DNA of 64,000 bases from Prauserella marina (lineage in GTDB: Bacteria; Actinomycetota; Actinomycetes; Mycobacteriales; Pseudonocardiaceae), in assembly GCF_002240355.1 (NCBI RefSeq), contig NZ_CP016353.1:4452501-4516500 (forward strand). Direction: 5' to 3'. The notes under the pieces were generated by a model. It saw only the letters and a list, made by a program, of their open reading frames with translations, ran no database searches and had not been told where the DNA came from. Shown one piece after another: positions 1 through 64,000 of this stretch. The translations under genes were made by a program, and so were the position numbers. Numbering within the stretch: the first letter of the stretch is position 1; each line of letters begins with the position of its first letter.

Positions 1-3000
1 GTCGCGCGCTTCCGGCACCGACAGCGACAACTCGGGCGGAACGGGAAGCCCCATGCTCCGGAAGAGATCGACGGCGTCGGCGGCGGGCATCTCCTCGATC
101 GCCCCGTCCGGTACGTCGACGGTGACCTGAACCGGATCGAACGTTCCGGTGCTGAACATGTTGCGCAGATTCATGTCCGCTTGGAAGGCGTAGCGGACGT
201 CGGTCACCACGAACGCCGTCGGCCCGGTGTACTCACTGGTTTGTTTACCGCCTGGGGTCAGGTCGTTCGTTTCCGTCGTCCCCTTTTTCCAGCCACCGCC
301 GACGATGCCGCGCAGCGCGGCGCCGACCCTGCCCTCGCGCTGGGGCATGGCGTTGGCGCTCACCCCGAGGTCGACGCCGAACCCGTTGCTCTTCGTCGAG
401 CCGATCACGCTGTCACCGGCCTGGTTGCGCCGCAGGGTGCCCTCGGGCCGCACGGAAACCACCCTCGGCGAATAGAACGTGGCCGAGCCCTTCAGTTCGC
501 CGTTGAAATCGGTCAGCCTTCCCGGCTGGGACATCGTTCCCGTCGTGTGCTGCTGCCCGCTGAACCCCTGCGTCGCGGTGCCCCTGCTGCCGACCTGCCC
601 GATGAATTCGCTCACCGCGTCGCCCGGTGTGCTGCCCGGGGCGGTCAGCGCGGATTCCTTGTACCGGTAGGTCGTGGTGCCGTCCTGCCTGGCTTCGACG
701 AACTCGCGTTGTCCCGGCGAGGACCAGTTGCCGCTGTAGGCAGGCGGGGTGCGGGTGACCTGGCCTGGCCCTTCCTCCGGTGTGATGCGTTTGGCGAGGG
801 CGATCTTGACGGCCTCGGTGGTGTCCGGGGTGATCCGCAGGTGCTCCAGCGTGCCGAACTCGCTTGCCCTGCCGGGGCTCACCTTGCTGTCCGGCGCCAG
901 TTCGGGCGGCGTGCCGAGATAGATGCCCGAGCGCATCCCGCTCGGTGGAACGGGTTTGGTCGACCATGCCAGCTTGTCGGCCGGCGCCGACACGGTGATC
1001 GCGCCCTCGACCCTGCCGGTGTGGACGTGGCGGGAAGCCGTCCCCTCGGTGAAGGCGCTGTCGATCTCGGCCTTGCCGGGGTGCGTGATCCGGTCGGCGG
1101 CGTCACCGCCGAACAGCATCCGGCCACCGAGGAAGAACCGGCGTGCCCAGCCCGGTGTCCTCCTCGAACTCTGCACCACGACGAAGTCGAGCGCGCCCTC
1201 GTAGTCCCTGATGTCGCCGTCGTACTTGCCCGCCCTGCCGTCCTTCCCGGTGTAGCCGGACTTGTTGGAGGTGCCGAATTCCCAGCCGAACGTGAGCCCC
1301 GCCCTCGGCGCGCCGGAGGAGATGGTGGGGCCGCCCTGGTAAGGCTGTGGATTGCCCGCTTCCGGTGTCGTTTTCGGAGCGTCCGGATCCGGGGTGTCCT
1401 TGCCCGTTGGCTGGAAAGCACCGCCGATGCCGCCCTGGAAGGTGCGTTTCCCGTCGTAGGTGCGGCGGAACTGCTCGGCGTTGCCGTCCTCCGTGCCCAT
1501 GCCCGTCTTGCCGGAAGGCGATGTCGTCTCCGGTGCGACCGGCTTCGCGTAGACGACGGCGGTGTGGATACGGCCGTCGCGGTGCCAGCTGAGCTGATCG
1601 CCACCGTGCAGGGCGTTGTAGATCGCCTCCCGCGCACCGGATTCCGAGCCGAACCTGTTCGTGACGGCCTCGTGGCCCCCTGGGTCCGGTTCCCTGCTCG
1701 TGCTCTCGGTCTTCACGAGCTTGTTCGAGAGGAAATCGATGATCGCGCCGGACTTGACCTCGCTGATGCTGTCCCTTCCGAAGCGGTATGGCTGACCGTG
1801 ATCGGTGTTGGCCTTGGCGCCGTCGAGATGGAGCGGTACCGGAAGGCCGAGCGAGCGGGCGAGGGACACCGGCACCCGCACACTGCTGGACACGTTGCCC
1901 GTTACCGCATCGTCCCCTTCCCCGATCCGCATTTCCCGGTCCACCGTGTACACCAGCTCGGTGTCGTTGCCCGTGCGGCTCGTCGACTTCTCGTTCGCCG
2001 GGTTGGTCCCGTCGGTGACCCCGGTGGTGAAGTCGGTGAACAGACCGGCGAACCAGCCCTTGAGTCCGCCGTAGAGCCCCGCGCCGAAGATCGCGTCGCT
2101 GCCTCGTGTAACCGATGAACTGTTGCCGTGGCTCGTGCTCGTGGTGTGGTCGACGGCGGTGGTGCCGACGTAGGTGATCGAGGGATTGCCTTCCGGCGTG
2201 ATGGTGACCTCGTCGCCGTTGAAGGAAACCGTGGCAGGCGGCGGATTCTCGGCCGGGGCGAGCAGCTGGGCGGTGAGTTGTTTCGAGGCTTCGCCCGACG
2301 TCCCGAGCTTGTCGACGAACGCGATCGGCACCGGCACCGGCGCGGGCGTGAGCTCGCCGCCGAACACGCTGTTCGGCACGGGACCGGCGGGGGTGGTGCC
2401 CGGAGTGATGTCGGGCAGCCGCAGACCGGCGTCGACCGCGGCCACCTTGGGCACCGCGCCCGGCACCGTCGCGGTGATGGAGATGGTCGTCGGGACGTGA
2501 CTGCTCTGCTCGGTGCTGCTGCTCGTACTCGAACCGGTGGTCGAGTCGAACTTCTGCGACCGCTTCAGCTGTGCGCCCGCGTAGACCATCGGCCGCATCG
2601 CGCCACCGACGGCGTCGAACGGCGAGACGAACATCAGCGGGATGCGCACCGGAACGCTCGACGTCGTCGACTCGTTCAACGGCGTCGAGAATTCCTCGGC
2701 CGTCTCTTTCTTGACCGAGGACGGTTGCCCGTGCCTCGGCGCGGTCGTGGTGTCGCTCGGCCGGTGCAGATCGGCCTGCACGGCGATCTCGGTCGTGCCG
2801 CCGTCCGGCCCGGTGATGCCGAGCCTTCCCTCGTTGAGGGCGTCGGCAAGACCTTCGGTTCCCAGTTCGCCCAGCCGCGTGGAGACGGCGTCGCGGTCAT
2901 GCCCCGTCAACTCGGCGATGGCCTCGGCCAGCGCGTCCAGCGAGCCGAGCGTTTCGATGGTGATCCGCGAGTGCGGGGGAAGGCCGGAAAGCACGGTGAG

Positions 3001-6000
3001 GCCGCGCTCGACCTTGCCCTGTTTGGCCGCATCCTCCGCGCTGTCCTTGGCCCGCTTTCCTTCTTGTTCGGCGGTGTTCGCCGCGTCCCCGTGCGTGTTC
3101 GACCGGGACTCGACGGCACCGATGTCGGTCAGTGTCCGGCCGAGGCCGCCGATGCTGCCGTCGAGCGCGCGCCGCGCGGTGTCGTGCCGGTCGCGTGGCC
3201 CGGTGTCGGCGGTGAGTTCGTCCGCCCTCGTCTGCGCCAGCCGCCGGTCCGTCTCGGCCTGGTCACGTTCACCGGACACCCGGTCGCGGTCCTCGCGCAG
3301 GGTCTGCCGTTCCGTCTGAAGGTCCTGCCGCTCGGTCTCCGTCCGCTGATCCGGTCGCGCGTCATCGCGTGGTGGCAGGGCGTTCAGCCGTTCATCGATC
3401 GCCCCAAGGCGCCGGTCGATGCCGCCGAGTTCTTCGGTGCGCAGATCGCGCCGGCTCGCGAACTCGGTGGCTTCCCCTGTGGCGCGGTCGATCCGCGCGT
3501 TGTGGGCATCGAGCTCGGCCAGGGTGGTGTTCACGTCGACGGTGGCGGTTCTGACCTCCGTCAGCGAGGTCGCCGCGTCGCCAGCGAGTCCGTTCGCGAC
3601 CGGCCGGTTGACCGCCGCCGCTTCGAGTTCCCTCGCGGCGGTCTCGACGGCGCCGCGCGCGTCGGCGAGTGCCCTGGTGGCATTGTCGTTCGCCGTCACG
3701 GCGGCGTCGGTGGACGCCTTGATCACGGCGGCGTCGGCCCGGACCTGGTCCAGCGCCTGCCCCGCGGTACGGGCGGCGGCCTCGGCAGCCGCCTGCTGAT
3801 CGCCGAGGACGTTCAGTTGCTGCTGCGCGGTCTTGAGCTGCCGCAGCACGTCGGCCCTGTGCCGGACCTCGGCGTCCAGCCGGTCCTGGTTTCCCGTCGC
3901 CGAGGCGAGATCGGCTCGCGCGTCCTCCGCCGCCTCCTGAGCACGGATGATCCGCACGGCGAGGTCGGGGTTGTTCCTCGCGAACTCCTCGCGGGCCCTC
4001 GATCGCAGGTCCTCCTGCGCGGCGAGTTCGTCGAACCGGGTCTGAGCCTGCCGCACCCGCTGGTCGGCGCGGTCCTGCGCTTCCTGGGTACCGATCACCG
4101 CGCCTTCGGCGTCCCTCACCGACCGTTCCACCGAATGCAGGTGCTGCTGGGCGGCCTGGTGGGAGTTCCACGCCTTTCCGTACGCGGCCTCGACGTTGTC
4201 CCTGGCTCGGTTCACGTCGGCGACGGTGCGCTCCGCGTCGCGAACGGGATTGGTTTCCCTTTCGCGCGACGGCGTCTCGATGGGCGCGCCGACGGCATCG
4301 GTGTGGAAGCCGCCGACGTTCTGGTGCCGCGCACCGAGGTCGGGAAGCAGGATCGTGCCGTGTTCGAAGCCGAGCCGCACCGAATCCGCGATCGCACCGT
4401 AGGGGCCGTCGATGTGGAACCGGTAGGCGAGCACGTCGGTGATCCGGTTGATCAGCCCTGGATCGGAGAAGACGGTGTCGTGATTGTTGGCCACGTTGTT
4501 CTCGGCCCATTCCCTTGCCGCGGCTCGACTGTCGGCGTCGACGTCGTCGAGCAGACGCCTCGCCGCTTCGGCCTTGTTCTCCCACGACGGCACCAAAGTG
4601 TCCACTGTGGAGTTCGGATTGGCAAGATTGTCCGTGAATCCAGCGCGCTCGTCCGGGGTGAGGCTGCTGAACCAGTCCTGGAAGTCCCTTCGCCCACCGG
4701 GATCGAGCCACATGTTGAGAAAATCGAAGTTGCCCTGAGCGACCGGCGGCAGCGAATCGTGCCACTGCCGGAACTCCTCTCGTCCGGTCGCCTCGTTGCT
4801 GTAGTTGCGCAGGATGTCCTGGTACTCCAGCATCATGTTGCCCGCGTCGGCAAGCGATTCGGGGAAGTTCACCGCGAGCCACGGCGGGAAGATCGCGTGG
4901 TCCTCGGTGACCATCACCTTGGTCTCGCCATCACCGAGCGGGCCCTCGTAGGCATCGGGATGCGGTCGTGCCTGGCTCAGGTCCTGCTCGTTGAACCCGT
5001 CTTCGGCTCCGGCGAGCGTCAGCCAGTCCCGCAGCGGCAGCACGCCGTGGTTCATCGCGGGGTCGAGCACGACCCACTCGGGACCGTTGCCGTTCTGCGG
5101 ATCGACGCTGATGAGCGGCGCTACGTGATAGCTCCAGTTGATCGGCTGTGGCATGGTGCTCGTGGCGCCGAGCGCGAAGTTCGACTGCGTCCACAGGCCG
5201 GGAAAGCCGCGCCCGACGAACACCTTCCGGACGTCGGCTCCCCAGTCCTTGAGCATCTCGGACCAGAGATGGGCGCGGATGTAGCACCCGTCCTCGGGAT
5301 GCTGGCTGGGGATCGGCAACCGGCCGTCGACCGGATGGTTGAACGTCGAGTTCGCCAGCCGCTGGTAGTAGTCCTGCGCCATCGGCAGGCTCGTACCCGG
5401 CAACGGATCGATGTCCACCTGGTTCAGGTCGATGAATTCGCGGAAGGTCGTTTCGAGCGCCGGATCCCGGTCACTCACCGGCTTGACGATGGCGTTCACT
5501 CTGCCGACGTCGGGCAGAACGGCGTCGGAGAACCGCTCGTTCGTCTGCTGTTGCACGTCGAGCAGCCGCACGTCACCGAGATGGTTCACGACCAGCCACG
5601 AGTGCCCCGGCCCGCGCGCGCCCGGCGGGGGAAACGCGACGACGACAGCGGCCGAACCGTGCCCTCCCTTCGTGACCCGGTCGGCGACCTCGGTGAAGGA
5701 ATCCCTGCCGAGGCCGGTCTGCTCCCATGGGCTGTCGAGCCGTTCGGCCGCCCACGTCGTGGCGCCCCTCGGCGGGCCGCCCGGCAGGCTGCCCGCGACC
5801 TCCGGCCTGCCATCCCAGGTCAGGAACCCGGCGACGCTGCAAGCGAGGCAGTCGGCGAAATTCTGGTCGGGCCGCTCGCCACGCACCAGACCGACCCAGC
5901 GTGCCGGGTCGACGTACGACTGCCCCGGCGCCACGGCCTCCCGCAACGCCGCGGTGTCCTTGGCAGACCCGGGATTCAACGTCGCGGGGCGCTCCCGCAC

Positions 6001-8550
6001 GCCAGGCGGTTCGAAGAACGTCGACGGCCCGTCCCCGGACTCGAACGTGTCCCTCGACCGCTTTCCCGATCCCGGGTTCGGGTTCGGGTTCGGGTTCGGG
6101 TTTGCCGCGGGCGTGGACGCGGGCGGCGCGGGGGTCGACGACTGTCCCTGCTGGAACGGAGCGCCCACCGAATCGGTGTGGAAGCGGGGTTCTCCGGCGA
6201 CAGCTGCCGTGACTTCCTTCGAATCCCGGGACGGCGCCGACGTGTCCGGCATGGCCGGTACCTCGGTGGTGGAGGTTGTGCGCGGCTTGCTCTGCTTCGT
6301 GTTCTCCGCGACCGGTTTGCCTTCCGTGGTGCTCGGCGGCTTGGTCGAGGGCGCCGGGCTGGTCGCCGGGCTCGCTGGGTTGGTCGCCGGGCTCGCTGAG
6401 TTGGTCGCCGGGCTTGCGGCCGGGTTGTGCTGTGTTTGCGTCGCCGGTGGCGCGACGGGAGGCGCGGTCCGATGGTCCTGCCCGCCGGTGACCTGCTCGT
6501 TCCTGGACGGCGGCGCCTGCTGGGTCTCGGCCTGCGACGGCGCGATCTGCGAGGGCGGCTGGGATTCCGGCACTGACGGCGACGGAGTGGTATTCGGCCC
6601 CTGCTGAGCGGGCGGGGCAACGGGGTTGTGGTTCTGGCCATTGTCCTGCGGTGCCGGGCGCACGGTGTCGTCACGGCCCTGCGGTACCGCATTCGGGTTC
6701 GGGTTGTCCTGGTTGCTGTGGTTGCTGTGGTTGCTGTGGTTGTCCTGGTTTCCTGTCGGCGGTGCCTGCTGCTCGCCGGGCGGGTTCTGGCGCGCCTCAG
6801 GGGCCGGCTGGCCGGTTTCAGTGGTGACGGGGGTGTCGTGGCTGCCGCCGGGATGGGCGAGCGGCGATTGGTGCTGACCGTTGTCGCTCGCGCCGGGTAC
6901 CGGGCCGTGACCTTCCGGAACCGATGGTGGCGGAGCTTGCCGCTCGTTCGCATCAGGGATGACGACGCCGTCCTGCCCCGTCGGCGAGGTGACCCCGGGG
7001 CCTCCCTGCCCCGCCGCAGGGACCTGTTCGCCGACGGGAGGAGTGACCACCTGCTCCGGATTGTTCTGTGAGACGACCGGAGGCACGGTCGAGGGCGTTG
7101 TCTGATTGTTCCCGGCCTGATTGTTCGCTGCCGGGTTGTTCCTGGTCTCGTTGTTCCCGGTCTCGTTGTTCGCTGCCGGGTTGTCGAAGGCGCCGCCCGG
7201 CTCCCCGCCGCGCGAGGGGTTCGGACCGGGCCGGAAGTCGTTGGTTTCGCCGACGGATTCGGCGGAGCCGTTACTCCCCGGGCCGTTGCCAAAAGCATTG
7301 TCGCCCGGGCCGTTGTTACCGGAAGCGTTGTTGCCCGGCCCGTTGTTGCCTGAGTTCCCGGAAGGACTGTTTCCTGGCCCGTTACCGTCTGAACCGCGAT
7401 CCCCGGACCCGTTGTTGCCGGAGCCGCCGTTTCGAGAGCCGTTGTCACCGGAAGCGTTGTTCCCAGAGCCGTTCCCAGCTCCGTTGCCAGTCCCATTGCC
7501 AGAGCCGTTGCCAGCTCCATTCCCAGTCCCGTTCCCTGGACCGTTGCCACCGGAACCGGGCTGGTCCGGAGAACCCGAACCGCCCGACCCTCCGGAACCA
7601 CCGGAGCCGCCAGCGCCGCCAGCGCCGCCGCCGAGGTACTTCTCCAGCAGGCCACCCAGCGCGCCACCGCCGACCCCGGCCAGTCCCGAGAACGCACCCG
7701 CTGTCGCCGCGTAGGGGTTCAGCTCGAACTCACCTTCGGTGGCGTACTTGTAGAGCGCTTCGGTGAATACCTCGTGGAACGACTCAGTGCCGATTTCGGT
7801 GATGTTGTTCAGCGCGCCCTTGGCCCAGTCGTCGCCGAAGCGTTTGGCGAAGGCCGTGTTGAGCATCTTGTTGAGGCCGCTGCCGACGATCGCGCCGAGA
7901 CCACCGGCGAGCGGGGCCAGCGCGGCACCCATCGCGCCGACGGCCGCCGCGTTCTTGGTGTGGTCGGTGTTCCATTCGTCCCTCGTGCCCATCCCGTACT
8001 GGGTGACCTGGGCCGCGACGTCGACGAGCAACTGGAAGGCGATGCTGTAGACGGCGAGCTTGACGATCTCGGTGATGACCTTGCGCAGCACCGTGTTGAC
8101 GAAGAACCGCACGATGGGGATGCGGGCGGCCAGCCAGGACATCGAAGCGCCACCGGTGAACGGTGCGAGTTTGATCGCGAGCGCGATCTCGACAAGCAGG
8201 GCGATCAGCGAGTTGATGATGACGAGCTTCATGTACTCGACGTCGAGCGCGAGGTCGACCAGATAGTCGCCGAGTCCATGGAACAGTTCCGCGGCCGCGT
8301 CGATGATCCGGTCGCCCTCGATGAACGGGCTCACCCGCTCGATGAAGGCGCGCGCCGCCTCACCCTCGAAGTTCGACCTGATGCCGTCGACGGCCCCGCG
8401 CAGACCCACCGCCAGGTTGGCGAGGTCCTGCGCGGAGCCCTGCCACTCCTCCGCGAGCGCGCGAAGCTTGTCCTCGTTGGCGTCCGGCCACTCCTCGCCG
8501 GTGAGCACCTGGAACAGCTTCGCCACTTCGGGGCTGACCATCATCGCCAT
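1..8550 (-). CDS. giant CpnT-like ESX-associated polymorphic toxin with two deamidase domains (3' end outside window)
   Basis: The frame is open for 2850 codons and leaves the window without a stop. Residues 1 to about 310 resemble the WXG100-like N-terminal domain of CpnT, with hydrophobic helices near 150-260. Residues 310-830 are Gly/Asn/Pro/Gln-rich linker. A papain-fold Tox-PL deamidase follows, with C901-x-x-C904, H983 in a GHSWLVVN context and D998. A protein-glutaminase-like domain comes next, with C1089 (DGCYIRAH), H1142 (WSYHV) and D1163 (VVLDP). A motif FHTD-x-VGAP occurs at 790 and again at 1415, bracketing both enzymes. Residues 1425-1890 are charged and predicted coiled coil, and beyond 1950 the sequence is Ser/Thr/Gly-rich and probably beta-structured. 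The start ATG lies 9 bp after the stop of the preceding WXG100-like gene. Secretion by the adjacent ESX system and deamidation of target glutamines are inferred from these families; the target is unknown. Confidence 0.85.
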   Translation of the reverse strand, partial: MAMMVSPEVAKLFQVLTGEEWPDANEDKLRALAEEWQGSAQDLANLAVGLRGAVDGIRSNFEGEAARAFIERVSPFIEGDRIIDAAAELFHGLGDYLVDLALDVEYMKLVIINSLIALLVEIALAIKLAPFTGGASMSWLAARIPIVRFFVNTVLRKVITEIVKLAVYSIAFQLLVDVAAQVTQYGMGTRDEWNTDHTKNAAAVGAMGAALAPLAGGLGAIVGSGLNKMLNTAFAKRFGDDWAKGALNNITEIGTESFHEVFTEALYKYATEGEFELNPYAATAGAFSGLAGVGGGALGGLLEKYLGGGAGGAGGSGGSGGSGGSGSPDQPGSGGNGPGNGTGNGAGNGSGNGTGNGAGNGSGNNASGDNGSRNGGSGNNGSGDRGSDGNGPGNSPSGNSGNNGPGNNASGNNGPGDNAFGNGPGSNGSAESVGETNDFRPGPNPSRGGEPGGAFDNPAANNETGNNETRNNPAANNQAGNNQTTPSTVPPVVSQNNPEQVVTPPVGEQVPAAGQGGPGVTSPTGQDGVVIPDANERQAPPPSVPEGHGPVPGASDNGQHQSPLAHPGGSHDTPVTTETGQPAPEARQNPPGEQQAPPTGNQDNHSNHSNHSNQDNPNPNAVPQGRDDTVRPAPQDNGQNHNPVAPPAQQGPNTTPSPSVPESQPPSQIAPSQAETQQAPPSRNEQVTGGQDHRTAPPVAPPATQTQHNPAASPATNSASPATNPASPATSPAPSTKPPSTTEGKPVAENTKQSKPRTTSTTEVPAMPDTSAPSRDSKEVTAAVAGEPRFHTDSVGAPFQQGQSSTPAPPASTPAANPNPNPNPNPGSGKRSRDTFESGDGPSTFFEPPGVRERPATLNPGSAKDTAALREAVAPGQSYVDPARWVGLVRGERPDQNFADCLACSVAGFLTWDGRPEVAGSLPGGPPRGATTWAAERLDSPWEQTGLGRDSFTEVADRVTKGGHGSAAVVVAFPPPGARGPGHSWLVVNHLGDVRLLDVQQQTNERFSDAVLPDVGRVNAIVKPVSDRDPALETTFREFIDLNQVDIDPLPGTSLPMAQDYYQRLANSTFNHPVDGRLPIPSQHPEDGCYIRAHLWSEMLKDWGADVRKVFVGRGFPGLWTQSNFALGATSTMPQPINWSYHVAPLISVDPQNGNGPEWVVLDPAMNHGVLPLRDWLTLAGAEDGFNEQDLSQARPHPDAYEGPLGDGETKVMVTEDHAIFPPWLAVNFPESLADAGNMMLEYQDILRNYSNEATGREEFRQWHDSLPPVAQGNFDFLNMWLDPGGRRDFQDWFSSLTPDERAGFTDNLANPNSTVDTLVPSWENKAEAARRLLDDVDADSRAAAREWAENNVANNHDTVFSDPGLINRITDVLAYRFHIDGPYGAIADSVRLGFEHGTILLPDLGARHQNVGGFHTDAVGAPIETPSRERETNPVRDAERTVADVNRARDNVEAAYGKAWNSHQAAQQHLHSVERSVRDAEGAVIGTQEAQDRADQRVRQAQTRFDELAAQEDLRSRAREEFARNNPDLAVRIIRAQEAAEDARADLASATGNQDRLDAEVRHRADVLRQLKTAQQQLNVLGDQQAAAEAAARTAGQALDQVRADAAVIKASTDAAVTANDNATRALADARGAVETAARELEAAAVNRPVANGLAGDAATSLTEVRTATVDVNTTLAELDAHNARIDRATGEATEFASRRDLRTEELGGIDRRLGAIDERLNALPPRDDARPDQRTETERQDLQTERQTLREDRDRVSGERDQAETDRRLAQTRADELTADTGPRDRHDTARRALDGSIGGLGRTLTDIGAVESRSNTHGDAANTAEQEGKRAKDSAEDAAKQGKVERGLTVLSGLPPHSRITIETLGSLDALAEAIAELTGHDRDAVSTRLGELGTEGLADALNEGRLGITGPDGGTTEIAVQADLHRPSDTTTAPRHGQPSSVKKETAEEFSTPLNESTTSSVPVRIPLMFVSPFDAVGGAMRPMVYAGAQLKRSQKFDSTTGSSTSSSTEQSSHVPTTISITATVPGAVPKVAAVDAGLRLPDITPGTTPAGPVPNSVFGGELTPAPVPVPIAFVDKLGTSGEASKQLTAQLLAPAENPPPATVSFNGDEVTITPEGNPSITYVGTTAVDHTTSTSHGNSSSVTRGSDAIFGAGLYGGLKGWFAGLFTDFTTGVTDGTNPANEKSTSRTGNDTELVYTVDREMRIGEGDDAVTGNVSSSVRVPVSLARSLGLPVPLHLDGAKANTDHGQPYRFGRDSISEVKSGAIIDFLSNKLVKTESTSREPDPGGHEAVTNRFGSESGAREAIYNALHGGDQLSWHRDGRIHTAVVYAKPVAPETTSPSGKTGMGTEDGNAEQFRRTYDGKRTFQGGIGGAFQPTGKDTPDPDAPKTTPEAGNPQPYQGGPTISSGAPRAGLTFGWEFGTSNKSGYTGKDGRAGKYDGDIRDYEGALDFVVVQSSRRTPGWARRFFLGGRMLFGGDAADRITHPGKAEIDSAFTEGTASRHVHTGRVEGAITVSAPADKLAWSTKPVPPSGMRSGIYLGTPPELAPDSKVSPGRASEFGTLEHLRITPDTTEAVKIALAKRITPEEGPGQVTRTPPAYSGNWSSPGQREFVEARQDGTTTYRYKESALTAPGSTPGDAVSEFIGQVGSRGTATQGFSGQQHTTGTMSQPGRLTDFNGELKGSATFYSPRVVSVRPEGTLRRNQAGDSVIGSTKSNGFGVDLGVSANAMPQREGRVGAALRGIVGGGWKKGTTETNDLTPGGKQTSEYTGPTAFVVTDVRYAFQADMNLRNMFSTGTFDPVQVTVDVPDGAIEEMPAADAVDLFRSMGLPVPPELSLSVPEARD

Positions 8551-8559
8551 GTGGATCGC

Positions 8560-8871
8560 CTATTCGTGCGGGGTCGCGCCGTCGGCGTCGTCGTTGGCCC
8601 TTTCGAAGTTCTTGGCGACGAGCAACGTGCTCTCCGAAAGGCCACCGACCCCCTTTTCGAGCAGAGTGAGGAATTCGAGCGCCTTCCACTCCCCCGGCTT
8701 GTAGTTCTGGTCGAACTGCTCGCCCATCTCGCCGGTGCCGCCCGCGTCGCCGTAGCGCTCGGTCGCCGTCCGGACCCGCCGGGTGACGTTCCTTGCCAGG
8801 TCCGACCACTGGTCGAGGTTCAGCCCACCCTGGTTCAGGATGTTGACATCGACATACAGCCGGTCGCTCAT
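8560..8871 (-). CDS. small WXG100-like protein, partner of the giant toxin
   Basis: The product is 103 aa, helical and acidic, with the size and position of an ESX/WXG100-type partner, but it has no clear W-x-G turn. I chose the ATG at 8871 because it shares an ATGA overlap with the stop of the upstream gene, which implies translational coupling; a GTG three codons earlier is possible. The gene ends 9 bp before the giant CpnT-like gene, so the two are surely cotranscribed. By analogy with EsxE/EsxF-CpnT operons it may form the heterodimer needed for export, or act as chaperone or immunity protein. That role is inferred from position only. Confidence 0.75.
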   Translation of the reverse strand: MSDRLYVDVNILNQGGLNLDQWSDLARNVTRRVRTATERYGDAGGTGEMGEQFDQNYKPGEWKALEFLTLLEKGVGGLSESTLLVAKNFERANDDADGATPHE

Positions 8872-9263
8872 CGCCGCCACGTCCCCTCGTCCTTGAGCGC
8901 GTCGTCGAACATGGCCTCCAGGTCAGGTCCCGACTCGCGCAGCCGATCGAGGTCGAGGCCATCCGGAAGGAAACCCGCCATCGCCGCGCCGGTCGCGGCG
9001 GCCGCTTGATCCTGGGCTTCGGTGACCACCTCGACGATCTTCGCGCCGAGTTCCTTCGGAGCCATGTCCCGCCACCGTTTTCCGGTCAGCGCCAGCTCCG
9101 TGAGCTTGCCCTGACTGTCCACAGTGGCCTGTATCGCGCGGTCCTTCGACGTCGCGGTCGCCGTGACCTCACGGAGCTTGTCGAAGGCACCCGCCAGCTC
9201 CTCCTGTTTGGCGCGCATCTCGCGCATCGCCTCGTCGATCTGGTCGTGCAAGGGAGAAAACAT
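8868..9263 (-). CDS. YbaB/EbfC-like protein of ESX effector operon
   Basis: The product is 131 aa. Its N-terminal helix (MRAKQEELAGAF) and the following beta section with the pattern AIQATVDSQGKLTELAL match the YbaB/EbfC nucleoid-associated fold. Members of this family often sit in actinobacterial ESX effector operons, where they are thought to act as small adaptors or chaperones rather than global DNA-binding proteins. The start ATG is preceded by an AGGAG ribosome-binding site about 6 bp upstream. The gene overlaps the next gene by ATGA. DNA binding has not been shown and is not evident from sequence alone. Confidence 0.75.
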   Translation of the reverse strand: MFSPLHDQIDEAMREMRAKQEELAGAFDKLREVTATATSKDRAIQATVDSQGKLTELALTGKRWRDMAPKELGAKIVEVVTEAQDQAAAATGAAMAGFLPDGLDLDRLRESGPDLEAMFDDALKDEGTWRR

Positions 9264-9467
9264 GTCGGCTCCTAAGACTGTTTCGGGAGTAGTTTGGGGT
9301 CGGTGCGGGTGGCGGAACCTGAGGTGGGATCCTCGCTGCGGGATCGTCTCCTTATGTATTCCGATACACCACGTTGACGCTGTCCTCGCGAGGCAACCAC
9401 CTCAGAACCCGCCGCGGCGCCGGTTGCTTGCCCGCTCCAAGCGGCTCCGCCGCTTATCAAAGACGCA
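9264..9467. promoter_or_regulatory. 204-bp gap splitting ESX structural genes from the effector operon
   Basis: No gene is visible here. On the minus strand a short GC hairpin lies just after the upstream stop (arms AAGCGGC and GCCGCTT, 9439-9455, no T run). A 9-bp inverted repeat follows (CTGAGGTGG at 9319-9327, CCACCTCAG at 9397-9405), then a TGTAT-tccg-ATACA palindrome at 9355-9368. The gap probably contains a separate promoter for the YbaB-WXG-giant operon. I cannot assign -35 and -10 boxes with confidence. Confidence 0.45.
9439..9455 (-). terminator. candidate hairpin after the FG-repeat ESX protein gene
   Basis: Seven-base-pair arms AAGCGGC and GCCGCTT enclose a 3-nt loop, 13 bases past the stop of the upstream minus-strand gene. 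No U-tract follows, so intrinsic termination is uncertain; it may only attenuate or protect the transcript. Confidence 0.35.
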
Positions 9468-11957
9468 CTAACCGTTCGCCGTCTGCTCGGCCTGCCGCGC
9501 CTGTTCCTTCTCTGGTTGCGGGTCGAGGGACTTCCCGCGCTGCACGCCCGCGCCGACGTGCACGTGGGTCGGGGCAAGTGGTTCGTCGGTCTCGTTGGCG
9601 GTATCGCCCGGCAATCCGACGATGCCGTTGCCTGCCATGGCCTCGGTGCCCCAGATCTTGTCGTCCTCCGAAAGCCAGGTCTGCCGTTCGCGTTCCTTGC
9701 TGTCGCCCTGGTTTCCACCCGTCGGCGGCATCATCGGGGGCATCATCGGCATGCCGCGGCCGTTCTGCTCACCAGGATTGAACGCGGTGTTGTTCCCGCC
9801 CCCGCCGCCCTGGTCCTGTCCGGACCAGTCGGACCAGCCCTCGCCGCCGAAGGTGTTGCCCGCGTTGCCGCTTCCCCCGAAGTCGGCCGAGCCGTTATTG
9901 CCGCCGGGGAAATCCGAGCCGGTCCCGCCGGAGAAGCCGGGCGAGCCGCCCGCGGCATTGGAGGCTCCGCTACCTGGCAGATCCTCGAAATTCGGCGTGT
10001 CCAGCCCACCGGTCGAGTTGGAGTCACCGCTGCCGAACTCGGGAATCTCCGGCAGGTTCCGGTCGTCGACGGGGAAATTGTCCCCTGGAAGGTTCTGGTT
10101 GTTGTCGCCCGGCTGGTTCTGGTTGTTGTCTCCTGGCAGGTTCGAGAACAGATCCCGCAGGTCCTGTTCGTTGTCCTGCTGGCCGGGGAAGTCCGGCCAG
10201 TTGTTGCCGAAACCGTCGCCGTTGAACGCGTTGCCGTCGGATCCGGCAGGCGGCGCCTGGTTGCCGAGCCGGTTGGTGTTGCCGTTCGAGCCGCCGAACC
10301 CGCCGGGTGGCGGAAATCCGCCCGGCGGTATCACCGGGCCGTTGCCGAAGGAGTTGTCGCTCCCGTTCCCGAACGGGTTGTCACTGCCGAACGAGTTGTT
10401 CCCGCCCAGGGAGTTGTCCCCGCCGGTGCCGAACGGGTCGCCGCCGAACGAGTTGTCGCCGCCGGTGCCGAACGGATTGTCACTGCCGAACGGGTTGTCG
10501 TTCCCGCCTCCGCCGAAGGAATTGTCCCCGCCGGTGCCGAAGGGGTTGTCACCGCCGGTGCCGTTGTTGTCCCCGAACGGGTTGTCGTTCCCGCCTCCGC
10601 CGTCGTTGCCGCCTGCTCCGTTGTTGTCGCCGTCGTCGCCACCGCCGAACAGGTCGCGGATGTCGTCCTCGTTCAGACCACCGTTGTCGTCCCCGCCACC
10701 GCCGTTGTCGTCACCGTCGTCGCCACCGCCGAACAGGTCACGGATGTCGTCCTCGTCGAATCCGTTGTCGTCGCCGAAGGGGTTGTCACCGCCGAGTCCG
10801 TTGTTACCCCCGCCTCCTGGTGGTGGCAGCGTGGTCGGTGCGACGATGTCCTCAAGCGGCTTCTTGGAACGCTGGTAGGCGGTGTCGAGCTCGGTCATGA
10901 GCTCAGCGGCTCTGGTGTCGAGGGGCTTGATCTTCCCGAGCACGAAGTCGGTGATGTTCTTGTTGATCGTGCCCCACGTCGCCGGACTGTCCAGCGGGCC
11001 ACTGATCTCGGGAAACCCGGAGGGAAGCGGTCCTGGCGCGAAGGTGTTCGTTCCGGTGACGTCCGCACCGATCTGGAGTCCCATGAACAGCCTCTCGGTG
11101 AACACCGGCGCGCTGCTCACCGACGACGAGTAGTTCTTGACGGTTTCCTCGATGTAGGCCTCGGCGGGTTCGCGGGTGTGCTTGTTCGACAGGATGTCCA
11201 GCGCGTAGTTCGGGGTGCCGTGCACGAGGCCCATGCCCCGGATGTAGCGCCGGACGTTCTCGATCACCGCGCTCATCGTGTCCTGAAGCACCGATTTGAG
11301 CCCGGCGTGGTACTGATGCCAGGCGTCGTTCATTCCCTTGGCGAAGCGGCTGAGCGCGTCCGCGATGTCGGCAAGCCCTTGCGACGTCGCGCGTTCCTCC
11401 ACGATCTGGGTGCGGACGTCGTCGAGCGTGTTGGCGAACTTCACCAGGTTCTGCCGGATCGCGTAGGCCGCTTTGCCCTTGAAAGCCGAGTCGTCGCTGT
11501 TGAGCTTCTGCGACCAACTCTGAAGGGTCTCATGGTTGCTGTTCAGCCAGTTCACGTAGTGGTCGACGGCGGCCTTGGCGTCCCTCAGCTTGCCGACGTC
11601 CATCAACTCGGCTTTGCCGTCCTTCATCTGGTCGACGACGTCGTTGAGTTCTTGCAGGGCCGTAGTCCATGCCTCCACTTTGGTCTGATCTTTGTAGACG
11701 GAGATGTACCACTTTTCCCAGGCGTGATAGCTGTACGCGTCGCCGCCGGTCTGGCTGTCGCTCTCCTGATCCGATCCCGCGGTGACGGTACCGTCGGACT
11801 TGAACCAGCCCTGTTCCCCTCCGCCGTTCTTCACGGGGACGTGGATGTCGGGCCCCAGCCCGGTGGTGGCGTAAACCGCCTGATCGAACTTGACGTTCGA
11901 GGTGTCCTCACCGACCTCGGGCGGTTTGCTCGGCCCGGTGCCATCGGGTGTCGTCAT
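9468..11957 (-). CDS. large ESX-type protein with helical N-domain and FG-rich repeats
   Basis: The product is 829 aa. Residues 1-370 are mostly helical, with WXG-type helix pairs and Trp-rich turns (AWEKWYISVY, DAWHQYHAG). Residues 380-700 are low-complexity Gly/Asn/Asp sequence containing six NPFG, one DPFG and four NSFG units. The motif DIRDLF occurs twice in a roughly 25-residue tandem repeat near 405 and 430, and a variant DLRDLF appears near 600. The C-terminus carries the conserved motif TWLSEDDKIWGTE. This architecture resembles actinobacterial proteins called AAWKG family, found beside ESX genes. Its role is unknown; a secreted substrate or cell-surface polymer is my inference. The gene starts with ATG after a GGAG site, 24 bp beyond the stop of the neighbouring ESX-type gene. 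Confidence 0.75.
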   Translation of the reverse strand: MTTPDGTGPSKPPEVGEDTSNVKFDQAVYATTGLGPDIHVPVKNGGGEQGWFKSDGTVTAGSDQESDSQTGGDAYSYHAWEKWYISVYKDQTKVEAWTTALQELNDVVDQMKDGKAELMDVGKLRDAKAAVDHYVNWLNSNHETLQSWSQKLNSDDSAFKGKAAYAIRQNLVKFANTLDDVRTQIVEERATSQGLADIADALSRFAKGMNDAWHQYHAGLKSVLQDTMSAVIENVRRYIRGMGLVHGTPNYALDILSNKHTREPAEAYIEETVKNYSSSVSSAPVFTERLFMGLQIGADVTGTNTFAPGPLPSGFPEISGPLDSPATWGTINKNITDFVLGKIKPLDTRAAELMTELDTAYQRSKKPLEDIVAPTTLPPPGGGGNNGLGGDNPFGDDNGFDEDDIRDLFGGGDDGDDNGGGGDDNGGLNEDDIRDLFGGGDDGDNNGAGGNDGGGGNDNPFGDNNGTGGDNPFGTGGDNSFGGGGNDNPFGSDNPFGTGGDNSFGGDPFGTGGDNSLGGNNSFGSDNPFGNGSDNSFGNGPVIPPGGFPPPGGFGGSNGNTNRLGNQAPPAGSDGNAFNGDGFGNNWPDFPGQQDNEQDLRDLFSNLPGDNNQNQPGDNNQNLPGDNFPVDDRNLPEIPEFGSGDSNSTGGLDTPNFEDLPGSGASNAAGGSPGFSGGTGSDFPGGNNGSADFGGSGNAGNTFGGEGWSDWSGQDQGGGGGNNTAFNPGEQNGRGMPMMPPMMPPTGGNQGDSKERERQTWLSEDDKIWGTEAMAGNGIVGLPGDTANETDEPLAPTHVHVGAGVQRGKSLDPQPEKEQARQAEQTANG

Positions 11958-11981
11958 GACTGGTCTCCGCTCCCCTCTCAG

Positions 11982-13697
11982 TCAGGCGCCGCCGGTGAAC
12001 CCGGGGTACTCGGTCGTGAACTTGGACGCGTCGTACGCGGCGAGGTCGTCCGCGTCCTTGAAAACGACCTTGGCCTGTTCCAGCGCCTGATGAAAGGTCG
12101 ACAGCTGGCTTCGCAGATCCGTGTTCACCGTGTCGAGCGAGGTACCGAAGGCCGTGCCCCTGGCGTTGAGGTCCTGCGCCCGGATCCACTTCTGGTTGCG
12201 TGGCTGTAGGTAGAAATCCTCGTCAAGGTACGTCAGGTCGAGATGAGTGGCGTTGCGCAAGGAACTCTGAATGTTGTCGATCTCGCCGATCAACTGGTTG
12301 TAGGACGCCTCGTCGAACGTGATGTTCGGGTCGGGGCCGACGTTGCCGTCCTTGGGCGTGCCACCGGAACCCGAGCCCGAGCCCGAGCCGGACGAGTCGC
12401 CGTCGCCGTCGCCCTTGCCATCCCCGTCGCCCTTGCCGTCCCCTTTACCGTCGCCATCGCCCTTTCCAGCGCCGTCGCCGTCGCCGTCTCCCTCGCCATC
12501 CCTGTTGCCCGGGTTGCCGTTGCCCGAATTGCCGCCGTCACCATCGCCCCCGGTGTCTTCCGGTTCCGGTTCGGGCTCGGGTTCGGGAGTCGGTTCCGGC
12601 TGTTGCGCGTGAGCGACCGCGGGTGCCCACGACTGCGTCGGCACCGATTGCACCGGCGGCTGCCGCGGCTGGATGAGCGGCGCCTGCACCGCGAACCGCT
12701 GTCCGAGCGGTTCCTCCCCCTCGGAGGCAGGCTGCTGCGGAATGGCCTTGGGCTTCTCCCAGATCTGCGCCGGCTGGAGCGGAACGGGCTCCTGCTGTTG
12801 CCGATCCTCACCCGCGTACTGGTCCGGCGGCAGCCCTCCCATGGGGGCGAACGGCTGCTGCGACCTGACGAACTCGTCCTGCGCGGGCCGCGAACCGCCC
12901 AGTATGCGCGGATCGACGGCCCCGGGGTGCCGCTCACCGCAGCACGCGCACTCCCCGGTGTATTCCTCGGGTTCGGTGACCTCGCCCTCGGTGTCCTCCC
13001 CCGGCGCGGGCTCACCAGGCACCAGCCGCTCCCGGAACTCGGGTTCGGTGACCTCGCCCTCGGTGTCCTCCCCCCGCGCGCGTTCCCACGGCGCGAGCCG
13101 CTCCCGGAACTTGGGCTCGGTGACCACGCCCTCGGTCTCCTGCCCGGGAGCCGGTACGACCTCACCGCGTTCGGTGACGTAGTCGCCGGCCGGTACTCCC
13201 TCGTGCGCGGGGAGGAGACGCTCGGACACCGCGCCGTGGACGCTCCCGCAGCACGGGCAGCAATACTCGCCGGAGCGATTCTCCCCTTCGCTCCAGTGCC
13301 TCGGCTCCAGCGCCGGCAGGCTCTCCCCTTGCTGGCGGGTGCCGATCCTGAGGCCGGGGGCCAGCGGCGGGAACTGACCTTCCGGCAGGTGCGCCACCAC
13401 CGGTTCCAGCGGTTGCACGGCTCTGACGTGCTCCCCCGCGATCATCGGCTCAAGCTGGATGCCCTCTCGCGGAAGCGACAACGGTTCCGACGGCGCGCCG
13501 AGCTCCGTCGGCGCCACCCCCTCGTTCGCGGGTACGACGCGCGCCCGCTCGCCGAAATGCGCAGGCTCACCCGGCTCACCCGGCGGCATCCGCATCCCCA
13601 TGGGCGGAATCGTGGACCCCGGATTCGTGACACCATGCGACTCACCGAGCTGTCGCCTTGTCGGCAAGACCCGGTCCGGATCCGTCTCCTCCACCAC
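11982..13697 (-). CDS. Pro/acidic-rich protein with C-terminal ESX-type helical domain
   Basis: The product is 571 aa. The first 400 residues are Pro/Glu-rich and include two Cys clusters (C146, C147, C149, C150; and C250, C252, C253) that flank 24-residue repeats beginning TEGEVTEPEFRERL (188-249). Runs of PEPEPEPE and GDGDGKGD lead into a helical domain of about 110 residues at the C-terminus, whose spacing fits an ESX/WXG-type hairpin. The start is GTG; two GTGs at 13697 and 13694 follow an AAGGAG site, and the second has better spacing. The position between two WXG100 genes and the large FG protein indicates an ESX substrate or accessory factor. I do not recognise a specific family. Confidence 0.7.
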   Translation of the reverse strand: MVEETDPDRVLPTRRQLGESHGVTNPGSTIPPMGMRMPPGEPGEPAHFGERARVVPANEGVAPTELGAPSEPLSLPREGIQLEPMIAGEHVRAVQPLEPVVAHLPEGQFPPLAPGLRIGTRQQGESLPALEPRHWSEGENRSGEYCCPCCGSVHGAVSERLLPAHEGVPAGDYVTERGEVVPAPGQETEGVVTEPKFRERLAPWERARGEDTEGEVTEPEFRERLVPGEPAPGEDTEGEVTEPEEYTGECACCGERHPGAVDPRILGGSRPAQDEFVRSQQPFAPMGGLPPDQYAGEDRQQQEPVPLQPAQIWEKPKAIPQQPASEGEEPLGQRFAVQAPLIQPRQPPVQSVPTQSWAPAVAHAQQPEPTPEPEPEPEPEDTGGDGDGGNSGNGNPGNRDGEGDGDGDGAGKGDGDGKGDGKGDGDGKGDGDGDSSGSGSGSGSGGTPKDGNVGPDPNITFDEASYNQLIGEIDNIQSSLRNATHLDLTYLDEDFYLQPRNQKWIRAQDLNARGTAFGTSLDTVNTDLRSQLSTFHQALEQAKVVFKDADDLAAYDASKFTTEYPGFTGGA

Positions 13698-13765
13698 ACT
13701 CTCCTTCCACCGTGGCCCGTCCCGCCGGACCGTCTACTGAGGACTGCCGATGCCGCCGCGAACGG

Positions 13766-14056
13766 TCAGCCGAGGAAGACCCGGCCACCCTGGAGGTCGC
13801 CGTCCTTGAAGATCTCGTGGATGTTGACCGACGACACCGCCTTGGCATTGATGTCCTGGGTCATCCGCTGGTACGCGGCGTTCCACTGGTTCTGGCTCTC
13901 CAGCCAGATCGGCTGGGCCGAACCCCAGGTGGCCTCCGGGATGTTGCGCAGGCGGTCGTTGAGCCGTTCCAGTACTTCGCCGAGCTGGTGGACGGCACGA
14001 TAGAGCTGTTCGTTGAGGTCGAGGTATCCGTCGTGGTTGACGTCGAACATGACCAT
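13766..14056 (-). CDS. WXG100-family ESX protein with N-terminal EF-hand loop
   Basis: The product is 96 aa, the usual length for ESAT-6/CFP-10-like proteins. Two helices flank a central turn, IPEATWGSAQPIW. The unusual part is residues 5-16 (DVNHDGYLDLNE), which match every ligand position of a canonical EF-hand calcium loop: D1, N3, D5, G6, hydrophobic 8, D9 and E12. The helix after the loop is the first ESX helix. The gene sits 36 bp upstream, in transcription order after, the second WXG100 gene. Export through EccC/EccB/EccD as a heterodimer with that neighbour is expected from the family. Calcium binding is inferred from motif only. Confidence 0.85.
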   Translation of the reverse strand: MVMFDVNHDGYLDLNEQLYRAVHQLGEVLERLNDRLRNIPEATWGSAQPIWLESQNQWNAAYQRMTQDINAKAVSSVNIHEIFKDGDLQGGRVFLG

Positions 14057-14092
14057 GTGCGGGTCCCCTTTCAGGAGTGATCGAATCGGAGG

Positions 14093-14380
14093 TCAGTTGG
14101 CCATACCGCTGGTGTCGGCCTCGGTGCTGCGGTTGAGCTGCAACAGGCCCTGTGCCTTGGTGTTGAGTTCGCCGAGCTGGGTGAGAATCGTGTTGTAGTC
14201 ACCACTCCACTCGCCGAGCAGCCCGGCCAGTTTCTGCCCGGAGGTGGAGTTGTTGACCGCTGGCAACTGCGCCGCCAGCCCCTGCACCATCGAGTTGAGC
14301 TGCTGCATCTCGCCGAGCGCCGTGTCGGTGGCGCCGATGACCTGCGTCAGCAATCCGTCGTCGTAACCGGACCTGCTCAT
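14093..14380 (-). CDS. WXG100-family ESX protein
   Basis: The product is 95 aa with a textbook W58-S59-G60 motif between two predicted helices, and has no signal peptide. It lies immediately after eccB in the operon and before the EF-hand WXG100 gene, the classic esxB/esxA-like pair position. It should be a secreted substrate, folding as a four-helix bundle with its partner. A GGAGGAAAAAGG-like purine stretch upstream of the ATG at 14380 serves as ribosome-binding site. Which of the two is the EsxA and which the EsxB equivalent cannot be decided here. Confidence 0.9.
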   Translation of the reverse strand: MSRSGYDDGLLTQVIGATDTALGEMQQLNSMVQGLAAQLPAVNNSTSGQKLAGLLGEWSGDYNTILTQLGELNTKAQGLLQLNRSTEADTSGMAN

Positions 14381-14407
14381 CCTTTTTCCTCCTTGGTTGG
14401 GTTGAAC

Positions 14408-15784
14408 TCAGTTGGGTTGGGCTTGGTTGGGTTGGACGATGGACGGTTCTGGGATGTCGAGCACCGGGCCGGTCGGGAGCAGAGCCAGCAGCTCGGCGGG
14501 GACCAGCGCGGCACTGTCGACGGAGAACCCGAGCGCCTCGGCGGCTTCCGCGTCGGCGACGGGGAACTTCGCACCTGCTTCGGTGATCAGGTAGACACCC
14601 GCGCCCGGTACGCCGGGGGCGGGACGGGTGCGGGCGATCATGCCCGCGCCGGGAGTCACGTCGACCAGGTCGGCCACTCGCCCGTCGCGGGTGACTCCGG
14701 CCGGGTCGCTGCTCGCCGAGGAGCCGTCGAGATTTTCCGTGGTCGCGAGAATCGCCTTGTCGTTTTCCCAGCGGACGCACGGCATCCGGGTCTCGGAGTC
14801 GAGTGCCGACGGCGGCCTCCCAGGCAGTTCCGCCTGCCACACCGGGGCCGGTGTGACCTGCTGGGTCGCCAGCTCAGCCGGGGTGAGGGTCATGGTCGGT
14901 GGCAGCGACAGTTCCGGATCGGCGCCGATGAGCGTGGCGACGAGCGGCGACACCGGCATCAGCCCGCCATGCGTGACGACGAACGTCGTGTCGCCGACCG
15001 CATCCGGCGCGGTGACCAGCTGGCCGAGTTCGGTCGGTGCTCCGGCGACCTCGGGACCGGAGCCGCCGTGCTCCACCGGCGGCGCACCGATGTCAGGACC
15101 GGAAGGCAGGGTGTTGAGCCACGCCGAGTCCACCGCGACGGCCTTGGCCGGGTCCATGCCGAGCGCCCTCGGGACCCAGTCCTCGGTGACGCGCAGCTTG
15201 TGGCCATTCCAGGCGAGGTAGAGCTGATCCCCCGTGCGCACGAGCGCCGCTTCGCCTTCGTCGAGCGGCCTCACACCCACCGGCGTTCCGACGCTCACGG
15301 CGACGGCCGACTCGCCATCGCCGACTCCCGCGCACACCGTCCACGGCTGACCGCCAGCGCCTGGCGAGGGCAACGCGTCCGGCGCGCCCGCGATCCCGAC
15401 CGGCGCGCCCTTCGGGAAGTCGGCGAGATCCTTGGCGTTGACCGTCGCGATGGGCGGGTTGCCCTCGACGAGCAGCCTCGCCGAGGCGTAGTTGAGTACC
15501 GGCCGCAGCCTGCCTTCGACGAGCAGGTACCGGTTTCCGGAGTCCTCGTCGACGACGAGGGTGCCCGGCTCGTCCCGCCAGGCGTCGCCGCCCTTGCCGG
15601 TGAGGAAGGAGACGGCGAGCACGATGCCTCCCACGAGCACGGCGACCGCGAGGCCGACCGCGAGGCCGACGGTGGTGCGCCGCAACGGGCGAACGGGCGC
15701 GTCCGGATCGGTTCGCAGCACCGCCGCGAGAATCCGGCCGACCAGAAACGAATGAGCCTCGGCCTGCTCACGCCTGCCGTACAT
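14408..15784 (-). CDS. eccB: type VII secretion protein EccB
   Basis: The product is 458 aa, a normal length for EccB. The N-terminus has the family signature: a short cytoplasmic segment (GRREQAEAHSFLVGRILAAVL), then a single membrane helix at about 37-61, then a large extracytoplasmic domain with repeat-type beta blades. EccB is a core subunit of the ESX membrane complex with its main domain in the cell envelope. The gene is 48 bp downstream of eccD and 27 bp upstream of the WXG100 gene, so it belongs to the same minus-strand operon. No missing or altered region was noticed. Confidence 0.95.
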   Translation of the reverse strand: MYGRREQAEAHSFLVGRILAAVLRTDPDAPVRPLRRTTVGLAVGLAVAVLVGGIVLAVSFLTGKGGDAWRDEPGTLVVDEDSGNRYLLVEGRLRPVLNYASARLLVEGNPPIATVNAKDLADFPKGAPVGIAGAPDALPSPGAGGQPWTVCAGVGDGESAVAVSVGTPVGVRPLDEGEAALVRTGDQLYLAWNGHKLRVTEDWVPRALGMDPAKAVAVDSAWLNTLPSGPDIGAPPVEHGGSGPEVAGAPTELGQLVTAPDAVGDTTFVVTHGGLMPVSPLVATLIGADPELSLPPTMTLTPAELATQQVTPAPVWQAELPGRPPSALDSETRMPCVRWENDKAILATTENLDGSSASSDPAGVTRDGRVADLVDVTPGAGMIARTRPAPGVPGAGVYLITEAGAKFPVADAEAAEALGFSVDSAALVPAELLALLPTGPVLDIPEPSIVQPNQAQPN

Positions 15785-15832
15785 GTGCGCCTCCTTTCCT
15801 TATCAGCACACGGGCGCCGCACGGGAAATGGT

Positions 15833-17263
15833 TCACAGCCAGGAGGCGACCCAGCCGTAGAAGCCGGTGATGGTGAGTACGAGCGCCAGCACGGCTAGCG
15901 AGCACGCCCAATGCAGGAAGTCGCCGATCCGGCCCCACTTCGGTACGAGCCTGCGGCCTGGCAGCACGTGTGCGCCTGCCACGGCGTTGCCCGCCAGACC
16001 GAGCAGGCCGACGACGACGCACAACTGGCCGAGCAACGGCAGATCGAGCGCCCAGCGCAACGACACCGACGTCAGTGCCGCGCACGCGGGCACGAGCGCC
16101 GCGAGCCGGTGCCAGGTCCCGTTCAGCTCGCGGGATTGCAGCAGCAGCAACACGGCCACGACGAGGGTCAGCGCGACGGTGTCCCATTCCAGCGTCGCCG
16201 AGACGACGAGCAGCGCGGCGGTACTCACGGCGCCGAGCACGACCATGAACGCGGTGAGATGCACGTCGGCCCTCGCCGCGCGTTCGAGGACGTCCTTGCT
16301 CGGCAAGGGATCCAGCCCCTTCTGGAACTCACCCGGCGTGATGGGAACAGGTTCGGCTGAGAGCCCGGCGAGCCAGGTCGCCAGCTGCGGCGCCGCCCTC
16401 GTCACGGCGAGAACCATCGCCATGAGGACCGCCGCCGTGCCCTGCGCGCCGAGCCCGATCAGCAATCCGAGCACGCAACCCAGCGCCGTCAGCACGGCGC
16501 CGCACGCCACAGCGAGGAACGCGGCCCGCGCCACACCGAGCGCGGCCCTCGCGCCGGTGGCCGCCGCCGCGACGGCCACGGCCGCCGCGAGCACCCCTGC
16601 CCCGGAGAGCCAGGCCGAGGGGCCGGCGGAGCCCGCGGGCATCGCGAGCCCGGCGACGCCGATCGCGGCGACACCGGCACCGCCGAGCGTGAGCCCGCTC
16701 GGCTTGTCGTCGAGCACTCGCGCCATCACGGCGCCGCCCGCGATCAACGCGACGCCGACGAAGAACGACACGATCGCGGTGGTCGTTCCCTCCCCGGTGA
16801 ACGTGGCGACCAGAACGGCGAGCAGCCCGAGCAGCCCGGCGAGACCGACGCACAACCGGCGGGTCAGCTCGGGCCGCCAGCTGTCCGGCCGCCCCGACAG
16901 TCCGGTGTGGATTCCGTCGACCAGGTCGTCGAAGTCGGCCAGCGGCAACTGGTCGTCGCGTGGCCGCAGGTGCAGGACGTCACCGTCGTAGAGCCCTGCC
17001 GCCGCGGTGCCGTGGTCCTCGTCCAGTACCTCCCCGCCGAGCCGCTGCAACACCCAGCCGCCGTGCCCGAGACCGGTGGTCGCGAGCGCGGGATCGAGGT
17101 ATCCGAGCACCGTCGGCATGAGGTCGGCGATCGGCACGTGAGCCGGTACGGCCAGTTCGACGCGGGAGTCCGGGCCGCAGATGGTGAGCCTGCACATTTC
17201 CCCTGAACCACCGGGGGAAGCCGGCTGGGTGGTCGCCGGAGCGTTCGAGTTCGTCACCGCCAT
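15833..17263 (-). CDS. eccD: type VII secretion integral membrane protein EccD
   Basis: The product is 476 aa. Residues 22-102 form the YukD-like ubiquitin fold, followed by a linker and about eleven hydrophobic helices from 133 to the end. This is the standard EccD plan; EccD dimers form the multi-helix vestibule of the ESX membrane complex. The gene is the first of the minus-strand operon and is divergent from eccC, with about 110 bp between the start codons. That gap must hold promoters for both arms. The ATG at 17263 gives a slightly long N-terminus rich in Ala/Pro; a start closer to MCRLTICG is possible. Confidence 0.95.
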   Translation of the reverse strand: MAVTNSNAPATTQPASPGGSGEMCRLTICGPDSRVELAVPAHVPIADLMPTVLGYLDPALATTGLGHGGWVLQRLGGEVLDEDHGTAAAGLYDGDVLHLRPRDDQLPLADFDDLVDGIHTGLSGRPDSWRPELTRRLCVGLAGLLGLLAVLVATFTGEGTTTAIVSFFVGVALIAGGAVMARVLDDKPSGLTLGGAGVAAIGVAGLAMPAGSAGPSAWLSGAGVLAAAVAVAAAATGARAALGVARAAFLAVACGAVLTALGCVLGLLIGLGAQGTAAVLMAMVLAVTRAAPQLATWLAGLSAEPVPITPGEFQKGLDPLPSKDVLERAARADVHLTAFMVVLGAVSTAALLVVSATLEWDTVALTLVVAVLLLLQSRELNGTWHRLAALVPACAALTSVSLRWALDLPLLGQLCVVVGLLGLAGNAVAGAHVLPGRRLVPKWGRIGDFLHWACSLAVLALVLTITGFYGWVASWL

Positions 17264-17375
17264 GCCCCTTGCACGGCGCCGCCTTCGCCGAGGGTTCAGT
17301 CACCGAGTGAACGCCTCGGCACCGCGCGGCCGTGTACTCATCGGACCGGGCACCAGCAGCGAGGAGCCGACCGCG

Positions 17376-20300
17376 ATGACGACGACACTGTTCCGCAGGC
17401 CGAACCGGGAGAAACCGCCGGAGATGCCGAGCGGTGAGCTCTCGTTACAGGAGCCGCCCTCCCTGCCGGAAACCGTGGGAAGGGACTTCCTTTCCGCGAT
17501 GATGATGCTGCCCATGATGATGGGCGGCGGCGTGTTCATGCTGATCTTCATCGCGCCGAGGAACCCGGCACTGGGTATGACCATGTTCGGCGTCATGATG
17601 CTGATGGCGTTGCTGATGTTCGTCGTCCAGATGGCGAGGGGCGGTACGGAGCGCAGAGGCAAGATGCGCGGTGAGCGGCGCGACTACCTGCGCTACCTCG
17701 GCCAGGTCAGGACCCAGGTGAAGACGGCGGCGACCAAGCAGCGGGAATCCCTTTCGTGGCGGCATCCCGATCCCGGCGGGCTGTGGTCGGTCGCGATGAG
17801 CGGGCGGCTGTGGGAGCGCCGCGCGGCGCACGGCGACTTCGCCGAGGTCCGCATCGGCACCGGCGCACAGCGGCTCGCGATCCGGATGACTCCGCTGGCC
17901 ACCAAGCCGATCGCCGACCTCGAACCACTGTCGGCGCGGGCGCTGCGCCGGTTCATCAACGCCCACGGCACGGTTCCCGACTTGCCGACGTCGTTGTTCC
18001 TGCGCGGGTTCGCGAAGGTCCGGTTCTTCGGCGACGAGGAGGCTATTCGCGGCCTGAGCAGAGCAATGCTCTCCCAGCTCGTGACCTTTCACGCGCCGGA
18101 GGACCTGCGGATCGCGGTGTGCGCCGCACCGGAGCGGGTCGAGCGCTGGGACTGGGTGAAGTGGCTGCCGCACGCCCAGCACCCGGTCGAGCAGGACGGC
18201 GCGGGCCAGGCCAGGCTGCTCGCCGACGGGGTGGACGCGCTCACCGAATTGCTCGACGCCGAACTCGGCGAGCGGGGCCGGTTCGAGGCCGCCGCTTCAC
18301 CCAGTTCCGACGAGCCCTACGTCGTGATCGTCCTCGACGGTGTCGAGGTGCCCGCCGAGTCACGGCTCGCGGGTACCGGGTACCGGAACTCGGTGGTGCT
18401 CGACGTTTCCGGGGCGCTCGGAAACGCGGCGGGCCGGACCACCCTGCGGCTGGACGTCGCCGAGGACCAGGTCGACATGGTGCGCACCGACCGCACCGGA
18501 AGGGAAATGCGCACCGCGCTGTGCACCCCCGACCTGCTGAGCCCGCCGAGGGCGGCGACGCTCGCGCGGACCATCTCGCCCTACCGGCTCGGCGGCACCA
18601 CCGACGTCGCGGAACCGATGGTCGCGAACTTCGAACTGCCGCAACTGCTTGGCGTCAACGACCTCGACAACTGGGATCCCGCCGCGTACTCGCGCAACGG
18701 GCTGACCCGCGACCGGTTCCGCATTCCGCTCGGCATCACGGAAAACGGGGCGCCGATCGAACTGGACATCAAGGAGTCGGCGCAGGGCGGCATGGGCCCG
18801 CACGGCCTGCTGATCGGCGCGACCGGCTCCGGCAAGTCCGAACTGCTGCGCACACTGGTGCTCGGCATGGCGATGACGCATTCCTCGGAGATCCTGAACT
18901 TCGTACTCGTGGACTTCAAGGGTGGCGCCACGTTCCTCGGTCTCGACCAGCTTCCTCACGTGTCAGCGGTGATCACGAACCTCGCCGACGAAGCGACGCT
19001 GGTGACGAGGATGCAGGACGCGCTGCACGGGGAACTGGTGCGCCGCCAGGAGTTCCTGCGCGCGGCCGGAAACTACAGTTCGCTGCTGGATTACGAGAAG
19101 GCCCGGCTTTCCGGGGTTCCGCTCGAACCGCTGCCGACCTTGTTCGTGATCGTCGACGAGTTTTCCGAACTGCTCGCGTCCAATCCGGACTTCGGCGAGC
19201 TGTTCGTGATGATCGGCAGGCTGGGCCGTTCGCTCGGCGTCCACCTGCTGCTCGCCAGTCAGCGCATCGACGACGGCCGCATGCACAAGCTGGAAAGCCA
19301 TCTCTCATACCGGATCGGGCTGCGGACGTTCTCCGCGATGGAGAGCAGGTCGGTGATCGGGGTTCCGGATGCCTACCAGCTGCCGAGCGCGCCTGGTAAC
19401 GGCTACCTGCGTAGTGACGTGGCGACCCTGAGCCGGTTCAAGGCAGCGTACGTGTCGGGTCCGCACCGCAGGCGCACGCGCGAACAGCGGCAGGAGGAGG
19501 TGCGTCGGCAGGTCGTACCTTTCGGAGCCGTCAAGCTTCCCGCGCAGGCGCCGGACCCAGCCCCTGCCCCAGCGGAGCCTGCCGAAAGCGCCGAGAACAC
19601 CGATACCGGTGAGTCGGTGTTGTCGGTCGCGGTGGACAAGATGATGGAGTTCGGCCCGCCGGCGCACCAGGTGTGGCTGCCGCCGCTGGCCGCGCCACCG
19701 ACGCTGGATCAGTTGCTGCCGCCGCTGGTGCCCGGCCCCGGGCGCGGGCTGTCGGCGGCGGGCTGGCCGGGCAGTGGCCGGATGGTGGTCCCGGTCGGCG
19801 TCGTCGACAAGCCGTTCGAGCAGAGCCGCGATCTGCACGTCGTCGATCTCTCCGGAGCGGGAGGGCACGTCGGCGTCGCGGGTGGGCCGCAGTCCGGCAA
19901 GAGCAACCTGCTGCGCACGCTGATCGCCGCCATCGCGCTCACCCACACCCCGGCCGAGGCTCAGTTCTACTGCCTCGACTTCGGCGGCGGTACACTGTCT
20001 GCTTTGGACGGTCTGCCGCACATCGGCGGGATCGCGGGCAGGTTGCAGGCCGAACGCGTCGCCCGCACGATCGCCGAGGTGCAGACGCTGCTCGCGGAAA
20101 GGGAAAAGCGGTTCGCCGAGTACGAGATCGAGAGCATGGCCGCCTACCGGGAACGGCGCGCCAAGGGCGAGTTCGCCGACGACCCGCACGGCGACGTGTT
20201 CCTCGTCGTCGACGGCTGGGGCGCGCTGCGCTCGGAATTCGAGCAGCACGACATGGCGTTGCGGGCGCTGGCCGGTCGCGGTCTCGCCTACGGCGTGCAC

Positions 20301-21338
20301 CTGGTGCTCACCACCAACCGGTGGTCCGATGTGCACAGTGCGCTGCGCGATCAGCTCGGCACGCGGCTGGAACTGCGGCTCGGCGACTCGATCGACTCGG
20401 TGATCAACATGCGCAAGGCCGCTCAGGTGCCCCAGATCCCGGGCAGGGGCATGACGCCGGACCAGATGCACTTCCTCGCCGCGGTTCCCCGCATCGACGG
20501 ACTGGACAACACCGAAGGGCTCGCCGACGCGACGCGCGAACTCGGCGCGGCCGTCGCGGAGAGCTGGTCAGGGCGCCGCGCGCCCTCGGTGCGGATGCTG
20601 CCCACCGTGCTGCCCGCCGAAGACCTGCCTGCGGCGTTGCCAGGCCCCAAGGTCGCGCTCGGCGCGGGCGAACTGGACCTCAAACCGGTGTGGCACGACT
20701 TCTCCGACCGGCCGCACCTGACGATCGTCGGCGACAGCGCAAGCGGCAAGACCGCGGCACTGCGCCTGATCGCGCGCGCCATCACCTCGGTCTACACCCC
20801 GGAGCAGGCGCAGATCCTGATCGTCGACCCGCGACGCACACTGCTGGAGTCCGTGCCGGAGCCCTACCGGCGCGGGGTCGCGGTGTCGGCACCCGCGGCG
20901 GAGACGATGGTCCGCGAGGTCACCGAACTGCTGCGCGAGCGCGTGCCCGGCACCGACATCAGCCCGGCGCGGCTACGGCGAAGGGACTGGTGGACAGGCC
21001 CCGAGATCTTCGTCCTCGTCGACGACTACGACCTGCTGCTCGGAGCGACGGGCGGACCGTTCACGCCGATGGTGGAACTCGTGCCACAGGCGGCCGACAT
21101 CGGCCTGCACATGGTGATGGCCCGCGCGGCGGCCGGTTCGAGCCGCTCGGCGATGGAGCCGGTGACGAGGCGGTTGCAGGAATCCAACACGCCTGAACTC
21201 GCCCTTTCCATGCCTGCCAACGAGTTGCCGCTGCTCAACGGCTCGCGCGGCAAGCAGTTGCCCCCCGGCAGGGCGCTGCTGGTGACGCGGAGGGACGGAA
21301 TCGGTTTGCAGATCGGCTGGACGGAGGCTCCGGAATGA
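17376..21338 (+). CDS. eccC: type VII secretion ATPase EccC (EccCa-EccCb fused)
   Basis: The product is 1320 aa from the ATG at 17376, which follows GAGGAG. Two N-terminal membrane helices (about 41-60 and 67-87) precede three FtsK/SpoIIIE ATPase domains. Walker A lysines are K487 (GATGSGKSE), K842 (GGPQSGKSN) and K1125 (GDSASGKTA). The first domain has an intact Walker B with Asp-Glu (VIVDEFSELL). The second has VVDGWGAL and the third LVDDYDLLL, so their acidic catalytic pairs are altered, as is common for the regulatory second and third domains. EccC powers and selects export of WXG100 substrates. The stop overlaps the mycosin start by 4 bp. Confidence 0.96.
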   Translation: MTTTLFRRPNREKPPEMPSGELSLQEPPSLPETVGRDFLSAMMMLPMMMGGGVFMLIFIAPRNPALGMTMFGVMMLMALLMFVVQMARGGTERRGKMRGERRDYLRYLGQVRTQVKTAATKQRESLSWRHPDPGGLWSVAMSGRLWERRAAHGDFAEVRIGTGAQRLAIRMTPLATKPIADLEPLSARALRRFINAHGTVPDLPTSLFLRGFAKVRFFGDEEAIRGLSRAMLSQLVTFHAPEDLRIAVCAAPERVERWDWVKWLPHAQHPVEQDGAGQARLLADGVDALTELLDAELGERGRFEAAASPSSDEPYVVIVLDGVEVPAESRLAGTGYRNSVVLDVSGALGNAAGRTTLRLDVAEDQVDMVRTDRTGREMRTALCTPDLLSPPRAATLARTISPYRLGGTTDVAEPMVANFELPQLLGVNDLDNWDPAAYSRNGLTRDRFRIPLGITENGAPIELDIKESAQGGMGPHGLLIGATGSGKSELLRTLVLGMAMTHSSEILNFVLVDFKGGATFLGLDQLPHVSAVITNLADEATLVTRMQDALHGELVRRQEFLRAAGNYSSLLDYEKARLSGVPLEPLPTLFVIVDEFSELLASNPDFGELFVMIGRLGRSLGVHLLLASQRIDDGRMHKLESHLSYRIGLRTFSAMESRSVIGVPDAYQLPSAPGNGYLRSDVATLSRFKAAYVSGPHRRRTREQRQEEVRRQVVPFGAVKLPAQAPDPAPAPAEPAESAENTDTGESVLSVAVDKMMEFGPPAHQVWLPPLAAPPTLDQLLPPLVPGPGRGLSAAGWPGSGRMVVPVGVVDKPFEQSRDLHVVDLSGAGGHVGVAGGPQSGKSNLLRTLIAAIALTHTPAEAQFYCLDFGGGTLSALDGLPHIGGIAGRLQAERVARTIAEVQTLLAEREKRFAEYEIESMAAYRERRAKGEFADDPHGDVFLVVDGWGALRSEFEQHDMALRALAGRGLAYGVHLVLTTNRWSDVHSALRDQLGTRLELRLGDSIDSVINMRKAAQVPQIPGRGMTPDQMHFLAAVPRIDGLDNTEGLADATRELGAAVAESWSGRRAPSVRMLPTVLPAEDLPAALPGPKVALGAGELDLKPVWHDFSDRPHLTIVGDSASGKTAALRLIARAITSVYTPEQAQILIVDPRRTLLESVPEPYRRGVAVSAPAAETMVREVTELLRERVPGTDISPARLRRRDWWTGPEIFVLVDDYDLLLGATGGPFTPMVELVPQAADIGLHMVMARAAAGSSRSAMEPVTRRLQESNTPELALSMPANELPLLNGSRGKQLPPGRALLVTRRDGIGLQIGWTEAPE

Positions 21339-22480
21339 GGAAAACGCTCGCGGTGCTTGTCACGGCGTGCGGACTGGTGCTCACGGCACCGGCAGCGCTG
21401 CCGAGGGCCGCCGCTCAGCCGGCGGGGCAATGCACGCCGCCTTCGACGACCGCGATCACCGAGACGTCGTGGGCACAGCAGCGGATGAGCGCGGACAGGG
21501 CGTGGCCGCTGACGAAGGGCGACGTGATCGTCGGCGTCGTCGACACCGGGGTCAGCGCGGAGGCCCCCGTGCTGGACGGCGCGGTGCTGCCAGGCACGGA
21601 TCTGTCCGGTGGCACCGGTGACGGCGACTGTTTCGGCAGGGGCACGTTCATCGCGTCGCTGATCGCGGCTCGCCCCAGCTCCGACCCCGACGTGCCGTTC
21701 GCCGGTGTCGCCCCGGAGGCCCGCGTCTTCCCGGTCCGCGTCAGCGACGACCCGCCCAAGATCCAGGACCACGCCGGTCTCGCCGTCGACATCGGCGAAG
21801 GCATCAAAGCCGCCGTCGACGGCGGAGCCAGGGTCGTCGCGGTGGGTCTCGTTGCGACGCTGGACATGCCGGAACTGCGGGCGGCGGTGGCCTACGCCCA
21901 GCAACGGGACGTGGTCGTCGTCGGTGCCGCAGCGGTGCCGAAAAAGGGCCAGCTCGCGTTCCCGGCACGGATTCCCGGCGTCGTCGCCGTCGCCCCCCTC
22001 GGTCAGGAGGGCCCGGTGAGCCAGCCGACCTATGGCGCCGACCCGACACTGGCGGCACCGGCGGAGGACCTGATCGGTGTCGCGCCACAGGGCGAAGGAC
22101 ACCGGGTGGCCTCGGGCGACGAACTGGCGGTCGGCTACGTCGCGGGGGCCGCCGCGCTGGTACGGTCCTACTACCCCGCGCTGTCGGCGGCCGAGGTCGT
22201 CGACCGGTTGCGCGAAGGCGCCGACCAGCCCTCGACCGCGCTTCCCAACGAACTCATCGGCTACGGCGTGGTGAATCCGTTCTCCTCGGTGACCACCATC
22301 CCGAACACCGAGGCACCCGGTACCGCGCCGCCGGAGAACCTGTCGGTACCCAAACCGGTGACCCCCGACCCCGGGCCGGCCAACCGCGCGCTGTGGCTGG
22401 CGGGCGGCATCACGGCGGCGGCGCTGCTGCTGGCGGGCCCCACGATCGCGGCAGCCGCCCGGCGGCGGCGCGCCGAGTGA
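21335..22480 (+). CDS. mycP: mycosin-like subtilisin-fold protein lacking catalytic residues
   Basis: The product is 381 aa with a signal peptide (about 1-28), a subtilase domain, a Pro-rich linker and a C-terminal membrane helix (about 349-373), which is the mycosin layout. The catalytic Asp is present (D70 in GVVDTG). The His motif reads DCFGRGTF, with Arg102 in place of His. The Ser motif reads SGDELAVGYVAG where mycosins have GTSFA, so Glu263 replaces Ser. The oxyanion Asn position is Val201 (GAAAV). The enzyme should be proteolytically dead. Mycosins are known to stabilise the ESX membrane complex independently of proteolysis, so a structural role fits. It overlaps eccC by ATGA. Confidence 0.92.
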   Translation: MRKTLAVLVTACGLVLTAPAALPRAAAQPAGQCTPPSTTAITETSWAQQRMSADRAWPLTKGDVIVGVVDTGVSAEAPVLDGAVLPGTDLSGGTGDGDCFGRGTFIASLIAARPSSDPDVPFAGVAPEARVFPVRVSDDPPKIQDHAGLAVDIGEGIKAAVDGGARVVAVGLVATLDMPELRAAVAYAQQRDVVVVGAAAVPKKGQLAFPARIPGVVAVAPLGQEGPVSQPTYGADPTLAAPAEDLIGVAPQGEGHRVASGDELAVGYVAGAAALVRSYYPALSAAEVVDRLREGADQPSTALPNELIGYGVVNPFSSVTTIPNTEAPGTAPPENLSVPKPVTPDPGPANRALWLAGGITAAALLLAGPTIAAAARRRRAE

Positions 22481-22490
22481 GCCAGGCCGC

Positions 22491-23123
22491 GTGATGCCGG
22501 ACTCCGGACCACTCCAGAGCGGGATGTCCTCCTCCAGGCGGAAAAGGACCTCCGCGCTTGCCCGATCGCCGGAGAACGGCAACCCTGGCGCGATGCACCG
22601 CCTCGCCAGCCTGTTGCGCAGCAGCCCGCTGCGGCCACCCGGCCGCGCCGCCGCGGATCTGCGATACGGGCTCGAACGAACCCTGCACGACGGTGCCGTC
22701 ACCGAGATCTCGGCACTGACGCTCGAACTCGGCGTAATCTCGGCGGCGACGACGGACGAGGACGTACGGAAACGGCTGGCCGACGCGCAGCATCACGTCA
22801 CGAGCATCCTCGAAGCGCTCCGCGAGGTCGGATCGGTGATCTATCCACCGGTGCTGGCCACCACCGGGCTCGGTCCCGGCCTGCATGCCGTCGCGGAGGG
22901 CAGAGGACTGCGGCTGCGGCTCGACCTGCCCGGCACCGAACTCGGCGCCGAGGCGCGCTCCCGCACCGGTCTGCTGATTGCCGATCACCTCCAGACGCTG
23001 CGGCCCGGTAGCGTGGTGCGCGTGCGTGTGCGGGGGCGACGGCTCGTCAGGGTGAGGATCACCGACCGGCAACCGGGCGGCGGGCTGCCGCGCGAGCGCA
23101 GGGCGGTGCTGCGATGCGGGTAG
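22491..23123 (+). CDS. truncated/degenerate NarL-type histidine-kinase-like protein
   Basis: The product is up to 210 aa. Residues 58-110 match the HisKA_3 dimerisation helix pair, with the phosphoacceptor H66 in TLHDGAVTEIS. The following region is only about 90 residues and lacks recognisable N, G1 and G2 boxes; the remnant ITDRQPGGGLP may be a decayed G1 box. No membrane segment is seen. It probably cannot bind ATP and may need another kinase to phosphorylate its His. The start is uncertain: GTG 22491, ATG 22494, or ATG 22593 (MHRLASLL). The gene overlaps the response regulator by 10 bp and starts 10 bp after the mycosin gene, so it may be read through from the ESX plus-strand operon. Confidence 0.75.
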   Translation: MMPDSGPLQSGMSSSRRKRTSALARSPENGNPGAMHRLASLLRSSPLRPPGRAAADLRYGLERTLHDGAVTEISALTLELGVISAATTDEDVRKRLADAQHHVTSILEALREVGSVIYPPVLATTGLGPGLHAVAEGRGLRLRLDLPGTELGAEARSRTGLLIADHLQTLRPGSVVRVRVRGRRLVRVRITDRQPGGGLPRERRAVLRCG

Positions 23124-23788
23124 CGATCGCCGAGGACGGCACGCTGTTCAGGGAAGGGCTCGTGCTGCTGCTTGAGGCTGCGGGACATGAGGTCGCGGGC
23201 TGCTTCGGCGAAGGGGACGCGCTGGTCGCGGCCGTCGCCACCGATCCTGTCGACGTCGCGATACTGGACATCCGCATGCCACCCGGTCCCGACGGCGGGC
23301 TCAGCACCGCCGAGCGGGTGCGCGCACTGCGCCCCGGGACCGGAATCCTGTTGCTCTCGCACTACGCCGAGACCCACTACCTCACGCGGATGCTGGAGAT
23401 CGGCGCCGAGCGGATCGGCTACCGGCTCAAGGAACGCATCGCGGGAGTGAAGGTTCTCGGCGACACGCTCGACCGGATCGCGGCGGGTGAGATCGTCATC
23501 GAGCCGGTGCTCGCCCAGCGGCTCGTGCGCGGCGGCGCGAACGGGGACGACGGTCCGCTCGCCTCGCTGAGCGAGCGGGAGACCGACGTGCTGCGGCTGA
23601 TGGCCGAGGGCCGCGCCAACAACGCCATCGCGGGCGAGCTGTTCATTTCGGGCAAGGCCGTCGAGAAGCACATCGCCGCGATCTTCACCAAGCTGGGCCT
23701 TCCCGGCGACGCGACGGTGCACCACCGTCGTGTGCTCGCCGTGCTGGCCTATTTGCAGGCAAGGCGAATCGACGGATCGGGCGGCTGA
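23114..23788 (+). CDS. NarL/LuxR-family response regulator
   Basis: The product is 224 aa. The receiver domain (1-115) has the acidic pocket E7-D8, phosphoacceptor D52 (AILDIRMPP) and a Lys in YRLKERI. A LuxR-type helix-turn-helix follows from about 150 to 215 (LSERETDVLRLMAEGRANNAIAGELFISGKAVEKHIAAIF). It is a DNA-binding transcription factor, presumably phosphorylated by a NarL-type kinase. Its own operon neighbours are kinase-like but degenerate, while an intact kinase of the right class lies convergently at 25678-26628 and is a plausible partner. The target genes are unknown. Confidence 0.92.
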   Translation: MRVAIAEDGTLFREGLVLLLEAAGHEVAGCFGEGDALVAAVATDPVDVAILDIRMPPGPDGGLSTAERVRALRPGTGILLLSHYAETHYLTRMLEIGAERIGYRLKERIAGVKVLGDTLDRIAAGEIVIEPVLAQRLVRGGANGDDGPLASLSERETDVLRLMAEGRANNAIAGELFISGKAVEKHIAAIFTKLGLPGDATVHHRRVLAVLAYLQARRIDGSGG

Positions 23789-23790
23789 GG

Positions 23791-25575
23791 ATGCGGGCCA
23801 TCCGCAGGCTCACCGCGAAGGGCAAACCACCACACGAGATCGCGGCCGAGGTGCCTCCCGCGCGGCTGGTGGCGGCGCTCGTGCGCAACCTCGCCGACAG
23901 CGTCGGCGGCGACGTCGCCTACGCGAAGCCCGGCGGGCGGTCCCCCGTCGTCGTCGAATCGTGGCCGCCCGGCGTCACCGGGATCGCAGGCGCGGCAGGT
24001 GTCGCTCCGGTGCGCGGCGGTGGATCGCTGTACGTCATGGCTCCCGGCCGCTGGGACGAGGCGGCCAGGAGCAGGCACCACGAAACCGCTGCCTGGCTTG
24101 GCATGGCGCTGCGGCTGGTCCGGCTCGGCGCCGAGCACGAGGCAGCGGAACTACGGGCCCGCAGGCTGAGCGGCGAGCGGGCCACCGCCGTCGCGAGGCT
24201 CGACGTGGTCAGGGACCTGGAGCGGCAGCGGCTGGCGGGCGCGGTGACCACGACGACGCTGCGGGACCTCGGCGAGGTGCGGCGGGGACTGCGCGCCGCC
24301 ATCAAGAACGGCGGGGACGGTGACGGTAATGACGGTCTTGCCGAGGCGAGGGACGCCCTCGACGAGCTGATCGACTCCTTCCGCGTGGTCGTGCGGGGTG
24401 TCTTTCCCGCGATGCTGCCCGATTCGGGCCCCAGAGCGGCGCTGGAGGAACTTGCCGCGACCCTGTCGCGCCCGGTGTCGTTCACCGGCGAGCTGGGACT
24501 GCGGGCCGGATGGCAGCTCGAATCCGGCTTCTACCACGCGGTCGCGGCCGCGCTGAACCTGCTGGCCGGTGCGGAATCCGCGCGGCCGGTGACGGTGAGC
24601 TTCGCCCGCGACGACGCGCTGCGGGCCACGCTTTCCGCCGAAGGAACACCCGATCTCGCCGCGCTACGCCAGGACGTCGAGCGCGTCGCGGTGCTTGGCG
24701 GAGAGTTGCGGGCCTCGGTGAAGGACGGCGTCGCGCACATCGGCGTACGGCTGCCGGAACGCGTCGAACCGCTCGCGTCGACGCACACCGACCCCTCGGA
24801 GCTGGAACGCAGCTCGATCTACCGGCAGGTGCGCGAGCTGGTGCGGCAGGGCAGGGAAGCCACCAGCGGCACGCCGGAGCGCGCGGCGTGGGACGCCGTC
24901 GCCGAACGGCTGCCGATGGCACCCCGGCTCGCCGTGGTCGGCGACCTCCCCGACCCGGGGGAGCTTCCCGGCGTCGCCGTACTGGTCGTCGACGCGCCGG
25001 CGGACCGCGCGCTGGCCGAGGAATTCCTCGCCGACGAAGGGCCGAGAGGCGGTATCGACGCGGTGCTGTGCGCCGTCGCGCCGTCACCGGAATTCCGGAG
25101 GGCGCTGCGGAGCGCGCGAAACCGGGTGGTGCTGGCAGAAGCCGGCACGGTCCCGGTCGCGGTGGTGGCAGCCGCGCTCGCCGCTCGCGGCCCGGTGATC
25201 GCGGCGAAACGAGCGGTGGTGGGGATGTCCGCGCTGGTGCGAAGCCTGCCACCGGGCCACCGGCTGCGGTGGGCGGTGGACCGGGTTCGCGTCGACACCC
25301 ACGAGTTCGCCGAACTGGAGCTGTTGGACGCCATCGAGCACGGCGAACTGCTCAGGGCGGTGGCCGTCGCCGCGACCCGGCTGCTCGGCGCGCGGGGCAT
25401 CGACGCTCGCAGCAGGCTCGGTTTGCCCTCCGACGCCGCCGACGACGTGGTCGCCTCGGCGGCCCGTGCGGCGGTCAGCGGCTGGCGGGCGCACGCCGCG
25501 CACCCCGTGGTCGGTGGCAGGGAAAGGGCGGCCTGCGAACTCCTCGCCCGCACCGCCGAGGGCCTGATCACCTAG
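23791..25575 (+). CDS. pseudo-histidine-kinase fused to an unrecognised C-terminal domain
   Basis: The product is 594 aa. Residues 130-190 align with a HisKA_3 helix, but the His position reads RLAGAV, so the phosphoacceptor is missing. Residues 230-330 resemble an eroded HATPase domain (one Asn remains in AALNLL, no G boxes). Residues 340-594 are a distinct alpha/beta then helical region (RLAVVGDLPDPGELPGVAV and later helices) that loosely recalls GTPase-derived or helical scaffold domains but shows no P-loop. It starts 2 bp after the response-regulator stop, so it is part of that operon. A sensing or scaffolding role is a guess. Confidence 0.65.
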   Translation: MRAIRRLTAKGKPPHEIAAEVPPARLVAALVRNLADSVGGDVAYAKPGGRSPVVVESWPPGVTGIAGAAGVAPVRGGGSLYVMAPGRWDEAARSRHHETAAWLGMALRLVRLGAEHEAAELRARRLSGERATAVARLDVVRDLERQRLAGAVTTTTLRDLGEVRRGLRAAIKNGGDGDGNDGLAEARDALDELIDSFRVVVRGVFPAMLPDSGPRAALEELAATLSRPVSFTGELGLRAGWQLESGFYHAVAAALNLLAGAESARPVTVSFARDDALRATLSAEGTPDLAALRQDVERVAVLGGELRASVKDGVAHIGVRLPERVEPLASTHTDPSELERSSIYRQVRELVRQGREATSGTPERAAWDAVAERLPMAPRLAVVGDLPDPGELPGVAVLVVDAPADRALAEEFLADEGPRGGIDAVLCAVAPSPEFRRALRSARNRVVLAEAGTVPVAVVAAALAARGPVIAAKRAVVGMSALVRSLPPGHRLRWAVDRVRVDTHEFAELELLDAIEHGELLRAVAVAATRLLGARGIDARSRLGLPSDAADDVVASAARAAVSGWRAHAAHPVVGGRERAACELLARTAEGLIT

Positions 25576-25648
25576 GTTGTGTCCGTGCTGCGCGGGGCCA
25601 GCGGGTCCCCTCGCCACGTTGTCGGAAAGCCAAGTACCATGCCGGACG

Positions 25649-25664
25649 AGGACTTCCCAGTCCT
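25649..25664. repeat. inverted repeat between convergent genes
   Basis: AGGACT-tccc-AGTCCT is a perfect 6-bp palindrome with a 4-nt loop, in the 102-bp gap between two convergent stop codons. It may be a weak bidirectional terminator. It also resembles DosR-type boxes, and a similar sequence (GAGGACCTTCCAGTCC) occurs at 38245-38260, also between convergent genes. Confidence 0.35.
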
Positions 25665-25677
25665 ACAACCCAGCGGC

Positions 25678-26628
25678 TCAGACCGGCACGACGCCGTCGA
25701 CCGTCGTTCCCGCGCCGAGTGCCGAGCGGACCTGGACGCTCCCGCCGACCGAAGCCACTCGTGTGGTCAACCCGGGCAACCCCCCGCCGGTCACGTCGAA
25801 ACCGGGTCCGTCGTCGGCGACCGTGAATTCAAGGCCCTGGTAGCTGTCCGAAACGGCCACCATCACCCTGGCTCCCCGCGCGTGCTTGCGCGCGTTGTTC
25901 ACCGCCTCAAGCACCACGAAGTACACCGCCGACTCGACCGGCGCCGGATAGCGGCGGGCGAGACCGGAGACGTCGAGCGTGACCTTGTCGTACCGGGACA
26001 GCTGAGCGCGAAGCGCCGCAACCAGCCCTTCGGCCACCAGCGCGCCCGGCAGGATCCCTGCCGCCGTTTCCACCAGTACCCGCTCCGCGTTCTCCAGCTG
26101 TGCCAACAGGTCCGCGACGCGTTCGTGGCCTCCTCCGGCGCCGATCGCGTGCTCGGCGACGGCCAGCGACATGCGCAGCGCCACGAGGTGGTGCTGGGCG
26201 CCGTCGTGCAGATCGCGCTCAAGGCTCCTGCGCTGGTGTTCCATCTCGGCCGCCGCGCGCCAGCGGTCGTCGACCAGTTCCCTCGCCGAGGCGTCGCCGT
26301 CGCGGCGCAGCCGGTCGGCCGCCTCGGCCAGTTCGATCGCCGCGACAAGAGGCCCCAGTACCGCGGCGACAGCGGGGAACGGTCCGGCCGAATCGGGTGT
26401 GAAGGAGAGCAGACCGCGTACCTCGCCGTCGTAGCTGACCTCGTGTTCCAGCCACGAGCCCTCCCGCTCACCCCAGTGGAAGCGGCGGTGCCCGATCACG
26501 AGCGCACAACCTGCCGCGCCCGAGGTCTCGCCGACGACACGGACGAGCTCACGCGGATCCGGGTCCGGTCCCTCCCGCATGAGGAGGCCGGTGATCGCGT
26601 CGGCTACGCGCCGTTCCCAGGTGCGCAC
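25678..26628 (-). CDS. soluble NarL-type sensor histidine kinase
   Basis: The product is 316 aa. An N-terminal GAF-like sensory section (about 20-100) leads to a HisKA_3 domain with H141 in LERDLHDGAQHH, then an intact HATPase domain with EAVNNARKHA and VADDGPGF near 230-280. There is no membrane helix, so it is cytoplasmic. The gene is convergent with the pseudo-kinase gene and separated from gvpK by 49 bp, transcribed in the same direction as the gas-vesicle genes. It could therefore receive read-through from the gvp operon. It is the only kinase in this patch with all catalytic boxes and may phosphorylate the regulator at 23114. Confidence 0.9.
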   Translation of the reverse strand: MRTWERRVADAITGLLMREGPDPDPRELVRVVGETSGAAGCALVIGHRRFHWGEREGSWLEHEVSYDGEVRGLLSFTPDSAGPFPAVAAVLGPLVAAIELAEAADRLRRDGDASARELVDDRWRAAAEMEHQRRSLERDLHDGAQHHLVALRMSLAVAEHAIGAGGGHERVADLLAQLENAERVLVETAAGILPGALVAEGLVAALRAQLSRYDKVTLDVSGLARRYPAPVESAVYFVVLEAVNNARKHARGARVMVAVSDSYQGLEFTVADDGPGFDVTGGGLPGLTTRVASVGGSVQVRSALGAGTTVDGVVPV

Positions 26629-26677
26629 GCCGCGACGTTACCCGGGGCTCGTCTCCTCGCGAACCGGGGCGGCGTGA

Positions 26678-26989
26678 TCAGCGTGGCAAGAGCGTCCCCA
26701 GCGGCCCGAGATCGAGGTTGAGGTCGTTCTCGGTCAGCCCGAACCGCTCGGTCAGCTCGGTGAGCCGGTCGTCGAGCAACATGAGGGTCAGCCCGATCCG
26801 TTCCTCCTGCTCCTCCGTCAGATCGCCCTCGTCGACCCTGCGCAGCGCCTGCCTTTCCATCAGCTGGCGCAGCAGCTCGACGATCGTCAGGACCAGCTTC
26901 ATCAGATCCCGCTCCACCGTGTCCTTGTCGGTGTCGATGTGCCCGGACAGGCGCCTGCCGGTGCCCGCGCCGAGGTTGTCGTTCGCCAT
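26678..26989 (-). CDS. gvpK: gas vesicle protein GvpK
   Basis: The product is 103 aa. The central segment KLVLTIVELLRQLMERQALRRVDEGDL is a strong GvpK signature, and the length is normal. GvpK is an accessory protein needed for gas-vesicle assembly and not a shell component. It is the last gene of the ten-gene gvp operon, 21 bp after gvpS. The C-terminus ends with a hydrophobic GPLGTLLPR tail, as in other members. Confidence 0.93.
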   Translation of the reverse strand: MANDNLGAGTGRRLSGHIDTDKDTVERDLMKLVLTIVELLRQLMERQALRRVDEGDLTEEQEERIGLTLMLLDDRLTELTERFGLTENDLNLDLGPLGTLLPR

Positions 26990-27010
26990 GGCTCTATCCT
27001 TTCCGGCGGC

Positions 27011-27283
27011 TCACCACTGAAGCGGTGAAGGACGGTTCTCCTTCACGGACGTGATCAACGCACGCAAGGAGATGTGCACGAGGTCGACACCCGCGATGGA
27101 CAGCGCGAGGTCGCCGGTGAGCACCACTCCCCCCGCCAGCAACCGGTCGAGCAGGTCGACAAGGGAGATGTCGCGATCGGCGAGCGAGGGTTCGGCACCC
27201 GTCCAGACCTCGCGCAGCTCGGCCGGATGCCGTGCCGCGACATCGGAGGATGTCGTGGGAGTCGTGGGAATCGCTGAATTCAT
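27011..27283 (-). CDS. gvpS: gas vesicle protein GvpS (GvpA/J/M family)
   Basis: The product is 90 aa from the ATG at 27283, which overlaps the gvpL stop by ATGA. Residues 38-80 have the GvpA/J/M fold signature (ISLVDLLDRLLAGGVVLTGDLALSIAGVDLVHISLRALI). GvpS and GvpJ are minor shell-related proteins thought to nucleate or cap the vesicle. In Streptomyces gvp clusters the order L-S-K is the same as here. An upstream in-frame ATG at 27364 would overlap gvpL by 85 bp and is unlikely. Confidence 0.88.
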   Translation of the reverse strand: MNSAIPTTPTTSSDVAARHPAELREVWTGAEPSLADRDISLVDLLDRLLAGGVVLTGDLALSIAGVDLVHISLRALITSVKENRPSPLQW

Positions 27284-28077
27284 TGCCGCTCGACCGATAC
27301 CGCATCGGCATCGTCCAGTGCGAACGAGTACGGGGCCCATGGCCCGGTCACCTCGATCCGGCACGCCGTCGAGTCGTCCTGGAGCCGCCGCGCCGCCTCG
27401 ACGAACACGTCGATGTCGTCCTCGGCGACCAGATACGCGACGTTGAGCACGTTCTGCTCACTGATGCCGGTCAGCTCCGGACTTTGTGGACGGTGCGCGC
27501 GGCGACCTCCCGCCATCGCGGTCAGCGTCTCGTCGACGGTGATGCCGTGCTCGACCGCGGCACGCCATCCCGATTCTCTCGTGTCCTTCTCGTGCTTCTT
27601 TCTGCGCAGGTACGACAGCCCTGGCCTGGCATCCGCATCCGGTTCGGCGGGAACGGCACCCGGCCGGTCACCGGCCTCGGCGCTCACGTAGATCTTGACG
27701 CCCAGCTCGACCATCCCGGTCACCCTGGCGAGCGCGGCCAGCAGCTCCGTTTCCCTGGCCGCGAGCATCGTGGTGAGCGCCGCGTGATCGCGAAAGATCG
27801 TCGCGAGCCGGAACGGAAGCGCGACACCACGCCGGGTCACTTCCTCGACAACCGTGTTGTGCGCCCTCGCGACACTTTCCAGCCAGCCGATGTCCTCCAG
27901 CCGGGAACGCAGAGCGGGTTCGTCGAACTCGGCTTCGCGCACGGGACTCACGACGGCGACGAGGTCGTTGTACGGCACGGCGGACACCTCGGCGTCCGCC
28001 ACACCACCGAGGTGATCGAACGTGCCGGGTGAGGACCGGCTCGCCACCGCGTAGCAATACCAGAGTGTTCCCGTCAT
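27280..28077 (-). CDS. gvpL: gas vesicle protein GvpL (GvpL/GvpF family)
   Basis: The product is 265 aa with the GvpL/F pattern: an N-terminal YCYAVASR strand, the HNTVVEEVTRRGVALPFRLATIF segment near 95, and a C-terminal NVAYLVAEDDIDVFVEAARRL section. These proteins are cytoplasmic-face assembly factors that associate with GvpA. The gene overlaps gvpJ (28074-28077) and gvpS (27280-27283) by ATGA motifs, indicating translational coupling on both sides. Confidence 0.92.
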   Translation of the reverse strand: MTGTLWYCYAVASRSSPGTFDHLGGVADAEVSAVPYNDLVAVVSPVREAEFDEPALRSRLEDIGWLESVARAHNTVVEEVTRRGVALPFRLATIFRDHAALTTMLAARETELLAALARVTGMVELGVKIYVSAEAGDRPGAVPAEPDADARPGLSYLRRKKHEKDTRESGWRAAVEHGITVDETLTAMAGGRRAHRPQSPELTGISEQNVLNVAYLVAEDDIDVFVEAARRLQDDSTACRIEVTGPWAPYSFALDDADAVSVERQ

Positions 28078-28454
28078 GCGTGTTTCCTGTTCGTCTCGAT
28101 GGCGGGCTGGTCGGGCACAGGCTCGCGCCGTCGCTCAAGTTCGGCGACCTTCTCCCGCAACTGCCGGTTCTCGCGCGAAAGTTCACCCTCGGCCGCCTTC
28201 GAGGTCAGCGACGGATCGTGCTCCCACCAGTCGATTCCCATCTCCTTGGCCTTGTCGACCGAGGCGACCAGCAACCGCAGTTTGATCGTGAGCAGCTCGA
28301 TGTCGAGCAGGTTGATCTTGATATCGCCCGCGATGACGACTCCCTTGTCCAGCACTCGCTCCAGAATGTCGGCGAGGCTGGACCCGGACGAGCCGCCGGA
28401 CAGCGCGACCCTGCCACCGTCAGGACGGGCGGCGGGCAGACGCGGTTCACTCAT
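28074..28454 (-). CDS. gvpJ: gas vesicle protein GvpJ (GvpA/J/M family)
   Basis: The product is 126 aa. Residues 25-75 match the GvpA/J core (SSLADILERVLDKGVVIAGDIKINLLDIELLTIKLRLLVASVDKA). A coiled-coil tail (90-115) and a short Pro-rich end follow. GvpJ is a minor shell protein, probably at the vesicle tips. The gene lies 17 bp after gvpZ and overlaps gvpL by 4 bp. Confidence 0.9.
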   Translation of the reverse strand: MSEPRLPAARPDGGRVALSGGSSGSSLADILERVLDKGVVIAGDIKINLLDIELLTIKLRLLVASVDKAKEMGIDWWEHDPSLTSKAAEGELSRENRQLREKVAELERRREPVPDQPAIETNRKHA

Positions 28455-28471
28455 GATCAGCTCCTTGCGGC

Positions 28472-29590
28472 CTAACCCGCGCGGGCCGACGTCCGCCGCC
28501 TGCCGGGTTCTTCGTCGTCATCGGCCTCGTACTCGTCTTCGTCGTCATATTCGTCTTCGTCGTCGTAGTCCCCGGTGTCCTCGTCGTACTCGTCGTCCGC
28601 GTCAGCTTCGTCGTCCTCTTCCTCGTCGCTGTCGTCATCCTCGTCGTACTCGTCGTCGTACTCGTCCTCGGGTTCCTCGTCGCCGTATTCGTCGGCAGCT
28701 TCTTCATCGCCTTCGTCCTCTTCGGACTCAGTGTCTTGCTCGGACTCCTCGTCCTCGATGGCTTCCTCGTGCGTGCGCACGACCTCGCCGTCGCGGATCT
28801 CGCCTCGCCATCCTTCGCCGGTCGCCTGCCCTTCCATCGTGACGAATCTGCGGAAGTGCTTGAGGTCGAGCCTTGCCCGCCTTCCCTGCGCCCGCCACAG
28901 ATTCCCGGTCTTCTCGAAAAAGCCGGAAGGGTAGTACTCGATCAGCATCAGGATCTTCGTCAGGTTCTCCCCGATGGGATGGAAGGTCACGACTCCCTTG
29001 ATCGTCCCCTTCGCTCCCTCAGTAGTCCAGACAATGCGTTCGTCGGGAATCTGCTCGGTCGTCGTGGCTTTCATCGACCTTGTCGACCAGAAAATCTTGA
29101 ACTTCCAGTCCGAGGTGACGTCGTCGCTGCGATCAGCGGACGTGACACCCTTGGTGAAGGTCGTGAACTTCTGGTATTCGGTCCACTGGTCATAGGCTTC
29201 GCGCACCGGAACACCGACATCGATGTCCTCAAGAATGTTGATGACTTTCTGGCCGCCGGATCCGTTGCCCTTTTTCTTGCTCTTTCCGGTGAAGATCCCG
29301 GTGATCTTGTCCTTGACGGACGCGCCGCCCGCTTCCACCGCCGCTCGCAGAGGGGACTTTCCCTCAGCCAGCTTTCCACCGGCCTTCAGCAACGGGCCGC
29401 CCTCGGCGACGTCGGTCAACCGCTTGGTCGCGTTGCCCAGCTTCTGCCCCAGCGAGGCGACCACGTCCTCCGTCTTGGCCTGGGCGTACTTCTCCCCCGC
29501 TTCGAAAAGCTGTTGCGTGGCGGGGTTCTTCGCCGCCGCGCTCCTGAGCCTGCTCACCGGCCCATCCTGAGCGTCCCGGGTGTCAGCCAT
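28472..29590 (-). CDS. gvpZ: GvpZ-like SRPBCC protein with a long acidic tail
   Basis: The product is 372 aa. Residues 1-100 are a basic/helical lead. Residues 112-255 form an SRPBCC/polyketide-cyclase-like domain (INILEDIDVGVPVREAYDQW, then EQIPDERIVWTTEG and ITLTVTFHP-type strands). The last 100 residues are almost entirely Asp, Glu and Tyr, ending in a small basic patch (GRRRTSARAG). The location between gvpY and gvpJ matches gvpZ of Streptomyces-type clusters. The function of GvpZ is not established; SRPBCC domains bind hydrophobic ligands. The acidic tail may aid solubility or contact the vesicle surface. Confidence 0.8.
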   Translation of the reverse strand: MADTRDAQDGPVSRLRSAAAKNPATQQLFEAGEKYAQAKTEDVVASLGQKLGNATKRLTDVAEGGPLLKAGGKLAEGKSPLRAAVEAGGASVKDKITGIFTGKSKKKGNGSGGQKVINILEDIDVGVPVREAYDQWTEYQKFTTFTKGVTSADRSDDVTSDWKFKIFWSTRSMKATTTEQIPDERIVWTTEGAKGTIKGVVTFHPIGENLTKILMLIEYYPSGFFEKTGNLWRAQGRRARLDLKHFRRFVTMEGQATGEGWRGEIRDGEVVRTHEEAIEDEESEQDTESEEDEGDEEAADEYGDEEPEDEYDDEYDEDDDSDEEEDDEADADDEYDEDTGDYDDEDEYDDEDEYEADDDEEPGRRRTSARAG

Positions 29591-29596
29591 GATCGA

Positions 29597-30256
29597 TCAA
29601 CTCCGCTTTCCGGTGGTGCCGCGCTTGGTCTGGGCCGTGGAGCGGGAACCTGCCGCCTTGCGAGTACCAGTGCCGCGCGACGCCGCCGACTTCGACGCCG
29701 ACCCGGATCGCGCGGTGGTCTTTCCCGACGCGCTGGCTTTCGTGCGTTTGGCCGGGGTCTTCGTGCTCGCCGAGGAGGCGCGTGTCCGCCTGCTCGGCTT
29801 CGCGGCGCTTTCCGCGCCGCCGTTGGCCTTCCGGCGACCGTCTCCCCGGTCGGTGCCACCGGACTCGTCGGTGCCGGAATCGGCGCCGGCAGAGCGGGTC
29901 ACCGTGTCACGCGCGGAATCCACGGTCTTGCCCGCGGTGTCCTGGACGTCGCGGCCAAGCTTCTCGGTGCGGTCCTGTAGCGCACCGGTCAGCTTGTCGG
30001 CCTGCCTGGTCGCGATCGCGGTCGCCATCGTCTTGCCTGCCGACATGACTTCTCCTCGCAACTGGTCTCGAACACCACTCAGCTGCGGCGAGGTGCTCAG
30101 TTGCTTGGTCAGGTCGGTCACCAGTTGCTGCGGATTGAGGTTCAGCTTCTTGCCGAGCAGCCACGCACCCATCGTGATGGCGAGCTTGGCTTTCTTGCGC
30201 CTTCCGAGAATGTATCCGCCCACAACGGCGGACGCGATCTTCATCCCAGGGGTCAT
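29597..30256 (-). CDS. gvpY: GvpY-like Ala/Lys-rich gas-vesicle-cluster protein
   Basis: The product is 219 aa from the ATG at 30256, which overlaps the gvpG stop (ATGA) and follows AAGGAG. A short hydrophobic N-terminus (MKIASAVVGGYILGRRKKAKLAITMGAWLLG in two parts) is followed by a helical middle and a long Lys/Arg/Ser/Ala/Thr-rich basic tail resembling histone H1-like tails. It holds the gvpY position of Streptomyces clusters. Opposite tail charges in this protein (basic) and the next one, GvpZ (acidic), suggest the two could bind each other; this is my inference. Confidence 0.75.
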   Translation of the reverse strand: MTPGMKIASAVVGGYILGRRKKAKLAITMGAWLLGKKLNLNPQQLVTDLTKQLSTSPQLSGVRDQLRGEVMSAGKTMATAIATRQADKLTGALQDRTEKLGRDVQDTAGKTVDSARDTVTRSAGADSGTDESGGTDRGDGRRKANGGAESAAKPSRRTRASSASTKTPAKRTKASASGKTTARSGSASKSAASRGTGTRKAAGSRSTAQTKRGTTGKRS

Positions 30257-30522
30257 TGTCTGTCTCCTTGCCAATGTGGACTGTCAGGCACCGGTGCCCC
30301 CCGGTTCAACTCGGTGAGTTCGTCGAGTAGCGCGTCCTCCAGCCGGTCGAACTCGGTCTCGCCGATGTCGCCTGCCAGTAACGCGTTCTCCAGTTCGGCC
30401 AGTTCGCGATGGATCTCCCCGGCTCGCTGCCGCTCGGCCTCCGTCAATACCGTGTCGACCGTCCAGAGCACACCGCGAACAGGTGCGAGCGGCAGCAGCA
30501 GGATTTCTCCGAGAAGTCCCAT
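30253..30522 (-). CDS. gvpG: gas vesicle protein GvpG
   Basis: The product is 89 aa with the GvpG signature MGLLGEILLLPLAPVRGVLW followed by a charged helix (AGEIHRELAELENALLAG) and ILDELTEL-like end. GvpG is an accessory protein that binds GvpF and helps vesicle assembly. The gene is 9 bp downstream of gvpF and overlaps gvpY by 4 bp. Confidence 0.93.
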   Translation of the reverse strand: MGLLGEILLLPLAPVRGVLWTVDTVLTEAERQRAGEIHRELAELENALLAGDIGETEFDRLEDALLDELTELNRGAPVPDSPHWQGDRQ

Positions 30523-30531
30523 GTCCGTTCC

Positions 30532-31275
30532 TCATTCCGCGGCGGCGTGGATTCCCGCGAAGCTGTACGGCGGCAGCGGTCCTCGCGTTCTGAGGTCGAG
30601 ATAGCCCTCGGCCACCCTGTCGATGTCTTCGACGGCCGCGCGGAACTCCTCGACGTGCGAGCGCTCCACAAGGAACGAGTAGTTCATGAAAGTTCCCGCG
30701 AGCACCGGCCCTTCGCTGTACTCGACCGCGAAGGGCTCCAGCGCGGTGACGATGCCATCGACGTCACGCCGTTCCCTTTCCGCGACGGCGGCGGCAACCA
30801 GTTCTCCGAACCGGACCTGGCTGTCATGGTCCCCACCGGAGCGATCTCGCAGTTCGTTGTTCATCTCCAGCAGCGTCGCGTCTTCGTGCAGCACCATGCG
30901 CAGCACGGCGTCCTCGTCGTGAGTCGCCTTGACGTTCAGCTCGACTTTGCCCGCGATACCGGCGAGCAGGTCGTCGAACCGGTCGCGGTCGGCGGCGACG
31001 ACACTGGCGACCTCGGCGTCGTTGGCGGCCAGCACGCCGAACCGCATCGGCAACGTTGGCCCCTGCTCACACAAGGTCTCAAGAACCGCGTGGTGCGCGG
31101 CGACGTCCCGGCGTTTGGGCCGGATGTCGTCTGGCGCGTCGCTGACCACGACGGCGAGGTCGTCGGCAGCCACGGTCCGCAGCCGTCCCGGTGTCCGGCC
31201 GACTCCTCGAAGACCGGCCAGGTTCCTGGGGTGCGATCCGGGGACGATCCCGTAGAGGAAGGTACTGGTAGTCAT
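30532..31275 (-). CDS. gvpF: gas vesicle protein GvpF (GvpL/GvpF family)
   Basis: The product is 247 aa, beginning TTSTFLYGIVPG. It contains the family segment HHAVLETLCEQGPTLPMRFGVL near 78-100 and a C-terminal YSFLVERSHVEEF section. GvpF binds the growing end of the vesicle and is essential for assembly in model systems. The ATG overlaps the gvpA stop (ATGA). It is a paralogue of the GvpL gene in the same operon. Confidence 0.93.
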   Translation of the reverse strand: MTTSTFLYGIVPGSHPRNLAGLRGVGRTPGRLRTVAADDLAVVVSDAPDDIRPKRRDVAAHHAVLETLCEQGPTLPMRFGVLAANDAEVASVVAADRDRFDDLLAGIAGKVELNVKATHDEDAVLRMVLHEDATLLEMNNELRDRSGGDHDSQVRFGELVAAAVAERERRDVDGIVTALEPFAVEYSEGPVLAGTFMNYSFLVERSHVEEFRAAVEDIDRVAEGYLDLRTRGPLPPYSFAGIHAAAE

Positions 31276-31736
31276 GAGGTCGACCTCGCCGGGCGACGGG
31301 TCCGTGCCTTCTTCGGCGCGGCCTGCCGCTCGCCGTTCTCACCGTCCTCGTCATCGGGATCCTCGTCCCGTTTGGACGCGTTGGTGAACTGTTCGGCGAA
31401 CGTCTCCGCCGCACCGGTGAGTGCGCCCTTCGTCTTGCCCTTGGCACCCTTCTCCGTGACGTCGCCCAGCAGTCCCGGCAGTGTCGTCGCGTTCGACGCC
31501 CTTGTCAGGTCAAGACGGTTGCATGCCTCCGCGAATCGCAGATACGTATCGACGCTGGCCACGACGATCCTCGCGTCGATCGTGAGCAATTCGATGCCCA
31601 CCAGCGAGACGCGCACGAACACATCGATGACCAGACCTTTGTCCAGAATCAGTTCGAGGATGTCGTAGAGATTGCCGGAGCTTCCGCCTCGTTGCGATCC
31701 TCTCGCCGCTTCCTGATTCACAACAGTCACTGCCAT
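31272..31736 (-). CDS. gvpA: major gas vesicle shell protein GvpA with extended tail
   Basis: The product is 154 aa. Residues 18-72 carry the GvpA core (NLYDILELILDKGLVIDVFVRVSLVGIELLTIDARIVVASVDTYL in two segments), which forms the amphipathic beta-hairpin of the shell. About 75 further residues are Lys/Glu/Asp/Arg-rich and disordered, which is longer than cyanobacterial or halophile GvpA (about 70 aa) but like other actinobacterial forms. It lies 21 bp after gvpO. Confidence 0.92.
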   Translation of the reverse strand: MAVTVVNQEAARGSQRGGSSGNLYDILELILDKGLVIDVFVRVSLVGIELLTIDARIVVASVDTYLRFAEACNRLDLTRASNATTLPGLLGDVTEKGAKGKTKGALTGAAETFAEQFTNASKRDEDPDDEDGENGERQAAPKKARTRRPARSTS

Positions 31737-31757
31737 CTTCCTTTCGCCCCAACGGGG

Positions 31758-32099
31758 TCATACGTCGACTTGGCCGCGGGTGTAGCGCCGCAGTCGTTCG
31801 TACTCCAGGAAATCGCCGTTGGCGTCCAATCGGACCACATAGGTCGCGAGGAGGCTCGTGGTCTCCGGGATCCGGGCCAGCTCCAGCACTTCCACGTGGA
31901 GTTCCCAGTCTTTTCCCTTCCGGGTCACCGCGGAGACGGTTTCCACGTCTCTTCCGGTGATTTCCTCGAACTGCTCGCGAGCCAATCCCAGTACGCGGGT
32001 GGCCGACAACCGTTGGCCACCCTTGGTGGCTTCCTCGGTCTCGTCCGGTGCATCGCCGCGGCGGGTTCGCCTCTGCCGAGTTCCATCACCGGTTGCCAT
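31758..32099 (-). CDS. gvpO: gas vesicle protein GvpO
   Basis: The product is 113 aa. After a charged leader, residues 30-110 match GvpO (AREQFEEITGRDVETVSAV, then GWELHVEVLELARIPETTSLLATYVVRLD-type strands). GvpO is required for vesicle formation in haloarchaea and heads actinobacterial gvp clusters. It is the first gene of the operon, about 50 nt downstream of a sigma-B-type promoter. Confidence 0.92.
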   Translation of the reverse strand: MATGDGTRQRRTRRGDAPDETEEATKGGQRLSATRVLGLAREQFEEITGRDVETVSAVTRKGKDWELHVEVLELARIPETTSLLATYVVRLDANGDFLEYERLRRYTRGQVDV

Positions 32100-32155
32100 G
32101 ACCGCCGCCTTCCATGCTCTCGCGGTACGACCTCAAGGTCGCGTACCGGTGGCAG

Positions 32156-32181
32156 TTACCCGAACCAGTGACACCCGAAAC
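32156..32181 (-). promoter_or_regulatory. sigma-B/sigma-F-type promoter of the gvp operon
   Basis: On the minus strand GTTT (32181-32178), a 16-nt spacer and GGGTAA (32161-32156) match the actinobacterial general-stress sigma-factor consensus (GTTT, 14-17 nt, GGGTA). Transcription would start near 32149, leaving a leader of about 50 nt before the gvpO ATG. Use of this sigma class is inferred from the motif. Confidence 0.6.
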
Positions 32182-32545
32182 GTGCACGAAGCGGTTTTCG
32201 CACCGACGCCCGCGCCCCCGATGGGACCTACTCACGAGTTGTTTTGACGGCACCGCACCGAAAATCAGCTCCTCGGCTCGACCTGACGCCGGTGAACGGA
32301 CTAGCGGCGGCTTCCGTTCGCGCGCATGAGAGCACGCCGAACGGAGGCGTCATCCGGAAGTATCGGGCATTCCCCGTGAATGGTTCGGTACGAAAAATTC
32401 CAACACCCGCTTGGTGAACACATACGCCGACACAGTAAGCACCCTGTGTGATTCCACGGATGTCGTTGCCGCGCGACACGATCCACAATGAACAAGGCTG
32501 ACGTTCCCGGACGTCTGTCAGTTCATTGTGGACATCTGATGATTC
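32182..32545. other. 364-bp intergenic stretch with a 12-bp inverted repeat
   Basis: I see no convincing gene here. An open frame of 86 codons on the minus strand lacks a ribosome-binding site and family resemblance. The only clear structure is the inverted repeat at 32482-32532. The GC content seems lower than in neighbouring genes. Confidence 0.6.
32482..32532. repeat. perfect 12-bp inverted repeat downstream of nucleoside hydrolase gene
   Basis: TCCACAATGAAC (32482-32493) and GTTCATTGTGGA (32521-32532) are exact reverse complements separated by 27 bp. The pair lies 13 bp past the stop of the minus-strand nucleoside hydrolase. It could form a transcript hairpin or be a regulator site; the long loop and AT content make a classic terminator less likely. 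Confidence 0.6.
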
Positions 32546-33445
32546 TCATGACCGGATGAGCGTACGGAAAAGGCTCTGGAGCAGGGTGCTGGTGTCGGCG
32601 GTCACGGCGACCGCCGTGACCGGGCGGCCGGTGTCCGTGGCGGAACTGATCGTGCCCCTTCGTTCGCGCAGCGCTACCGCCATGGAACGGTGGTGATAGG
32701 TCGCGAGGGACGGGTCGAGCAGGATCACGGCAGCGAGCGGATCGTGCAGCGGCCGGGACGGAAGTCCGGTCGCCACCGAGAATTCCAGCAACCGACCGGC
32801 GATCCGGCCCCTGAGCCGGTCCGCGTCCTTGGCGAGCCACCGCAACCACATGCGCGTCACGGTGGCGTTCCGCGTGACGTCGAGAGGAACCAGGATGCGG
32901 TCGGCGAACGCGGCCGACAACACGACATCGGCCGCCTCCGGGTCATGCCAGATGTTGGCCTCCGCGTACTCGCGGACGTTTCCCTTGACACGGTAGGCAC
33001 CACCCATCACGACGAGCCTCCTGACCCGCCGGGCAAAGCCCGGATCAGCCTCGACGGCAAGGGCGATATTGGTGAGCGGGCCGAGCGCGAGAACACAGAG
33101 TTCGCCGTCGTGCTCGTGGCTGAGCCGCAACATCTGCTCGACCGCGCCATCACCGGCGGGCTTACGTTCCGGTTTCCCCGCGATGGCGGCGAGCGGATCC
33201 CCCGGATGAGACAGATGACGTGGTTGCGCGAGCGGTTGCGCCGCGCCGACGGCGACGGGCGTGGCGTGGTCACCGGCAAACTCAAGCGCCCTGATTCCAT
33301 TACGCGCGGCGGCATAGGCGTCGACGTTGCCGTGAACAGCGCCCACCCCATGGAGTTTCACCAGCGGCTCGCGGGCGAGCAGCATCAGCGCGAGCGCGTC
33401 GTCGACGCCCCCATCCTGATCGACCACAACGGGTATCGGACCCAC
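32546..33445 (-). CDS. inosine/uridine-preferring nucleoside hydrolase
   Basis: The product is 299 aa from the GTG at 33445, which follows GGGAGG by 5 nt; longer upstream starts give sequence unlike the family. D9-Q-D11-GGV-D15-D16 near the N-terminus is the calcium-binding DxDxxxDD cluster. LALGPLTNIALA, VMGGA and NIWHDPEAA are further hallmarks of the IUNH family. The enzyme should hydrolyse the N-glycosidic bond of ribonucleosides in purine/pyrimidine salvage. The usual Thr-Asp-Pro-Gly after the first Asp is Gln-Asp-Gly-Gly, so specificity may differ. Confidence 0.88.
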   Translation of the reverse strand: MGPIPVVVDQDGGVDDALALMLLAREPLVKLHGVGAVHGNVDAYAAARNGIRALEFAGDHATPVAVGAAQPLAQPRHLSHPGDPLAAIAGKPERKPAGDGAVEQMLRLSHEHDGELCVLALGPLTNIALAVEADPGFARRVRRLVVMGGAYRVKGNVREYAEANIWHDPEAADVVLSAAFADRILVPLDVTRNATVTRMWLRWLAKDADRLRGRIAGRLLEFSVATGLPSRPLHDPLAAVILLDPSLATYHHRSMAVALRERRGTISSATDTGRPVTAVAVTADTSTLLQSLFRTLIRS

Positions 33446-33543
33446 CGCTACCTCCCGACGACGTCCTGCCGCGACGTGCCTGACGATAGGTGAGCGGCGA
33501 GCCTGCTCCCCGGGCGACCGGAGATTGACCGCCCGGCGCGGGT

Positions 33544-33930
33544 TCAGGCAGGGAACGATTCGGGACCGAACCTGCCCCACGCCACGAAAATCGCGACGGC
33601 GAGCCAGACCAGGTCGCCGGTGATGGTCACCCGCTCTCCCCTGCGTAGCCTCATCGTGATCGCGCCGATGAACAGCAGCACCAGCCCGGTCGCGGCCACC
33701 GGCACCAGAACCGGCGCGATGCCGAGTACGGCAGGCAGGATCAGGCCCACCGCCGCGAGCAGTTCGACGGTTCCGATGGCCTTGAGCGACGCAGGGCTGA
33801 AGTCCTCGACCCATTTCGTGGCCTCGCCGCCGATACCGGCAAGTTTCTCCTTGGGCACGAACATCTTGCCCGCGCCGCTGAGGCAGACCACGGCCAGCAA
33901 TCCCGTGGCGATCCACAGCGCGATGTCCAT
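33544..33930 (-). CDS. DoxX-like membrane protein
   Basis: The product is 128 aa with four predicted membrane helices (about 3-20, 49-66, 70-90, 104-122) and a DoxX-like pattern (GAGKMFVPKEKLAG). Members of this family are small membrane proteins, some linked to thiosulfate:quinone oxidoreductase or redox homeostasis, but most lack a defined function. It stands alone, 85 bp from the next minus-strand gene. Confidence 0.82.
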   Translation of the reverse strand: MDIALWIATGLLAVVCLSGAGKMFVPKEKLAGIGGEATKWVEDFSPASLKAIGTVELLAAVGLILPAVLGIAPVLVPVAATGLVLLFIGAITMRLRRGERVTITGDLVWLAVAIFVAWGRFGPESFPA

Positions 33931-34015
33931 CTTCGGCTCCCTCGTCCCGGACAGCGGTCAGCCTTGAGACGAGCTGGCGACCCCGGCTGTGACATCGCGG
34001 GCCGAGCCGCATCGC

Positions 34016-34870
34016 TCACGTTGTCACGGGCGAGAGCTTGTAGTGGATGCGCAGCACGCGCGCCGACCACAGCCAGAGGGTGTGGTCCGTGCGCAGCACA
34101 CCTTCCTCGTCCACGTACACGTGAAATCGCTCGTGGATCGGTATCCTGGCCGCGCTCGCCCGCCCGCGGTGGTTGACGACGACATAGGCGCCGTCCTCAC
34201 CGAAGGCTCCTGAGGGCGAACTCAGTTCCAGCGCTCCGTCAGGCAGTACCCGTGGCCGCAGAAACACCTGCACGTTGCCCGCTTCGAGCGGGAAGGCCAC
34301 GTGCACGCTCGGCCGCCGCGAGCCCGGCAGCGTCCTGATCGAATAGCAGCCGCTGAACACGTACTCGCCGGTCGAGCGCAGGGTCCGGAGCCAGCCTGCC
34401 GCACGCTGGTCTCCGTCCGGCCCGATGATCGGCGACACCCTGCTGCTCATGCCGTGGGCGACGTCGAGCGGCCTCGTCGGAAGGGCCAGCTGCTGCACCC
34501 TGCGCCCGAACAACCGGGTCACCAGCTCCCCTCCTGGCTGGAACACCGCACTCCACTGTGTCCACGCCTCCATCCGCCAGTCCGAGGTTCGCTCGTAGAA
34601 GTCCCGAATCCCGGCGCGCAGCTCTGCCGCGGCGAATCCCGGTCCGTCCAATCGCGACATGTCGGCGAGCAGTCCCGCTCCTTCGGCGTCCTCCCGCACC
34701 GTCCCGCCGTACTCGGCGGCGGCCGAGCGCAGCCAGCCGTCACCGACGCGCGCCGTGGAGCTCGTCGGCGCGGCCAGCCAGCGCTGTTCGCCACCTTGGT
34801 CGACCGGACGTCCCGCGATCCGCCAGAACAGCCGGGTCGCTCCGTCCAGCCTCGCCATCGCCCCGCTCAT
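34016..34870 (-). CDS. conserved hypothetical protein
   Basis: The product is 284 aa with no signal peptide or membrane helix. It begins with a helical section containing several Trp residues (LFWRIAGRP, WTQWSAVFQ) and ends with a beta-rich portion (PSVHVAFPLEAGNVQVFLRP, GAYVVVNHRGRA). The end HVYVDEEGVLRTDHTLWLWSARVLRIHYKL is distinctive. I do not recognise the family and find no catalytic motif. The ORF has actinobacterial codon use and a start 18 bp upstream in order from the DinB gene stop, so it is probably cotranscribed with it. Confidence 0.7.
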   Translation of the reverse strand: MSGAMARLDGATRLFWRIAGRPVDQGGEQRWLAAPTSSTARVGDGWLRSAAAEYGGTVREDAEGAGLLADMSRLDGPGFAAAELRAGIRDFYERTSDWRMEAWTQWSAVFQPGGELVTRLFGRRVQQLALPTRPLDVAHGMSSRVSPIIGPDGDQRAAGWLRTLRSTGEYVFSGCYSIRTLPGSRRPSVHVAFPLEAGNVQVFLRPRVLPDGALELSSPSGAFGEDGAYVVVNHRGRASAARIPIHERFHVYVDEEGVLRTDHTLWLWSARVLRIHYKLSPVTT

Positions 34871-34888
34871 ACCGAACAGGGTCGCGCC

Positions 34889-35461
34889 TCAGTGAACGGG
34901 CCGCCAGGCGGGGTCGCGGCCGATGAAGGCCATCAACCTGTCCTGCGCCGGGGCGTCCTCGGCGACGGGAACAGCGACACCGAATTGCCCGCTGTCGCGC
35001 AGCATTCCCTCCACCTCCCGCATGGCGGCGAGCGCGGAGGCACAGCGCTGCTCACCGAGATCCGGTTCGCGGCCGAGTGCCTTGGCGAGATCCCACGAGT
35101 GCATCCACACGTCGTCGGTGTAGAACTCGTCGATCGCCTCGTCCACGGGCTTGTCGCCGGTGTGCGGGTTGCTGAGCACGCGCCCGCCCGGCTCGTCGAG
35201 AATGGCCTGGATATCGGCGGCATGCCGCTTCCACGCCGCGACCGGGTCGGCCTTCACGTCGAGCGCGGGCAGCTCGATTCCCGCGCCGGCCAGGAAGCCA
35301 CGCGACCAGGACACGAGATGCTCCACGACGTCGGCCGCCGTCCAGCCCGCCACCGGACTCGGCCGCGACCACGAACCGGGCTGAGCCGACTCGACGAGTT
35401 CGGTGAACGACGCCGCGTCGTCGGCATGCCGCAGCACGGGCGCCGCTGCTTTCTCAGCCAT
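34889..35461 (-). CDS. TIGR03086-type DinB/mycothiol-associated metal-binding protein
   Basis: The product is 190 aa. SPVAGWTAADVVEHLVSW near 35-52 contains the first metal-binding His of the DinB/maleylpyruvate-isomerase N-terminal fold. DDVWMHSWDLAKALG near 116-130 contains the other. This family uses a divalent metal and often mycothiol or related thiols, but the reaction for this member is unknown. The gene follows the AHSA1 gene by 1 bp, making it the third gene of an ArsR-AHSA1-DinB operon. Confidence 0.85.
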   Translation of the reverse strand: MAEKAAAPVLRHADDAASFTELVESAQPGSWSRPSPVAGWTAADVVEHLVSWSRGFLAGAGIELPALDVKADPVAAWKRHAADIQAILDEPGGRVLSNPHTGDKPVDEAIDEFYTDDVWMHSWDLAKALGREPDLGEQRCASALAAMREVEGMLRDSGQFGVAVPVAEDAPAQDRLMAFIGRDPAWRPVH

Positions 35462-35462
35462 G

Positions 35463-35951
35463 TCAGGCTTCCTTCGCGAGCAGTTCGTCGAGCTTGTCGT
35501 AGCCTTCGTCGACTCCGGTCTCCATGCCGCTTGCCAGCATGCCGTCGCGAGTCTCGAAGTCCTTGACCACGCTGAGCACCCTCAGCCTCGTGCGCCCGCC
35601 GTCGAGCCGCTCGAAGGTCAGTGTCTCCAGCGCGACCGAGTCGGGTTCGCCTTCGTAGGTGAAGGTCCACACGATCCGCTCGGAGTCCCTGACCTCGTGG
35701 AAACTGCCGTAGAACGCGGCGATCTCCTCGCCGTCGCGGTCGTTCGCGAATGCCCACTCACCGCCGGTGCGGGCCTCCCACTTGAGCACCCTCGTCGTCA
35801 GCGAACGCGGGCCGATCCACCGCTGGTAGAGGTCCTTGTCGACGTGCGCGCGGAACACGCGCTCGGGAGCCGCGTCGAATTCCCTGACGATCTCGATCGT
35901 GGGAACCTTCTCGTCGGCGTGAATCCGGGTGTCGTGACTTGTCCTCGTCAT
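35463..35951 (-). CDS. AHSA1/SRPBCC family protein
   Basis: The product is 162 aa from the ATG at 35951, which overlaps the ArsR stop (ATGA). The pattern IVREFDAAPERVFRAHVDKDLYQRWIGP is the classic opening of START-like AHSA1 proteins, and WTFTYEGEPDSVALETLTFERLDGGRTRLRV follows. These proteins have a hydrophobic cavity and in ArsR-linked form are frequent in actinobacteria, with unknown ligands. A longer start in front (36065) overlaps the regulator and is rejected. Confidence 0.9.
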   Translation of the reverse strand: MTRTSHDTRIHADEKVPTIEIVREFDAAPERVFRAHVDKDLYQRWIGPRSLTTRVLKWEARTGGEWAFANDRDGEEIAAFYGSFHEVRDSERIVWTFTYEGEPDSVALETLTFERLDGGRTRLRVLSVVKDFETRDGMLASGMETGVDEGYDKLDELLAKEA

Positions 35952-36319
35952 GATGCGTCCTTCGTCCGTGTTCGGGTCGTGTTCGTGTCGTCCGCCGTGC
36001 TCTCCAGCAGGGCGTCCAAGCGCCGGTACCGCTCCTCGGCCTCGGCGCGATAGCGCTCGATCCACTTGGTCATCAGGTCGAACACCTCCGCGTCCAGATG
36101 GACCGGCCTTCGCTGAGCCTGCTTGCTGCGAGTGACCAGCCCCGCGGCCTCAAGCACCTTCAGGTGCTTCGAGACCGCCTGCATGCTCATGTCGTAGGGC
36201 TCGGCCAGTTCGCCAACGGTCGCGTCGGCGGTGGCCAGCCTGGCCACCAGGTCGCGCCGGACCGGATCGGCCAGCGCCGCGAACGCCCTGTTGAGCCGTT
36301 CCGCGCTCTCGTCAACCAT
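35948..36319 (-). CDS. ArsR-family transcriptional regulator
   Basis: The product is 123 aa. A winged helix-turn-helix spans residues 8-85 (FAALADPVRRDLVARLATADATVGELAEPYDMSMQAVSKHLKVLEAAGLV in two parts). No cysteine metal site is visible, so the signal is probably not a metal. It is the first gene of the operon with AHSA1 and DinB genes and is preceded by two TCAAC-N6-GTTGA sites, consistent with autoregulation. Confidence 0.93.
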   Translation of the reverse strand: MVDESAERLNRAFAALADPVRRDLVARLATADATVGELAEPYDMSMQAVSKHLKVLEAAGLVTRSKQAQRRPVHLDAEVFDLMTKWIERYRAEAEERYRRLDALLESTADDTNTTRTRTKDAS

Positions 36320-36325
36320 GCTTCC

Positions 36326-36341
36326 TCAACTCTCCGGTTGA
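36326..36341. promoter_or_regulatory. candidate ArsR operator 1
   Basis: TCAAC-tctccg-GTTGA lies 7 bp upstream of the ArsR start codon. It shares the exact half-sites and 6-bp spacing with operator 2, 46 bp further upstream. Confidence 0.6.
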
Positions 36342-36371
36342 ATACGAAGCTAGGGCACGAGGTCAGCGTTG

Positions 36372-36387
36372 TCAACCTGAAGGTTGA
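36372..36387. promoter_or_regulatory. candidate ArsR operator 2
   Basis: TCAACCT-ga-AGGTTGA is a 7-bp perfect palindrome with a 2-bp centre, of the same TCAAC-N6-GTTGA form as operator 1. Together the two sites cover the probable promoter of the ArsR operon. Confidence 0.65.
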
Positions 36388-36506
36388 ACAAGCGAGTGCT
36401 TCGCCGGCTGACATGGGCGGACCTCCCGGAACCCGGGACCAGCGACCCTAGTGCCGCACGGCTCCGCGACACTACGGTCGGGCCGACCTCACCACACGGA
36501 GGAGCC

Positions 36507-36983
36507 ATGGCAGAACCCCGCAAGCGACCGGCACGACTTCCACCCCGCTGGTTCATCAGGCTGGCCTGGAAAGTGCACCGCGCCCTGTATCGCGTCACCC
36601 GTGGCAGGCGAGGACTCTGGCCTCCCCGCCCCGGCAAGTGGGGCACCATGCGGCTCACCACCGTCGGCCGTCGCACCGGCCAGGAACGCAGCGTCATCCT
36701 CGCCTACATCCACGACGGCCCCAACCTGGTCACGCTCGCGATGAACGGCTGGGCCGAGCCCGAACCCGCGTGGTGGCTGAACCTGAAAGACCACCCAGGG
36801 GCCGACGTCACGCTTGTCGAGGGAGCACGCCGCGTGCGTGCCAGGGCGGCCGAGGAAGACGAACACGAACGACTGTGGGCACTCTGGCGCGAACTCGACA
36901 CCAATCTCGACACCTTCGCGGCGCGACGGCCCGAGACCGAGGTCGTCATCCTCGAACCGGAATCGGCACCATCCGGGAAATAA
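36507..36983 (+). CDS. nitroreductase/deazaflavin (F420)-dependent oxidoreductase, DDN family
   Basis: The product is 158 aa from the ATG at 36507, which follows ACGGAGGAG. The core MRLTTVGRRTGQERSVILAYIHDGPNLVTLAMNGWAEPEPAWWLNLKDHP (in two parts) is the DDN/Rv3547 family signature, in which the split beta-barrel binds F420H2. The physiological substrate is unknown; relatives reduce quinones or nitroimidazoles. It is divergent from the ArsR operon with its promoter near the ArsR operators, so the same regulator could affect it. Confidence 0.9.
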   Translation: MAEPRKRPARLPPRWFIRLAWKVHRALYRVTRGRRGLWPPRPGKWGTMRLTTVGRRTGQERSVILAYIHDGPNLVTLAMNGWAEPEPAWWLNLKDHPGADVTLVEGARRVRARAAEEDEHERLWALWRELDTNLDTFAARRPETEVVILEPESAPSGK

Positions 36984-37089
36984 GCGCCGTTTCCATGAAC
37001 GGTCTCTCACACCGGTTTCATCTGTTTCGTCCCCTGTGCCGCGAGGCTGACGTGTGTTCACAGCCGAACCACACAGCAAGGAGCGAACG

Positions 37090-37545
37090 ATGAACACGCA
37101 TCACGGAAGGCGATTACTCGCGGCGGCACTGCTCGGCGGCGGCCTCGTGATCGGCGCGGCGGCACCGGCTTTCGCGGCACCGGCACCCGTCGCCGCCCAG
37201 GACGACGACGGTGGTTCAGATGACAACGGTTCCGACAACGGTTCCGACGACGGGGACGACGGTTCCGACGACGGCGCGAACGGCTCGGACGGCTCGAACG
37301 ACCGGGACGATGACGACGCGGACGACGGGGCGGCTCCCGCTCCCGCGCCAGGGGACGACACCGACGCCGGGGACGACACCGACGACGGCGTCGCTCCTCG
37401 CGGGGGCGTCGAGACCGGTTTCGGCGGCACCGCCGACGACACCGAGGGCGGCGCGCTGATCTGGACCGTGGCAGGCGCCACCGTCCTCGCCGCCGCGTCG
37501 GGCGCGATGCTCGTCAGGAGCAGGCGCGGCGAGGAACGCGGCTGA
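37090..37545 (+). CDS. secreted Asp-rich surface protein, probable sortase F substrate
   Basis: The product is 151 aa from the ATG at 37090 after AAGGAGC. A signal peptide (about 1-35, ending APAFAAPA) precedes an Asp/Gly/Ser/Asn-rich spacer to about residue 105. GVETGFGGTAD follows, then a membrane helix (about 122-142) and the basic end RSRRGEERG. This is the sorting-signal layout (motif, hydrophobic helix, positive tail). The sortase gene begins 3 bp downstream. The Asp-rich spacer could bind calcium. Confidence 0.82.
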   Translation: MNTHHGRRLLAAALLGGGLVIGAAAPAFAAPAPVAAQDDDGGSDDNGSDNGSDDGDDGSDDGANGSDGSNDRDDDDADDGAAPAPAPGDDTDAGDDTDDGVAPRGGVETGFGGTADDTEGGALIWTVAGATVLAAASGAMLVRSRRGEERG

Positions 37546-37548
37546 CCG

Positions 37549-38157
37549 ATGACCGCGGATACCACCCGGCACAACCGCGGCGTTCGCCGGAGAATGGTGA
37601 CCGCCGTGCTCGCCGGACTCCTGGCGTCCGCATGCGACGGTGGCGTACCCGTACCGGAACAACGAGAACCCGGGACCCCGCCGACGATCGCGGCTACGTC
37701 CACTGTGGACGACAACGCCGCGGTTCCGGTACGGGTACGCATACCCGGCATCGACGTCGATGCTCCGATCGTGCCGCTCGACACCGATGCCGAGGGCGTA
37801 CTGCCCCCTCCGCCGGGAAATCACCTGACCGGCTGGTGGCGTGCTGGGCCGGAACCGGGCGAGCGTGGTCCGGCCGTACTCGCCGGGCACGTCGACTCCT
37901 ACCAGGGCCCTGCCGTTTTCCACCGCCTCGCCGATCTCACGCCGGGGCAGCGGGTGCTCGTCGACCGCGAGGATCGAACCACCGTCACCTTCACGGTGAC
38001 CAGGCTGGAGCGGCACGCGAAAGACCGCTTTCCCACCCGGTCGGTCTATGGCGACACACCCGGTTCGCAACTACGGCTCGTGACCTGTGGAGGTGAGTTC
38101 GACTCCTTGGCAAGGCGTTATCTCGACAATGTCATCGTCTATACGCAGCGCACCTAA
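37549..38157 (+). CDS. class F sortase
   Basis: The product is 202 aa. An N-terminal hydrophobic segment (16-28) ends at LLASACDGG, which could be a lipobox but more likely is a simple membrane anchor. The sortase domain has H114 (LAGHVDS), C180 (LVTCGG) and R189/R190 (ARRYLDN), completing the transpeptidase triad. Class F sortases are actinobacterial enzymes of largely unknown substrate. The adjacent Asp-rich protein with a C-terminal sorting-like tail is the obvious candidate. Confidence 0.92.
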   Translation: MTADTTRHNRGVRRRMVTAVLAGLLASACDGGVPVPEQREPGTPPTIAATSTVDDNAAVPVRVRIPGIDVDAPIVPLDTDAEGVLPPPPGNHLTGWWRAGPEPGERGPAVLAGHVDSYQGPAVFHRLADLTPGQRVLVDREDRTTVTFTVTRLERHAKDRFPTRSVYGDTPGSQLRLVTCGGEFDSLARRYLDNVIVYTQRT

Positions 38158-38195
38158 GGCGGGTCTGACAATCCCGTTGCCTGCCGCGCGAGGCC

Positions 38196-38216
38196 AGCGC
38201 GGCGGCTCGCCGCGTT
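38196..38216. terminator. hairpin between convergent sortase and GyrI-like genes
   Basis: Arms AGCGCGGCG and CGCCGCGTT (one G-U pair) enclose a 3-nt loop. It lies between two convergent stop codons and may act in both directions, although there is no long T run. Confidence 0.45.
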
Positions 38217-38323
38217 GCCGGAAGGCCCGAGTACGGCCCGGTACGAGGACCTTCCAGTCCCGCACAGCCGTGCGAGCCACCACGCTGATCCCCGCTCGCA
38301 CGGCAGACCGCCTTACCAGCACC

Positions 38324-38950
38324 TCACCCCTCGGCGGCGGCGACCGGTTGCCGCAGGATGGTGCGCAGCTTCGCGGGAGCGACCTTGCGAAAGTCGCTGA
38401 GGTAGATCTCGTGGTGTTTGCCGGACATCCGCAAACCGTTGTCAGGGATGAACTTCTCGTGCAGCGCGGCGAGCACGTCGGCTTCGTCGTCGAAGGAGCC
38501 GACGTGCAACGTCTGCACGCAGCTTCCCTCGGCCAGCGATTCCATACGCACGTCACCGAGCCGAGCTGGGCGGTTCTTCGCGCCCGCCTTCTCGACGGCG
38601 GCGGCGAACATGTCCTCACCGGTCCAGTCGGGCACCATGATCATCAACGTCCAGTCCCATCGCGACTTGTCGCGCGCCGTCGTGAAGGCAGCCATGTCCT
38701 CTCCCCACCACAGACCTTCCAGCGGCATGACGACGTAGTCGCGGCCGAGTTCCCGCTTACTCGCGAACTTCAGGGCGTAGGCGACGGGGTAGAGCGTCTC
38801 GATCGCCTCGGCGAAGGCCGGTGCCGTGTTCGGATCACCGTGACCGTCGATCATGAGATACCGCGTCGGCGGCACCTCGACGACCCGGAACCGGCCTTGC
38901 CGCGCCTGGTAACCGTCGAGGGTCTTCTTGAAATCGATCTTGTCAGTCAT
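38324..38950 (-). CDS. GyrI-like small-molecule-binding protein
   Basis: The product is 208 aa from the ATG at 38950, overlapping the PadR gene stop by 8 bp. Residues 18-205 match the GyrI-like domain (VVEVPPTRYLMIDGHGDPNTAPAFAEAIETLYPVAYALKF in two parts; then WTLMIMVPDW; GKHHEIYLSDFRKVAPAKLRTI). These stand-alone domains bind small molecules and may hydrolyse or sequester them. Coupling to a PadR regulator suggests drug or metabolite response. Confidence 0.9.
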   Translation of the reverse strand: MTDKIDFKKTLDGYQARQGRFRVVEVPPTRYLMIDGHGDPNTAPAFAEAIETLYPVAYALKFASKRELGRDYVVMPLEGLWWGEDMAAFTTARDKSRWDWTLMIMVPDWTGEDMFAAAVEKAGAKNRPARLGDVRMESLAEGSCVQTLHVGSFDDEADVLAALHEKFIPDNGLRMSGKHHEIYLSDFRKVAPAKLRTILRQPVAAAEG

Positions 38951-39467
38951 CGGCAACCTGGACCCGCGTCGCGAGCCACGACCTTTCCGCCTCAAGGAGG
39001 CTCAACGAGTAAGAGAACACCTCACGCGCCGCCGTCGGCAGCGGCTGCTGGACCTGCTGGGTTTCCCGCACCTCGGCGATGCGGGCCTCGACCTGACCGA
39101 GCCTGCTTCGCAGCGCGGCGCGATAACGCCGCTCGGTGAGCAGCGGGAGATTGGCGATGCCCACGAGCAGCGGGTGCGCGACCGGCTGAAATTGCTCGAC
39201 GAAGGCATGCGCGGCGTGCGTCGCGGCCTTTTTCCCCGTCGTCGTCGCGTGAAAGACGCGACGAGACTTCGCCGTGCCGGCAACTTCGCCCGGCTCGACG
39301 AGTCCCCGTTTCTCCATTTTGGACAGCAGGTAGTAGATCGAGGAGAACCCGATGTCGGTCCATTCGCGGATCCCGCGTTGCTCGATGACCCGTTCCAGGT
39401 CGTAGCCGTGCCGGGGACGCTCGATGAGCAGCCCGAGAACGGTCAGCTCGGCGGGAGTCAGCTTCAC
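38943..39467 (-). CDS. PadR-family transcriptional regulator
   Basis: The product is 174 aa. The PadR winged helix is at residues 1-80 (LTVLGLLIERPRHGYDLERVIEQRG, then SSIYYLLSKMEKRGLV), followed by a dimerisation helix region of the Vir_act_alpha_C type. It should repress its own operon, which includes the overlapping GyrI-like gene. An 8-bp palindrome lies 7 bp upstream of the start codon. Confidence 0.92.
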   Translation of the reverse strand: MKLTPAELTVLGLLIERPRHGYDLERVIEQRGIREWTDIGFSSIYYLLSKMEKRGLVEPGEVAGTAKSRRVFHATTTGKKAATHAAHAFVEQFQPVAHPLLVGIANLPLLTERRYRAALRSRLGQVEARIAEVRETQQVQQPLPTAAREVFSYSLSLLEAERSWLATRVQVADD

Positions 39468-39473
39468 GCCAAC

Positions 39474-39491
39474 TATTCTAGCACTAGAATA
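39474..39491. promoter_or_regulatory. candidate PadR operator
   Basis: TATTCTAG-ca-CTAGAATA is a perfect 8-bp inverted repeat with a 2-bp centre, 7 bp upstream of the padR start and just past the DsbA gene stop. The AT-rich palindrome stands out in high-GC DNA and fits PadR autoregulation. Confidence 0.65.
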
Positions 39492-39495
39492 TTTG

Positions 39496-40170
39496 CTACC
39501 GCGCCAGCGCCTCGTCGAGCGCTCCGGTCAGCTCCTCAAGCGAACCCGGCTGGAAGAGCCTGCCGTTGAGGTAGAAGGTCGGCGTGCCTTCGACTCCCGC
39601 CGTGACACCGTCGCGCTGATCGCGGCGAATCCGGTCCCCGACCTCTTTGCTGTCCCAATCGGCCTCGAAGCGGGCAAGGTCGAGACCGATCTCCCTCGCG
39701 TAGCCGAGAAACATCTCCCGCTGCGGCTCGGGCCGATGACTCCACTGCTCCTGCCGTTCGAACAACAGCATGTACATGGCTTCGAACTCGCCCTGCCGCG
39801 CGGCGGCCTCGGCCGTGCGGGCGGCGAGTTCCGCGTTGGGATGACCGCGGGGAACGGGAAAATAGCGGATGACGTAGGTGATGCGCCCCTCGTATTGCTC
39901 CCGGACCTGCTCCATCGCCGGATAGACGGCGCCGCATGCCTCGCATTCGAAGTCGAGGAATTCGACCAGCGTCGCCTTGCCGTCCTCGGCGATGGAAAGC
40001 CGGTGACTGTCCTGGCGCACGAGGACCTCGGCCGGAATCGGCGGCGGCCGTTGCTCACTCTCGGCGGGAGCGTCGTCGGGCCGGGTCACGATGAGCAACG
40101 TCGCGACGAGGACCGTCGCGACGGCCACGGCAGCGACGCCCATGATCGTCAGTACGAGCTTGCGACTCAT
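39496..40170 (-). CDS. DsbA-family membrane-anchored thiol-disulfide oxidoreductase
   Basis: The product is 224 aa. A membrane anchor (about 4-29) precedes a thioredoxin-fold domain with active site C76-E-A-C79 (LDFECEACG) and the cis-proline P197 in EGTPTFY. It probably forms or isomerises disulfides in exported proteins. The gene is divergent from the blaI gene, and two BlaI-type operators lie in between, so its expression may respond to the same signal. Confidence 0.92.
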   Translation of the reverse strand: MSRKLVLTIMGVAAVAVATVLVATLLIVTRPDDAPAESEQRPPPIPAEVLVRQDSHRLSIAEDGKATLVEFLDFECEACGAVYPAMEQVREQYEGRITYVIRYFPVPRGHPNAELAARTAEAAARQGEFEAMYMLLFERQEQWSHRPEPQREMFLGYAREIGLDLARFEADWDSKEVGDRIRRDQRDGVTAGVEGTPTFYLNGRLFQPGSLEELTGALDEALAR

Positions 40171-40260
40171 CCCGTCACATCCGGTGTGCCGACGATGGCC
40201 GCGCGTTGTTTCTCCCGGCGCTCCCGCCGTGGCCCTGAATCCTCATGCCGAACATCTTCC

Positions 40261-40277
40261 TACTATCGCACCTAGTA
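40261..40277. promoter_or_regulatory. BlaI/MecI-type operator 1
   Basis: TACTA-N7-TAGTA in the divergent dsbA/blaI intergenic region. It has the same spacing as operator 2, 49 bp away, and fits the TACTA/TAGTA half-sites of BlaI/MecI repressors. Confidence 0.6.
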
Positions 40278-40309
40278 AGTTCGAGCCATCGGCCGGTGCG
40301 CGAACAACC

Positions 40310-40326
40310 TACTATATGCAATAGTA
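40310..40326. promoter_or_regulatory. BlaI/MecI-type operator 2
   Basis: TACTA-N7-TAGTA, within a longer palindrome of 8-bp arms CCTACTAT and ATAGTAGG (40308-40328). It probably controls blaI-M56 peptidase and possibly the divergent DsbA gene. Confidence 0.7.
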
Positions 40327-40457
40327 GGATCCTCGGTCCTACGGCGAAGGACCGGAAGGCGAAGGCAGGCAGCGCCCTCACTCCCCCGCTTCCCGGGCGC
40401 ACCTGCCTTCGCCTGCCGCGACCGCCGACGTACGATGTGGCTTTCGCGGGAGGTGTC

Positions 40458-40823
40458 ATGCACGGGCTTGGTGAGCTGGAGGCCGCCGTCATGGACGTGC
40501 TCTGGGAAGCGGGCGAGCCGCTCAAGGTCCGCGACGTCGTGGCACGGCTCAGGACGGGAAAGCAGCTTGCCTACACGACGGTCATGACCGTGCTGGACAA
40601 CCTGCACCGCAAGGAATGGGCCGAGCGCGAACTCAGGGGAAGGGCCTACCACTACCAGCCCGCGTTCAGCAGGGAGGAAGCCGCGGCGCGAGCATTGCGC
40701 GAGGTGCTCGATTCCTCCGGCGATCCGGAAGCCGTGCTGCTGCATTTCGTCGCCTCGGGCTCCCCTGAGGAAACCGACCTGCTCCGCAGCGCGCTCAAGA
40801 GCAAGCGGGCGCGGCGCCGATGA
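40458..40823 (+). CDS. blaI: BlaI/MecI/CopY-family repressor
   Basis: The product is 121 aa from the ATG at 40458 after GGGAGG. The winged helix (LGELEAAVMDVLWEAGEPLKVRDVVARL, then AYTTVMTVLDNLHRKEW) and the C-terminal dimer helix are typical. BlaI-type repressors are cleaved after a membrane peptidase senses its signal. The M56 peptidase gene overlaps the stop by ATGA. No beta-lactamase is present in the window, so the regulated function may be envelope stress or the divergent DsbA. Confidence 0.92.
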   Translation: MHGLGELEAAVMDVLWEAGEPLKVRDVVARLRTGKQLAYTTVMTVLDNLHRKEWAERELRGRAYHYQPAFSREEAAARALREVLDSSGDPEAVLLHFVASGSPEETDLLRSALKSKRARRR

Positions 40824-41770
40824 CCATCGCGGTCGCGTTGCTCGCGGGCGCGCTCGCCGCGAGCTGGTTCGTGCCCACGCTGCTCCAGCGAATCGATCTT
40901 CGCCGTCACGATCCGCTCCCGTTGATCGTCGCCTGGCTCGTTTCCATGGCAGGCACCGTGCTCGCCGTCGTCACCGGGGTCGGCCTGCTGCTGGCGCCCG
41001 ATCACGGCGGAGCACACTCCGTACTGGCCGTGATCCACTGGTGCTGGGCGGCGCTGCGGCACGGTTCGCCGCCCAGCACCGACGTGATCGCCGGACTTTC
41101 CGGCGTCGTGCTGCTGCTCGCGTTTCTGGTCCGGCTGCTCGTCGTCGCGGCTCGCGGCGCAGGGCACAGAGCACGCCGGCGCGAGGAAAAGCTCGCCGTC
41201 CTGCGATTGGCCGCGCGACGGCAACCGGGCTCGCCTGCCACCCTGTGGCTCGCGCACGACCGGCCGCTCGCCTTCAGCCTGGCAGGCGGAACGGGGGTCG
41301 TCGTGGCGACCGAAGGGCTGGTCCGGCATCTTGATCGCGGGGCGGTCGACGCCGTGCTCGAACACGAGCGGGCACACCTGCGAGGCCGTCACCATCTCCT
41401 GGTCACCTGCGCCGACGTGCTCAGCGCCGCGTTGCCGTTCACTCCGCTGTTCCGAAACGCGCCCTCGGCCATCAGGCAGCTGGTCGAACTCGCCGCCGAC
41501 ACGGCGGCCGCCCGCTCGTGCGGGCCGTCGGCCGTCCACAGGGCCCTGCTGGGAATCGCGGGCGGCGGAACACCACGCACGGCGCTCGCGATGGGAGACG
41601 AGGCCGTAGAGGTCAGGCTCGCGCGCCTTCGCGGGAGACCCGCCCAGCCCGGCGCCGTGTCCAGGATGATCTTCTGCGGGCTCACCGGCATGACGGCGGC
41701 GGTACTGCCGACGATCACCGGCGCCTGCGTGCTACTCGGCCTCGTCGCCGTCACCTGTCCCGCCGGCTGA
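40820..41770 (+). CDS. M56-family membrane metallopeptidase (BlaR1-like)
   Basis: The product is 316 aa with membrane helices near 2-22, 33-60, 90-112 and 285-312. The zinc motif H182-E-R-A-H186 lies in the middle cytoplasmic domain (VLEHERAHLRG). Unlike BlaR1 it lacks a C-terminal penicillin-binding sensor domain, which is usual for actinobacterial M56 proteins. It presumably cleaves or controls the BlaI-type repressor encoded just upstream. The signal it senses is unknown. Confidence 0.9.
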   Translation: MTIAVALLAGALAASWFVPTLLQRIDLRRHDPLPLIVAWLVSMAGTVLAVVTGVGLLLAPDHGGAHSVLAVIHWCWAALRHGSPPSTDVIAGLSGVVLLLAFLVRLLVVAARGAGHRARRREEKLAVLRLAARRQPGSPATLWLAHDRPLAFSLAGGTGVVVATEGLVRHLDRGAVDAVLEHERAHLRGRHHLLVTCADVLSAALPFTPLFRNAPSAIRQLVELAADTAAARSCGPSAVHRALLGIAGGGTPRTALAMGDEAVEVRLARLRGRPAQPGAVSRMIFCGLTGMTAAVLPTITGACVLLGLVAVTCPAG

Positions 41771-41994
41771 CCCTGCCCCACGACGGCCGATCACGCGGTC
41801 CCGGCTTCCGGTCCGGTTTGGACGGACACGCCGATCCCGATGCGCCGAGGTTCGCATAATGACCAAGATCGGTCGCGCGCGGGACTGCGCACAAGCCATT
41901 AGACGACATAGCGTGGACGTACGAACCCGTGGAGTGACGATTGGTTCCGACCGGCTCGCTTCAGGCACGCCGAGGATGGGGATGTTCATCAGTC

Positions 41995-43308
41995 ATGTCT
42001 CGCAACAACTCCCCCGAGATCGGGGACGTCATCCGAACCGCCCGCCGAGCACGTGGTCTGAGCCAGTATCAACTCGCGACCGTCCTCGCGACCACGTCGG
42101 GACGGCACACCGTCAACCGTGAGCTGATCGCCCGGTGGGAACGAAAAAAGCAGGTCCCCCGAAAGGATTCACGGGTATGGCTCGCCACGGTCCTCGGAGT
42201 GCCGCAACAGGAACTGGAGAAGGCCGCCGGAGCCACGACATCGCCTGCGCTGCCGGGCGAGATCGCGGTTCCGGCACCACGACAAGCACCCGGCTCCCGG
42301 CTGTGCCCTTTCATCGGATCCGACAATCTGGGCCGGGTCCTCGCACTGCTGCTGTTGAACCGCGACACCTGGCATTCCTACGAGGAGATCGCCGAAAAGA
42401 CCGGCTGCGCCACGAAGACCGTCCGGCGGCACTGCCGGTTTCTCACGAGGGCCCGGATAGTCGTCGAGCGCAAGGGCGAAGACAGGGCCAGGGTCCGCGC
42501 CGGAGAACGAACCTCGACGGTCGTGGCCCTCACCGAACTGATGCGGCTGACCTATGCCGTCCCCCTCGTGGTCGAGACCGAGTTTTCGAGTCTGGCCGCG
42601 ACGTCGAGCGTGTCGGTACTCGGCGACTGGAGCAACCAATGCACAGGGGCGACGTCGAACGAGCCGTCGAAGATCGTCGTCGACTTCCGGATCTCCCATG
42701 ACGAACCGGCTCCCGGCCGAGCCGACGTCGCAGCCGCCGCGCGGCGATGCGAACGTCAGCTCCGCAGGCCGGTCAGCGTCAGGATGCGGTTCACCACCAC
42801 GAACCGGCCCGGCGCGATCCGGCTCACCGCGGCGACGCGGCAGGTCTCGGCCACCGCGTCCGGCCTTCAGGACGGCGGCCTTCCCGACATCGGAACCATC
42901 GTGCGTGATCTTGTCGACGTCGGTGCCGTCGAACACGTCGAGGCGACCCCGCGACACACCCGGCAGGCGCTCGACACGGCTGCCGACCATCTTCGCGGGG
43001 CCCGGCGCATCCTCGACGGTTCCCCGAAATCCGCCTTCTTGCTGACCGCGTCGGCCGCCCATCTCGTCGCCGTCGCCGTGCTCGCCCACCACGGACTCCG
43101 CATCACCTGCGACCCCGACGATTTTCTGGCCAGCAGAATCCTTCGCGCCAGATTCGACGACCGGTTCGCTCTCGTCAACCAGCTCGGCAAGCGTCTTGCC
43201 GACCTCACCAGCACCGTCGACCACGTCGGATGGGCCGAAGCCGAAACGTGTATCCGGTCCGTCGAAGAACTTCGTCTGTTCGCCCTCCGCCTCATCCGGC
43301 CGACATGA
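41995..43308 (+). CDS. XRE-family regulator with winged-helix and HEPN-like sections
   Basis: The product is 437 aa from the ATG at 41995. Residues 4-75 form an XRE-type helix-turn-helix (IRTARRARGLSQYQLATVLA). A second winged helix is at about 115-165 (RDTWHSYEEIAEKTGCATKTVRRHCRFL). The next region loosely resembles a nucleotidyltransferase core (VSVLGDWSNQ, VDFRISHD) without the full catalytic Asp pair. The end is an all-helical, HEPN-like section (AFLLTASAAHLVAVAVLAHHG). The last two assignments are tentative. It ends by overlapping the convergent MmpL gene by 17 bp. Confidence 0.6.
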   Translation: MSRNNSPEIGDVIRTARRARGLSQYQLATVLATTSGRHTVNRELIARWERKKQVPRKDSRVWLATVLGVPQQELEKAAGATTSPALPGEIAVPAPRQAPGSRLCPFIGSDNLGRVLALLLLNRDTWHSYEEIAEKTGCATKTVRRHCRFLTRARIVVERKGEDRARVRAGERTSTVVALTELMRLTYAVPLVVETEFSSLAATSSVSVLGDWSNQCTGATSNEPSKIVVDFRISHDEPAPGRADVAAAARRCERQLRRPVSVRMRFTTTNRPGAIRLTAATRQVSATASGLQDGGLPDIGTIVRDLVDVGAVEHVEATPRHTRQALDTAADHLRGARRILDGSPKSAFLLTASAAHLVAVAVLAHHGLRITCDPDDFLASRILRARFDDRFALVNQLGKRLADLTSTVDHVGWAEAETCIRSVEELRLFALRLIRPT

Positions 43309-45481
43309 CCGGTCGCTCCGCTTGCCCTGCCCTGGATTCCTCCCGCAACGGGGACGGCGGCACCCGCAGCACGGCGGCCGCCCACCCGGGTAGCCACCAG
43401 TTCCACTTTCCCATCATCGCCACGAACGCGGGCACCAGTAGTGAGCGGATCAGGGTCGCGTCGATGATGATGCCCAGCGCGACACCGGAGGCGAAGATCG
43501 CGACATCCAGTTCACCACCCGTTGCCATCGAAGCGAAGGAGAAGAACAGGATCAGCGCCGCGCACGTCACGAGCCGCCCCGTGCGGCCGATTCCCCGCAC
43601 GACGGCCTCCATTGTGGACCCACACCGGTCGTATTCCTCCCGCATCCTGGCGAGGATGAACACCTCGTAGTCCATCGACAAGCCATACAGGAACGCGAAG
43701 ATCGTGACGGGAACGAACGTGCCGATCGCGCCGTCCGGCTGGATACCCAGCAGTTCCCGCGTTCCCCAGCCCCATTGCCACAGGATCACCATCGCGCCGA
43801 GCACGGCACCCAGTGACAACAGATTGAGCGCGACCGCCTTGAGCGCGAGGAGAATCGAACGAAACGCCCTCGCCAGCATCACGAACGTGATCAGCGAGAG
43901 CACGGCGAGCATCCAGGGAAACGCTCCGTAGGTCACCGCGACGTAGTCGATCTGCTGAGTGACGTTGCCGCCGACGAGGACGCCGTCCGGCACCGCCTCG
44001 ATCACGGCGGCGACGGTGTCCTTGCCCGCTTCCGAACCGCCTTCGTCGAACGGCAGCACCGTCAGCAGGGCCGAGCCGTCCCGTTGCCACGCCTGCCCTC
44101 CGGGGGCGACGACGCCGTGTACCCCCGGCACGGCACGCACGACGTCGGCGACGGCGCCCGCGTCGCCCTCCTCGGGCACGTACACATCGAACGACGTCAG
44201 CGTGCCGGAGGGGATTCCGGTTTCCTCCAGCATGGTGAGACCGTCACGACCGCCTCCGGACGTCGCGAGGTCGTCCGTCGTCGGCACGTCGAGGTTGATG
44301 CCGAACGCCACGACCGACAACGCCGTCAGTACCCCGGCCGATCCGAGCAGCACGATGCGGCGACGCCGGACGACCACGCGCGCCAGCGCCGTCCACGCTC
44401 GGCTCGCCCGCTCCTCGCGGACGGCGGTGCTCGACGCTGCCCGGCCACGCTCCAGCCGGTGACCGGCCCTCGACAGCACCAGCGGCAGCACGGTGAGCGT
44501 CACCAGCGCGCTCGTCGCGGCGACGAGGGTGCCGCCGACACCGAGGCTGCGCAGCAGCGGGATGGGCAGCACGATCATCGCCAGCAGGCCGATGGCCACG
44601 GCGGCTCCGGAAAACACCACGGCGTGCCCCGCCGTGGCCATCGCACGGTGGACCGCCTCGTCGCCGGTCACGCCCCTGCCTCGTTCCTCCCGCCACCGGG
44701 TGACCAGGATCAGCGCGTAGTCGATGGCGATTCCGAGCCCGAACAGGGGGATCATGATCAGCGTCGTCTCGTGGACGTCGATCAGCAGGCTCGCGGCCAG
44801 CAGACCGGTGAACGAGGCAGGCAACGCGATCATGGCCGTCAGTAGCGGCACGAAGGCCAGCGCCGAGCGGAACACCCAGGCCAGCAGGATGATCGCGGCA
44901 CCGACCGTGACCGCGAGCTTGACCGGCACGTTGAAGCCACCCGCGTCCGCGCCCGTCGCGAGCGTGTCGAGCCCGGTGACCCGCAGCGACGCGCCCTCCG
45001 GCAACAACGGCCGCATCGCGCCGTCGATCGCGGTGTCCAGCTCGGCGCCCTCGCCGAGCGCGCTGCCGGGGATGCCTCCCTGCTCGACGGGCCCGCCGAA
45101 GACGAGCCCGAAAGTGGTGCGCCGGTCGTCGCCGACGAACCGGTCGTCGCCGGTCCCGGCGTAGGACACGACCCTGGCACCCGTCACCTCCTCGACGGCG
45201 TCGAAAGCGGCCCTGACCGCTTGTACCGCGGGCCCGCTGTCCACGGGCATGCCGTCCGGAAACCTGATCACCGGCACGAAGGGCCGCTCGTAGCCGCCGG
45301 TGCCATAGGTATTCATGATCTGCTGGTTGGCCTCGTATCCCGGCATGCCGGGATAGGCGTTGTTCTCGGAGACGTTGGGCAGCAACAGCGCGAGCGCGCC
45401 CCCGCCGAGCAGCACGGCGGCGAAGGTGAGCAGGCTGGTGAGGCGCCGGTGTCTCAGCACGAACCTCGACAGTTTTTCCAT
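43292..45481 (-). CDS. MMPL/RND-family transporter
   Basis: The product is 729 aa with twelve membrane helices and two large extracytoplasmic loops, a normal MmpL size. The sections FGLGIAIDYALILVTRWREERGRG and FLYGLSMDYEVFILARMREEYDRCG are the paired GxxxDY motifs that carry protons in this family. These exporters move lipids or drugs across the actinobacterial membrane; substrate unknown. It is divergent from a two-component system that may control it. Confidence 0.92.
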   Translation of the reverse strand: MEKLSRFVLRHRRLTSLLTFAAVLLGGGALALLLPNVSENNAYPGMPGYEANQQIMNTYGTGGYERPFVPVIRFPDGMPVDSGPAVQAVRAAFDAVEEVTGARVVSYAGTGDDRFVGDDRRTTFGLVFGGPVEQGGIPGSALGEGAELDTAIDGAMRPLLPEGASLRVTGLDTLATGADAGGFNVPVKLAVTVGAAIILLAWVFRSALAFVPLLTAMIALPASFTGLLAASLLIDVHETTLIMIPLFGLGIAIDYALILVTRWREERGRGVTGDEAVHRAMATAGHAVVFSGAAVAIGLLAMIVLPIPLLRSLGVGGTLVAATSALVTLTVLPLVLSRAGHRLERGRAASSTAVREERASRAWTALARVVVRRRRIVLLGSAGVLTALSVVAFGINLDVPTTDDLATSGGGRDGLTMLEETGIPSGTLTSFDVYVPEEGDAGAVADVVRAVPGVHGVVAPGGQAWQRDGSALLTVLPFDEGGSEAGKDTVAAVIEAVPDGVLVGGNVTQQIDYVAVTYGAFPWMLAVLSLITFVMLARAFRSILLALKAVALNLLSLGAVLGAMVILWQWGWGTRELLGIQPDGAIGTFVPVTIFAFLYGLSMDYEVFILARMREEYDRCGSTMEAVVRGIGRTGRLVTCAALILFFSFASMATGGELDVAIFASGVALGIIIDATLIRSLLVPAFVAMMGKWNWWLPGWAAAVLRVPPSPLREESRAGQAERPVMSAG

Positions 45482-45581
45482 GCCGACAGCCCAGCCGACG
45501 TTTCTTCGGGCGCCCTTCGAACCGCCTTGGAGTTCGCTGTCACAGAGTTTCTTAAGAACGACAGGTCACACTGAAGCGGTG
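45482..45581. promoter_or_regulatory. divergent promoter region, MmpL transporter / two-component system
   Basis: The 100-bp gap holds the perfect palindrome TTCTTAAGAA (45549-45558) flanked by a direct repeat of GTCACA (45539-45544 and 45565-45570). The layout suggests a response-regulator site serving both directions. No -10 box is clear. Confidence 0.4.
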
Positions 45582-46280
45582 GTGAGCCGACTACCGACCC
45601 GCATCCTCGTCGTCGACGACGAGCAGTACCTTGCCGACCTCGTGTCCACCGCGCTGCGTTACGAGGGCTTCGTGACGGCGGTCGCCGGAACGGGCAGCGC
45701 CGCGACGGAACTGGTGGACTCGTTCGCCCCTGACCTGATCGTGCTCGACGTGATGCTGCCAGACGGGTCAGGGGTCGACGTCTGCCGCAGGCTTCGCGGC
45801 AACGGCCGCACCGCGCCCGTGGTGTTCCTGACGGCACGGGACGGGACCGAGGACAAGATCGCGGGCCTGACCGTCGGCGGGGACGACTATGTCACCAAGC
45901 CGTTCAGTCTGGAAGAACTGATCCTGCGGATCCGCGCGGTTCTGCGCAGAGCGAAGCCGGAGGGCACGAACGGGGGCCTCACCTTCGCCGACCTCGAAAT
46001 CGACGACGACGCTCACGAGGTACGCAGGGGCGGGCGGGCGATCGAGCTGACACCGACCGAGTTCACCCTGCTGCGCTACCTCGTCGCGAACGCGGGCAGG
46101 GTGCTTTCCAAACGACAGATCCTCGATCACGTGTGGGAATACGACTTCGGCGGTAACGACGGGGTCGTGCAGACCTACATTTCCTACCTGCGCCGCAAGG
46201 TGGACGCGGGTGCGGAGCCGCTGATCCACACCATCCCGCGCGTCGGCTACATCGTGCGCCTGCCCGATGGCAAGCGCTGA
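45582..46280 (+). CDS. OmpR-family response regulator
   Basis: The product is 232 aa with a GTG start at 45582 (or 45579). The receiver domain has D12-D13, phosphoacceptor D56 (IVLDVMLPDG) and K in YVTKPFS. The OmpR winged helix occupies 132-228 (LTPTEFTLLRYLVANAGRVLSKRQILDHVW, then TYISYLRRKVD). Longer upstream starts run through the palindromic promoter and are unlikely. The stop overlaps the kinase start by one base. Confidence 0.93.
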   Translation: MSRLPTRILVVDDEQYLADLVSTALRYEGFVTAVAGTGSAATELVDSFAPDLIVLDVMLPDGSGVDVCRRLRGNGRTAPVVFLTARDGTEDKIAGLTVGGDDYVTKPFSLEELILRIRAVLRRAKPEGTNGGLTFADLEIDDDAHEVRRGGRAIELTPTEFTLLRYLVANAGRVLSKRQILDHVWEYDFGGNDGVVQTYISYLRRKVDAGAEPLIHTIPRVGYIVRLPDGKR

Positions 46281-47749
46281 TGTCGCTGCGGACCCGCCTG
46301 ATCGTCACGGTGGTCGGCCTGCTCGCCCTCGGGCTCGTGCTCGCGCTCGGCGCGACCTCGGGAGCTTTGCAGGACTGGAAGGGCGAACAGAACGACGATG
46401 TGCTGACGGCGGCCGGACGGCACCTCGCGGACACCCTGCGGGAACGGCCTGACGGCACCGTCCGGCTCGACTCCTCGGGGACACCCGGCGACATCGGCAC
46501 CGTCTGGCGAGAGCTGGCGACCGACGGCGACGTTCCCTCCCTGTTCCAGCTTCGCGACGCCGAAGGGAAGCTGCTCCAGACCGTCGGCTACGGGCCGCTG
46601 CCCTCGCTGCCCGACCAGCTTCCCGCCGAGCACAGGCCGGACCGGCCGAGCGCGGACAACCCCGACGGCGAACGGTTCTTCTCGGCGGAAACCGCGCTGG
46701 CCGACGGGGCGACCGGCGGGCCGAACTGGCTCATCAGGACGAGCTTCGCCGGTGAGCACGGCAAGATACTCGTGGTCGGTGTGCGTACCGAACGCTCCGA
46801 CGAGTTGTTGTCGCGGGCCATGACCGTCGCGTTCGTCTCGGGAGGCGTTGCGCTAGTCGCGGTCGCGCTGTTGTCGTGGCGCGCGGTGCGAAGGGGACTT
46901 CGCCCGCTCGACGACATCGCGGACACGGCGAGAGAGATCGGGTCAGGCGACCTGAGCAGACGGGTGCCGGAAGCCAAGCCCGGAACCGAGATCGGCACGG
47001 TGTCGGCGGCGCTGAACTCGATGCTCGGTCAGCTGGAGACCGCCTTCGCCGAGCGGCACGAATCGCGGGAGCGGCTGCGCAGGTTCGTCGCCGACGCCTC
47101 GCACGAGCTGCGCACTCCGATCGCCACCATCAGGGGCCACGCGGAACTGTTCCGCCGCGGCGCGGCCGAGCGCCCCGCCGACCTGGCGAAAGTGGTCGGC
47201 CGCATCGAATCGGAAGCCCAGCGGATGGGGGAACTCGTCGACGAACTGCTCTTGCTCGCCAGACTGGATCAGGGCAGCCCGCTCGGCAGGGAACCGGTGG
47301 ATCTGACGAGCCTCGCCGCCGACGCCGTCACCGACGCGCTGGCGACCGAACCGGAAAGGGAGCTCACCCTGCGTGCCGAGGGGCCCGTTGTCGTCACGGG
47401 TGACGCGGCGCGGCTGCGGCAGGTGCTCGGCAACCTGGTTTCCAACGTTTTGCGGCACACCCCGGGTGAGGCGTCAGCCGTCGTCGCCGTGCGCGACACC
47501 GGCGACGGCGCGGTCGTCGAGATCACCGACACCGGCGGCGGGATGTCCGAAGAGGAACTGGGGCGCGTATTCGAACGCTTCTACCGAGCGGACCCGTCCC
47601 GGTCACGCGGCAACGGAGGCGCGGGACTCGGGCTTTCCATCGTCGCCGCGGTCGTCGAGGCACACGGGGGAAGGGTCACCGTCAGCTCCGCACCAGGTGA
47701 GGGGACCATGTTCAGGGTCGTGTTGCCGTCCGAAGACGGGCGTACTTGA
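46280..47749 (+). CDS. membrane sensor histidine kinase
   Basis: The product is 489 aa. Membrane helices near 8-25 and 178-200 enclose an extracytoplasmic sensor of about 150 residues. A HAMP linker (RGLRPLDDIADTAREIGSGDLSRRV) leads to HisKA with H275 (DASHELRTP) and a HATPase domain with LVSNVLRHTP, ITDTGGGM and GAGLGLSIV. It is the cognate kinase of the OmpR regulator immediately upstream. The likely regulated genes are the divergent MmpL transporter and the downstream propeller gene. Confidence 0.95.
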   Translation: MSLRTRLIVTVVGLLALGLVLALGATSGALQDWKGEQNDDVLTAAGRHLADTLRERPDGTVRLDSSGTPGDIGTVWRELATDGDVPSLFQLRDAEGKLLQTVGYGPLPSLPDQLPAEHRPDRPSADNPDGERFFSAETALADGATGGPNWLIRTSFAGEHGKILVVGVRTERSDELLSRAMTVAFVSGGVALVAVALLSWRAVRRGLRPLDDIADTAREIGSGDLSRRVPEAKPGTEIGTVSAALNSMLGQLETAFAERHESRERLRRFVADASHELRTPIATIRGHAELFRRGAAERPADLAKVVGRIESEAQRMGELVDELLLLARLDQGSPLGREPVDLTSLAADAVTDALATEPERELTLRAEGPVVVTGDAARLRQVLGNLVSNVLRHTPGEASAVVAVRDTGDGAVVEITDTGGGMSEEELGRVFERFYRADPSRSRGNGGAGLGLSIVAAVVEAHGGRVTVSSAPGEGTMFRVVLPSEDGRT

Positions 47750-47826
47750 CTGTCCACATAGGACCTCTCCCTGCTCGCCTCCGGAAATGAGAGCGCGATG
47801 AAAGCGCGGCGCCCGACACTGACCGC

Positions 47827-49245
47827 ATGCGCAGTCCCTCCCCGAGCACCGGGCGCGCCGCCGACGGCGGGCGGGCGGCGATCTGGCTGTCGTTGCTCTT
47901 CTGTGTCGGCATCGGCGTCGTCACGGGTGTCGTCGTCATCCCGAAGCTCCTCGCGAACGAGCCCCTTCCCGGCACCGCGAAGCCCTCCGATGATTTCCAG
48001 CCCATCGAGGTTTCCCTCCTGGAGACCATCGACACCGGCGACTTCTTCGAAGCGGGTTCCTACCGGGTCGCCGACACTGGACTGCGCGGCGACATCGCCT
48101 TCGGTGTGTTCAGCGACGACGACGTTGCCGTCCTCGCGGCCACGTCCCCGGATTCCCGGGTGAAGTGGCACAAGGAGTTCGGGCACGACGGTCGTTCACT
48201 GTCTATCTCGGTCGCGGACTCGCTGGTGGTCACCTACGACGGCGGCTCGCTGGCGGTGCTCGACCTCGAAACCGGCGCCGAAAAGGGAACTCTCAAGGAC
48301 ATCCAGCCATGGCTCATCTCCGGCGAGCACCTTGTGGCACGGGAGATGGAAAGCGAATCTCTGCGGGTATACGACCTCCAGGATCTCGGAAGTCCACCAT
48401 GGACGCTCGCCGAATCACCCTCGGGCACGTCGTTCGAACCTGACCCGACCTTTCCAGGAGAGGGCCTCGTGAAAGCCCAACTGGACTCCGAGTCGTTCTG
48501 GATGACGGACCAGAACACGGTCGACCCCGGAATATCCAACCCGCTGCCCGCCGGAGCAGGCGGCGAATTGCTTTCACACACCGCGATTCACACCGGCAAG
48601 ACGACGGTCAGGGACAAGGTGAGCGGGAAGGTGAAGGCAGACCTCGCCTTGGCGAAGCGACCGGAAGACGTGCTGCTCGCCGATGATTCACTCTACGTCC
48701 TCACCGGCTCCGGCTCGACGGTCGAGGTGGCGGCCTACGCGCTTGCCGAGCCCGGCCTCCCCGCGTGGAGGGAAACCTTCGACACCGGCGCGCGGCTGGG
48801 CTCTTCGCTCAGGCTCTGCGACGGCACCACGGTCTGCCTGCTCACCCAGACTCGGGACCACGACCTGCGCACCCACGCCATCGACAGCACGACCGGAGAA
48901 CTCCGCTGGGAACGGGAACAGGACGACCAGGTCTTCCGTCCGCTCGGCGCGACCATTCTCGTCTCCGCGACCGGCGAGACCGGGTTCGACGTCGTCGACG
49001 CCCGCACGGGCGAGGTCACCGCCCCGCGCCGGAAGGTGCTCGGACTCGGCTACCCCGGCAAGGACCGGCTCGTCGTCGTCGGGGTCGACAAAGCCGTGTA
49101 CCTCGACACCGTGACCGGCGCCAGCCGACTGCTGAGCGCCGACGCGGCGACACTCACGACAATGCCGAATCGCTGTGTCTTCGGCGACTCGTACCTCGCC
49201 TGCGCCACCGACGACCGGTTCGAGCTGTACCGGTACGAACCCTGA
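47827..49245 (+). CDS. membrane-anchored PQQ-like beta-propeller protein
   Basis: The product is 472 aa with one N-terminal membrane helix (about 17-40) and an extracytoplasmic repeat domain. Repeats of the type LAVLDLETGAEKGTL, AIDSTTGELRWERE and DVVDARTGEVTAPR mark PQQ/WD-like propeller blades. There is no residue set indicating an enzyme. It probably acts as an envelope binding scaffold. It lies 77 bp after the kinase gene in the same direction and converges on the HisD-family gene. Confidence 0.8.
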   Translation: MRSPSPSTGRAADGGRAAIWLSLLFCVGIGVVTGVVVIPKLLANEPLPGTAKPSDDFQPIEVSLLETIDTGDFFEAGSYRVADTGLRGDIAFGVFSDDDVAVLAATSPDSRVKWHKEFGHDGRSLSISVADSLVVTYDGGSLAVLDLETGAEKGTLKDIQPWLISGEHLVAREMESESLRVYDLQDLGSPPWTLAESPSGTSFEPDPTFPGEGLVKAQLDSESFWMTDQNTVDPGISNPLPAGAGGELLSHTAIHTGKTTVRDKVSGKVKADLALAKRPEDVLLADDSLYVLTGSGSTVEVAAYALAEPGLPAWRETFDTGARLGSSLRLCDGTTVCLLTQTRDHDLRTHAIDSTTGELRWEREQDDQVFRPLGATILVSATGETGFDVVDARTGEVTAPRRKVLGLGYPGKDRLVVVGVDKAVYLDTVTGASRLLSADAATLTTMPNRCVFGDSYLACATDDRFELYRYEP

Positions 49246-49251
49246 CCGCGG

Positions 49252-50607
49252 TCAGGACCGGTCGACGGCCGGGGTCCCTTCGAAGGCCCCCGAGTGACGG
49301 CCGACCTCGTCGATGCGGATCGTCGCGGTGGCCTCGTGCGCGGCGAGCCCTTCGAAGGCCGACACCCGCTCGACGGAAGGCGCGAGCGCGGGCGTGCCCT
49401 CCTTGCCTGCCCGCTGATAGGTCAGCGGCTTGAGGAACCGGGACACCGAGAGACCGGCGTTGTAACGGGAGGTCTTGCCCGTCGGCAGTACGTGGTTGGT
49501 GCCCGCGATGCCCTTGTCGGAATAGGCGACGGTGCTCCACCTTCCGAGAAACAGCGAGCCGTAGTTGGTCAGGTTCTCCAGGAAGTACTCGTCGTCGGCG
49601 GTCTGGATCTCCAGGTGCTCGGGTCCCCACACGTCGCTGACCTCGGCGGCCTGCCTCGCGTCGGCGGCCACGACGACCGACCCGTAGTCGCGCCACGCGG
49701 CTCCGGCGATCTCGCGGGTGGCAAGCGTCTCCAGCTGCCGTTCGATCGCGGCCACGACCTGCCTTCCGAACGACTCCGACGTGGTGACCAGCGCCGAAGG
49801 CGAGTTCGGGCCGTGCTCGGCCTGCCCGAGCAGATCGGCCGCGACCCATTCGGGGTCGGCGGTCTCGTCGGCGATCACCGCGACCTCGGAAGGGCCGGCG
49901 AGCAGGTCGATGCCGACCTTGCCGAACAGTTGCCGCTTGGCCTCGGTGACGAACGCGTTGCCCGCGCCGACGAGCATGTCGACCGGGGCCTCGTCCAGCA
50001 GCCCGAACGCCATCGCGCCGAGCGCCTGCACTCCGCCGATGGTGAACACCCTGTCCGCACCGGAAAGGTAGGCGCCGTACAGCACGGCCGGGTGCGCCCC
50101 GTGCTCACCGGAAGGCGGCGTGCAGGCCAGCACCGCGGGCACCCCGGCCGCCTTCGCGACGCCGACGGTCATGAAGGCACTCGCCAGCAACGGGAACCTC
50201 CCGGCAGGCAGGTAGGCGCCGACCCTGCCGACGGGAACGTAACGCTGACCGCAGATCACCGAAGGGGCCAGCTCGATCTCGAAGTCCGTCAGGTGTTCGC
50301 GCTGGGCGAGGGCGAACCGGTTGGTCCGCTCGTGGCCGAGTTCGAGCGCGGCCCGCACGTCGGGCGGCAGCGCGTCCCCCGAGCGGCGCAGCTCGGCCTC
50401 GCCGAGTTCGAGTGAACCTGACCAGCCGTCGAGTTCCTCGGAGTAGGCGCGAACGGCGTCGAGCCCTCGGCGTTCGATCTCGGTCAGCATCTCGGTGACC
50501 CGCGCGATGACCTTCGGGTCCCGCTGCGCGGGGGGACCGTCGACGGCGGGCTTCTTGAGCCAGGTCAGCGGACCGAGCTGGGCCGCCTCGGAGGGAGTGA
50601 TCTGCAT
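49252..50607 (-). CDS. HisD-family NAD-dependent dehydrogenase, probably catabolic
   Basis: The product is 451 aa. Conserved histidinol-dehydrogenase features are present: the cofactor loop (GAYLPAGRFPLLASAFMTVGVAKAAGV in two parts), DLLAGPSEVAVIAD, the LLGQAEHGPNS zinc/catalytic loop, WGPEHLEI and GTNHVLPTG. The glycine loop LPAGRFPLLASAFMT is closer to sulfopropanediol 3-dehydrogenase (HpsN)-type paralogues than to biosynthetic HisD. No histidine-biosynthesis gene is nearby; a LysR regulator and a carboxylate-type transporter are. I infer a four-electron oxidation of an alcohol to an acid in a catabolic pathway, substrate unknown. Confidence 0.8.
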   Translation of the reverse strand: MQITPSEAAQLGPLTWLKKPAVDGPPAQRDPKVIARVTEMLTEIERRGLDAVRAYSEELDGWSGSLELGEAELRRSGDALPPDVRAALELGHERTNRFALAQREHLTDFEIELAPSVICGQRYVPVGRVGAYLPAGRFPLLASAFMTVGVAKAAGVPAVLACTPPSGEHGAHPAVLYGAYLSGADRVFTIGGVQALGAMAFGLLDEAPVDMLVGAGNAFVTEAKRQLFGKVGIDLLAGPSEVAVIADETADPEWVAADLLGQAEHGPNSPSALVTTSESFGRQVVAAIERQLETLATREIAGAAWRDYGSVVVAADARQAAEVSDVWGPEHLEIQTADDEYFLENLTNYGSLFLGRWSTVAYSDKGIAGTNHVLPTGKTSRYNAGLSVSRFLKPLTYQRAGKEGTPALAPSVERVSAFEGLAAHEATATIRIDEVGRHSGAFEGTPAVDRS

Positions 50608-50667
50608 GGCGACGAACGTAGGGAAATCCGAGGCACAGGACCAGAGGGGTGACTCCTGGGCAAAGAC

Positions 50668-50686
50668 CAGGGTAATCCGATGGCGG
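50668..50686. promoter_or_regulatory. shared 19-bp site upstream of the HisD-family gene
   Basis: CAGGGTAATCCGATGGCGG matches the site before the LysR/MHS genes (51673-51691) at 15 of 19 positions. It lies 61-79 bp before the HisD-family start codon and is a likely LysR-regulator site. Confidence 0.5.
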
Positions 50687-50700
50687 CGATTCTCCGCAGG

Positions 50701-51636
50701 TCAGACCGGGCGACCGGGAAGCCGGGGCCGGGGTGCTGAGCCCCGCACCTCACTGATCGCGTCCTCGGCGAGCCTGGCGAACTCACGGGTCGCCCTCGAC
50801 AGCGGCCGTCCCCGCTTGCGGGCGAAGGCGATCGTGTCGTAGAGCGGTTCGCTGAACGACGCGGTGTGCAGACCGGGAGGGAAAGTCGGGCTGTTCAGCA
50901 GCGCCGAGCTGACGATGGTGTCTCCGAAACCCGCCGCGACCAGCTTCAGCGCGGCCTCGACGTGCTCGATCTCGATCATCGGTTCGACCCGGACGCCCGC
51001 GAGCTGCGCGCGGTCGGCCAGCTGCCTGCGGGTCGGGTCCTTCCAGCCGAAATGCGCGTCGTAGAACACGAGGCGCCGCTCGGCGAACCGTTCGATCGTG
51101 ACCGGTTCGGCGGTCCTGGCCGGATCGGCGCTGACGTAGACCACCTCGTCCGTCATGAGCGGGGTGATGACCAGATCGTCGTCGTCGACGGGAAGCACGA
51201 TCAGGCCCGCTTCGATGTCACCGGAGGAAATGGCCGCGGCTGTCTCGGCCGAGTTCTGGCCGACGAGCCGCACTCGCACGGCCGGATACCGGCGGTGGAA
51301 GGTCTGCACCAGGTTGCCGAGCAGGTAGTAGTCGGCGTTGCGGAGTACGCCGAAGGTCGCCGTTCCCCCGCCAAGCGAGCCGAGCGAGCCCACCGCCCTC
51401 GCGCCCTCGTCCGCGGCGGCGATGCTCTCGCGGGCGTAGGGCAGCAGCTCGGTGCCCGCCGCCGTGAGGGTGAGCCGCCGCGAGCCCCGCACGAACAGCA
51501 CGGCGTCCAGCTCTTCCTCCAGCCTCCTGACCAGCTCCGACACCGAGGCCTGCGCGATGTCGAGGTAGGCGGCGGCAGCGGTGAACGACCCGAGTCGCTC
51601 GGCTGCCACGAACGCGCGAAGCTGGTTGAGTGTCAC
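50701..51636 (-). CDS. LysR-family transcriptional regulator
   Basis: The product is 311 aa from the GTG at 51636, which has an ideal AGGAGG 7 nt upstream; a longer ORF start at 51669 lacks this. The helix-turn-helix (LNQLRAFVAAERLGSFTAAAAYLDIAQASVSELVRRLE in two parts) is followed by a two-lobed effector domain. It sits between the HisD-family gene and the MHS transporter gene and probably controls both in response to their substrate. Confidence 0.93.
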   Translation of the reverse strand: MTLNQLRAFVAAERLGSFTAAAAYLDIAQASVSELVRRLEEELDAVLFVRGSRRLTLTAAGTELLPYARESIAAADEGARAVGSLGSLGGGTATFGVLRNADYYLLGNLVQTFHRRYPAVRVRLVGQNSAETAAAISSGDIEAGLIVLPVDDDDLVITPLMTDEVVYVSADPARTAEPVTIERFAERRLVFYDAHFGWKDPTRRQLADRAQLAGVRVEPMIEIEHVEAALKLVAAGFGDTIVSSALLNSPTFPPGLHTASFSEPLYDTIAFARKRGRPLSRATREFARLAEDAISEVRGSAPRPRLPGRPV

Positions 51637-51807
51637 CTCGAAACCTCCTGACCAGGCATCTTCCGACAAGGTCAGGGTAAAGCTATGGCAGCCCTAGTTC
51701 CGAGTGCCTACCCCTATGGCAGTGGCAACACTTAGCGTTCCCCACCGACGCGAGTCGCCGGTATCGCCGATCTCGGCGCTACCGCTTTCGACGGACAGGG
51801 ACACGGT
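51637..51807. promoter_or_regulatory. divergent LysR / MHS transporter promoter region
   Basis: The gap has CAGGGTAAAGCTATGGCAG (51673-51691), the counterpart of the site at 50668, and a second CTATGGCAG at 51713-51721, 31 bp from the first copy. Direct repeats about three helical turns apart fit a LysR tetramer binding to both promoters. Confidence 0.5.
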
Positions 51808-53148
51808 ATGGCGGCAACGACGAAGGCCAACTCACGGAAGGCGACGGTGGCCGGGGCCATCGGCAACTTCATCGAGTGGTTCGACTACAGCATCTACGGG
51901 TTCATGGCGGTCACCATCTCGACCGTCTTCTTCCCCGGCGACGACCCGACCGCCGCGCTCCTTGCCACCTTCGGCGTTTTCGCGCTGCCGGTGATCACCC
52001 GGCCGCTCGGCGGCGTCGTGTTCGCCAGATTCGGCGACCGGATCGGGCGCAAGAAGACCCTCGCGCTGGTGCTGATCCTGATGTCGGCATCGACAGGCGC
52101 GATCGGGCTGATTCCCAGCTACGCGACCATCGGCGTGACCGCGCCGATCCTGCTGATCCTCGCGCGCATCGTGCAGGGCTTCTCGGCTGGCGGTGAGTAC
52201 GCGGGCGGGGCCGCGCTGATCGCGGAGAGCGTTCCGGCGAAACGGCGCGGGCTCATGGTCAGCCTCATGCCCTCCAGCACCGGGCTCGGGCTGCTGGCCG
52301 GTTCGCTGTTCTCCTTCGTGCTGGCCGGTGCGCTGACGGCGGACCAGCTCCAGAGCTGGGGCTGGCGGGTCGGCTTCCTGGTGGCGATTCCGCTCGGTCT
52401 CGTCGGGCTCTACATCCGCCTGCGGCTTGAGGAAACCAGCGCGTTCCAGGAACTGGCCGAATCCGACGAGCTCGCGTCCTCCCCGGTCAAGGAAACCCTG
52501 CGGACCCAGCTCGGCAACGTCGGCAAGGTCGCGGGAATCGCTCTTGGACAGACGGTCTGCTACTACGTCGTCCTCGTCTACACGCCGACCTTCCTGCGTA
52601 CCGAACTCGGCTACAGCCCGAGCGACTCGCTGATCGCGACCTCGCTTGCGATCGCCGTGTACGTGGTGACGATTCCGGTCGCCGGTCATCTCTCCGACCG
52701 CATCGGGCGCAAACCGCTGCTGTTCGCGGGTTCCGTCGCCATGCTGGTGCTGATCTTCCCGACCTTCCTGATCATGGAAGGCGCGAGTCTTCCGCTGATC
52801 GCCACCCTGCAAGTGCTCGCGGGCGGGCTCGCGCTCGGCTGCTACACGGGACCGCTCGTGTGCACCTGGGTGGAACTGTTCCCCACTCGCGTGCGCTACA
52901 CCGGGGTGTCACTGGGCTTCAACCTTTCGGTGATCGCCTCCGTTTCCTCGCCGTTCGTACTGACCTGGCTGATCTCGACGACGGGCAGCGACCTGATGCC
53001 AGCCTGGTACGTCGCGATCGCCGTCGCGATATCGCTGCTGACGCTGTTCGTGGTGCCGGAAACCGCGCCGGCGAAAGGCGGTCACGACCACATCACCCCT
53101 GCGGCGGACGACGAGGAGGCCACCACGCCAGGACGGGCCGGGTCCTAG
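51808..53148 (+). CDS. MHS-family (ProP/KgtP-like) MFS transporter
   Basis: The product is 446 aa with twelve membrane helices. The MHS opening GNFIEWFDYSIYGFMAVTIS, the loop RFGDRIGRKKTL and the repeat GHLSDRIGRKPLL are typical of metabolite:proton symporters for small carboxylates or osmolytes. It is divergent from the LysR gene and 48 bp ahead of the dimethylformamidase-like gene, so it probably brings in that pathway's substrate. The ORF begins at ATG with no strong alternative start. Confidence 0.93.
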   Translation: MAATTKANSRKATVAGAIGNFIEWFDYSIYGFMAVTISTVFFPGDDPTAALLATFGVFALPVITRPLGGVVFARFGDRIGRKKTLALVLILMSASTGAIGLIPSYATIGVTAPILLILARIVQGFSAGGEYAGGAALIAESVPAKRRGLMVSLMPSSTGLGLLAGSLFSFVLAGALTADQLQSWGWRVGFLVAIPLGLVGLYIRLRLEETSAFQELAESDELASSPVKETLRTQLGNVGKVAGIALGQTVCYYVVLVYTPTFLRTELGYSPSDSLIATSLAIAVYVVTIPVAGHLSDRIGRKPLLFAGSVAMLVLIFPTFLIMEGASLPLIATLQVLAGGLALGCYTGPLVCTWVELFPTRVRYTGVSLGFNLSVIASVSSPFVLTWLISTTGSDLMPAWYVAIAVAISLLTLFVVPETAPAKGGHDHITPAADDEEATTPGRAGS

Positions 53149-53196
53149 CGCGGACCGCACAATCGACCGAGCCGGAAACAGCCAACGGAGGACCAC

Positions 53197-54840
53197 GTGA
53201 CGACGGCCAACGGATCCCGCCCTGGAGGGGACCTCGTTCCCGAGCCCATCTCCGGACTGCCACCAGGCCCGCAGCGGGTCTGGGTCGAGATCCCAAGGGA
53301 CGACGGGTACCCGGCGGCCTGGTGCTACTCCGACCGCAGGGCCTACCGGCCTGGCGACACCGTCGAACTGTTCATCTCCTCCACCACGCCGAGAGTCGGG
53401 CTGCGGATCTTCCGCGACGGGGTGGAGGAGACCACCGTGCATCGCGCGACGCTGGACTCGGTCGGCTTCCAGCCCGTCGCGGCCGACGCCTACGAAAGCG
53501 GCTGCGACTGGACGGCCACGACGGAATTCCCGCTTCCCTCCGACCTGCGTCCCGGCCCGTACCTCGTCGAACTTCGCGACCCCTCCGCGAGCGAGCACGC
53601 CAAGCCGCTCGGGCACCATTTCTTCGTCGTCCGCGCCCCCGCTGCTCGCCCGCACGCCCTCGTGCAGGTGCTCGCGACCTGCACCTGGTCGGCCTACAAC
53701 GACTGGGGCGGCGCGAGCCACTACTTCGGCCTGCATCCAGGCACCGCGCGGGGACGATCTCCCCGGCTGTCCGCCAAGCGGCCGTGGGCGAGGGGACAGA
53801 TCTGGCTGCCCGAAGGCGCTCCGCGCATGGTCGCCTCGGCCCGGCCGAGGCGACCCCAGCCGCCTCGCTACGAATTCGCCGAATGGGCCTACCTCAACGG
53901 CTACACGAAGTACTACGCGGCGGCCGGCTGGGCGAGCTACGAACGGCACTTCTTCCGGTGGGCGGAGGCAAGCGGCTTCGACGTCGACCTGATCATCCAG
54001 GAAGACCTGCACGACGATCCCGGTTGCCTCGCCCCGTACCGGTGCGCCGTATTCGCCGGTCACGACGAATACTGGACCGCTCGAATGCGAACGCACGTCG
54101 ACGACTTCGTCGAGGCGGGCGGCAGGGTCGCCAGATTCGCGGGCAACTTCATGTGGCAGATCCGCCTCGAAGACGGCGGCGACACCCAAATCGCCTACAA
54201 GTACGACGCCGCCGAGCGCGACCCCGTCGCGGGCACCGAGGCACGGCACCTGCTCACCGGCGCGTGGGAGGACCCGGCGGTCGGCAACCCCGGAGCGACC
54301 ACCTTCGGGGTCAACGCGCTACGCGGGATGTACGCGGGTTTCGGCGCCTTCGCGCCCCGTTCTTCGCGTGGCTACACGGTTTTCCGGCCGGAGCACTGGG
54401 CGCTCGACGGAACCGGGCTCGGCTACGCCGACACACTCGGCGACGAAGCCGCCGTGTTCTCCTACGAGGTCGACGGTCTCGACTACGAGTTCCGTGAGGG
54501 ACTCCCCCACCCCACCGGAACCGACGGCGCGCCGGAAGGGCTGCGGATCATCGCCATGAACTGGTCGACGGCCGCCGAGGCAGGGCGCGACGCCGACCGG
54601 AGCTACTTCATGCTCGGCGACGGCGACGCCCGCTACCGTGCCGGTATCGCGGGCGAGGAGTACACCGGCGAGAACAAGAGCCGGTTCGCCAGGGGCGCGG
54701 GCATGATCGTCTCGTTTCCGCGCGGCGAAGGGGAAGTGTTCACGGCTGGCACATGCGAATGGGTCAACGGACTTCGCACGGACGACCCGTACATCACGAG
54801 GATCACGGACAACGTGGTGCGCGCCTACCTTGGCCGTTGA
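53197..54840 (+). CDS. N,N-dimethylformamidase large-subunit-like protein
   Basis: The product is 547 aa. The N-terminal beta domain (YRPGDTVELFISST, YLVELRDPSAS) precedes the C-terminal domain related to DMFase beta subunit (YNDWGGASHYFG, CAVFAGHDEYWTARMRTHVDDFVEAGGRVARFAGNFMWQIR in two parts, NWSTAAEAGRDADRSYFML). In DMFase this chain binds a single iron through two Tyr and a Glu. Here several Tyr and Glu are conserved in those segments, but I cannot verify the exact set. No small alpha subunit gene is visible. The substrate is unknown, probably an amide or related compound taken up by the MHS transporter. Confidence 0.75.
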   Translation: MTTANGSRPGGDLVPEPISGLPPGPQRVWVEIPRDDGYPAAWCYSDRRAYRPGDTVELFISSTTPRVGLRIFRDGVEETTVHRATLDSVGFQPVAADAYESGCDWTATTEFPLPSDLRPGPYLVELRDPSASEHAKPLGHHFFVVRAPAARPHALVQVLATCTWSAYNDWGGASHYFGLHPGTARGRSPRLSAKRPWARGQIWLPEGAPRMVASARPRRPQPPRYEFAEWAYLNGYTKYYAAAGWASYERHFFRWAEASGFDVDLIIQEDLHDDPGCLAPYRCAVFAGHDEYWTARMRTHVDDFVEAGGRVARFAGNFMWQIRLEDGGDTQIAYKYDAAERDPVAGTEARHLLTGAWEDPAVGNPGATTFGVNALRGMYAGFGAFAPRSSRGYTVFRPEHWALDGTGLGYADTLGDEAAVFSYEVDGLDYEFREGLPHPTGTDGAPEGLRIIAMNWSTAAEAGRDADRSYFMLGDGDARYRAGIAGEEYTGENKSRFARGAGMIVSFPRGEGEVFTAGTCEWVNGLRTDDPYITRITDNVVRAYLGR

Positions 54841-54867
54841 CCGGCCACAATGGACCGGGTCGCACCC

Positions 54868-54972
54868 GCGAGTCCCCCGTCCAAACACGCGAGATCCGCG
54901 CTCGTGCAGGCGAGATCCGCACTCGTGCAGGCGAGATCCGCGCTCGTGGCGTCGAGATCCACCTTCGTGCGT
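54868..54972 (+). repeat. 21-bp-period repeat array A (5 units)
   Basis: Five 21-bp units start at 54868, 54889, 54910, 54931 and 54952. Units 2 to 4 share GCGAGATCCGCGCTCGTG with few changes; the first and last are degenerate. The period is two turns of B-DNA, so a bound protein would contact the same face. Confidence 0.8.
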
Positions 54973-55103
54973 GTCGAGCGCCGCGTTGGGGCGAGTGGGT
55001 CCCTCACCGCGCTCAGGAAGGGGCCGCTCGCCCGCTGGCGGCGCTCAGCAAGCAGACAACGCGAACAAAACGACGAACCCACGACAAACTCGCGGACCGG
55101 AAC

Positions 55104-55229
55104 GCGGAACTCGACATCGCCGACGCGGATCTCGCGCGCCCGAGTGCGGAACTGGACGTCCTGAGCGCGGAACTCGACGGGCTGAACGCGGAACTCGCGC
55201 GCCCGAGTGCGGAACTCGACGGGCTGAGC
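55104..55229 (-). repeat. 21-bp-period repeat array B (6 units), inverted relative to A
   Basis: Six 21-bp units begin at 55104, 55125, 55146, 55167, 55188 and 55209, each starting GCGGAACTCG or a close variant. A partial seventh follows. Read on the minus strand the core is CGAGTTCCGC, which is the same core as array A (CGAGATCCGC). Confidence 0.8.
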
Positions 55230-55405
55230 GGGGGACTCGCGAGGCGGCCGGACCACGGCGGCCACGAGCACGGCTGCGCCGGCGGCCTACTCCGCACCGA
55301 GTACCCGGAAGTCTTCCCCCGGCGGATTCGCCGAGGCCGCCCAGCTCACACAGTGGAGGCGAGCCCACCGAACGCGCAAACCCCGCCGAACACCACGGAG
55401 CCGAG

Positions 55406-56068
55406 ATGCTGCTGATCGAGGTTTTCATCCCCCGCGACACGTTGAGCGAACGAGAACAGCGGGTGCTGGCACGGCGGCTCATCGACGGCCTGATGGTGGA
55501 GGACGACAGCCACGCCATCGAGATCATCGAGGCCCAGCGGCTGCTCACCCAGGTGCTGGTGCACGAACCCAGCACCTGGGTTCTGGGGCAACGACCGGCG
55601 ACCGCCCCCTCGAACCCGCCACGCTATCTGGTGCGCGTGACCGTTCCCGCCTCATGGCGCAAGGACGTCGCCGAGCACACCGTGCGGTTCGTCACCAGCG
55701 TCCTCGCCAGGACCGAACGAGAGGCGGGCCGCGATCCGGAGCGGATCGTCCGCGAACCGCACGCGGTGGTTCTCGTCGACGGCGTCACCGAGGGCGGCAT
55801 CGGCATTCACGGCAGGGCCATGGGAACGATGGAACTGACCGAACTGGTCTCCCGGCCCTACCGCGACCGCGCTGCCGACAGCCCCGCCCCGGAACCGGAG
55901 GACGGGACGGTGACCGACCCGATCTGTGGCATGAGCGTGACTCTCGACGACAACGCGCTGACACTGGTACACGAAGGCGTCCGCTACGGGTTCTGCCACG
56001 GCCTGTGCCGAAGGGCCTTCGCCGACGAGCACGGAGTACCCCTCGGCAGCGGCAGCAGCGACGAGTGA
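55406..56068 (+). CDS. tautomerase-like protein fused to a YHS metal-binding domain
   Basis: The product is 220 aa from the ATG at 55406 after GGAG; longer in-frame starts run through the repeat array. The N-terminal 150 residues resemble two tautomerase-superfamily halves (LIEVFIPRDTLSEREQRVLARRL, then YLVRVTVPASW), but Pro1 of classical tautomerases is replaced by Leu. From about 168 comes a YHS domain (DPICGMSV, then GVRYGFCHGLCRRAF) with three Cys suitable for copper or zinc. YHS domains are common beside copper ATPases, as here. A copper chaperone role is an inference. Confidence 0.75.
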   Translation: MLLIEVFIPRDTLSEREQRVLARRLIDGLMVEDDSHAIEIIEAQRLLTQVLVHEPSTWVLGQRPATAPSNPPRYLVRVTVPASWRKDVAEHTVRFVTSVLARTEREAGRDPERIVREPHAVVLVDGVTEGGIGIHGRAMGTMELTELVSRPYRDRAADSPAPEPEDGTVTDPICGMSVTLDDNALTLVHEGVRYGFCHGLCRRAFADEHGVPLGSGSSDE

Positions 56069-56078
56069 CACCGCCCGA

Positions 56079-56504
56079 TCACATGAGCCTGACACGGGTC
56101 GGCCGCACGCGGATCACCGAGGAGAACTCGGCGAACAGTTCCTCCGCGCTCAACCCGGCGGCTTGTAGCTCCTCCCGGTATCGCCGGACGTAACGGGCCG
56201 CCTCCTCGTCACTCACCGGCGCCGGGACGGGCACCACCTCGCCTTCCACGGTGACTACGCTGCCCTCCTCGCGATCGCGCGCGAGATCGAGGTGCAGGGA
56301 CACCTTCGGATTCGCCGCGATATTGCGGATTTTCGGGGTTTTCGGCTGGCTCAGAATCAGGAATTCCTTGCCATTCCACAGGAAACCGACCGGCGACGAT
56401 TGCGGCTGACCGTCGGCGCGCAGGGTCGTGATCCAGATTTCCTTTTCGTCGTCGAGGCGTTGTCCCGCCAGCCGTCTCGCGGGTTCGTCAAGTCCAGGAA
56501 GCAC
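56079..56504 (-). CDS. PPOX-class F420-dependent enzyme
   Basis: The product is 141 aa from a GTG at 56504, which follows GAGGAG by 6 nt; the longer ORF from 56606 adds unrelated residues. The split-barrel core (EIWITTLRADGQPQSSPVGFLWNGKEFLILSQPKTPKIRNIAANPKVSLHL in parts) matches TIGR03667-type F420-dependent flavin/deazaflavin oxidoreductases. The substrate is unknown. It converges on the YHS gene, with 10 bp between the stops, and is divergent from the copper ATPase. Confidence 0.88.
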   Translation of the reverse strand: MLPGLDEPARRLAGQRLDDEKEIWITTLRADGQPQSSPVGFLWNGKEFLILSQPKTPKIRNIAANPKVSLHLDLARDREEGSVVTVEGEVVPVPAPVSDEEAARYVRRYREELQAAGLSAEELFAEFSSVIRVRPTRVRLM

Positions 56505-56680
56505 GGTGCTCTCCTCTCCTCGGGACAGCCACGCTAGGACCTCCATCATTGTCGAGGTCAAGACTTCCCGCGAAGCCCACCACCAGACCGGCGCCATACC
56601 CCCCACCCGTTCCTAGCCGGACCCGGCCCACGGGCGCGCCCGACCACGGCGAACCGCCACGACCCTCACGCTTGCGTCGC

Positions 56681-56697
56681 ATACCCCTTAGGGGTAT
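56681..56697. promoter_or_regulatory. CsoR-type copper operator
   Basis: ATACCCC-tta-GGGGTAT is a perfect 7-bp palindrome matching the TACCCC/GGGGTA half-sites of CsoR repressors. It ends 11 bp before the ATPase ATG. A TATAAA-like -10 overlaps its right arm, so the mRNA probably begins at or near the ATG and is leaderless. No csoR gene is in the window. Confidence 0.75.
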
Positions 56698-56708
56698 AAA
56701 GTATCGCC

Positions 56709-58910
56709 ATGAGCCCGAAACACGATGCCACCGACGCCACGCGGGATTCACGAGCCCACGAGGCACGGCGTGCGGACGACGAGCGGCGCGGTCATGCTGG
56801 ATCCGACATGACTCACCAGCACGGCACACCCGACGCGACGCTGACCCAGCCGGACGCGGCCGTCACCCACTCGGAGCACACCGGCCACGACGAGCACACC
56901 GGCCACGGCGGACACGAAGGCCACGGAGACCACGTCGGCCAGTTCCGCAGGCTTTTCTGGATCATGCTCGTGCTGGCGATTCCCGTCGTGGCCTTCAACG
57001 ACATGTTCGCCATGCTCGTCGGCTACCACCTGCCGGAAACAGGCTGGATTCCGTGGGTGTCGCCCATACTGGGCACCGTCGTCTACGCGTGGGGCGGCAC
57101 GCCGTTCCTCACCGGGGCGGTCAGCGAGGTCAAAAGCCGCAAACCAGGCATGATGCTGCTGATCGGGCTGGCCATCACGGTCGCGTTCGTCGCATCGTGG
57201 GGCGCGAGCCTCGGCGTACTGCACCACGAACTGAACTTCTGGTGGGAACTCGCCCTGCTGGTCGTGATCATGCTGCTCGGCCACTGGATCGAGATGCGCT
57301 CACTGGCGAGCACGACCTCAGCGCTCGACTCGCTCGCGGCGTTGCTGCCCGACGAGGCCGAGCGGGTCGATGGCGACCGGATCGTCACGGTCTCCCCCGC
57401 CGAACTCGCTCTCGGCGACGTCGTCGTGGTGCGTCCCGGTGGTTCGGTTCCGGCCGACGGCCGGATCGTCGAGGGCACGGCCAGCATGGACGAATCGATG
57501 GTGACCGGGGAATCCAAGCCGGTCAGGAGAGGCAAGGACGACCAGGTCGTCGCCGGGACCGTCGCCACCGACTCCGGCCTGCGGGTCCAGGTCAGCGCGG
57601 TCGGCGACGACACGACGCTCGCCGGTATCCAGCGACTGGTCACCGACGCGCAGAACTCCTCGTCGCGGGCACAGCGACTGGCCGACACCGCGGCGGCGTT
57701 GCTGTTCTGGTTCGCGCTCGGCGCCGGTCTGATCACGGCGGCGGTGTGGACGTTGCTCGGCGTGCCCGACACGGCCGTGATCCGTACGATCACCGTGCTG
57801 GTCATCGCGTGCCCTCACGCGCTCGGCCTCGCGATCCCGCTCGTCGTGTCGATCGCCACCGAACGCGCGGCTCGCGGCGGCGTGCTGGTCAAGGACCGCC
57901 TCGCGCTCGAAAGCATGCGCACCGTCGACACCGTGCTGTTCGACAAGACCGGAACCCTCACGAAGGGCGAACCGACGGTCACGGCGGTCGAGCCCGCACC
58001 CGGACACCACGACGACGAGGTACTGGCACTGGCCGCGGCAGCCGAACTCGACTCGGAGCACCCGCTCGCCACGGCGATCGTCAACGCCGCCCGGCACAGG
58101 GAGCTGCGGCTCTCCGGCGCGAGCGACTTCACCTCGGAGCCGGCCGTCGGTGTCACCGCCACGGTCGAGGGCAAGCGGATCCAGATCGGCGGGCCCTACC
58201 TGCTGAACGAGCAGGGGCGCGAGGAACTTCCCGTCGCGACGGACTGGAAGGCCGAGGGAGCCACCATCCTGCACGTGCTCGCCGATGGCGAGGTCATCGG
58301 CGCGCTACGGCTCGCCGACGAGATCAGGGAGGAATCCAGGCAGGCGGTCAACGCGTTGCACGAACTCGGCGTCAGCGTCGTGATGATCACCGGGGACGCC
58401 GAGGCCGTCGCGAACTCCGTCGCGCGAGAGCTCGGCATCGACAGGGTGTTCGCCGGTGTACGACCGGAGGACAAGTCGGCGAAGGTCGCCGAACTCCAGC
58501 AGGAGGGCCGCAAGGTCGCGATGGTCGGCGACGGCGTCAACGACGCGCCCGCGCTGGCCAAGGCCGACGTGGGTATCGCGATCGGGGCGGGCACCGACGT
58601 GGCCATCGCCTCGGCGGGCGTCATCCTCGCCAGCGACGACCCTCGTTCGGTGCTGTCGGTGATCGAACTGTCGAAGGCCAGCTACCGCAAGATGAAGCAA
58701 AACCTGTGGTGGGCCGCCGGGTACAACCTCATCTCGGTCCCGCTCGCGGCGGGAGTGCTGGCGCCGGTCGGCTTCGTGCTGCCGATGTCGGTCGGTGCGG
58801 TGCTGATGTCGGTGTCCACGGTCGTCGTCGCGCTCAACGCCCAGCTGCTGCGGCGCCTCGACCTGCGGCCAGAGGTGAGCGCGGGCCGGATCACCGGCGC
58901 GGCACGCTGA
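56709..58910 (+). CDS. copB: CopB-type copper-translocating P1B-ATPase
   Basis: The product is 733 aa with a His-rich N-terminus (about 35-75, several HTGH-like units) instead of a Cys-based metal domain. The actuator motif MVTGES, the membrane C368-P-H370 motif, the phosphorylated D412 in FDKTGT, the SEHPLA nucleotide motif and GDGVNDAPA are all present. The CPH motif marks the CopB subgroup, which exports copper or silver from the cytoplasm. Control by the CsoR-type operator upstream is likely. A strong terminator follows the stop by about 10 bp. Confidence 0.95.
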   Translation: MSPKHDATDATRDSRAHEARRADDERRGHAGSDMTHQHGTPDATLTQPDAAVTHSEHTGHDEHTGHGGHEGHGDHVGQFRRLFWIMLVLAIPVVAFNDMFAMLVGYHLPETGWIPWVSPILGTVVYAWGGTPFLTGAVSEVKSRKPGMMLLIGLAITVAFVASWGASLGVLHHELNFWWELALLVVIMLLGHWIEMRSLASTTSALDSLAALLPDEAERVDGDRIVTVSPAELALGDVVVVRPGGSVPADGRIVEGTASMDESMVTGESKPVRRGKDDQVVAGTVATDSGLRVQVSAVGDDTTLAGIQRLVTDAQNSSSRAQRLADTAAALLFWFALGAGLITAAVWTLLGVPDTAVIRTITVLVIACPHALGLAIPLVVSIATERAARGGVLVKDRLALESMRTVDTVLFDKTGTLTKGEPTVTAVEPAPGHHDDEVLALAAAAELDSEHPLATAIVNAARHRELRLSGASDFTSEPAVGVTATVEGKRIQIGGPYLLNEQGREELPVATDWKAEGATILHVLADGEVIGALRLADEIREESRQAVNALHELGVSVVMITGDAEAVANSVARELGIDRVFAGVRPEDKSAKVAELQQEGRKVAMVGDGVNDAPALAKADVGIAIGAGTDVAIASAGVILASDDPRSVLSVIELSKASYRKMKQNLWWAAGYNLISVPLAAGVLAPVGFVLPMSVGAVLMSVSTVVVALNAQLLRRLDLRPEVSAGRITGAAR

Positions 58911-58919
58911 CGCTACGGA

Positions 58920-58953
58920 AAGGGGCGGTGCGGGCATACCCGCACCGCCCTTT
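58920..58953 (+). terminator. rho-independent terminator after the copper ATPase
   Basis: A 15-bp stem (one G-U pair) with core GGGCGGTGCGGG and CCCGCACCGCCC encloses the 4-nt loop CATA, followed by TTTC. It lies 9 bp downstream of the ATPase stop and is the clearest terminator in the window. Confidence 0.85.
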
Positions 58954-59074
58954 CGAGTCCCGCCGGGAATCGGTCCACACCAGATCGCGCGCTTCGGCTG
59001 GGCAGGGTTTCCGTCCGGCCGACGGGGTATTCCCCGGTGGATGTTCCGAGTGCGGCTGCTGTGGGAGGACGGCG

Positions 59075-59467
59075 ATGGATTACGGCTTCACCGTGCGATC
59101 CGTGTCCGGAGTCGAGGAGACACTGGTCCTGCTCAGGTCGGCGCTGACCGCACAGGGTTTCGAACTGGTCGGCGAAAGCGACCTGAGTACCGTGATCAGA
59201 GAGAAGGTCGGCGAGGAAATCGGGCCCTGGGTATTGGTGAACGTCTGCCATCCGGACCTCGCCTTCCAGGTGCTCGGCCTCGATCGCGGCATGGGTGTGC
59301 TCGTGACCTCCGGCATCGTGGTCCGCGCCGGCAGGGACGCCACGATGGTCGAGGCGCTCGATCCCCAGGTGGTACTCGGCCTTGCCGAGGACATGCGGCT
59401 GGACCCCATCGGCGCCGAGGCGGGAAGGCGGCTGCGGGTCGCCTTGCGACAGCTTCCCCGGCCGTGA
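59075..59467 (+). CDS. DUF302 domain protein
   Basis: The product is 130 aa from the ATG at 59075, preceded by GGGAGG. The sequence DYGFTVRSVSGVEETLVLLRSALTAQGFELV (in parts), then LVNVCHPDLAFQVLGLDRGMGVL, is the DUF302 pattern. These small proteins are often encoded near copper or metal-response genes and may bind a ligand or metal; function unproven. It follows the terminator of the copper ATPase and so has its own promoter. Confidence 0.85.
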   Translation: MDYGFTVRSVSGVEETLVLLRSALTAQGFELVGESDLSTVIREKVGEEIGPWVLVNVCHPDLAFQVLGLDRGMGVLVTSGIVVRAGRDATMVEALDPQVVLGLAEDMRLDPIGAEAGRRLRVALRQLPRP

Positions 59468-59493
59468 CCACCTTTCAGTCCACAGTGGACGGA

Positions 59494-59877
59494 TCAGGTC
59501 GAGGGGCTCCTGCTGAGGTCGACGACACAGAACGGGTTGCCATCGGGGTCGGCGAGCACCACGAAGTCGGGATTCTCCGGATAACTGTCCCACTCGATCC
59601 TCGTCGCGCCGAGCCCGAGGAGCCGCTCGACTTCCGCGGCTTGCTCTTCCGGCGAATCGACGAAAAGGTCGAGGTGAACGCGAGGGTGGGCCTCCACCGG
59701 CGACTCGCTGAGTTGCAGCCCCAGCGCCCTCGCCGAGTTGTCGGCGACGTTGAGGGTGCACCAGCCGTCACTCGCCCATTCGGTGGTAGGCGCCAAGTTC
59801 AGCGCGGCAGACCAGAACGCCACGGCGCGGGGCATGTCGACGACACCGATCACAGGAATTCCGAGCCTCAGCATCAC
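59494..59877 (-). CDS. VOC-family (glyoxalase-like) protein
   Basis: The product is 127 aa of glyoxalase/VOC fold (GVVDMPRAVAFWSAALNL; VVLADPDGNPFCVVDLS). Metal-ligand positions are weakly conserved (HLDLFVD contains a His). The substrate is unknown; families of this type include bleomycin-binding and dioxygenase-like members. It is monocistronic and convergent with the DUF302 gene. Confidence 0.85.
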   Translation of the reverse strand: MMLRLGIPVIGVVDMPRAVAFWSAALNLAPTTEWASDGWCTLNVADNSARALGLQLSESPVEAHPRVHLDLFVDSPEEQAAEVERLLGLGATRIEWDSYPENPDFVVLADPDGNPFCVVDLSRSPST

Positions 59878-59972
59878 CCCACGCTACCAAGAACTCACCG
59901 AAGGCACATCCGGCGAAAACGACAGTCCACTATGGACATGAGCAACGATCTCCGGGGATGGCGCATACTGGG

Positions 59973-60308
59973 GTGGTGAGCACCCACCACGGCGACGAAC
60001 CGGCACCCCACGTGGACCCCGCCGCGTTCGCCGCGGCGCAACGGCATGTGTTCGCGGGCAAACGGCTCAGGATCGGCCGCTCGCGGACCGTGCACGGGGT
60101 CGCGTTCCGGCCGTGGCTGGGCGGCCTCGCCCTTCCCGCGGCGACGTGCAGGCAAGGGTGGTCCGGTGTCGGGGCTTCGGGGGAGCTGGTGGCGACAACG
60201 GCACCCGTGAGCTGCCGCAAGTGCAGGCGCATGATCGGCGACGCCGACGGCGGCCAGACCGCGTTGTTCGAAACAGCCGTTAACCCCAGGTCAGTGGATC
60301 CAGCATGA
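59973..60308 (+). CDS. small hypothetical protein with CRKC cysteine motif
   Basis: The product is about 111 aa from the GTG at 59973. It contains RSRTVHGVAFRPWLGGLALP, a TCRQGWSG segment and the pair C-R-K-C near residue 87 (APVSCRKCRRM). Three Cys and a His could bind zinc. I do not recognise the family. The 3' end overlaps the convergent phosphotransferase gene by 29 bp. An ATG at 59958 would add five residues. Confidence 0.55.
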   Translation: MVSTHHGDEPAPHVDPAAFAAAQRHVFAGKRLRIGRSRTVHGVAFRPWLGGLALPAATCRQGWSGVGASGELVATTAPVSCRKCRRMIGDADGGQTALFETAVNPRSVDPA

Positions 60309-61176
60309 GGTAGAACCTGAGCCGTTCGGCGTCGAGCGGCAGGCCGTAGTACTTCGCGAACTGTTCGTCGGCGTGGCGCGCCCGCTCCTCGTCCGGCCAG
60401 GTCTCCCTCGCGTTGGCCAGTACCAGTGCCAGATCGGCGTGCCGGTCGGCCCTGCCGAGCCTGCCGAGATCGACGAAACCGGTGAACCTCATGGTCTCCG
60501 GGTCGAGCATGATGTTGGGCAGGCACAGATCCCCGTGACACACCACGATGTCGGCGGCCTCCTGCGCCGCCCGCTTCGCCTCCTGGGCGCGCAGCGAGGC
60601 GAGCTGCCGCTCCGGCGCGACGTCACGCTGATCCGGCTGTAGGAAGTCCGGATCGACCGCTCCCCTGCCGACCACGTCGTCCGCGAGCGCCAGCATCGCG
60701 GAGAGTTCTCTGCCGAACGGGCAGTCCCCGGCAGGCAGCTCGTGCAGGGCCCGGGTCGCCTCCGCGATCGAGGGCCACGCCCGGCGCAGTTCGCCATCGT
60801 CGGCCTTGTCGGCGGGTACTCCCGCGACCGCGCTCGTCAGCAGGCACGCGCCGGTCTCGTCCGCCGTCCAGTCCAGCACGCTCGGCCCCGGCACGCCGTG
60901 GCGGCTCAGCCAGGCGACGCGATCCCGCTCCTGTTCCAGCGCCGCCACGTGCTCCCGCTTCACGCACTTGGCGTATTCGGTGCCGCCCGGCGCGCGGAAG
61001 ACCTCCGCGCCCGATTCCCCTTCGGTGACGGGCTGCCATCCCGCGGCGGCCCGCTCGCCCACCAGTCCGGCCAGCGTCGCCCTGCCATGACAGGCGCCGG
61101 TCAACCCGATCAACTCCTCACCAAAGCTGACCCGGACCGCGACGGCATCAATGGCGTCCATCGCCTCGGTACCCAC
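60280..61176 (-). CDS. APH(3'')-type aminoglycoside phosphotransferase
   Basis: The product is 298 aa. The Brenner motif VCHGDLCLPNIMLD near 212-225 carries the catalytic Asp, and GFVDLGRLGRADRHADLALVLANARETW and the end FYLMLDPLTWG match the streptomycin 3''-phosphotransferase (APH(3'')) family closely along the whole length. Such enzymes phosphorylate and inactivate streptomycin. Whether this copy confers resistance or serves another substrate is open. The start could be the ATG at 61161 or later. It stands between unrelated genes with no insertion sequence. Confidence 0.85.
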   Translation of the reverse strand: MGTEAMDAIDAVAVRVSFGEELIGLTGACHGRATLAGLVGERAAAGWQPVTEGESGAEVFRAPGGTEYAKCVKREHVAALEQERDRVAWLSRHGVPGPSVLDWTADETGACLLTSAVAGVPADKADDGELRRAWPSIAEATRALHELPAGDCPFGRELSAMLALADDVVGRGAVDPDFLQPDQRDVAPERQLASLRAQEAKRAAQEAADIVVCHGDLCLPNIMLDPETMRFTGFVDLGRLGRADRHADLALVLANARETWPDEERARHADEQFAKYYGLPLDAERLRFYLMLDPLTWG

Positions 61177-61318
61177 CCAGTCGAACCGTCAATGCCGCGC
61201 GGACTCGGGCACACCACCAGTGCTGGTGGTCGCGAGAGATTACAACGAAGGCCATCGGCGGGCGGGCGGTGGCCCCGCTGCCGCGACGGGAAACCGTTGC
61301 GCTATCGGAGGGGCCACG

Positions 61319-61654
61319 TCACGCGGGATCCGGTGTCCCCGGTCCCTCGGCGAGCGAAAGTGCGTTGCCGTCCGGATCCAGAACGACGACATGACGTACG
61401 CCGTTGCCGTATGTCTCCACCGGCCCGTGCGCGGTGATTCTCGCGAGGATGTCATCGAGACCGGTCACGCCGAGCGTGATCGTCGCGCCGCCCACCCGTT
61501 CGGTCCGCTCGTCGACCACGACCCACGCGTTTTCGCCCACCTGCCACAGGTGTTCCTCGCCGACGATCTCGTCGGCGGGGCGCCCGAAGAACACCCCGTA
61601 CCATTCGACTGCCTTCCGCCGGTCGCTCACGGGCATGACGCTGTACAGATCCAT
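61319..61654 (-). CDS. VOC-family protein
   Basis: The product is 111 aa with a glyoxalase-like fold (YSVMPVSDRRKAVEWYGVFFGRP; VVLDPDGNALSLAEG). A catalytic metal set is not evident. It is separated by 69 bp from the sugar permease gene in the same direction and may be transcribed with it. The substrate is unknown. Confidence 0.85.
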   Translation of the reverse strand: MDLYSVMPVSDRRKAVEWYGVFFGRPADEIVGEEHLWQVGENAWVVVDERTERVGGATITLGVTGLDDILARITAHGPVETYGNGVRHVVVLDPDGNALSLAEGPGTPDPA

Positions 61655-61723
61655 GTCGCCTCTCCTCGATCGTCCCCTGTCTTCGAGGTTCGACTCGCGG
61701 CACGTCCGGAACTCATCGGGGCG

Positions 61724-62548
61724 TCAGCGGCCGAAGCCCGCCGTGAGCCCGCTGACGAGCTGCCTTCTGCCGAGGATGTAGAGCGCGAGCACGGGCAGGG
61801 TGGAGAGTACGACGGCGGCCAGTACCGCGGGAATGTTCACGGTGAACTGCCCCTGGTAGCTCCACAACGCCAGTGGGAGCACCCGCTGATCGGGACTCTG
61901 GGTGAGGATCAGCGGGAAGAGGAACCCGTTCCACACCGTGAGGGCGTCGTACACCGCCACCGTGATCACGGCCGGTTTGACCAGCGGCAGCACGAGACTG
62001 ACCACCGTTCGCCAGTGCCCTGCCCCGTCCATCCGCATCGACTCGAACAGCTCCGAAGGCACGTCCCTGAGGAAGTTGGCGAGGATGACCACGGTCAGCG
62101 GGATGGCGAAGGCCGCGGAGGGGAGGATGATCGCCAGCAGCGTGTCGTAGAGCCGGGCCTTCGTGATGAGGTAGTAGACCGGGATGATCACCGCTTGGAG
62201 CGGGATCGCCAGGCCCAGCAGGAACACCTTGTAGGTGAGCCCGGCCCATCGTCCCTCGCCGCGCACGACGTAGTAGGCCGCCAGCAACGACACCGTCACC
62301 GTGATGGCCACGGTCGCGCCCGTCACGAGCACGCTGTTGCCCAGGTAGCGAAGGAAGTCGTTGTCCAGCACGAGCAGGTAGCTGTCCACGGTGGGATCGG
62401 CGGGCGGCGCGAGCGGGTTGGCCGAGAAGAACCCCTGCTGGCTGCGCAGGCTCGTGATGACCACGTAGTACACCGGAACGAGGACGACGAGCAGCCACAG
62501 GAAACCGGCGAGCCCGCCGGGGATGTTGACCCGAGCACGGGTTGCCAC
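61724..62548 (-). CDS. sugar ABC transporter permease, MalG family
   Basis: The product is 274 aa with six membrane helices. The EAA loop ESMRMDGAGHWRTVVSLVLPLVKPAVI is the contact site for the ATPase. It is the second permease of a carbohydrate importer of the CUT1 type and starts 5 bp after the first permease gene. No ATPase gene is in the window; in actinobacteria such importers often share one MsiK-like ATPase encoded elsewhere. Confidence 0.93.
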   Translation of the reverse strand: MATRARVNIPGGLAGFLWLLVVLVPVYYVVITSLRSQQGFFSANPLAPPADPTVDSYLLVLDNDFLRYLGNSVLVTGATVAITVTVSLLAAYYVVRGEGRWAGLTYKVFLLGLAIPLQAVIIPVYYLITKARLYDTLLAIILPSAAFAIPLTVVILANFLRDVPSELFESMRMDGAGHWRTVVSLVLPLVKPAVITVAVYDALTVWNGFLFPLILTQSPDQRVLPLALWSYQGQFTVNIPAVLAAVVLSTLPVLALYILGRRQLVSGLTAGFGR

Positions 62549-62553
62549 GGTCG

Positions 62554-63492
62554 TCAGGCTCCTTCCTGCTGGCTGCCCCTGCGGAAGCTGGTCAGCCGCG
62601 ACAGCCCGAGCGCAAGCGCGAGACCCGTGGCCACGAGCACAACGGCGAGTGTGCTGGCCCTGCCCATCTCGTTGCTGGAGAACCCGCTGAGGTACATGTC
62701 GAGCGGCAGCAGGCGGGTCGCGTTGCCCGGACCTCCTCCGGTGAGCACGAACACGAGGTCGAAGTAGGTCAGCGAGCCGACGAGCATGAGCGTCGACGAA
62801 GTGATGATCGTGTACCGCAGCTGGGGCAGCGTGATGTGGAAGAACTGCCTGACCCTTCCCGCTCCGTCGAGTTCGGCCGCCTCGTACAGCGAGCCGGGAA
62901 TCTGCCGTACCCCCGCCTGGTACAGCAACGTGTGGAACGGGATGAACTGCCAGGCGATGACGAAAACGACCACGTACAGCGCGAGGTCACGGTCGCCGAG
63001 CCAGTCCTGCGCGAACGCCTCGACGCCGAAGGCGAGACTCATCCCGAAATTCGGGTCGAGCAACGCCTTGAACGCGATCGCGATGGCCGCCGAGGACAGC
63101 AGCATCGGCAGGAAGTACAACACGCCGAGAACGGCCCGGTACCGGCCTTTCGCCGCGATGAGCACGCCGAGCAGCAACGAGACGGGCGTTTGCACGAGCC
63201 AGCTCAGCACCATCACCTGGACGCTGAGCCAGATCGCGTGATACGTGCCGGGATCGCCGAGCACGGCGGCCCAGTTGGCGAGACCGGCCCAGTTCATGTC
63301 CGTGATGCCGTCCCAGTTCACGAGGCTCAGCAGCACGACCCCGATCAGCGGGATGAAGGCGAACACGCCGAAGAACGCCAGCGCGGGCACCGCCATGACC
63401 GGATGCGGTCCGGCGCGGTGCCGCCGAGCGCCGGGCTCACGCCCCGTCTCGGCGGCCCCTTCCGCCTCCCGCTGCCGCAGCATCGTGTTCAC
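62554..63492 (-). CDS. sugar ABC transporter permease, MalF family
   Basis: The product is 312 aa with an N-terminal cytoplasmic tail (about 40 residues) and six or seven membrane helices. The EAA loop YEAAELDGAGRVRQFFHITLPQLRYTI is intact. The start is GTG at 63492, overlapping the solute-binding-protein stop by GTGA. It forms the membrane channel with the MalG-type partner. Confidence 0.93.
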   Translation of the reverse strand: MNTMLRQREAEGAAETGREPGARRHRAGPHPVMAVPALAFFGVFAFIPLIGVVLLSLVNWDGITDMNWAGLANWAAVLGDPGTYHAIWLSVQVMVLSWLVQTPVSLLLGVLIAAKGRYRAVLGVLYFLPMLLSSAAIAIAFKALLDPNFGMSLAFGVEAFAQDWLGDRDLALYVVVFVIAWQFIPFHTLLYQAGVRQIPGSLYEAAELDGAGRVRQFFHITLPQLRYTIITSSTLMLVGSLTYFDLVFVLTGGGPGNATRLLPLDMYLSGFSSNEMGRASTLAVVLVATGLALALGLSRLTSFRRGSQQEGA

Positions 63493-64000
63493 GGCTGTTC
63501 GATGGTCTTGTTCATGTTGGCCGCGAACTGCTGGGGCGTGATCTGTTTGCCGAAGAGCTGATCGAGGTTGTTCAGCAGCGCGTCGGCCTGTTTCGGGGTG
63601 AGCGCCTGATCCCAGGAAAGCTGGAAGCTCGGCGCCTCGGCCGCCAGATCGTAGACGTAGGAAAGGTATTCCGGCGCGTCACTGCCGGCGAGCTTGCTCT
63701 CGATTCCGGTGACCGGCGGAACGGAACCGTTGGCAAGCAACGTGTCCACATAGGAATCCGACATCAGGCCGTCCTTGAGGTAGGACACCGCGGCCTGCCG
63801 TTGCTCGTCGGTCGCCTCGGCGGAAACGGCCCAGAAGTTCGCGGGGTTGCCGACGATGTCGGCGGGGTTTCCGGCTCCTCCCTCGACCGTGGGGAAGGTC
63901 GTGTACCCGAGGTTGCCGGACTCGATGAACTCCGGCGCTGCCTGCTTGATCGTGGGATAGGCCCACGAACCCATCAGGTACATCGCCGCCTTGCCCGTGT
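63489..64000 (-). CDS. extracellular sugar-binding protein, C-terminal part only
   Basis: The frame is open to the right edge and the N-terminus with the expected lipoprotein signal is outside the window. Visible residues include TGKAAMYLMGSWAYPTIKQ and an end WDQALTPKQADALLNNLDQLFGKQI, typical of CUT1 solute-binding proteins that deliver oligosaccharides to the permeases. The gene is the first visible gene of the operon. The sugar cannot be told from this fragment. Confidence 0.9.
   Translation of the reverse strand, partial: TGKAAMYLMGSWAYPTIKQAAPEFIESGNLGYTTFPTVEGGAGNPADIVGNPANFWAVSAEATDEQRQAAVSYLKDGLMSDSYVDTLLANGSVPPVTGIESKLAGSDAPEYLSYVYDLAAEAPSFQLSWDQALTPKQADALLNNLDQLFGKQITPQQFAANMNKTIEQP

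Follow-up and report, generated by a model that had tools for sequence, protein, structure and literature searches.

Can two different deamidase domains lie back to back in one chain that a type VII (ESX) secretion system would export, and what would such a pair do? The question arises from a window of 64,000 nucleotides of the Prauserella marina genome (NZ_CP016353.1, positions 4,452,501 to 4,516,500), which is the whole stretch of DNA analysed here. From its letters, a first-pass annotation had proposed a papain-fold domain (PL) followed directly by a protein glutaminase-type domain (PG) in a giant ESX-linked protein. To our knowledge, actinobacterial ESX systems outside mycobacteria have few characterised substrates.

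The giant chain, its two enzyme domains and its ESX locus

The giant gene lies on the minus strand, as do all its features given below in window positions. It starts with an ATG at 8550, runs off the window at base 1 and stops at genome position 4445646 (window position 1 is C1:4452501), encoding a chain of 5,134 residues. The N-terminal module is a WXG100_2 domain (8140..8526, residues 9-137; Pfam PF25547, E 3.6e-19), which bears out the WXG100 head proposed earlier. A variable linker rich in Gly, Asn, Pro and Ser follows (6184..7680, residues 291-789, from the translation); over residues 291-790 it is 55% identical to the orthologue from Prauserella cavernicola (G001), with a dN/dS of 0.38. 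The front half of the chain then holds a cassette bracketed by two boundary motifs, FHTDSVGAP on the left (6157..6183, residues 790-798) and FHTDAVGAP on the right (4282..4308, residues 1415-1423). Between them lie a basic leader, KRSRDTFES (6037..6063, residues 830-838), the PL domain, whose match begins 71 residues further on (Gln_amidase/Tox-PL1; 5545..5850, residues 901-1002), the PG domain (Gln_deamidase_2/protein glutaminase; 5017..5379, residues 1058-1178), and a tail that moves together with PG (4351..4959, residues 1198-1400). Tail and PG align jointly in G071, G036, G392, G817 and G968. A stretch of residues 1436-1820 (3091..4245), perhaps a coiled coil to judge from a weak SMC match (E 0.03), joins the cassette to a conserved platform of ~1,700 residues (residues 1825-3535), which starts within 1..3078 and continues beyond the window. 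There the remainder of the platform is followed by two further PL copies and the stop codon. PL2 has C3615, H3686 and D3702 with a Lys at the usual Gln position, and PL3 (residues 4904-4988) has no Cys. A Pfam scan of the chain at E≤1 returned no families besides PF25547, PF15644 and PF18626. Residues 3720-4500 gave no Pfam match above cut-off, and PDB searches with residues 3720-4500 and 4480-4890 gave zero matches at E≤1. By eye, residues ~4600-4720 resemble an HD phosphohydrolase (HDMD motif), but neither the PDB sequence search (E≤1) nor the chain-wide Pfam scan matched them.

Both enzyme domains pass their Pfam cut-offs, and the tandem of two deamidase-family domains in an ESX-linked giant chain is real. 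PG matches PF18626 with E 6.3e-19 and 68.6 bits (cut-off 25), and PL matches PF15644 with E 7.5e-12 and 46.8 bits (cut-off 24.1). The seven catalytic-type residues cited in the first-pass annotation (C901, C904, H983, D998, C1089, H1142 and D1163) are correct letters, and its description of the pair as members of two distinct papain-related amidase families, each with a complete catalytic set, stands, apart from the membership of C904 in the PL set. In a census of 29 aligned PL copies, the C904 column holds Cys in just 5, and this residue was dropped as a catalytic candidate. The C901 column is Cys in 24/29, the H983 column His in 28/29 and the D998 column Asp in 28/29 (one Glu); two of the five copies missing C901 are PL2 copies whose extracted stretch started downstream of their Cys. 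Since C904 is seldom Cys and C901 mostly is, the PL set consists of C901, H983 and D998 plus Q1000. The residue preceding C901 is Asp, not the Asn of the NC-H-DxQ signature. For PG, the catalytic columns across 20 copies are Cys in 20, His in 20 and Asp in 19 (C1089, H1142 and D1163 here).

Six PDB sequences match at E≤10, five of which are protein glutaminases (6e-8 to 1.1e-4) found through PG: 8z3i at 6e-8, and 2ksv, 2zk9, 3a54 and 3a56 at ~1e-4. The sixth is an acetyltransferase at E 0.12 that falls in the PL part, so that below E 0.1 only protein glutaminases are matched. The predicted structure of PG recovers the same fold. At E≤0.001 Foldseek gave six hits, every one a protein glutaminase (TM-scores of 0.33-0.49 by target), and the blocks of the model have pLDDT 63-87, save model residues 231-250, directly before the Cys, at 36-43. 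Against NCBIfam NF040782, the equivalog model of the Chryseobacterium protein-glutamine glutaminase, PG reached 23.6 bits with a cut-off of 250. By its sequence, PG is a family relative of the Chryseobacterium glutaminase and not its equivalog, and it is most likely a protein-glutamine deamidase. PL was predicted poorly, with blocks at pLDDT 28-39 and a mean of 37 in another model. In the latter, low-confidence model, the elements that carry the catalytic residues come in an order that fits a papain-like fold (Cys on a helix, then His and Asp each on a strand), and no fold match was found at E≤0.001. A PDB profile search with seven PL copies found neither OspI nor another deamidase; its best match, an E3 ligase at E 0.019, was regarded as chance. 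Viral contigs screened for additional PL sequences yielded two loci and otherwise nothing.

PL may be a cysteine amidase of either kind, deamidase or peptidase. A published prediction assigns an auto-processing peptidase role to internal Tox-PL1 domains and a toxin role to C-terminal ones (PMC3482391). A second source likewise considers PF15644 either a releasing peptidase or a poison, treats the glutamine deamidase OspI alongside it, and assigns both PF15644 and PF18626 to a single broad cluster of papain-like families (PMC10318531). When the PL and PG profiles were compared by hhalign, the probability was 0.2%, i.e. no detectable homology. The two are therefore not duplicates of one domain, and the pair does not stem from a recent duplication.

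The genes around the giant gene belong to an ESX locus. Directly upstream lies a gene for a small WXG-size protein (8560..8880, minus strand), with a match next to the giant gene in 14/14 relatives checked, and then one for a YbaB/EbfC-family protein (8868..9263, minus; PF02575), found in 13 of these 14, the exception being G194, where the fetched stretch stops at that point. They are followed on the minus strand by an 829-aa putative substrate with an LXG match below cut-off (9468..11957), a 571-aa protein of no family (11982..13697) and a pair of ~95-aa genes (13766..14380, comprising 13766-14056 and 14093-14380). The pair is WXG100-like by size and place only, Pfam finding no WXG match in it. 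The secretion components proper are EccB (14408..15784, minus; PF05108, E 2.9e-88), EccD (15833..17263, minus; PF19053 and PF08817), an EccC-type FtsK/SpoIIIE ATPase (17181..21338, plus; PF01580, E 3.8e-83) and a subtilase that is mycosin-like by place (21335..22480, plus; PF00082), all at most 15 kb from the giant gene. Given its WXG100_2 head and this locus, the giant chain should be a substrate of the ESX (type VII) system, export being predicted from gene content. Immediately downstream of the giant gene is a gene for a ~880-aa protein of no family, for which no Pfam match passes its cut-off. A 1,001-aa protein also encoded downstream (L007:9108-12110, minus) carries right-handed beta-helix and AAA domains and is EccA-like by place. 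Past the ESX genes, a gas vesicle protein K (GvpK, E 4.9e-34) is encoded at 26681-26989 (minus), beside two-component genes. Imm35 is listed as an immunity family for Tox-PL1 (PMC3482391); a genome-wide search for it at E≤0.01 gave no match.

Inheritance, boundaries and relocation of the cassette

The PL-PG pair is 81% identical in the P. cavernicola orthologue. By the Nei-Gojobori method, dN/dS between the two chains is 0.12 for the head, 0.17 for PL, 0.20 for PG, 0.27 for the platform, 0.31 for PL2, 0.34 for the tail and 0.48 for PL3, with dS of 0.39-0.61 for these segments. Among the 12 segments compared, PL and PG have the lowest values after the head. Judged by these substitution rates, PL and PG are under purifying selection, and the pair is an inherited cassette. 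A third chain with the tandem, G392, comes from another genus and carries the same three Pfam families. The frames are uninterrupted over 5,134 codons in the window chain, 5,736 in G001 and 3,982 in G392. Chance or a frame artefact can be ruled out, as G001 and G392 keep both the open frame and the domains and dN/dS is well below 1.

Comparison of G392 with the window chain shows that the head (66% identity), the platform (46%) and the end (57%) are collinear. The block of PL, PG and tail (36% identity) lies before the platform in the window chain and after it in G392, residues 869-1382 of the former aligning to residues 3109-3617 of the latter. On this alignment, the cassette is relocated as one unit relative to a collinear scaffold. 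The motif HTD[AS]VGAP flanks the block on both sides in both Prauserella chains and on the left side only, as HTDAVGAP, in G392. Searched as a DNA pattern in a set of 120 genomes that excludes G392, the motif turns up four times in two genomes, each time at a flank of a Prauserella cassette, and the reversed pattern is absent. Of the 12 scaffold chains that lack the cassette, none contains the strict peptide. Looser TDxVG strings are present in 10 of all 15 scaffold chains, some of them inside the platform.

The tandem is rare. PF18626 was found in 9/120 relatives, in 15/397 genomes of the order and in 1/396 genomes of the phylum, the last being the P. marina genome itself. PF15644 is commoner, with 36/120 relatives and frequently multiple copies per giant frame. 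Of the 20 PF18626 copies in 18 genomes, three have a PL neighbour at a distance of up to 330 residues, in each case ahead of PG, and 17 do not. These three tandems are those of the window chain, G001 and G392, the first two being close orthologues. A profile of the pair matched 62 of 390 genomes of the family, three of them with a single match spanning both domains; five first-look candidates were scored per genome, and copies may have been missed. On these counts, a general rule linking PL to PG was rejected. In two further genomes, G015 and G817, a single chain carries both domains at non-adjacent sites, and a frame on a Streptomyces plasmid (L132) has PG plus two weak PL-like matches. Separately, the plasmid of Streptomyces sp. 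SAT1 (L130) bears a ~26-kb gene annotated "protein-glutamine glutaminase family protein" with PG, and no PL match was found within the stretch read.

The scaffold family and its working PL copy

In 12 of 18 genomes fetched from the pair-profile matches, a chain has both head and platform in common with the window chain. Together with the window chain, G001 and G392, these 12 chains form a scaffold family of 15, which is not a census: as the chains were chosen via PL or PG matches, a scaffold without PL would go unseen. The other genomes were omitted because the platform was unmatched (G817, G968, G1069 and G1079), the chain was a fragment at a contig end (G853) or the frame had 822 residues (G1071).

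In all 13 non-Prauserella chains, no recognised domain comes after the PL near the end. This PL keeps its Cys, His, Asp and Gln, and a KRSR leader stands 70-71 residues ahead of the match. Between 134 and 220 residues follow the domain, so it is not at the extreme C-terminus. The two Prauserella chains have an end PL with neither Cys nor leader, and the leader-bearing PL with the full catalytic set is the copy in front of PG. The arrangement is reversed in G392, where the cassette PL, adjoining an intact PG, has no Cys, His or leader and the end PL is intact. The 15 chains hold 28 PL copies. A K[KR]x[KR] motif is found in the 110 residues ahead of 23/23 intact copies other than PL2, of 0/3 dead copies and of 0/2 PL2 copies, though the latter keep Cys, His and Asp. 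The main form is KRSRxxFE, with KRPRL, KRPRR and KRRKVE as variants. Overall, the pattern precedes 25 of 73 PL copies examined; among control windows taken from these proteins, 33 of 1053 contain it. PL copies are related by descent, and these counts are not independent. Outside the 15 chains, an intact end-type PL in the G853 fragment has no leader, and the end PL of G1071 is intact and has one. The 822-residue frame of G1071 (L129) places its KRSR leader and end-type PL behind an unrelated-looking front, with no platform.

Further giant chains are built differently. G194 (L116) has a 6,194-residue scaffold chain that contains the platform twice (residues ~1437-3146 and ~3824-5626) and three PL copies, a doubled giant. 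The P. marina genome holds a second giant frame at C1:262001-299557 (L008-L009) and beyond, 19,272 codons from stop to stop, with three weak PL matches; 12,519 codons lie in the fetched stretch, and the frame runs off its low end. Giants of other kinds bear PL arrays in the stretches read: eight copies in G083 (L038-L040), four in G105 (L041), four in G113 (L042), and 22 over three frames in G091 (L043-L044), with a mixture of strong and weak scores. A frame of 18,021 codons in G817 (L122-L124) has two PL and two PG copies, both PL matches scoring identically.

A putative two-enzyme payload and its place among known systems

We lean towards regarding the P. marina chain as an ESX giant of the scaffold family whose front cassette would pair PL and PG as a two-enzyme payload, and give this reading a little more than half of our confidence. 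The scaffold comprises, in order, the WXG100_2 head, a disordered linker, the ~1,700-residue platform and a papain-fold PL near the end; the cassette, set into the front half, comprises HTDxVGAP, the KRSR leader, PL, PG, the ~200-residue tail and the second boundary motif. The ESX machine would export the giant chain and the cassette would be released as a unit. PG would most likely turn glutamine into glutamate in proteins of a target cell, presumably another cell. PL would be the standard cysteine amidase of the scaffold and an effector, whether deamidase or peptidase, rather than a processing enzyme only. That the two form one payload is suggested by the Prauserella chains, in which an intact, leader-bearing PL stands beside PG and the end copy lacks its Cys. 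As the last recognised domain of the 13 other scaffold chains, PL is here regarded primarily as an effector and only secondarily as a processing peptidase. By a published argument from position, a PL with no recognised domain behind it is likelier a toxin than a releasing peptidase (PMC3482391). PL and PG could possibly act on the same target or on two.

Processing is nevertheless a reading to be reckoned with, though we hold it to be rather doubtful. PL would then be a cis-acting peptidase that cuts at HTDxVGAP or KRSR and frees PG and other modules, PG remaining the sole effector. Such a role has been predicted for internal Tox-PL1 domains (PMC3482391). Moreover, the cassette is flanked in both Prauserella chains by short, almost identical motifs whose strict form occurs nowhere else in the 120 genomes, the 12 scaffold chains that have no cassette are devoid of the strict motif, and the leader is missing in 3/3 dead copies, all without Cys, as expected of a cis site. 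However, with only 134-220 residues behind the intact PL in 13/13 other chains, little is left for it to release. G392 retains one HTDAVGAP beside a dead PL, though its other PL is intact, and the PL2 copies are complete in Cys, His and Asp yet have no leader. A second alternative, put forward in the first-pass annotation and doubtful to the same degree, is that both domains are Gln-to-Glu deamidases directed at two target proteins or two sites. The family name of PF15644 and the discussion of OspI next to it (PMC10318531) agree with this, as do the intact and constrained domains of the Prauserella chains, but the seven-copy PL profile led to no deamidase in the PDB and G392 has a dead PL beside a live PG. 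An obligate two-enzyme attack is further opposed by the 17/20 PG copies with no PL nearby.

A third alternative is that PL has by now become chiefly a structural or regulatory companion to PG, perhaps shielding it as a pro-region would, and that its chemistry is dispensable. PL lies directly N-terminal to PG, as the pro-region does in pro-protein-glutaminase (3a54, 3a56), and in G392 a dead PL adjoins an intact PG. Yet both Prauserella chains keep the PL catalytic residues, only the head has a lower dN/dS than PL, and most PG copies do without such a neighbour, which makes this explanation improbable. Decay of one or both domains in a functionless giant gene is very improbable: catalytic residues are indeed lost from PL3 of both Prauserella chains and from the cassette PL of G392, but the dN/dS values of PL and PG and the three unbroken frames speak against a relic.

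The leader invites a more specific proposal. K-K/R-x-K/R is the consensus of one type of nuclear-import signal. KRSRxxFE could be such a signal, in which case a cassette of leader, PL and PG, exported in the chain by the ESX machine and released between the HTDxVGAP motifs, would modify nuclear proteins of a eukaryotic neighbour such as an amoeba or a fungus. We regard this as unlikely. It fits the presence of the leader in 23/23 intact copies other than PL2, its absence from the dead copies, its low frequency in the control windows and the lack of an Imm35 match. It is weakened by the intact end PL of G853 that has no leader and by the relatedness of the copies, and a dibasic processing site would fit these observations too.

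We found no description of the PL-PG tandem, of PG in ESX chains, of the scaffold, of the relocation of the cassette or of the leader in the openly licensed literature. As far as we found, the PL-PG pairing, its relocation and the leader are new here, and the class of giant multi-toxin chains itself is known. The Prauserella giant represents a defined, syntenic family of predicted substrates with two enzyme domains small enough for purification. It also offers a built-in comparison between a live PL beside PG in Prauserella and a dead PL beside a live PG in the other genus. Whether Tox-PL1 in giants of this kind acts as toxin or as releasing peptidase, roles that have both been proposed (PMC3482391), and what the leader does thereby become directly testable.

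Giant actinobacterial polymorphic chains with several toxin domains are known, the longest being SACTE_5178 with 13,652 aa; WXG chains that carry Tox-PL1, and peptidase domains that recur in a form devoid of catalytic residues, have also been reported (PMC3482391). The Prauserella giant resembles the SACTE_5178-type giants in its multiple toxin-type domains and its repeated peptidase domains, part of which lack catalytic residues. Those giants carry metallopeptidase, caspase, ART and MCF1-SHE domains; the PL-protein glutaminase tandem, the relocatable cassette and the KRSR leader set the Prauserella giant apart from the description given of them in that source. With Tox-PL1 (PF15644) toxins, PL shares the profile, the C-H-D-Q set (with DC here, not NC) and the association with WXG and type VII secretion (PMC3482391), but it occupies an internal front slot directly before a second enzyme and bears a leader. 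PG has sequence, predicted fold and the C-H-D set in common with the protein glutaminases of Chryseobacterium (2zk9, 3a54) and Flavobacterium (FBPG, 8z3i). Their chains are 185-312 residues long, whereas PG is a domain that follows PL in an ESX-linked chain of 5,134 residues. CpnT-type ESX toxins have a WXG100-type head and are encoded in an ESX locus. The Prauserella giant is like them in both respects; it differs in having several enzyme domains and, as no further Pfam family was detected in the chain at E≤1, no recognisable NAD-glycohydrolase domain.
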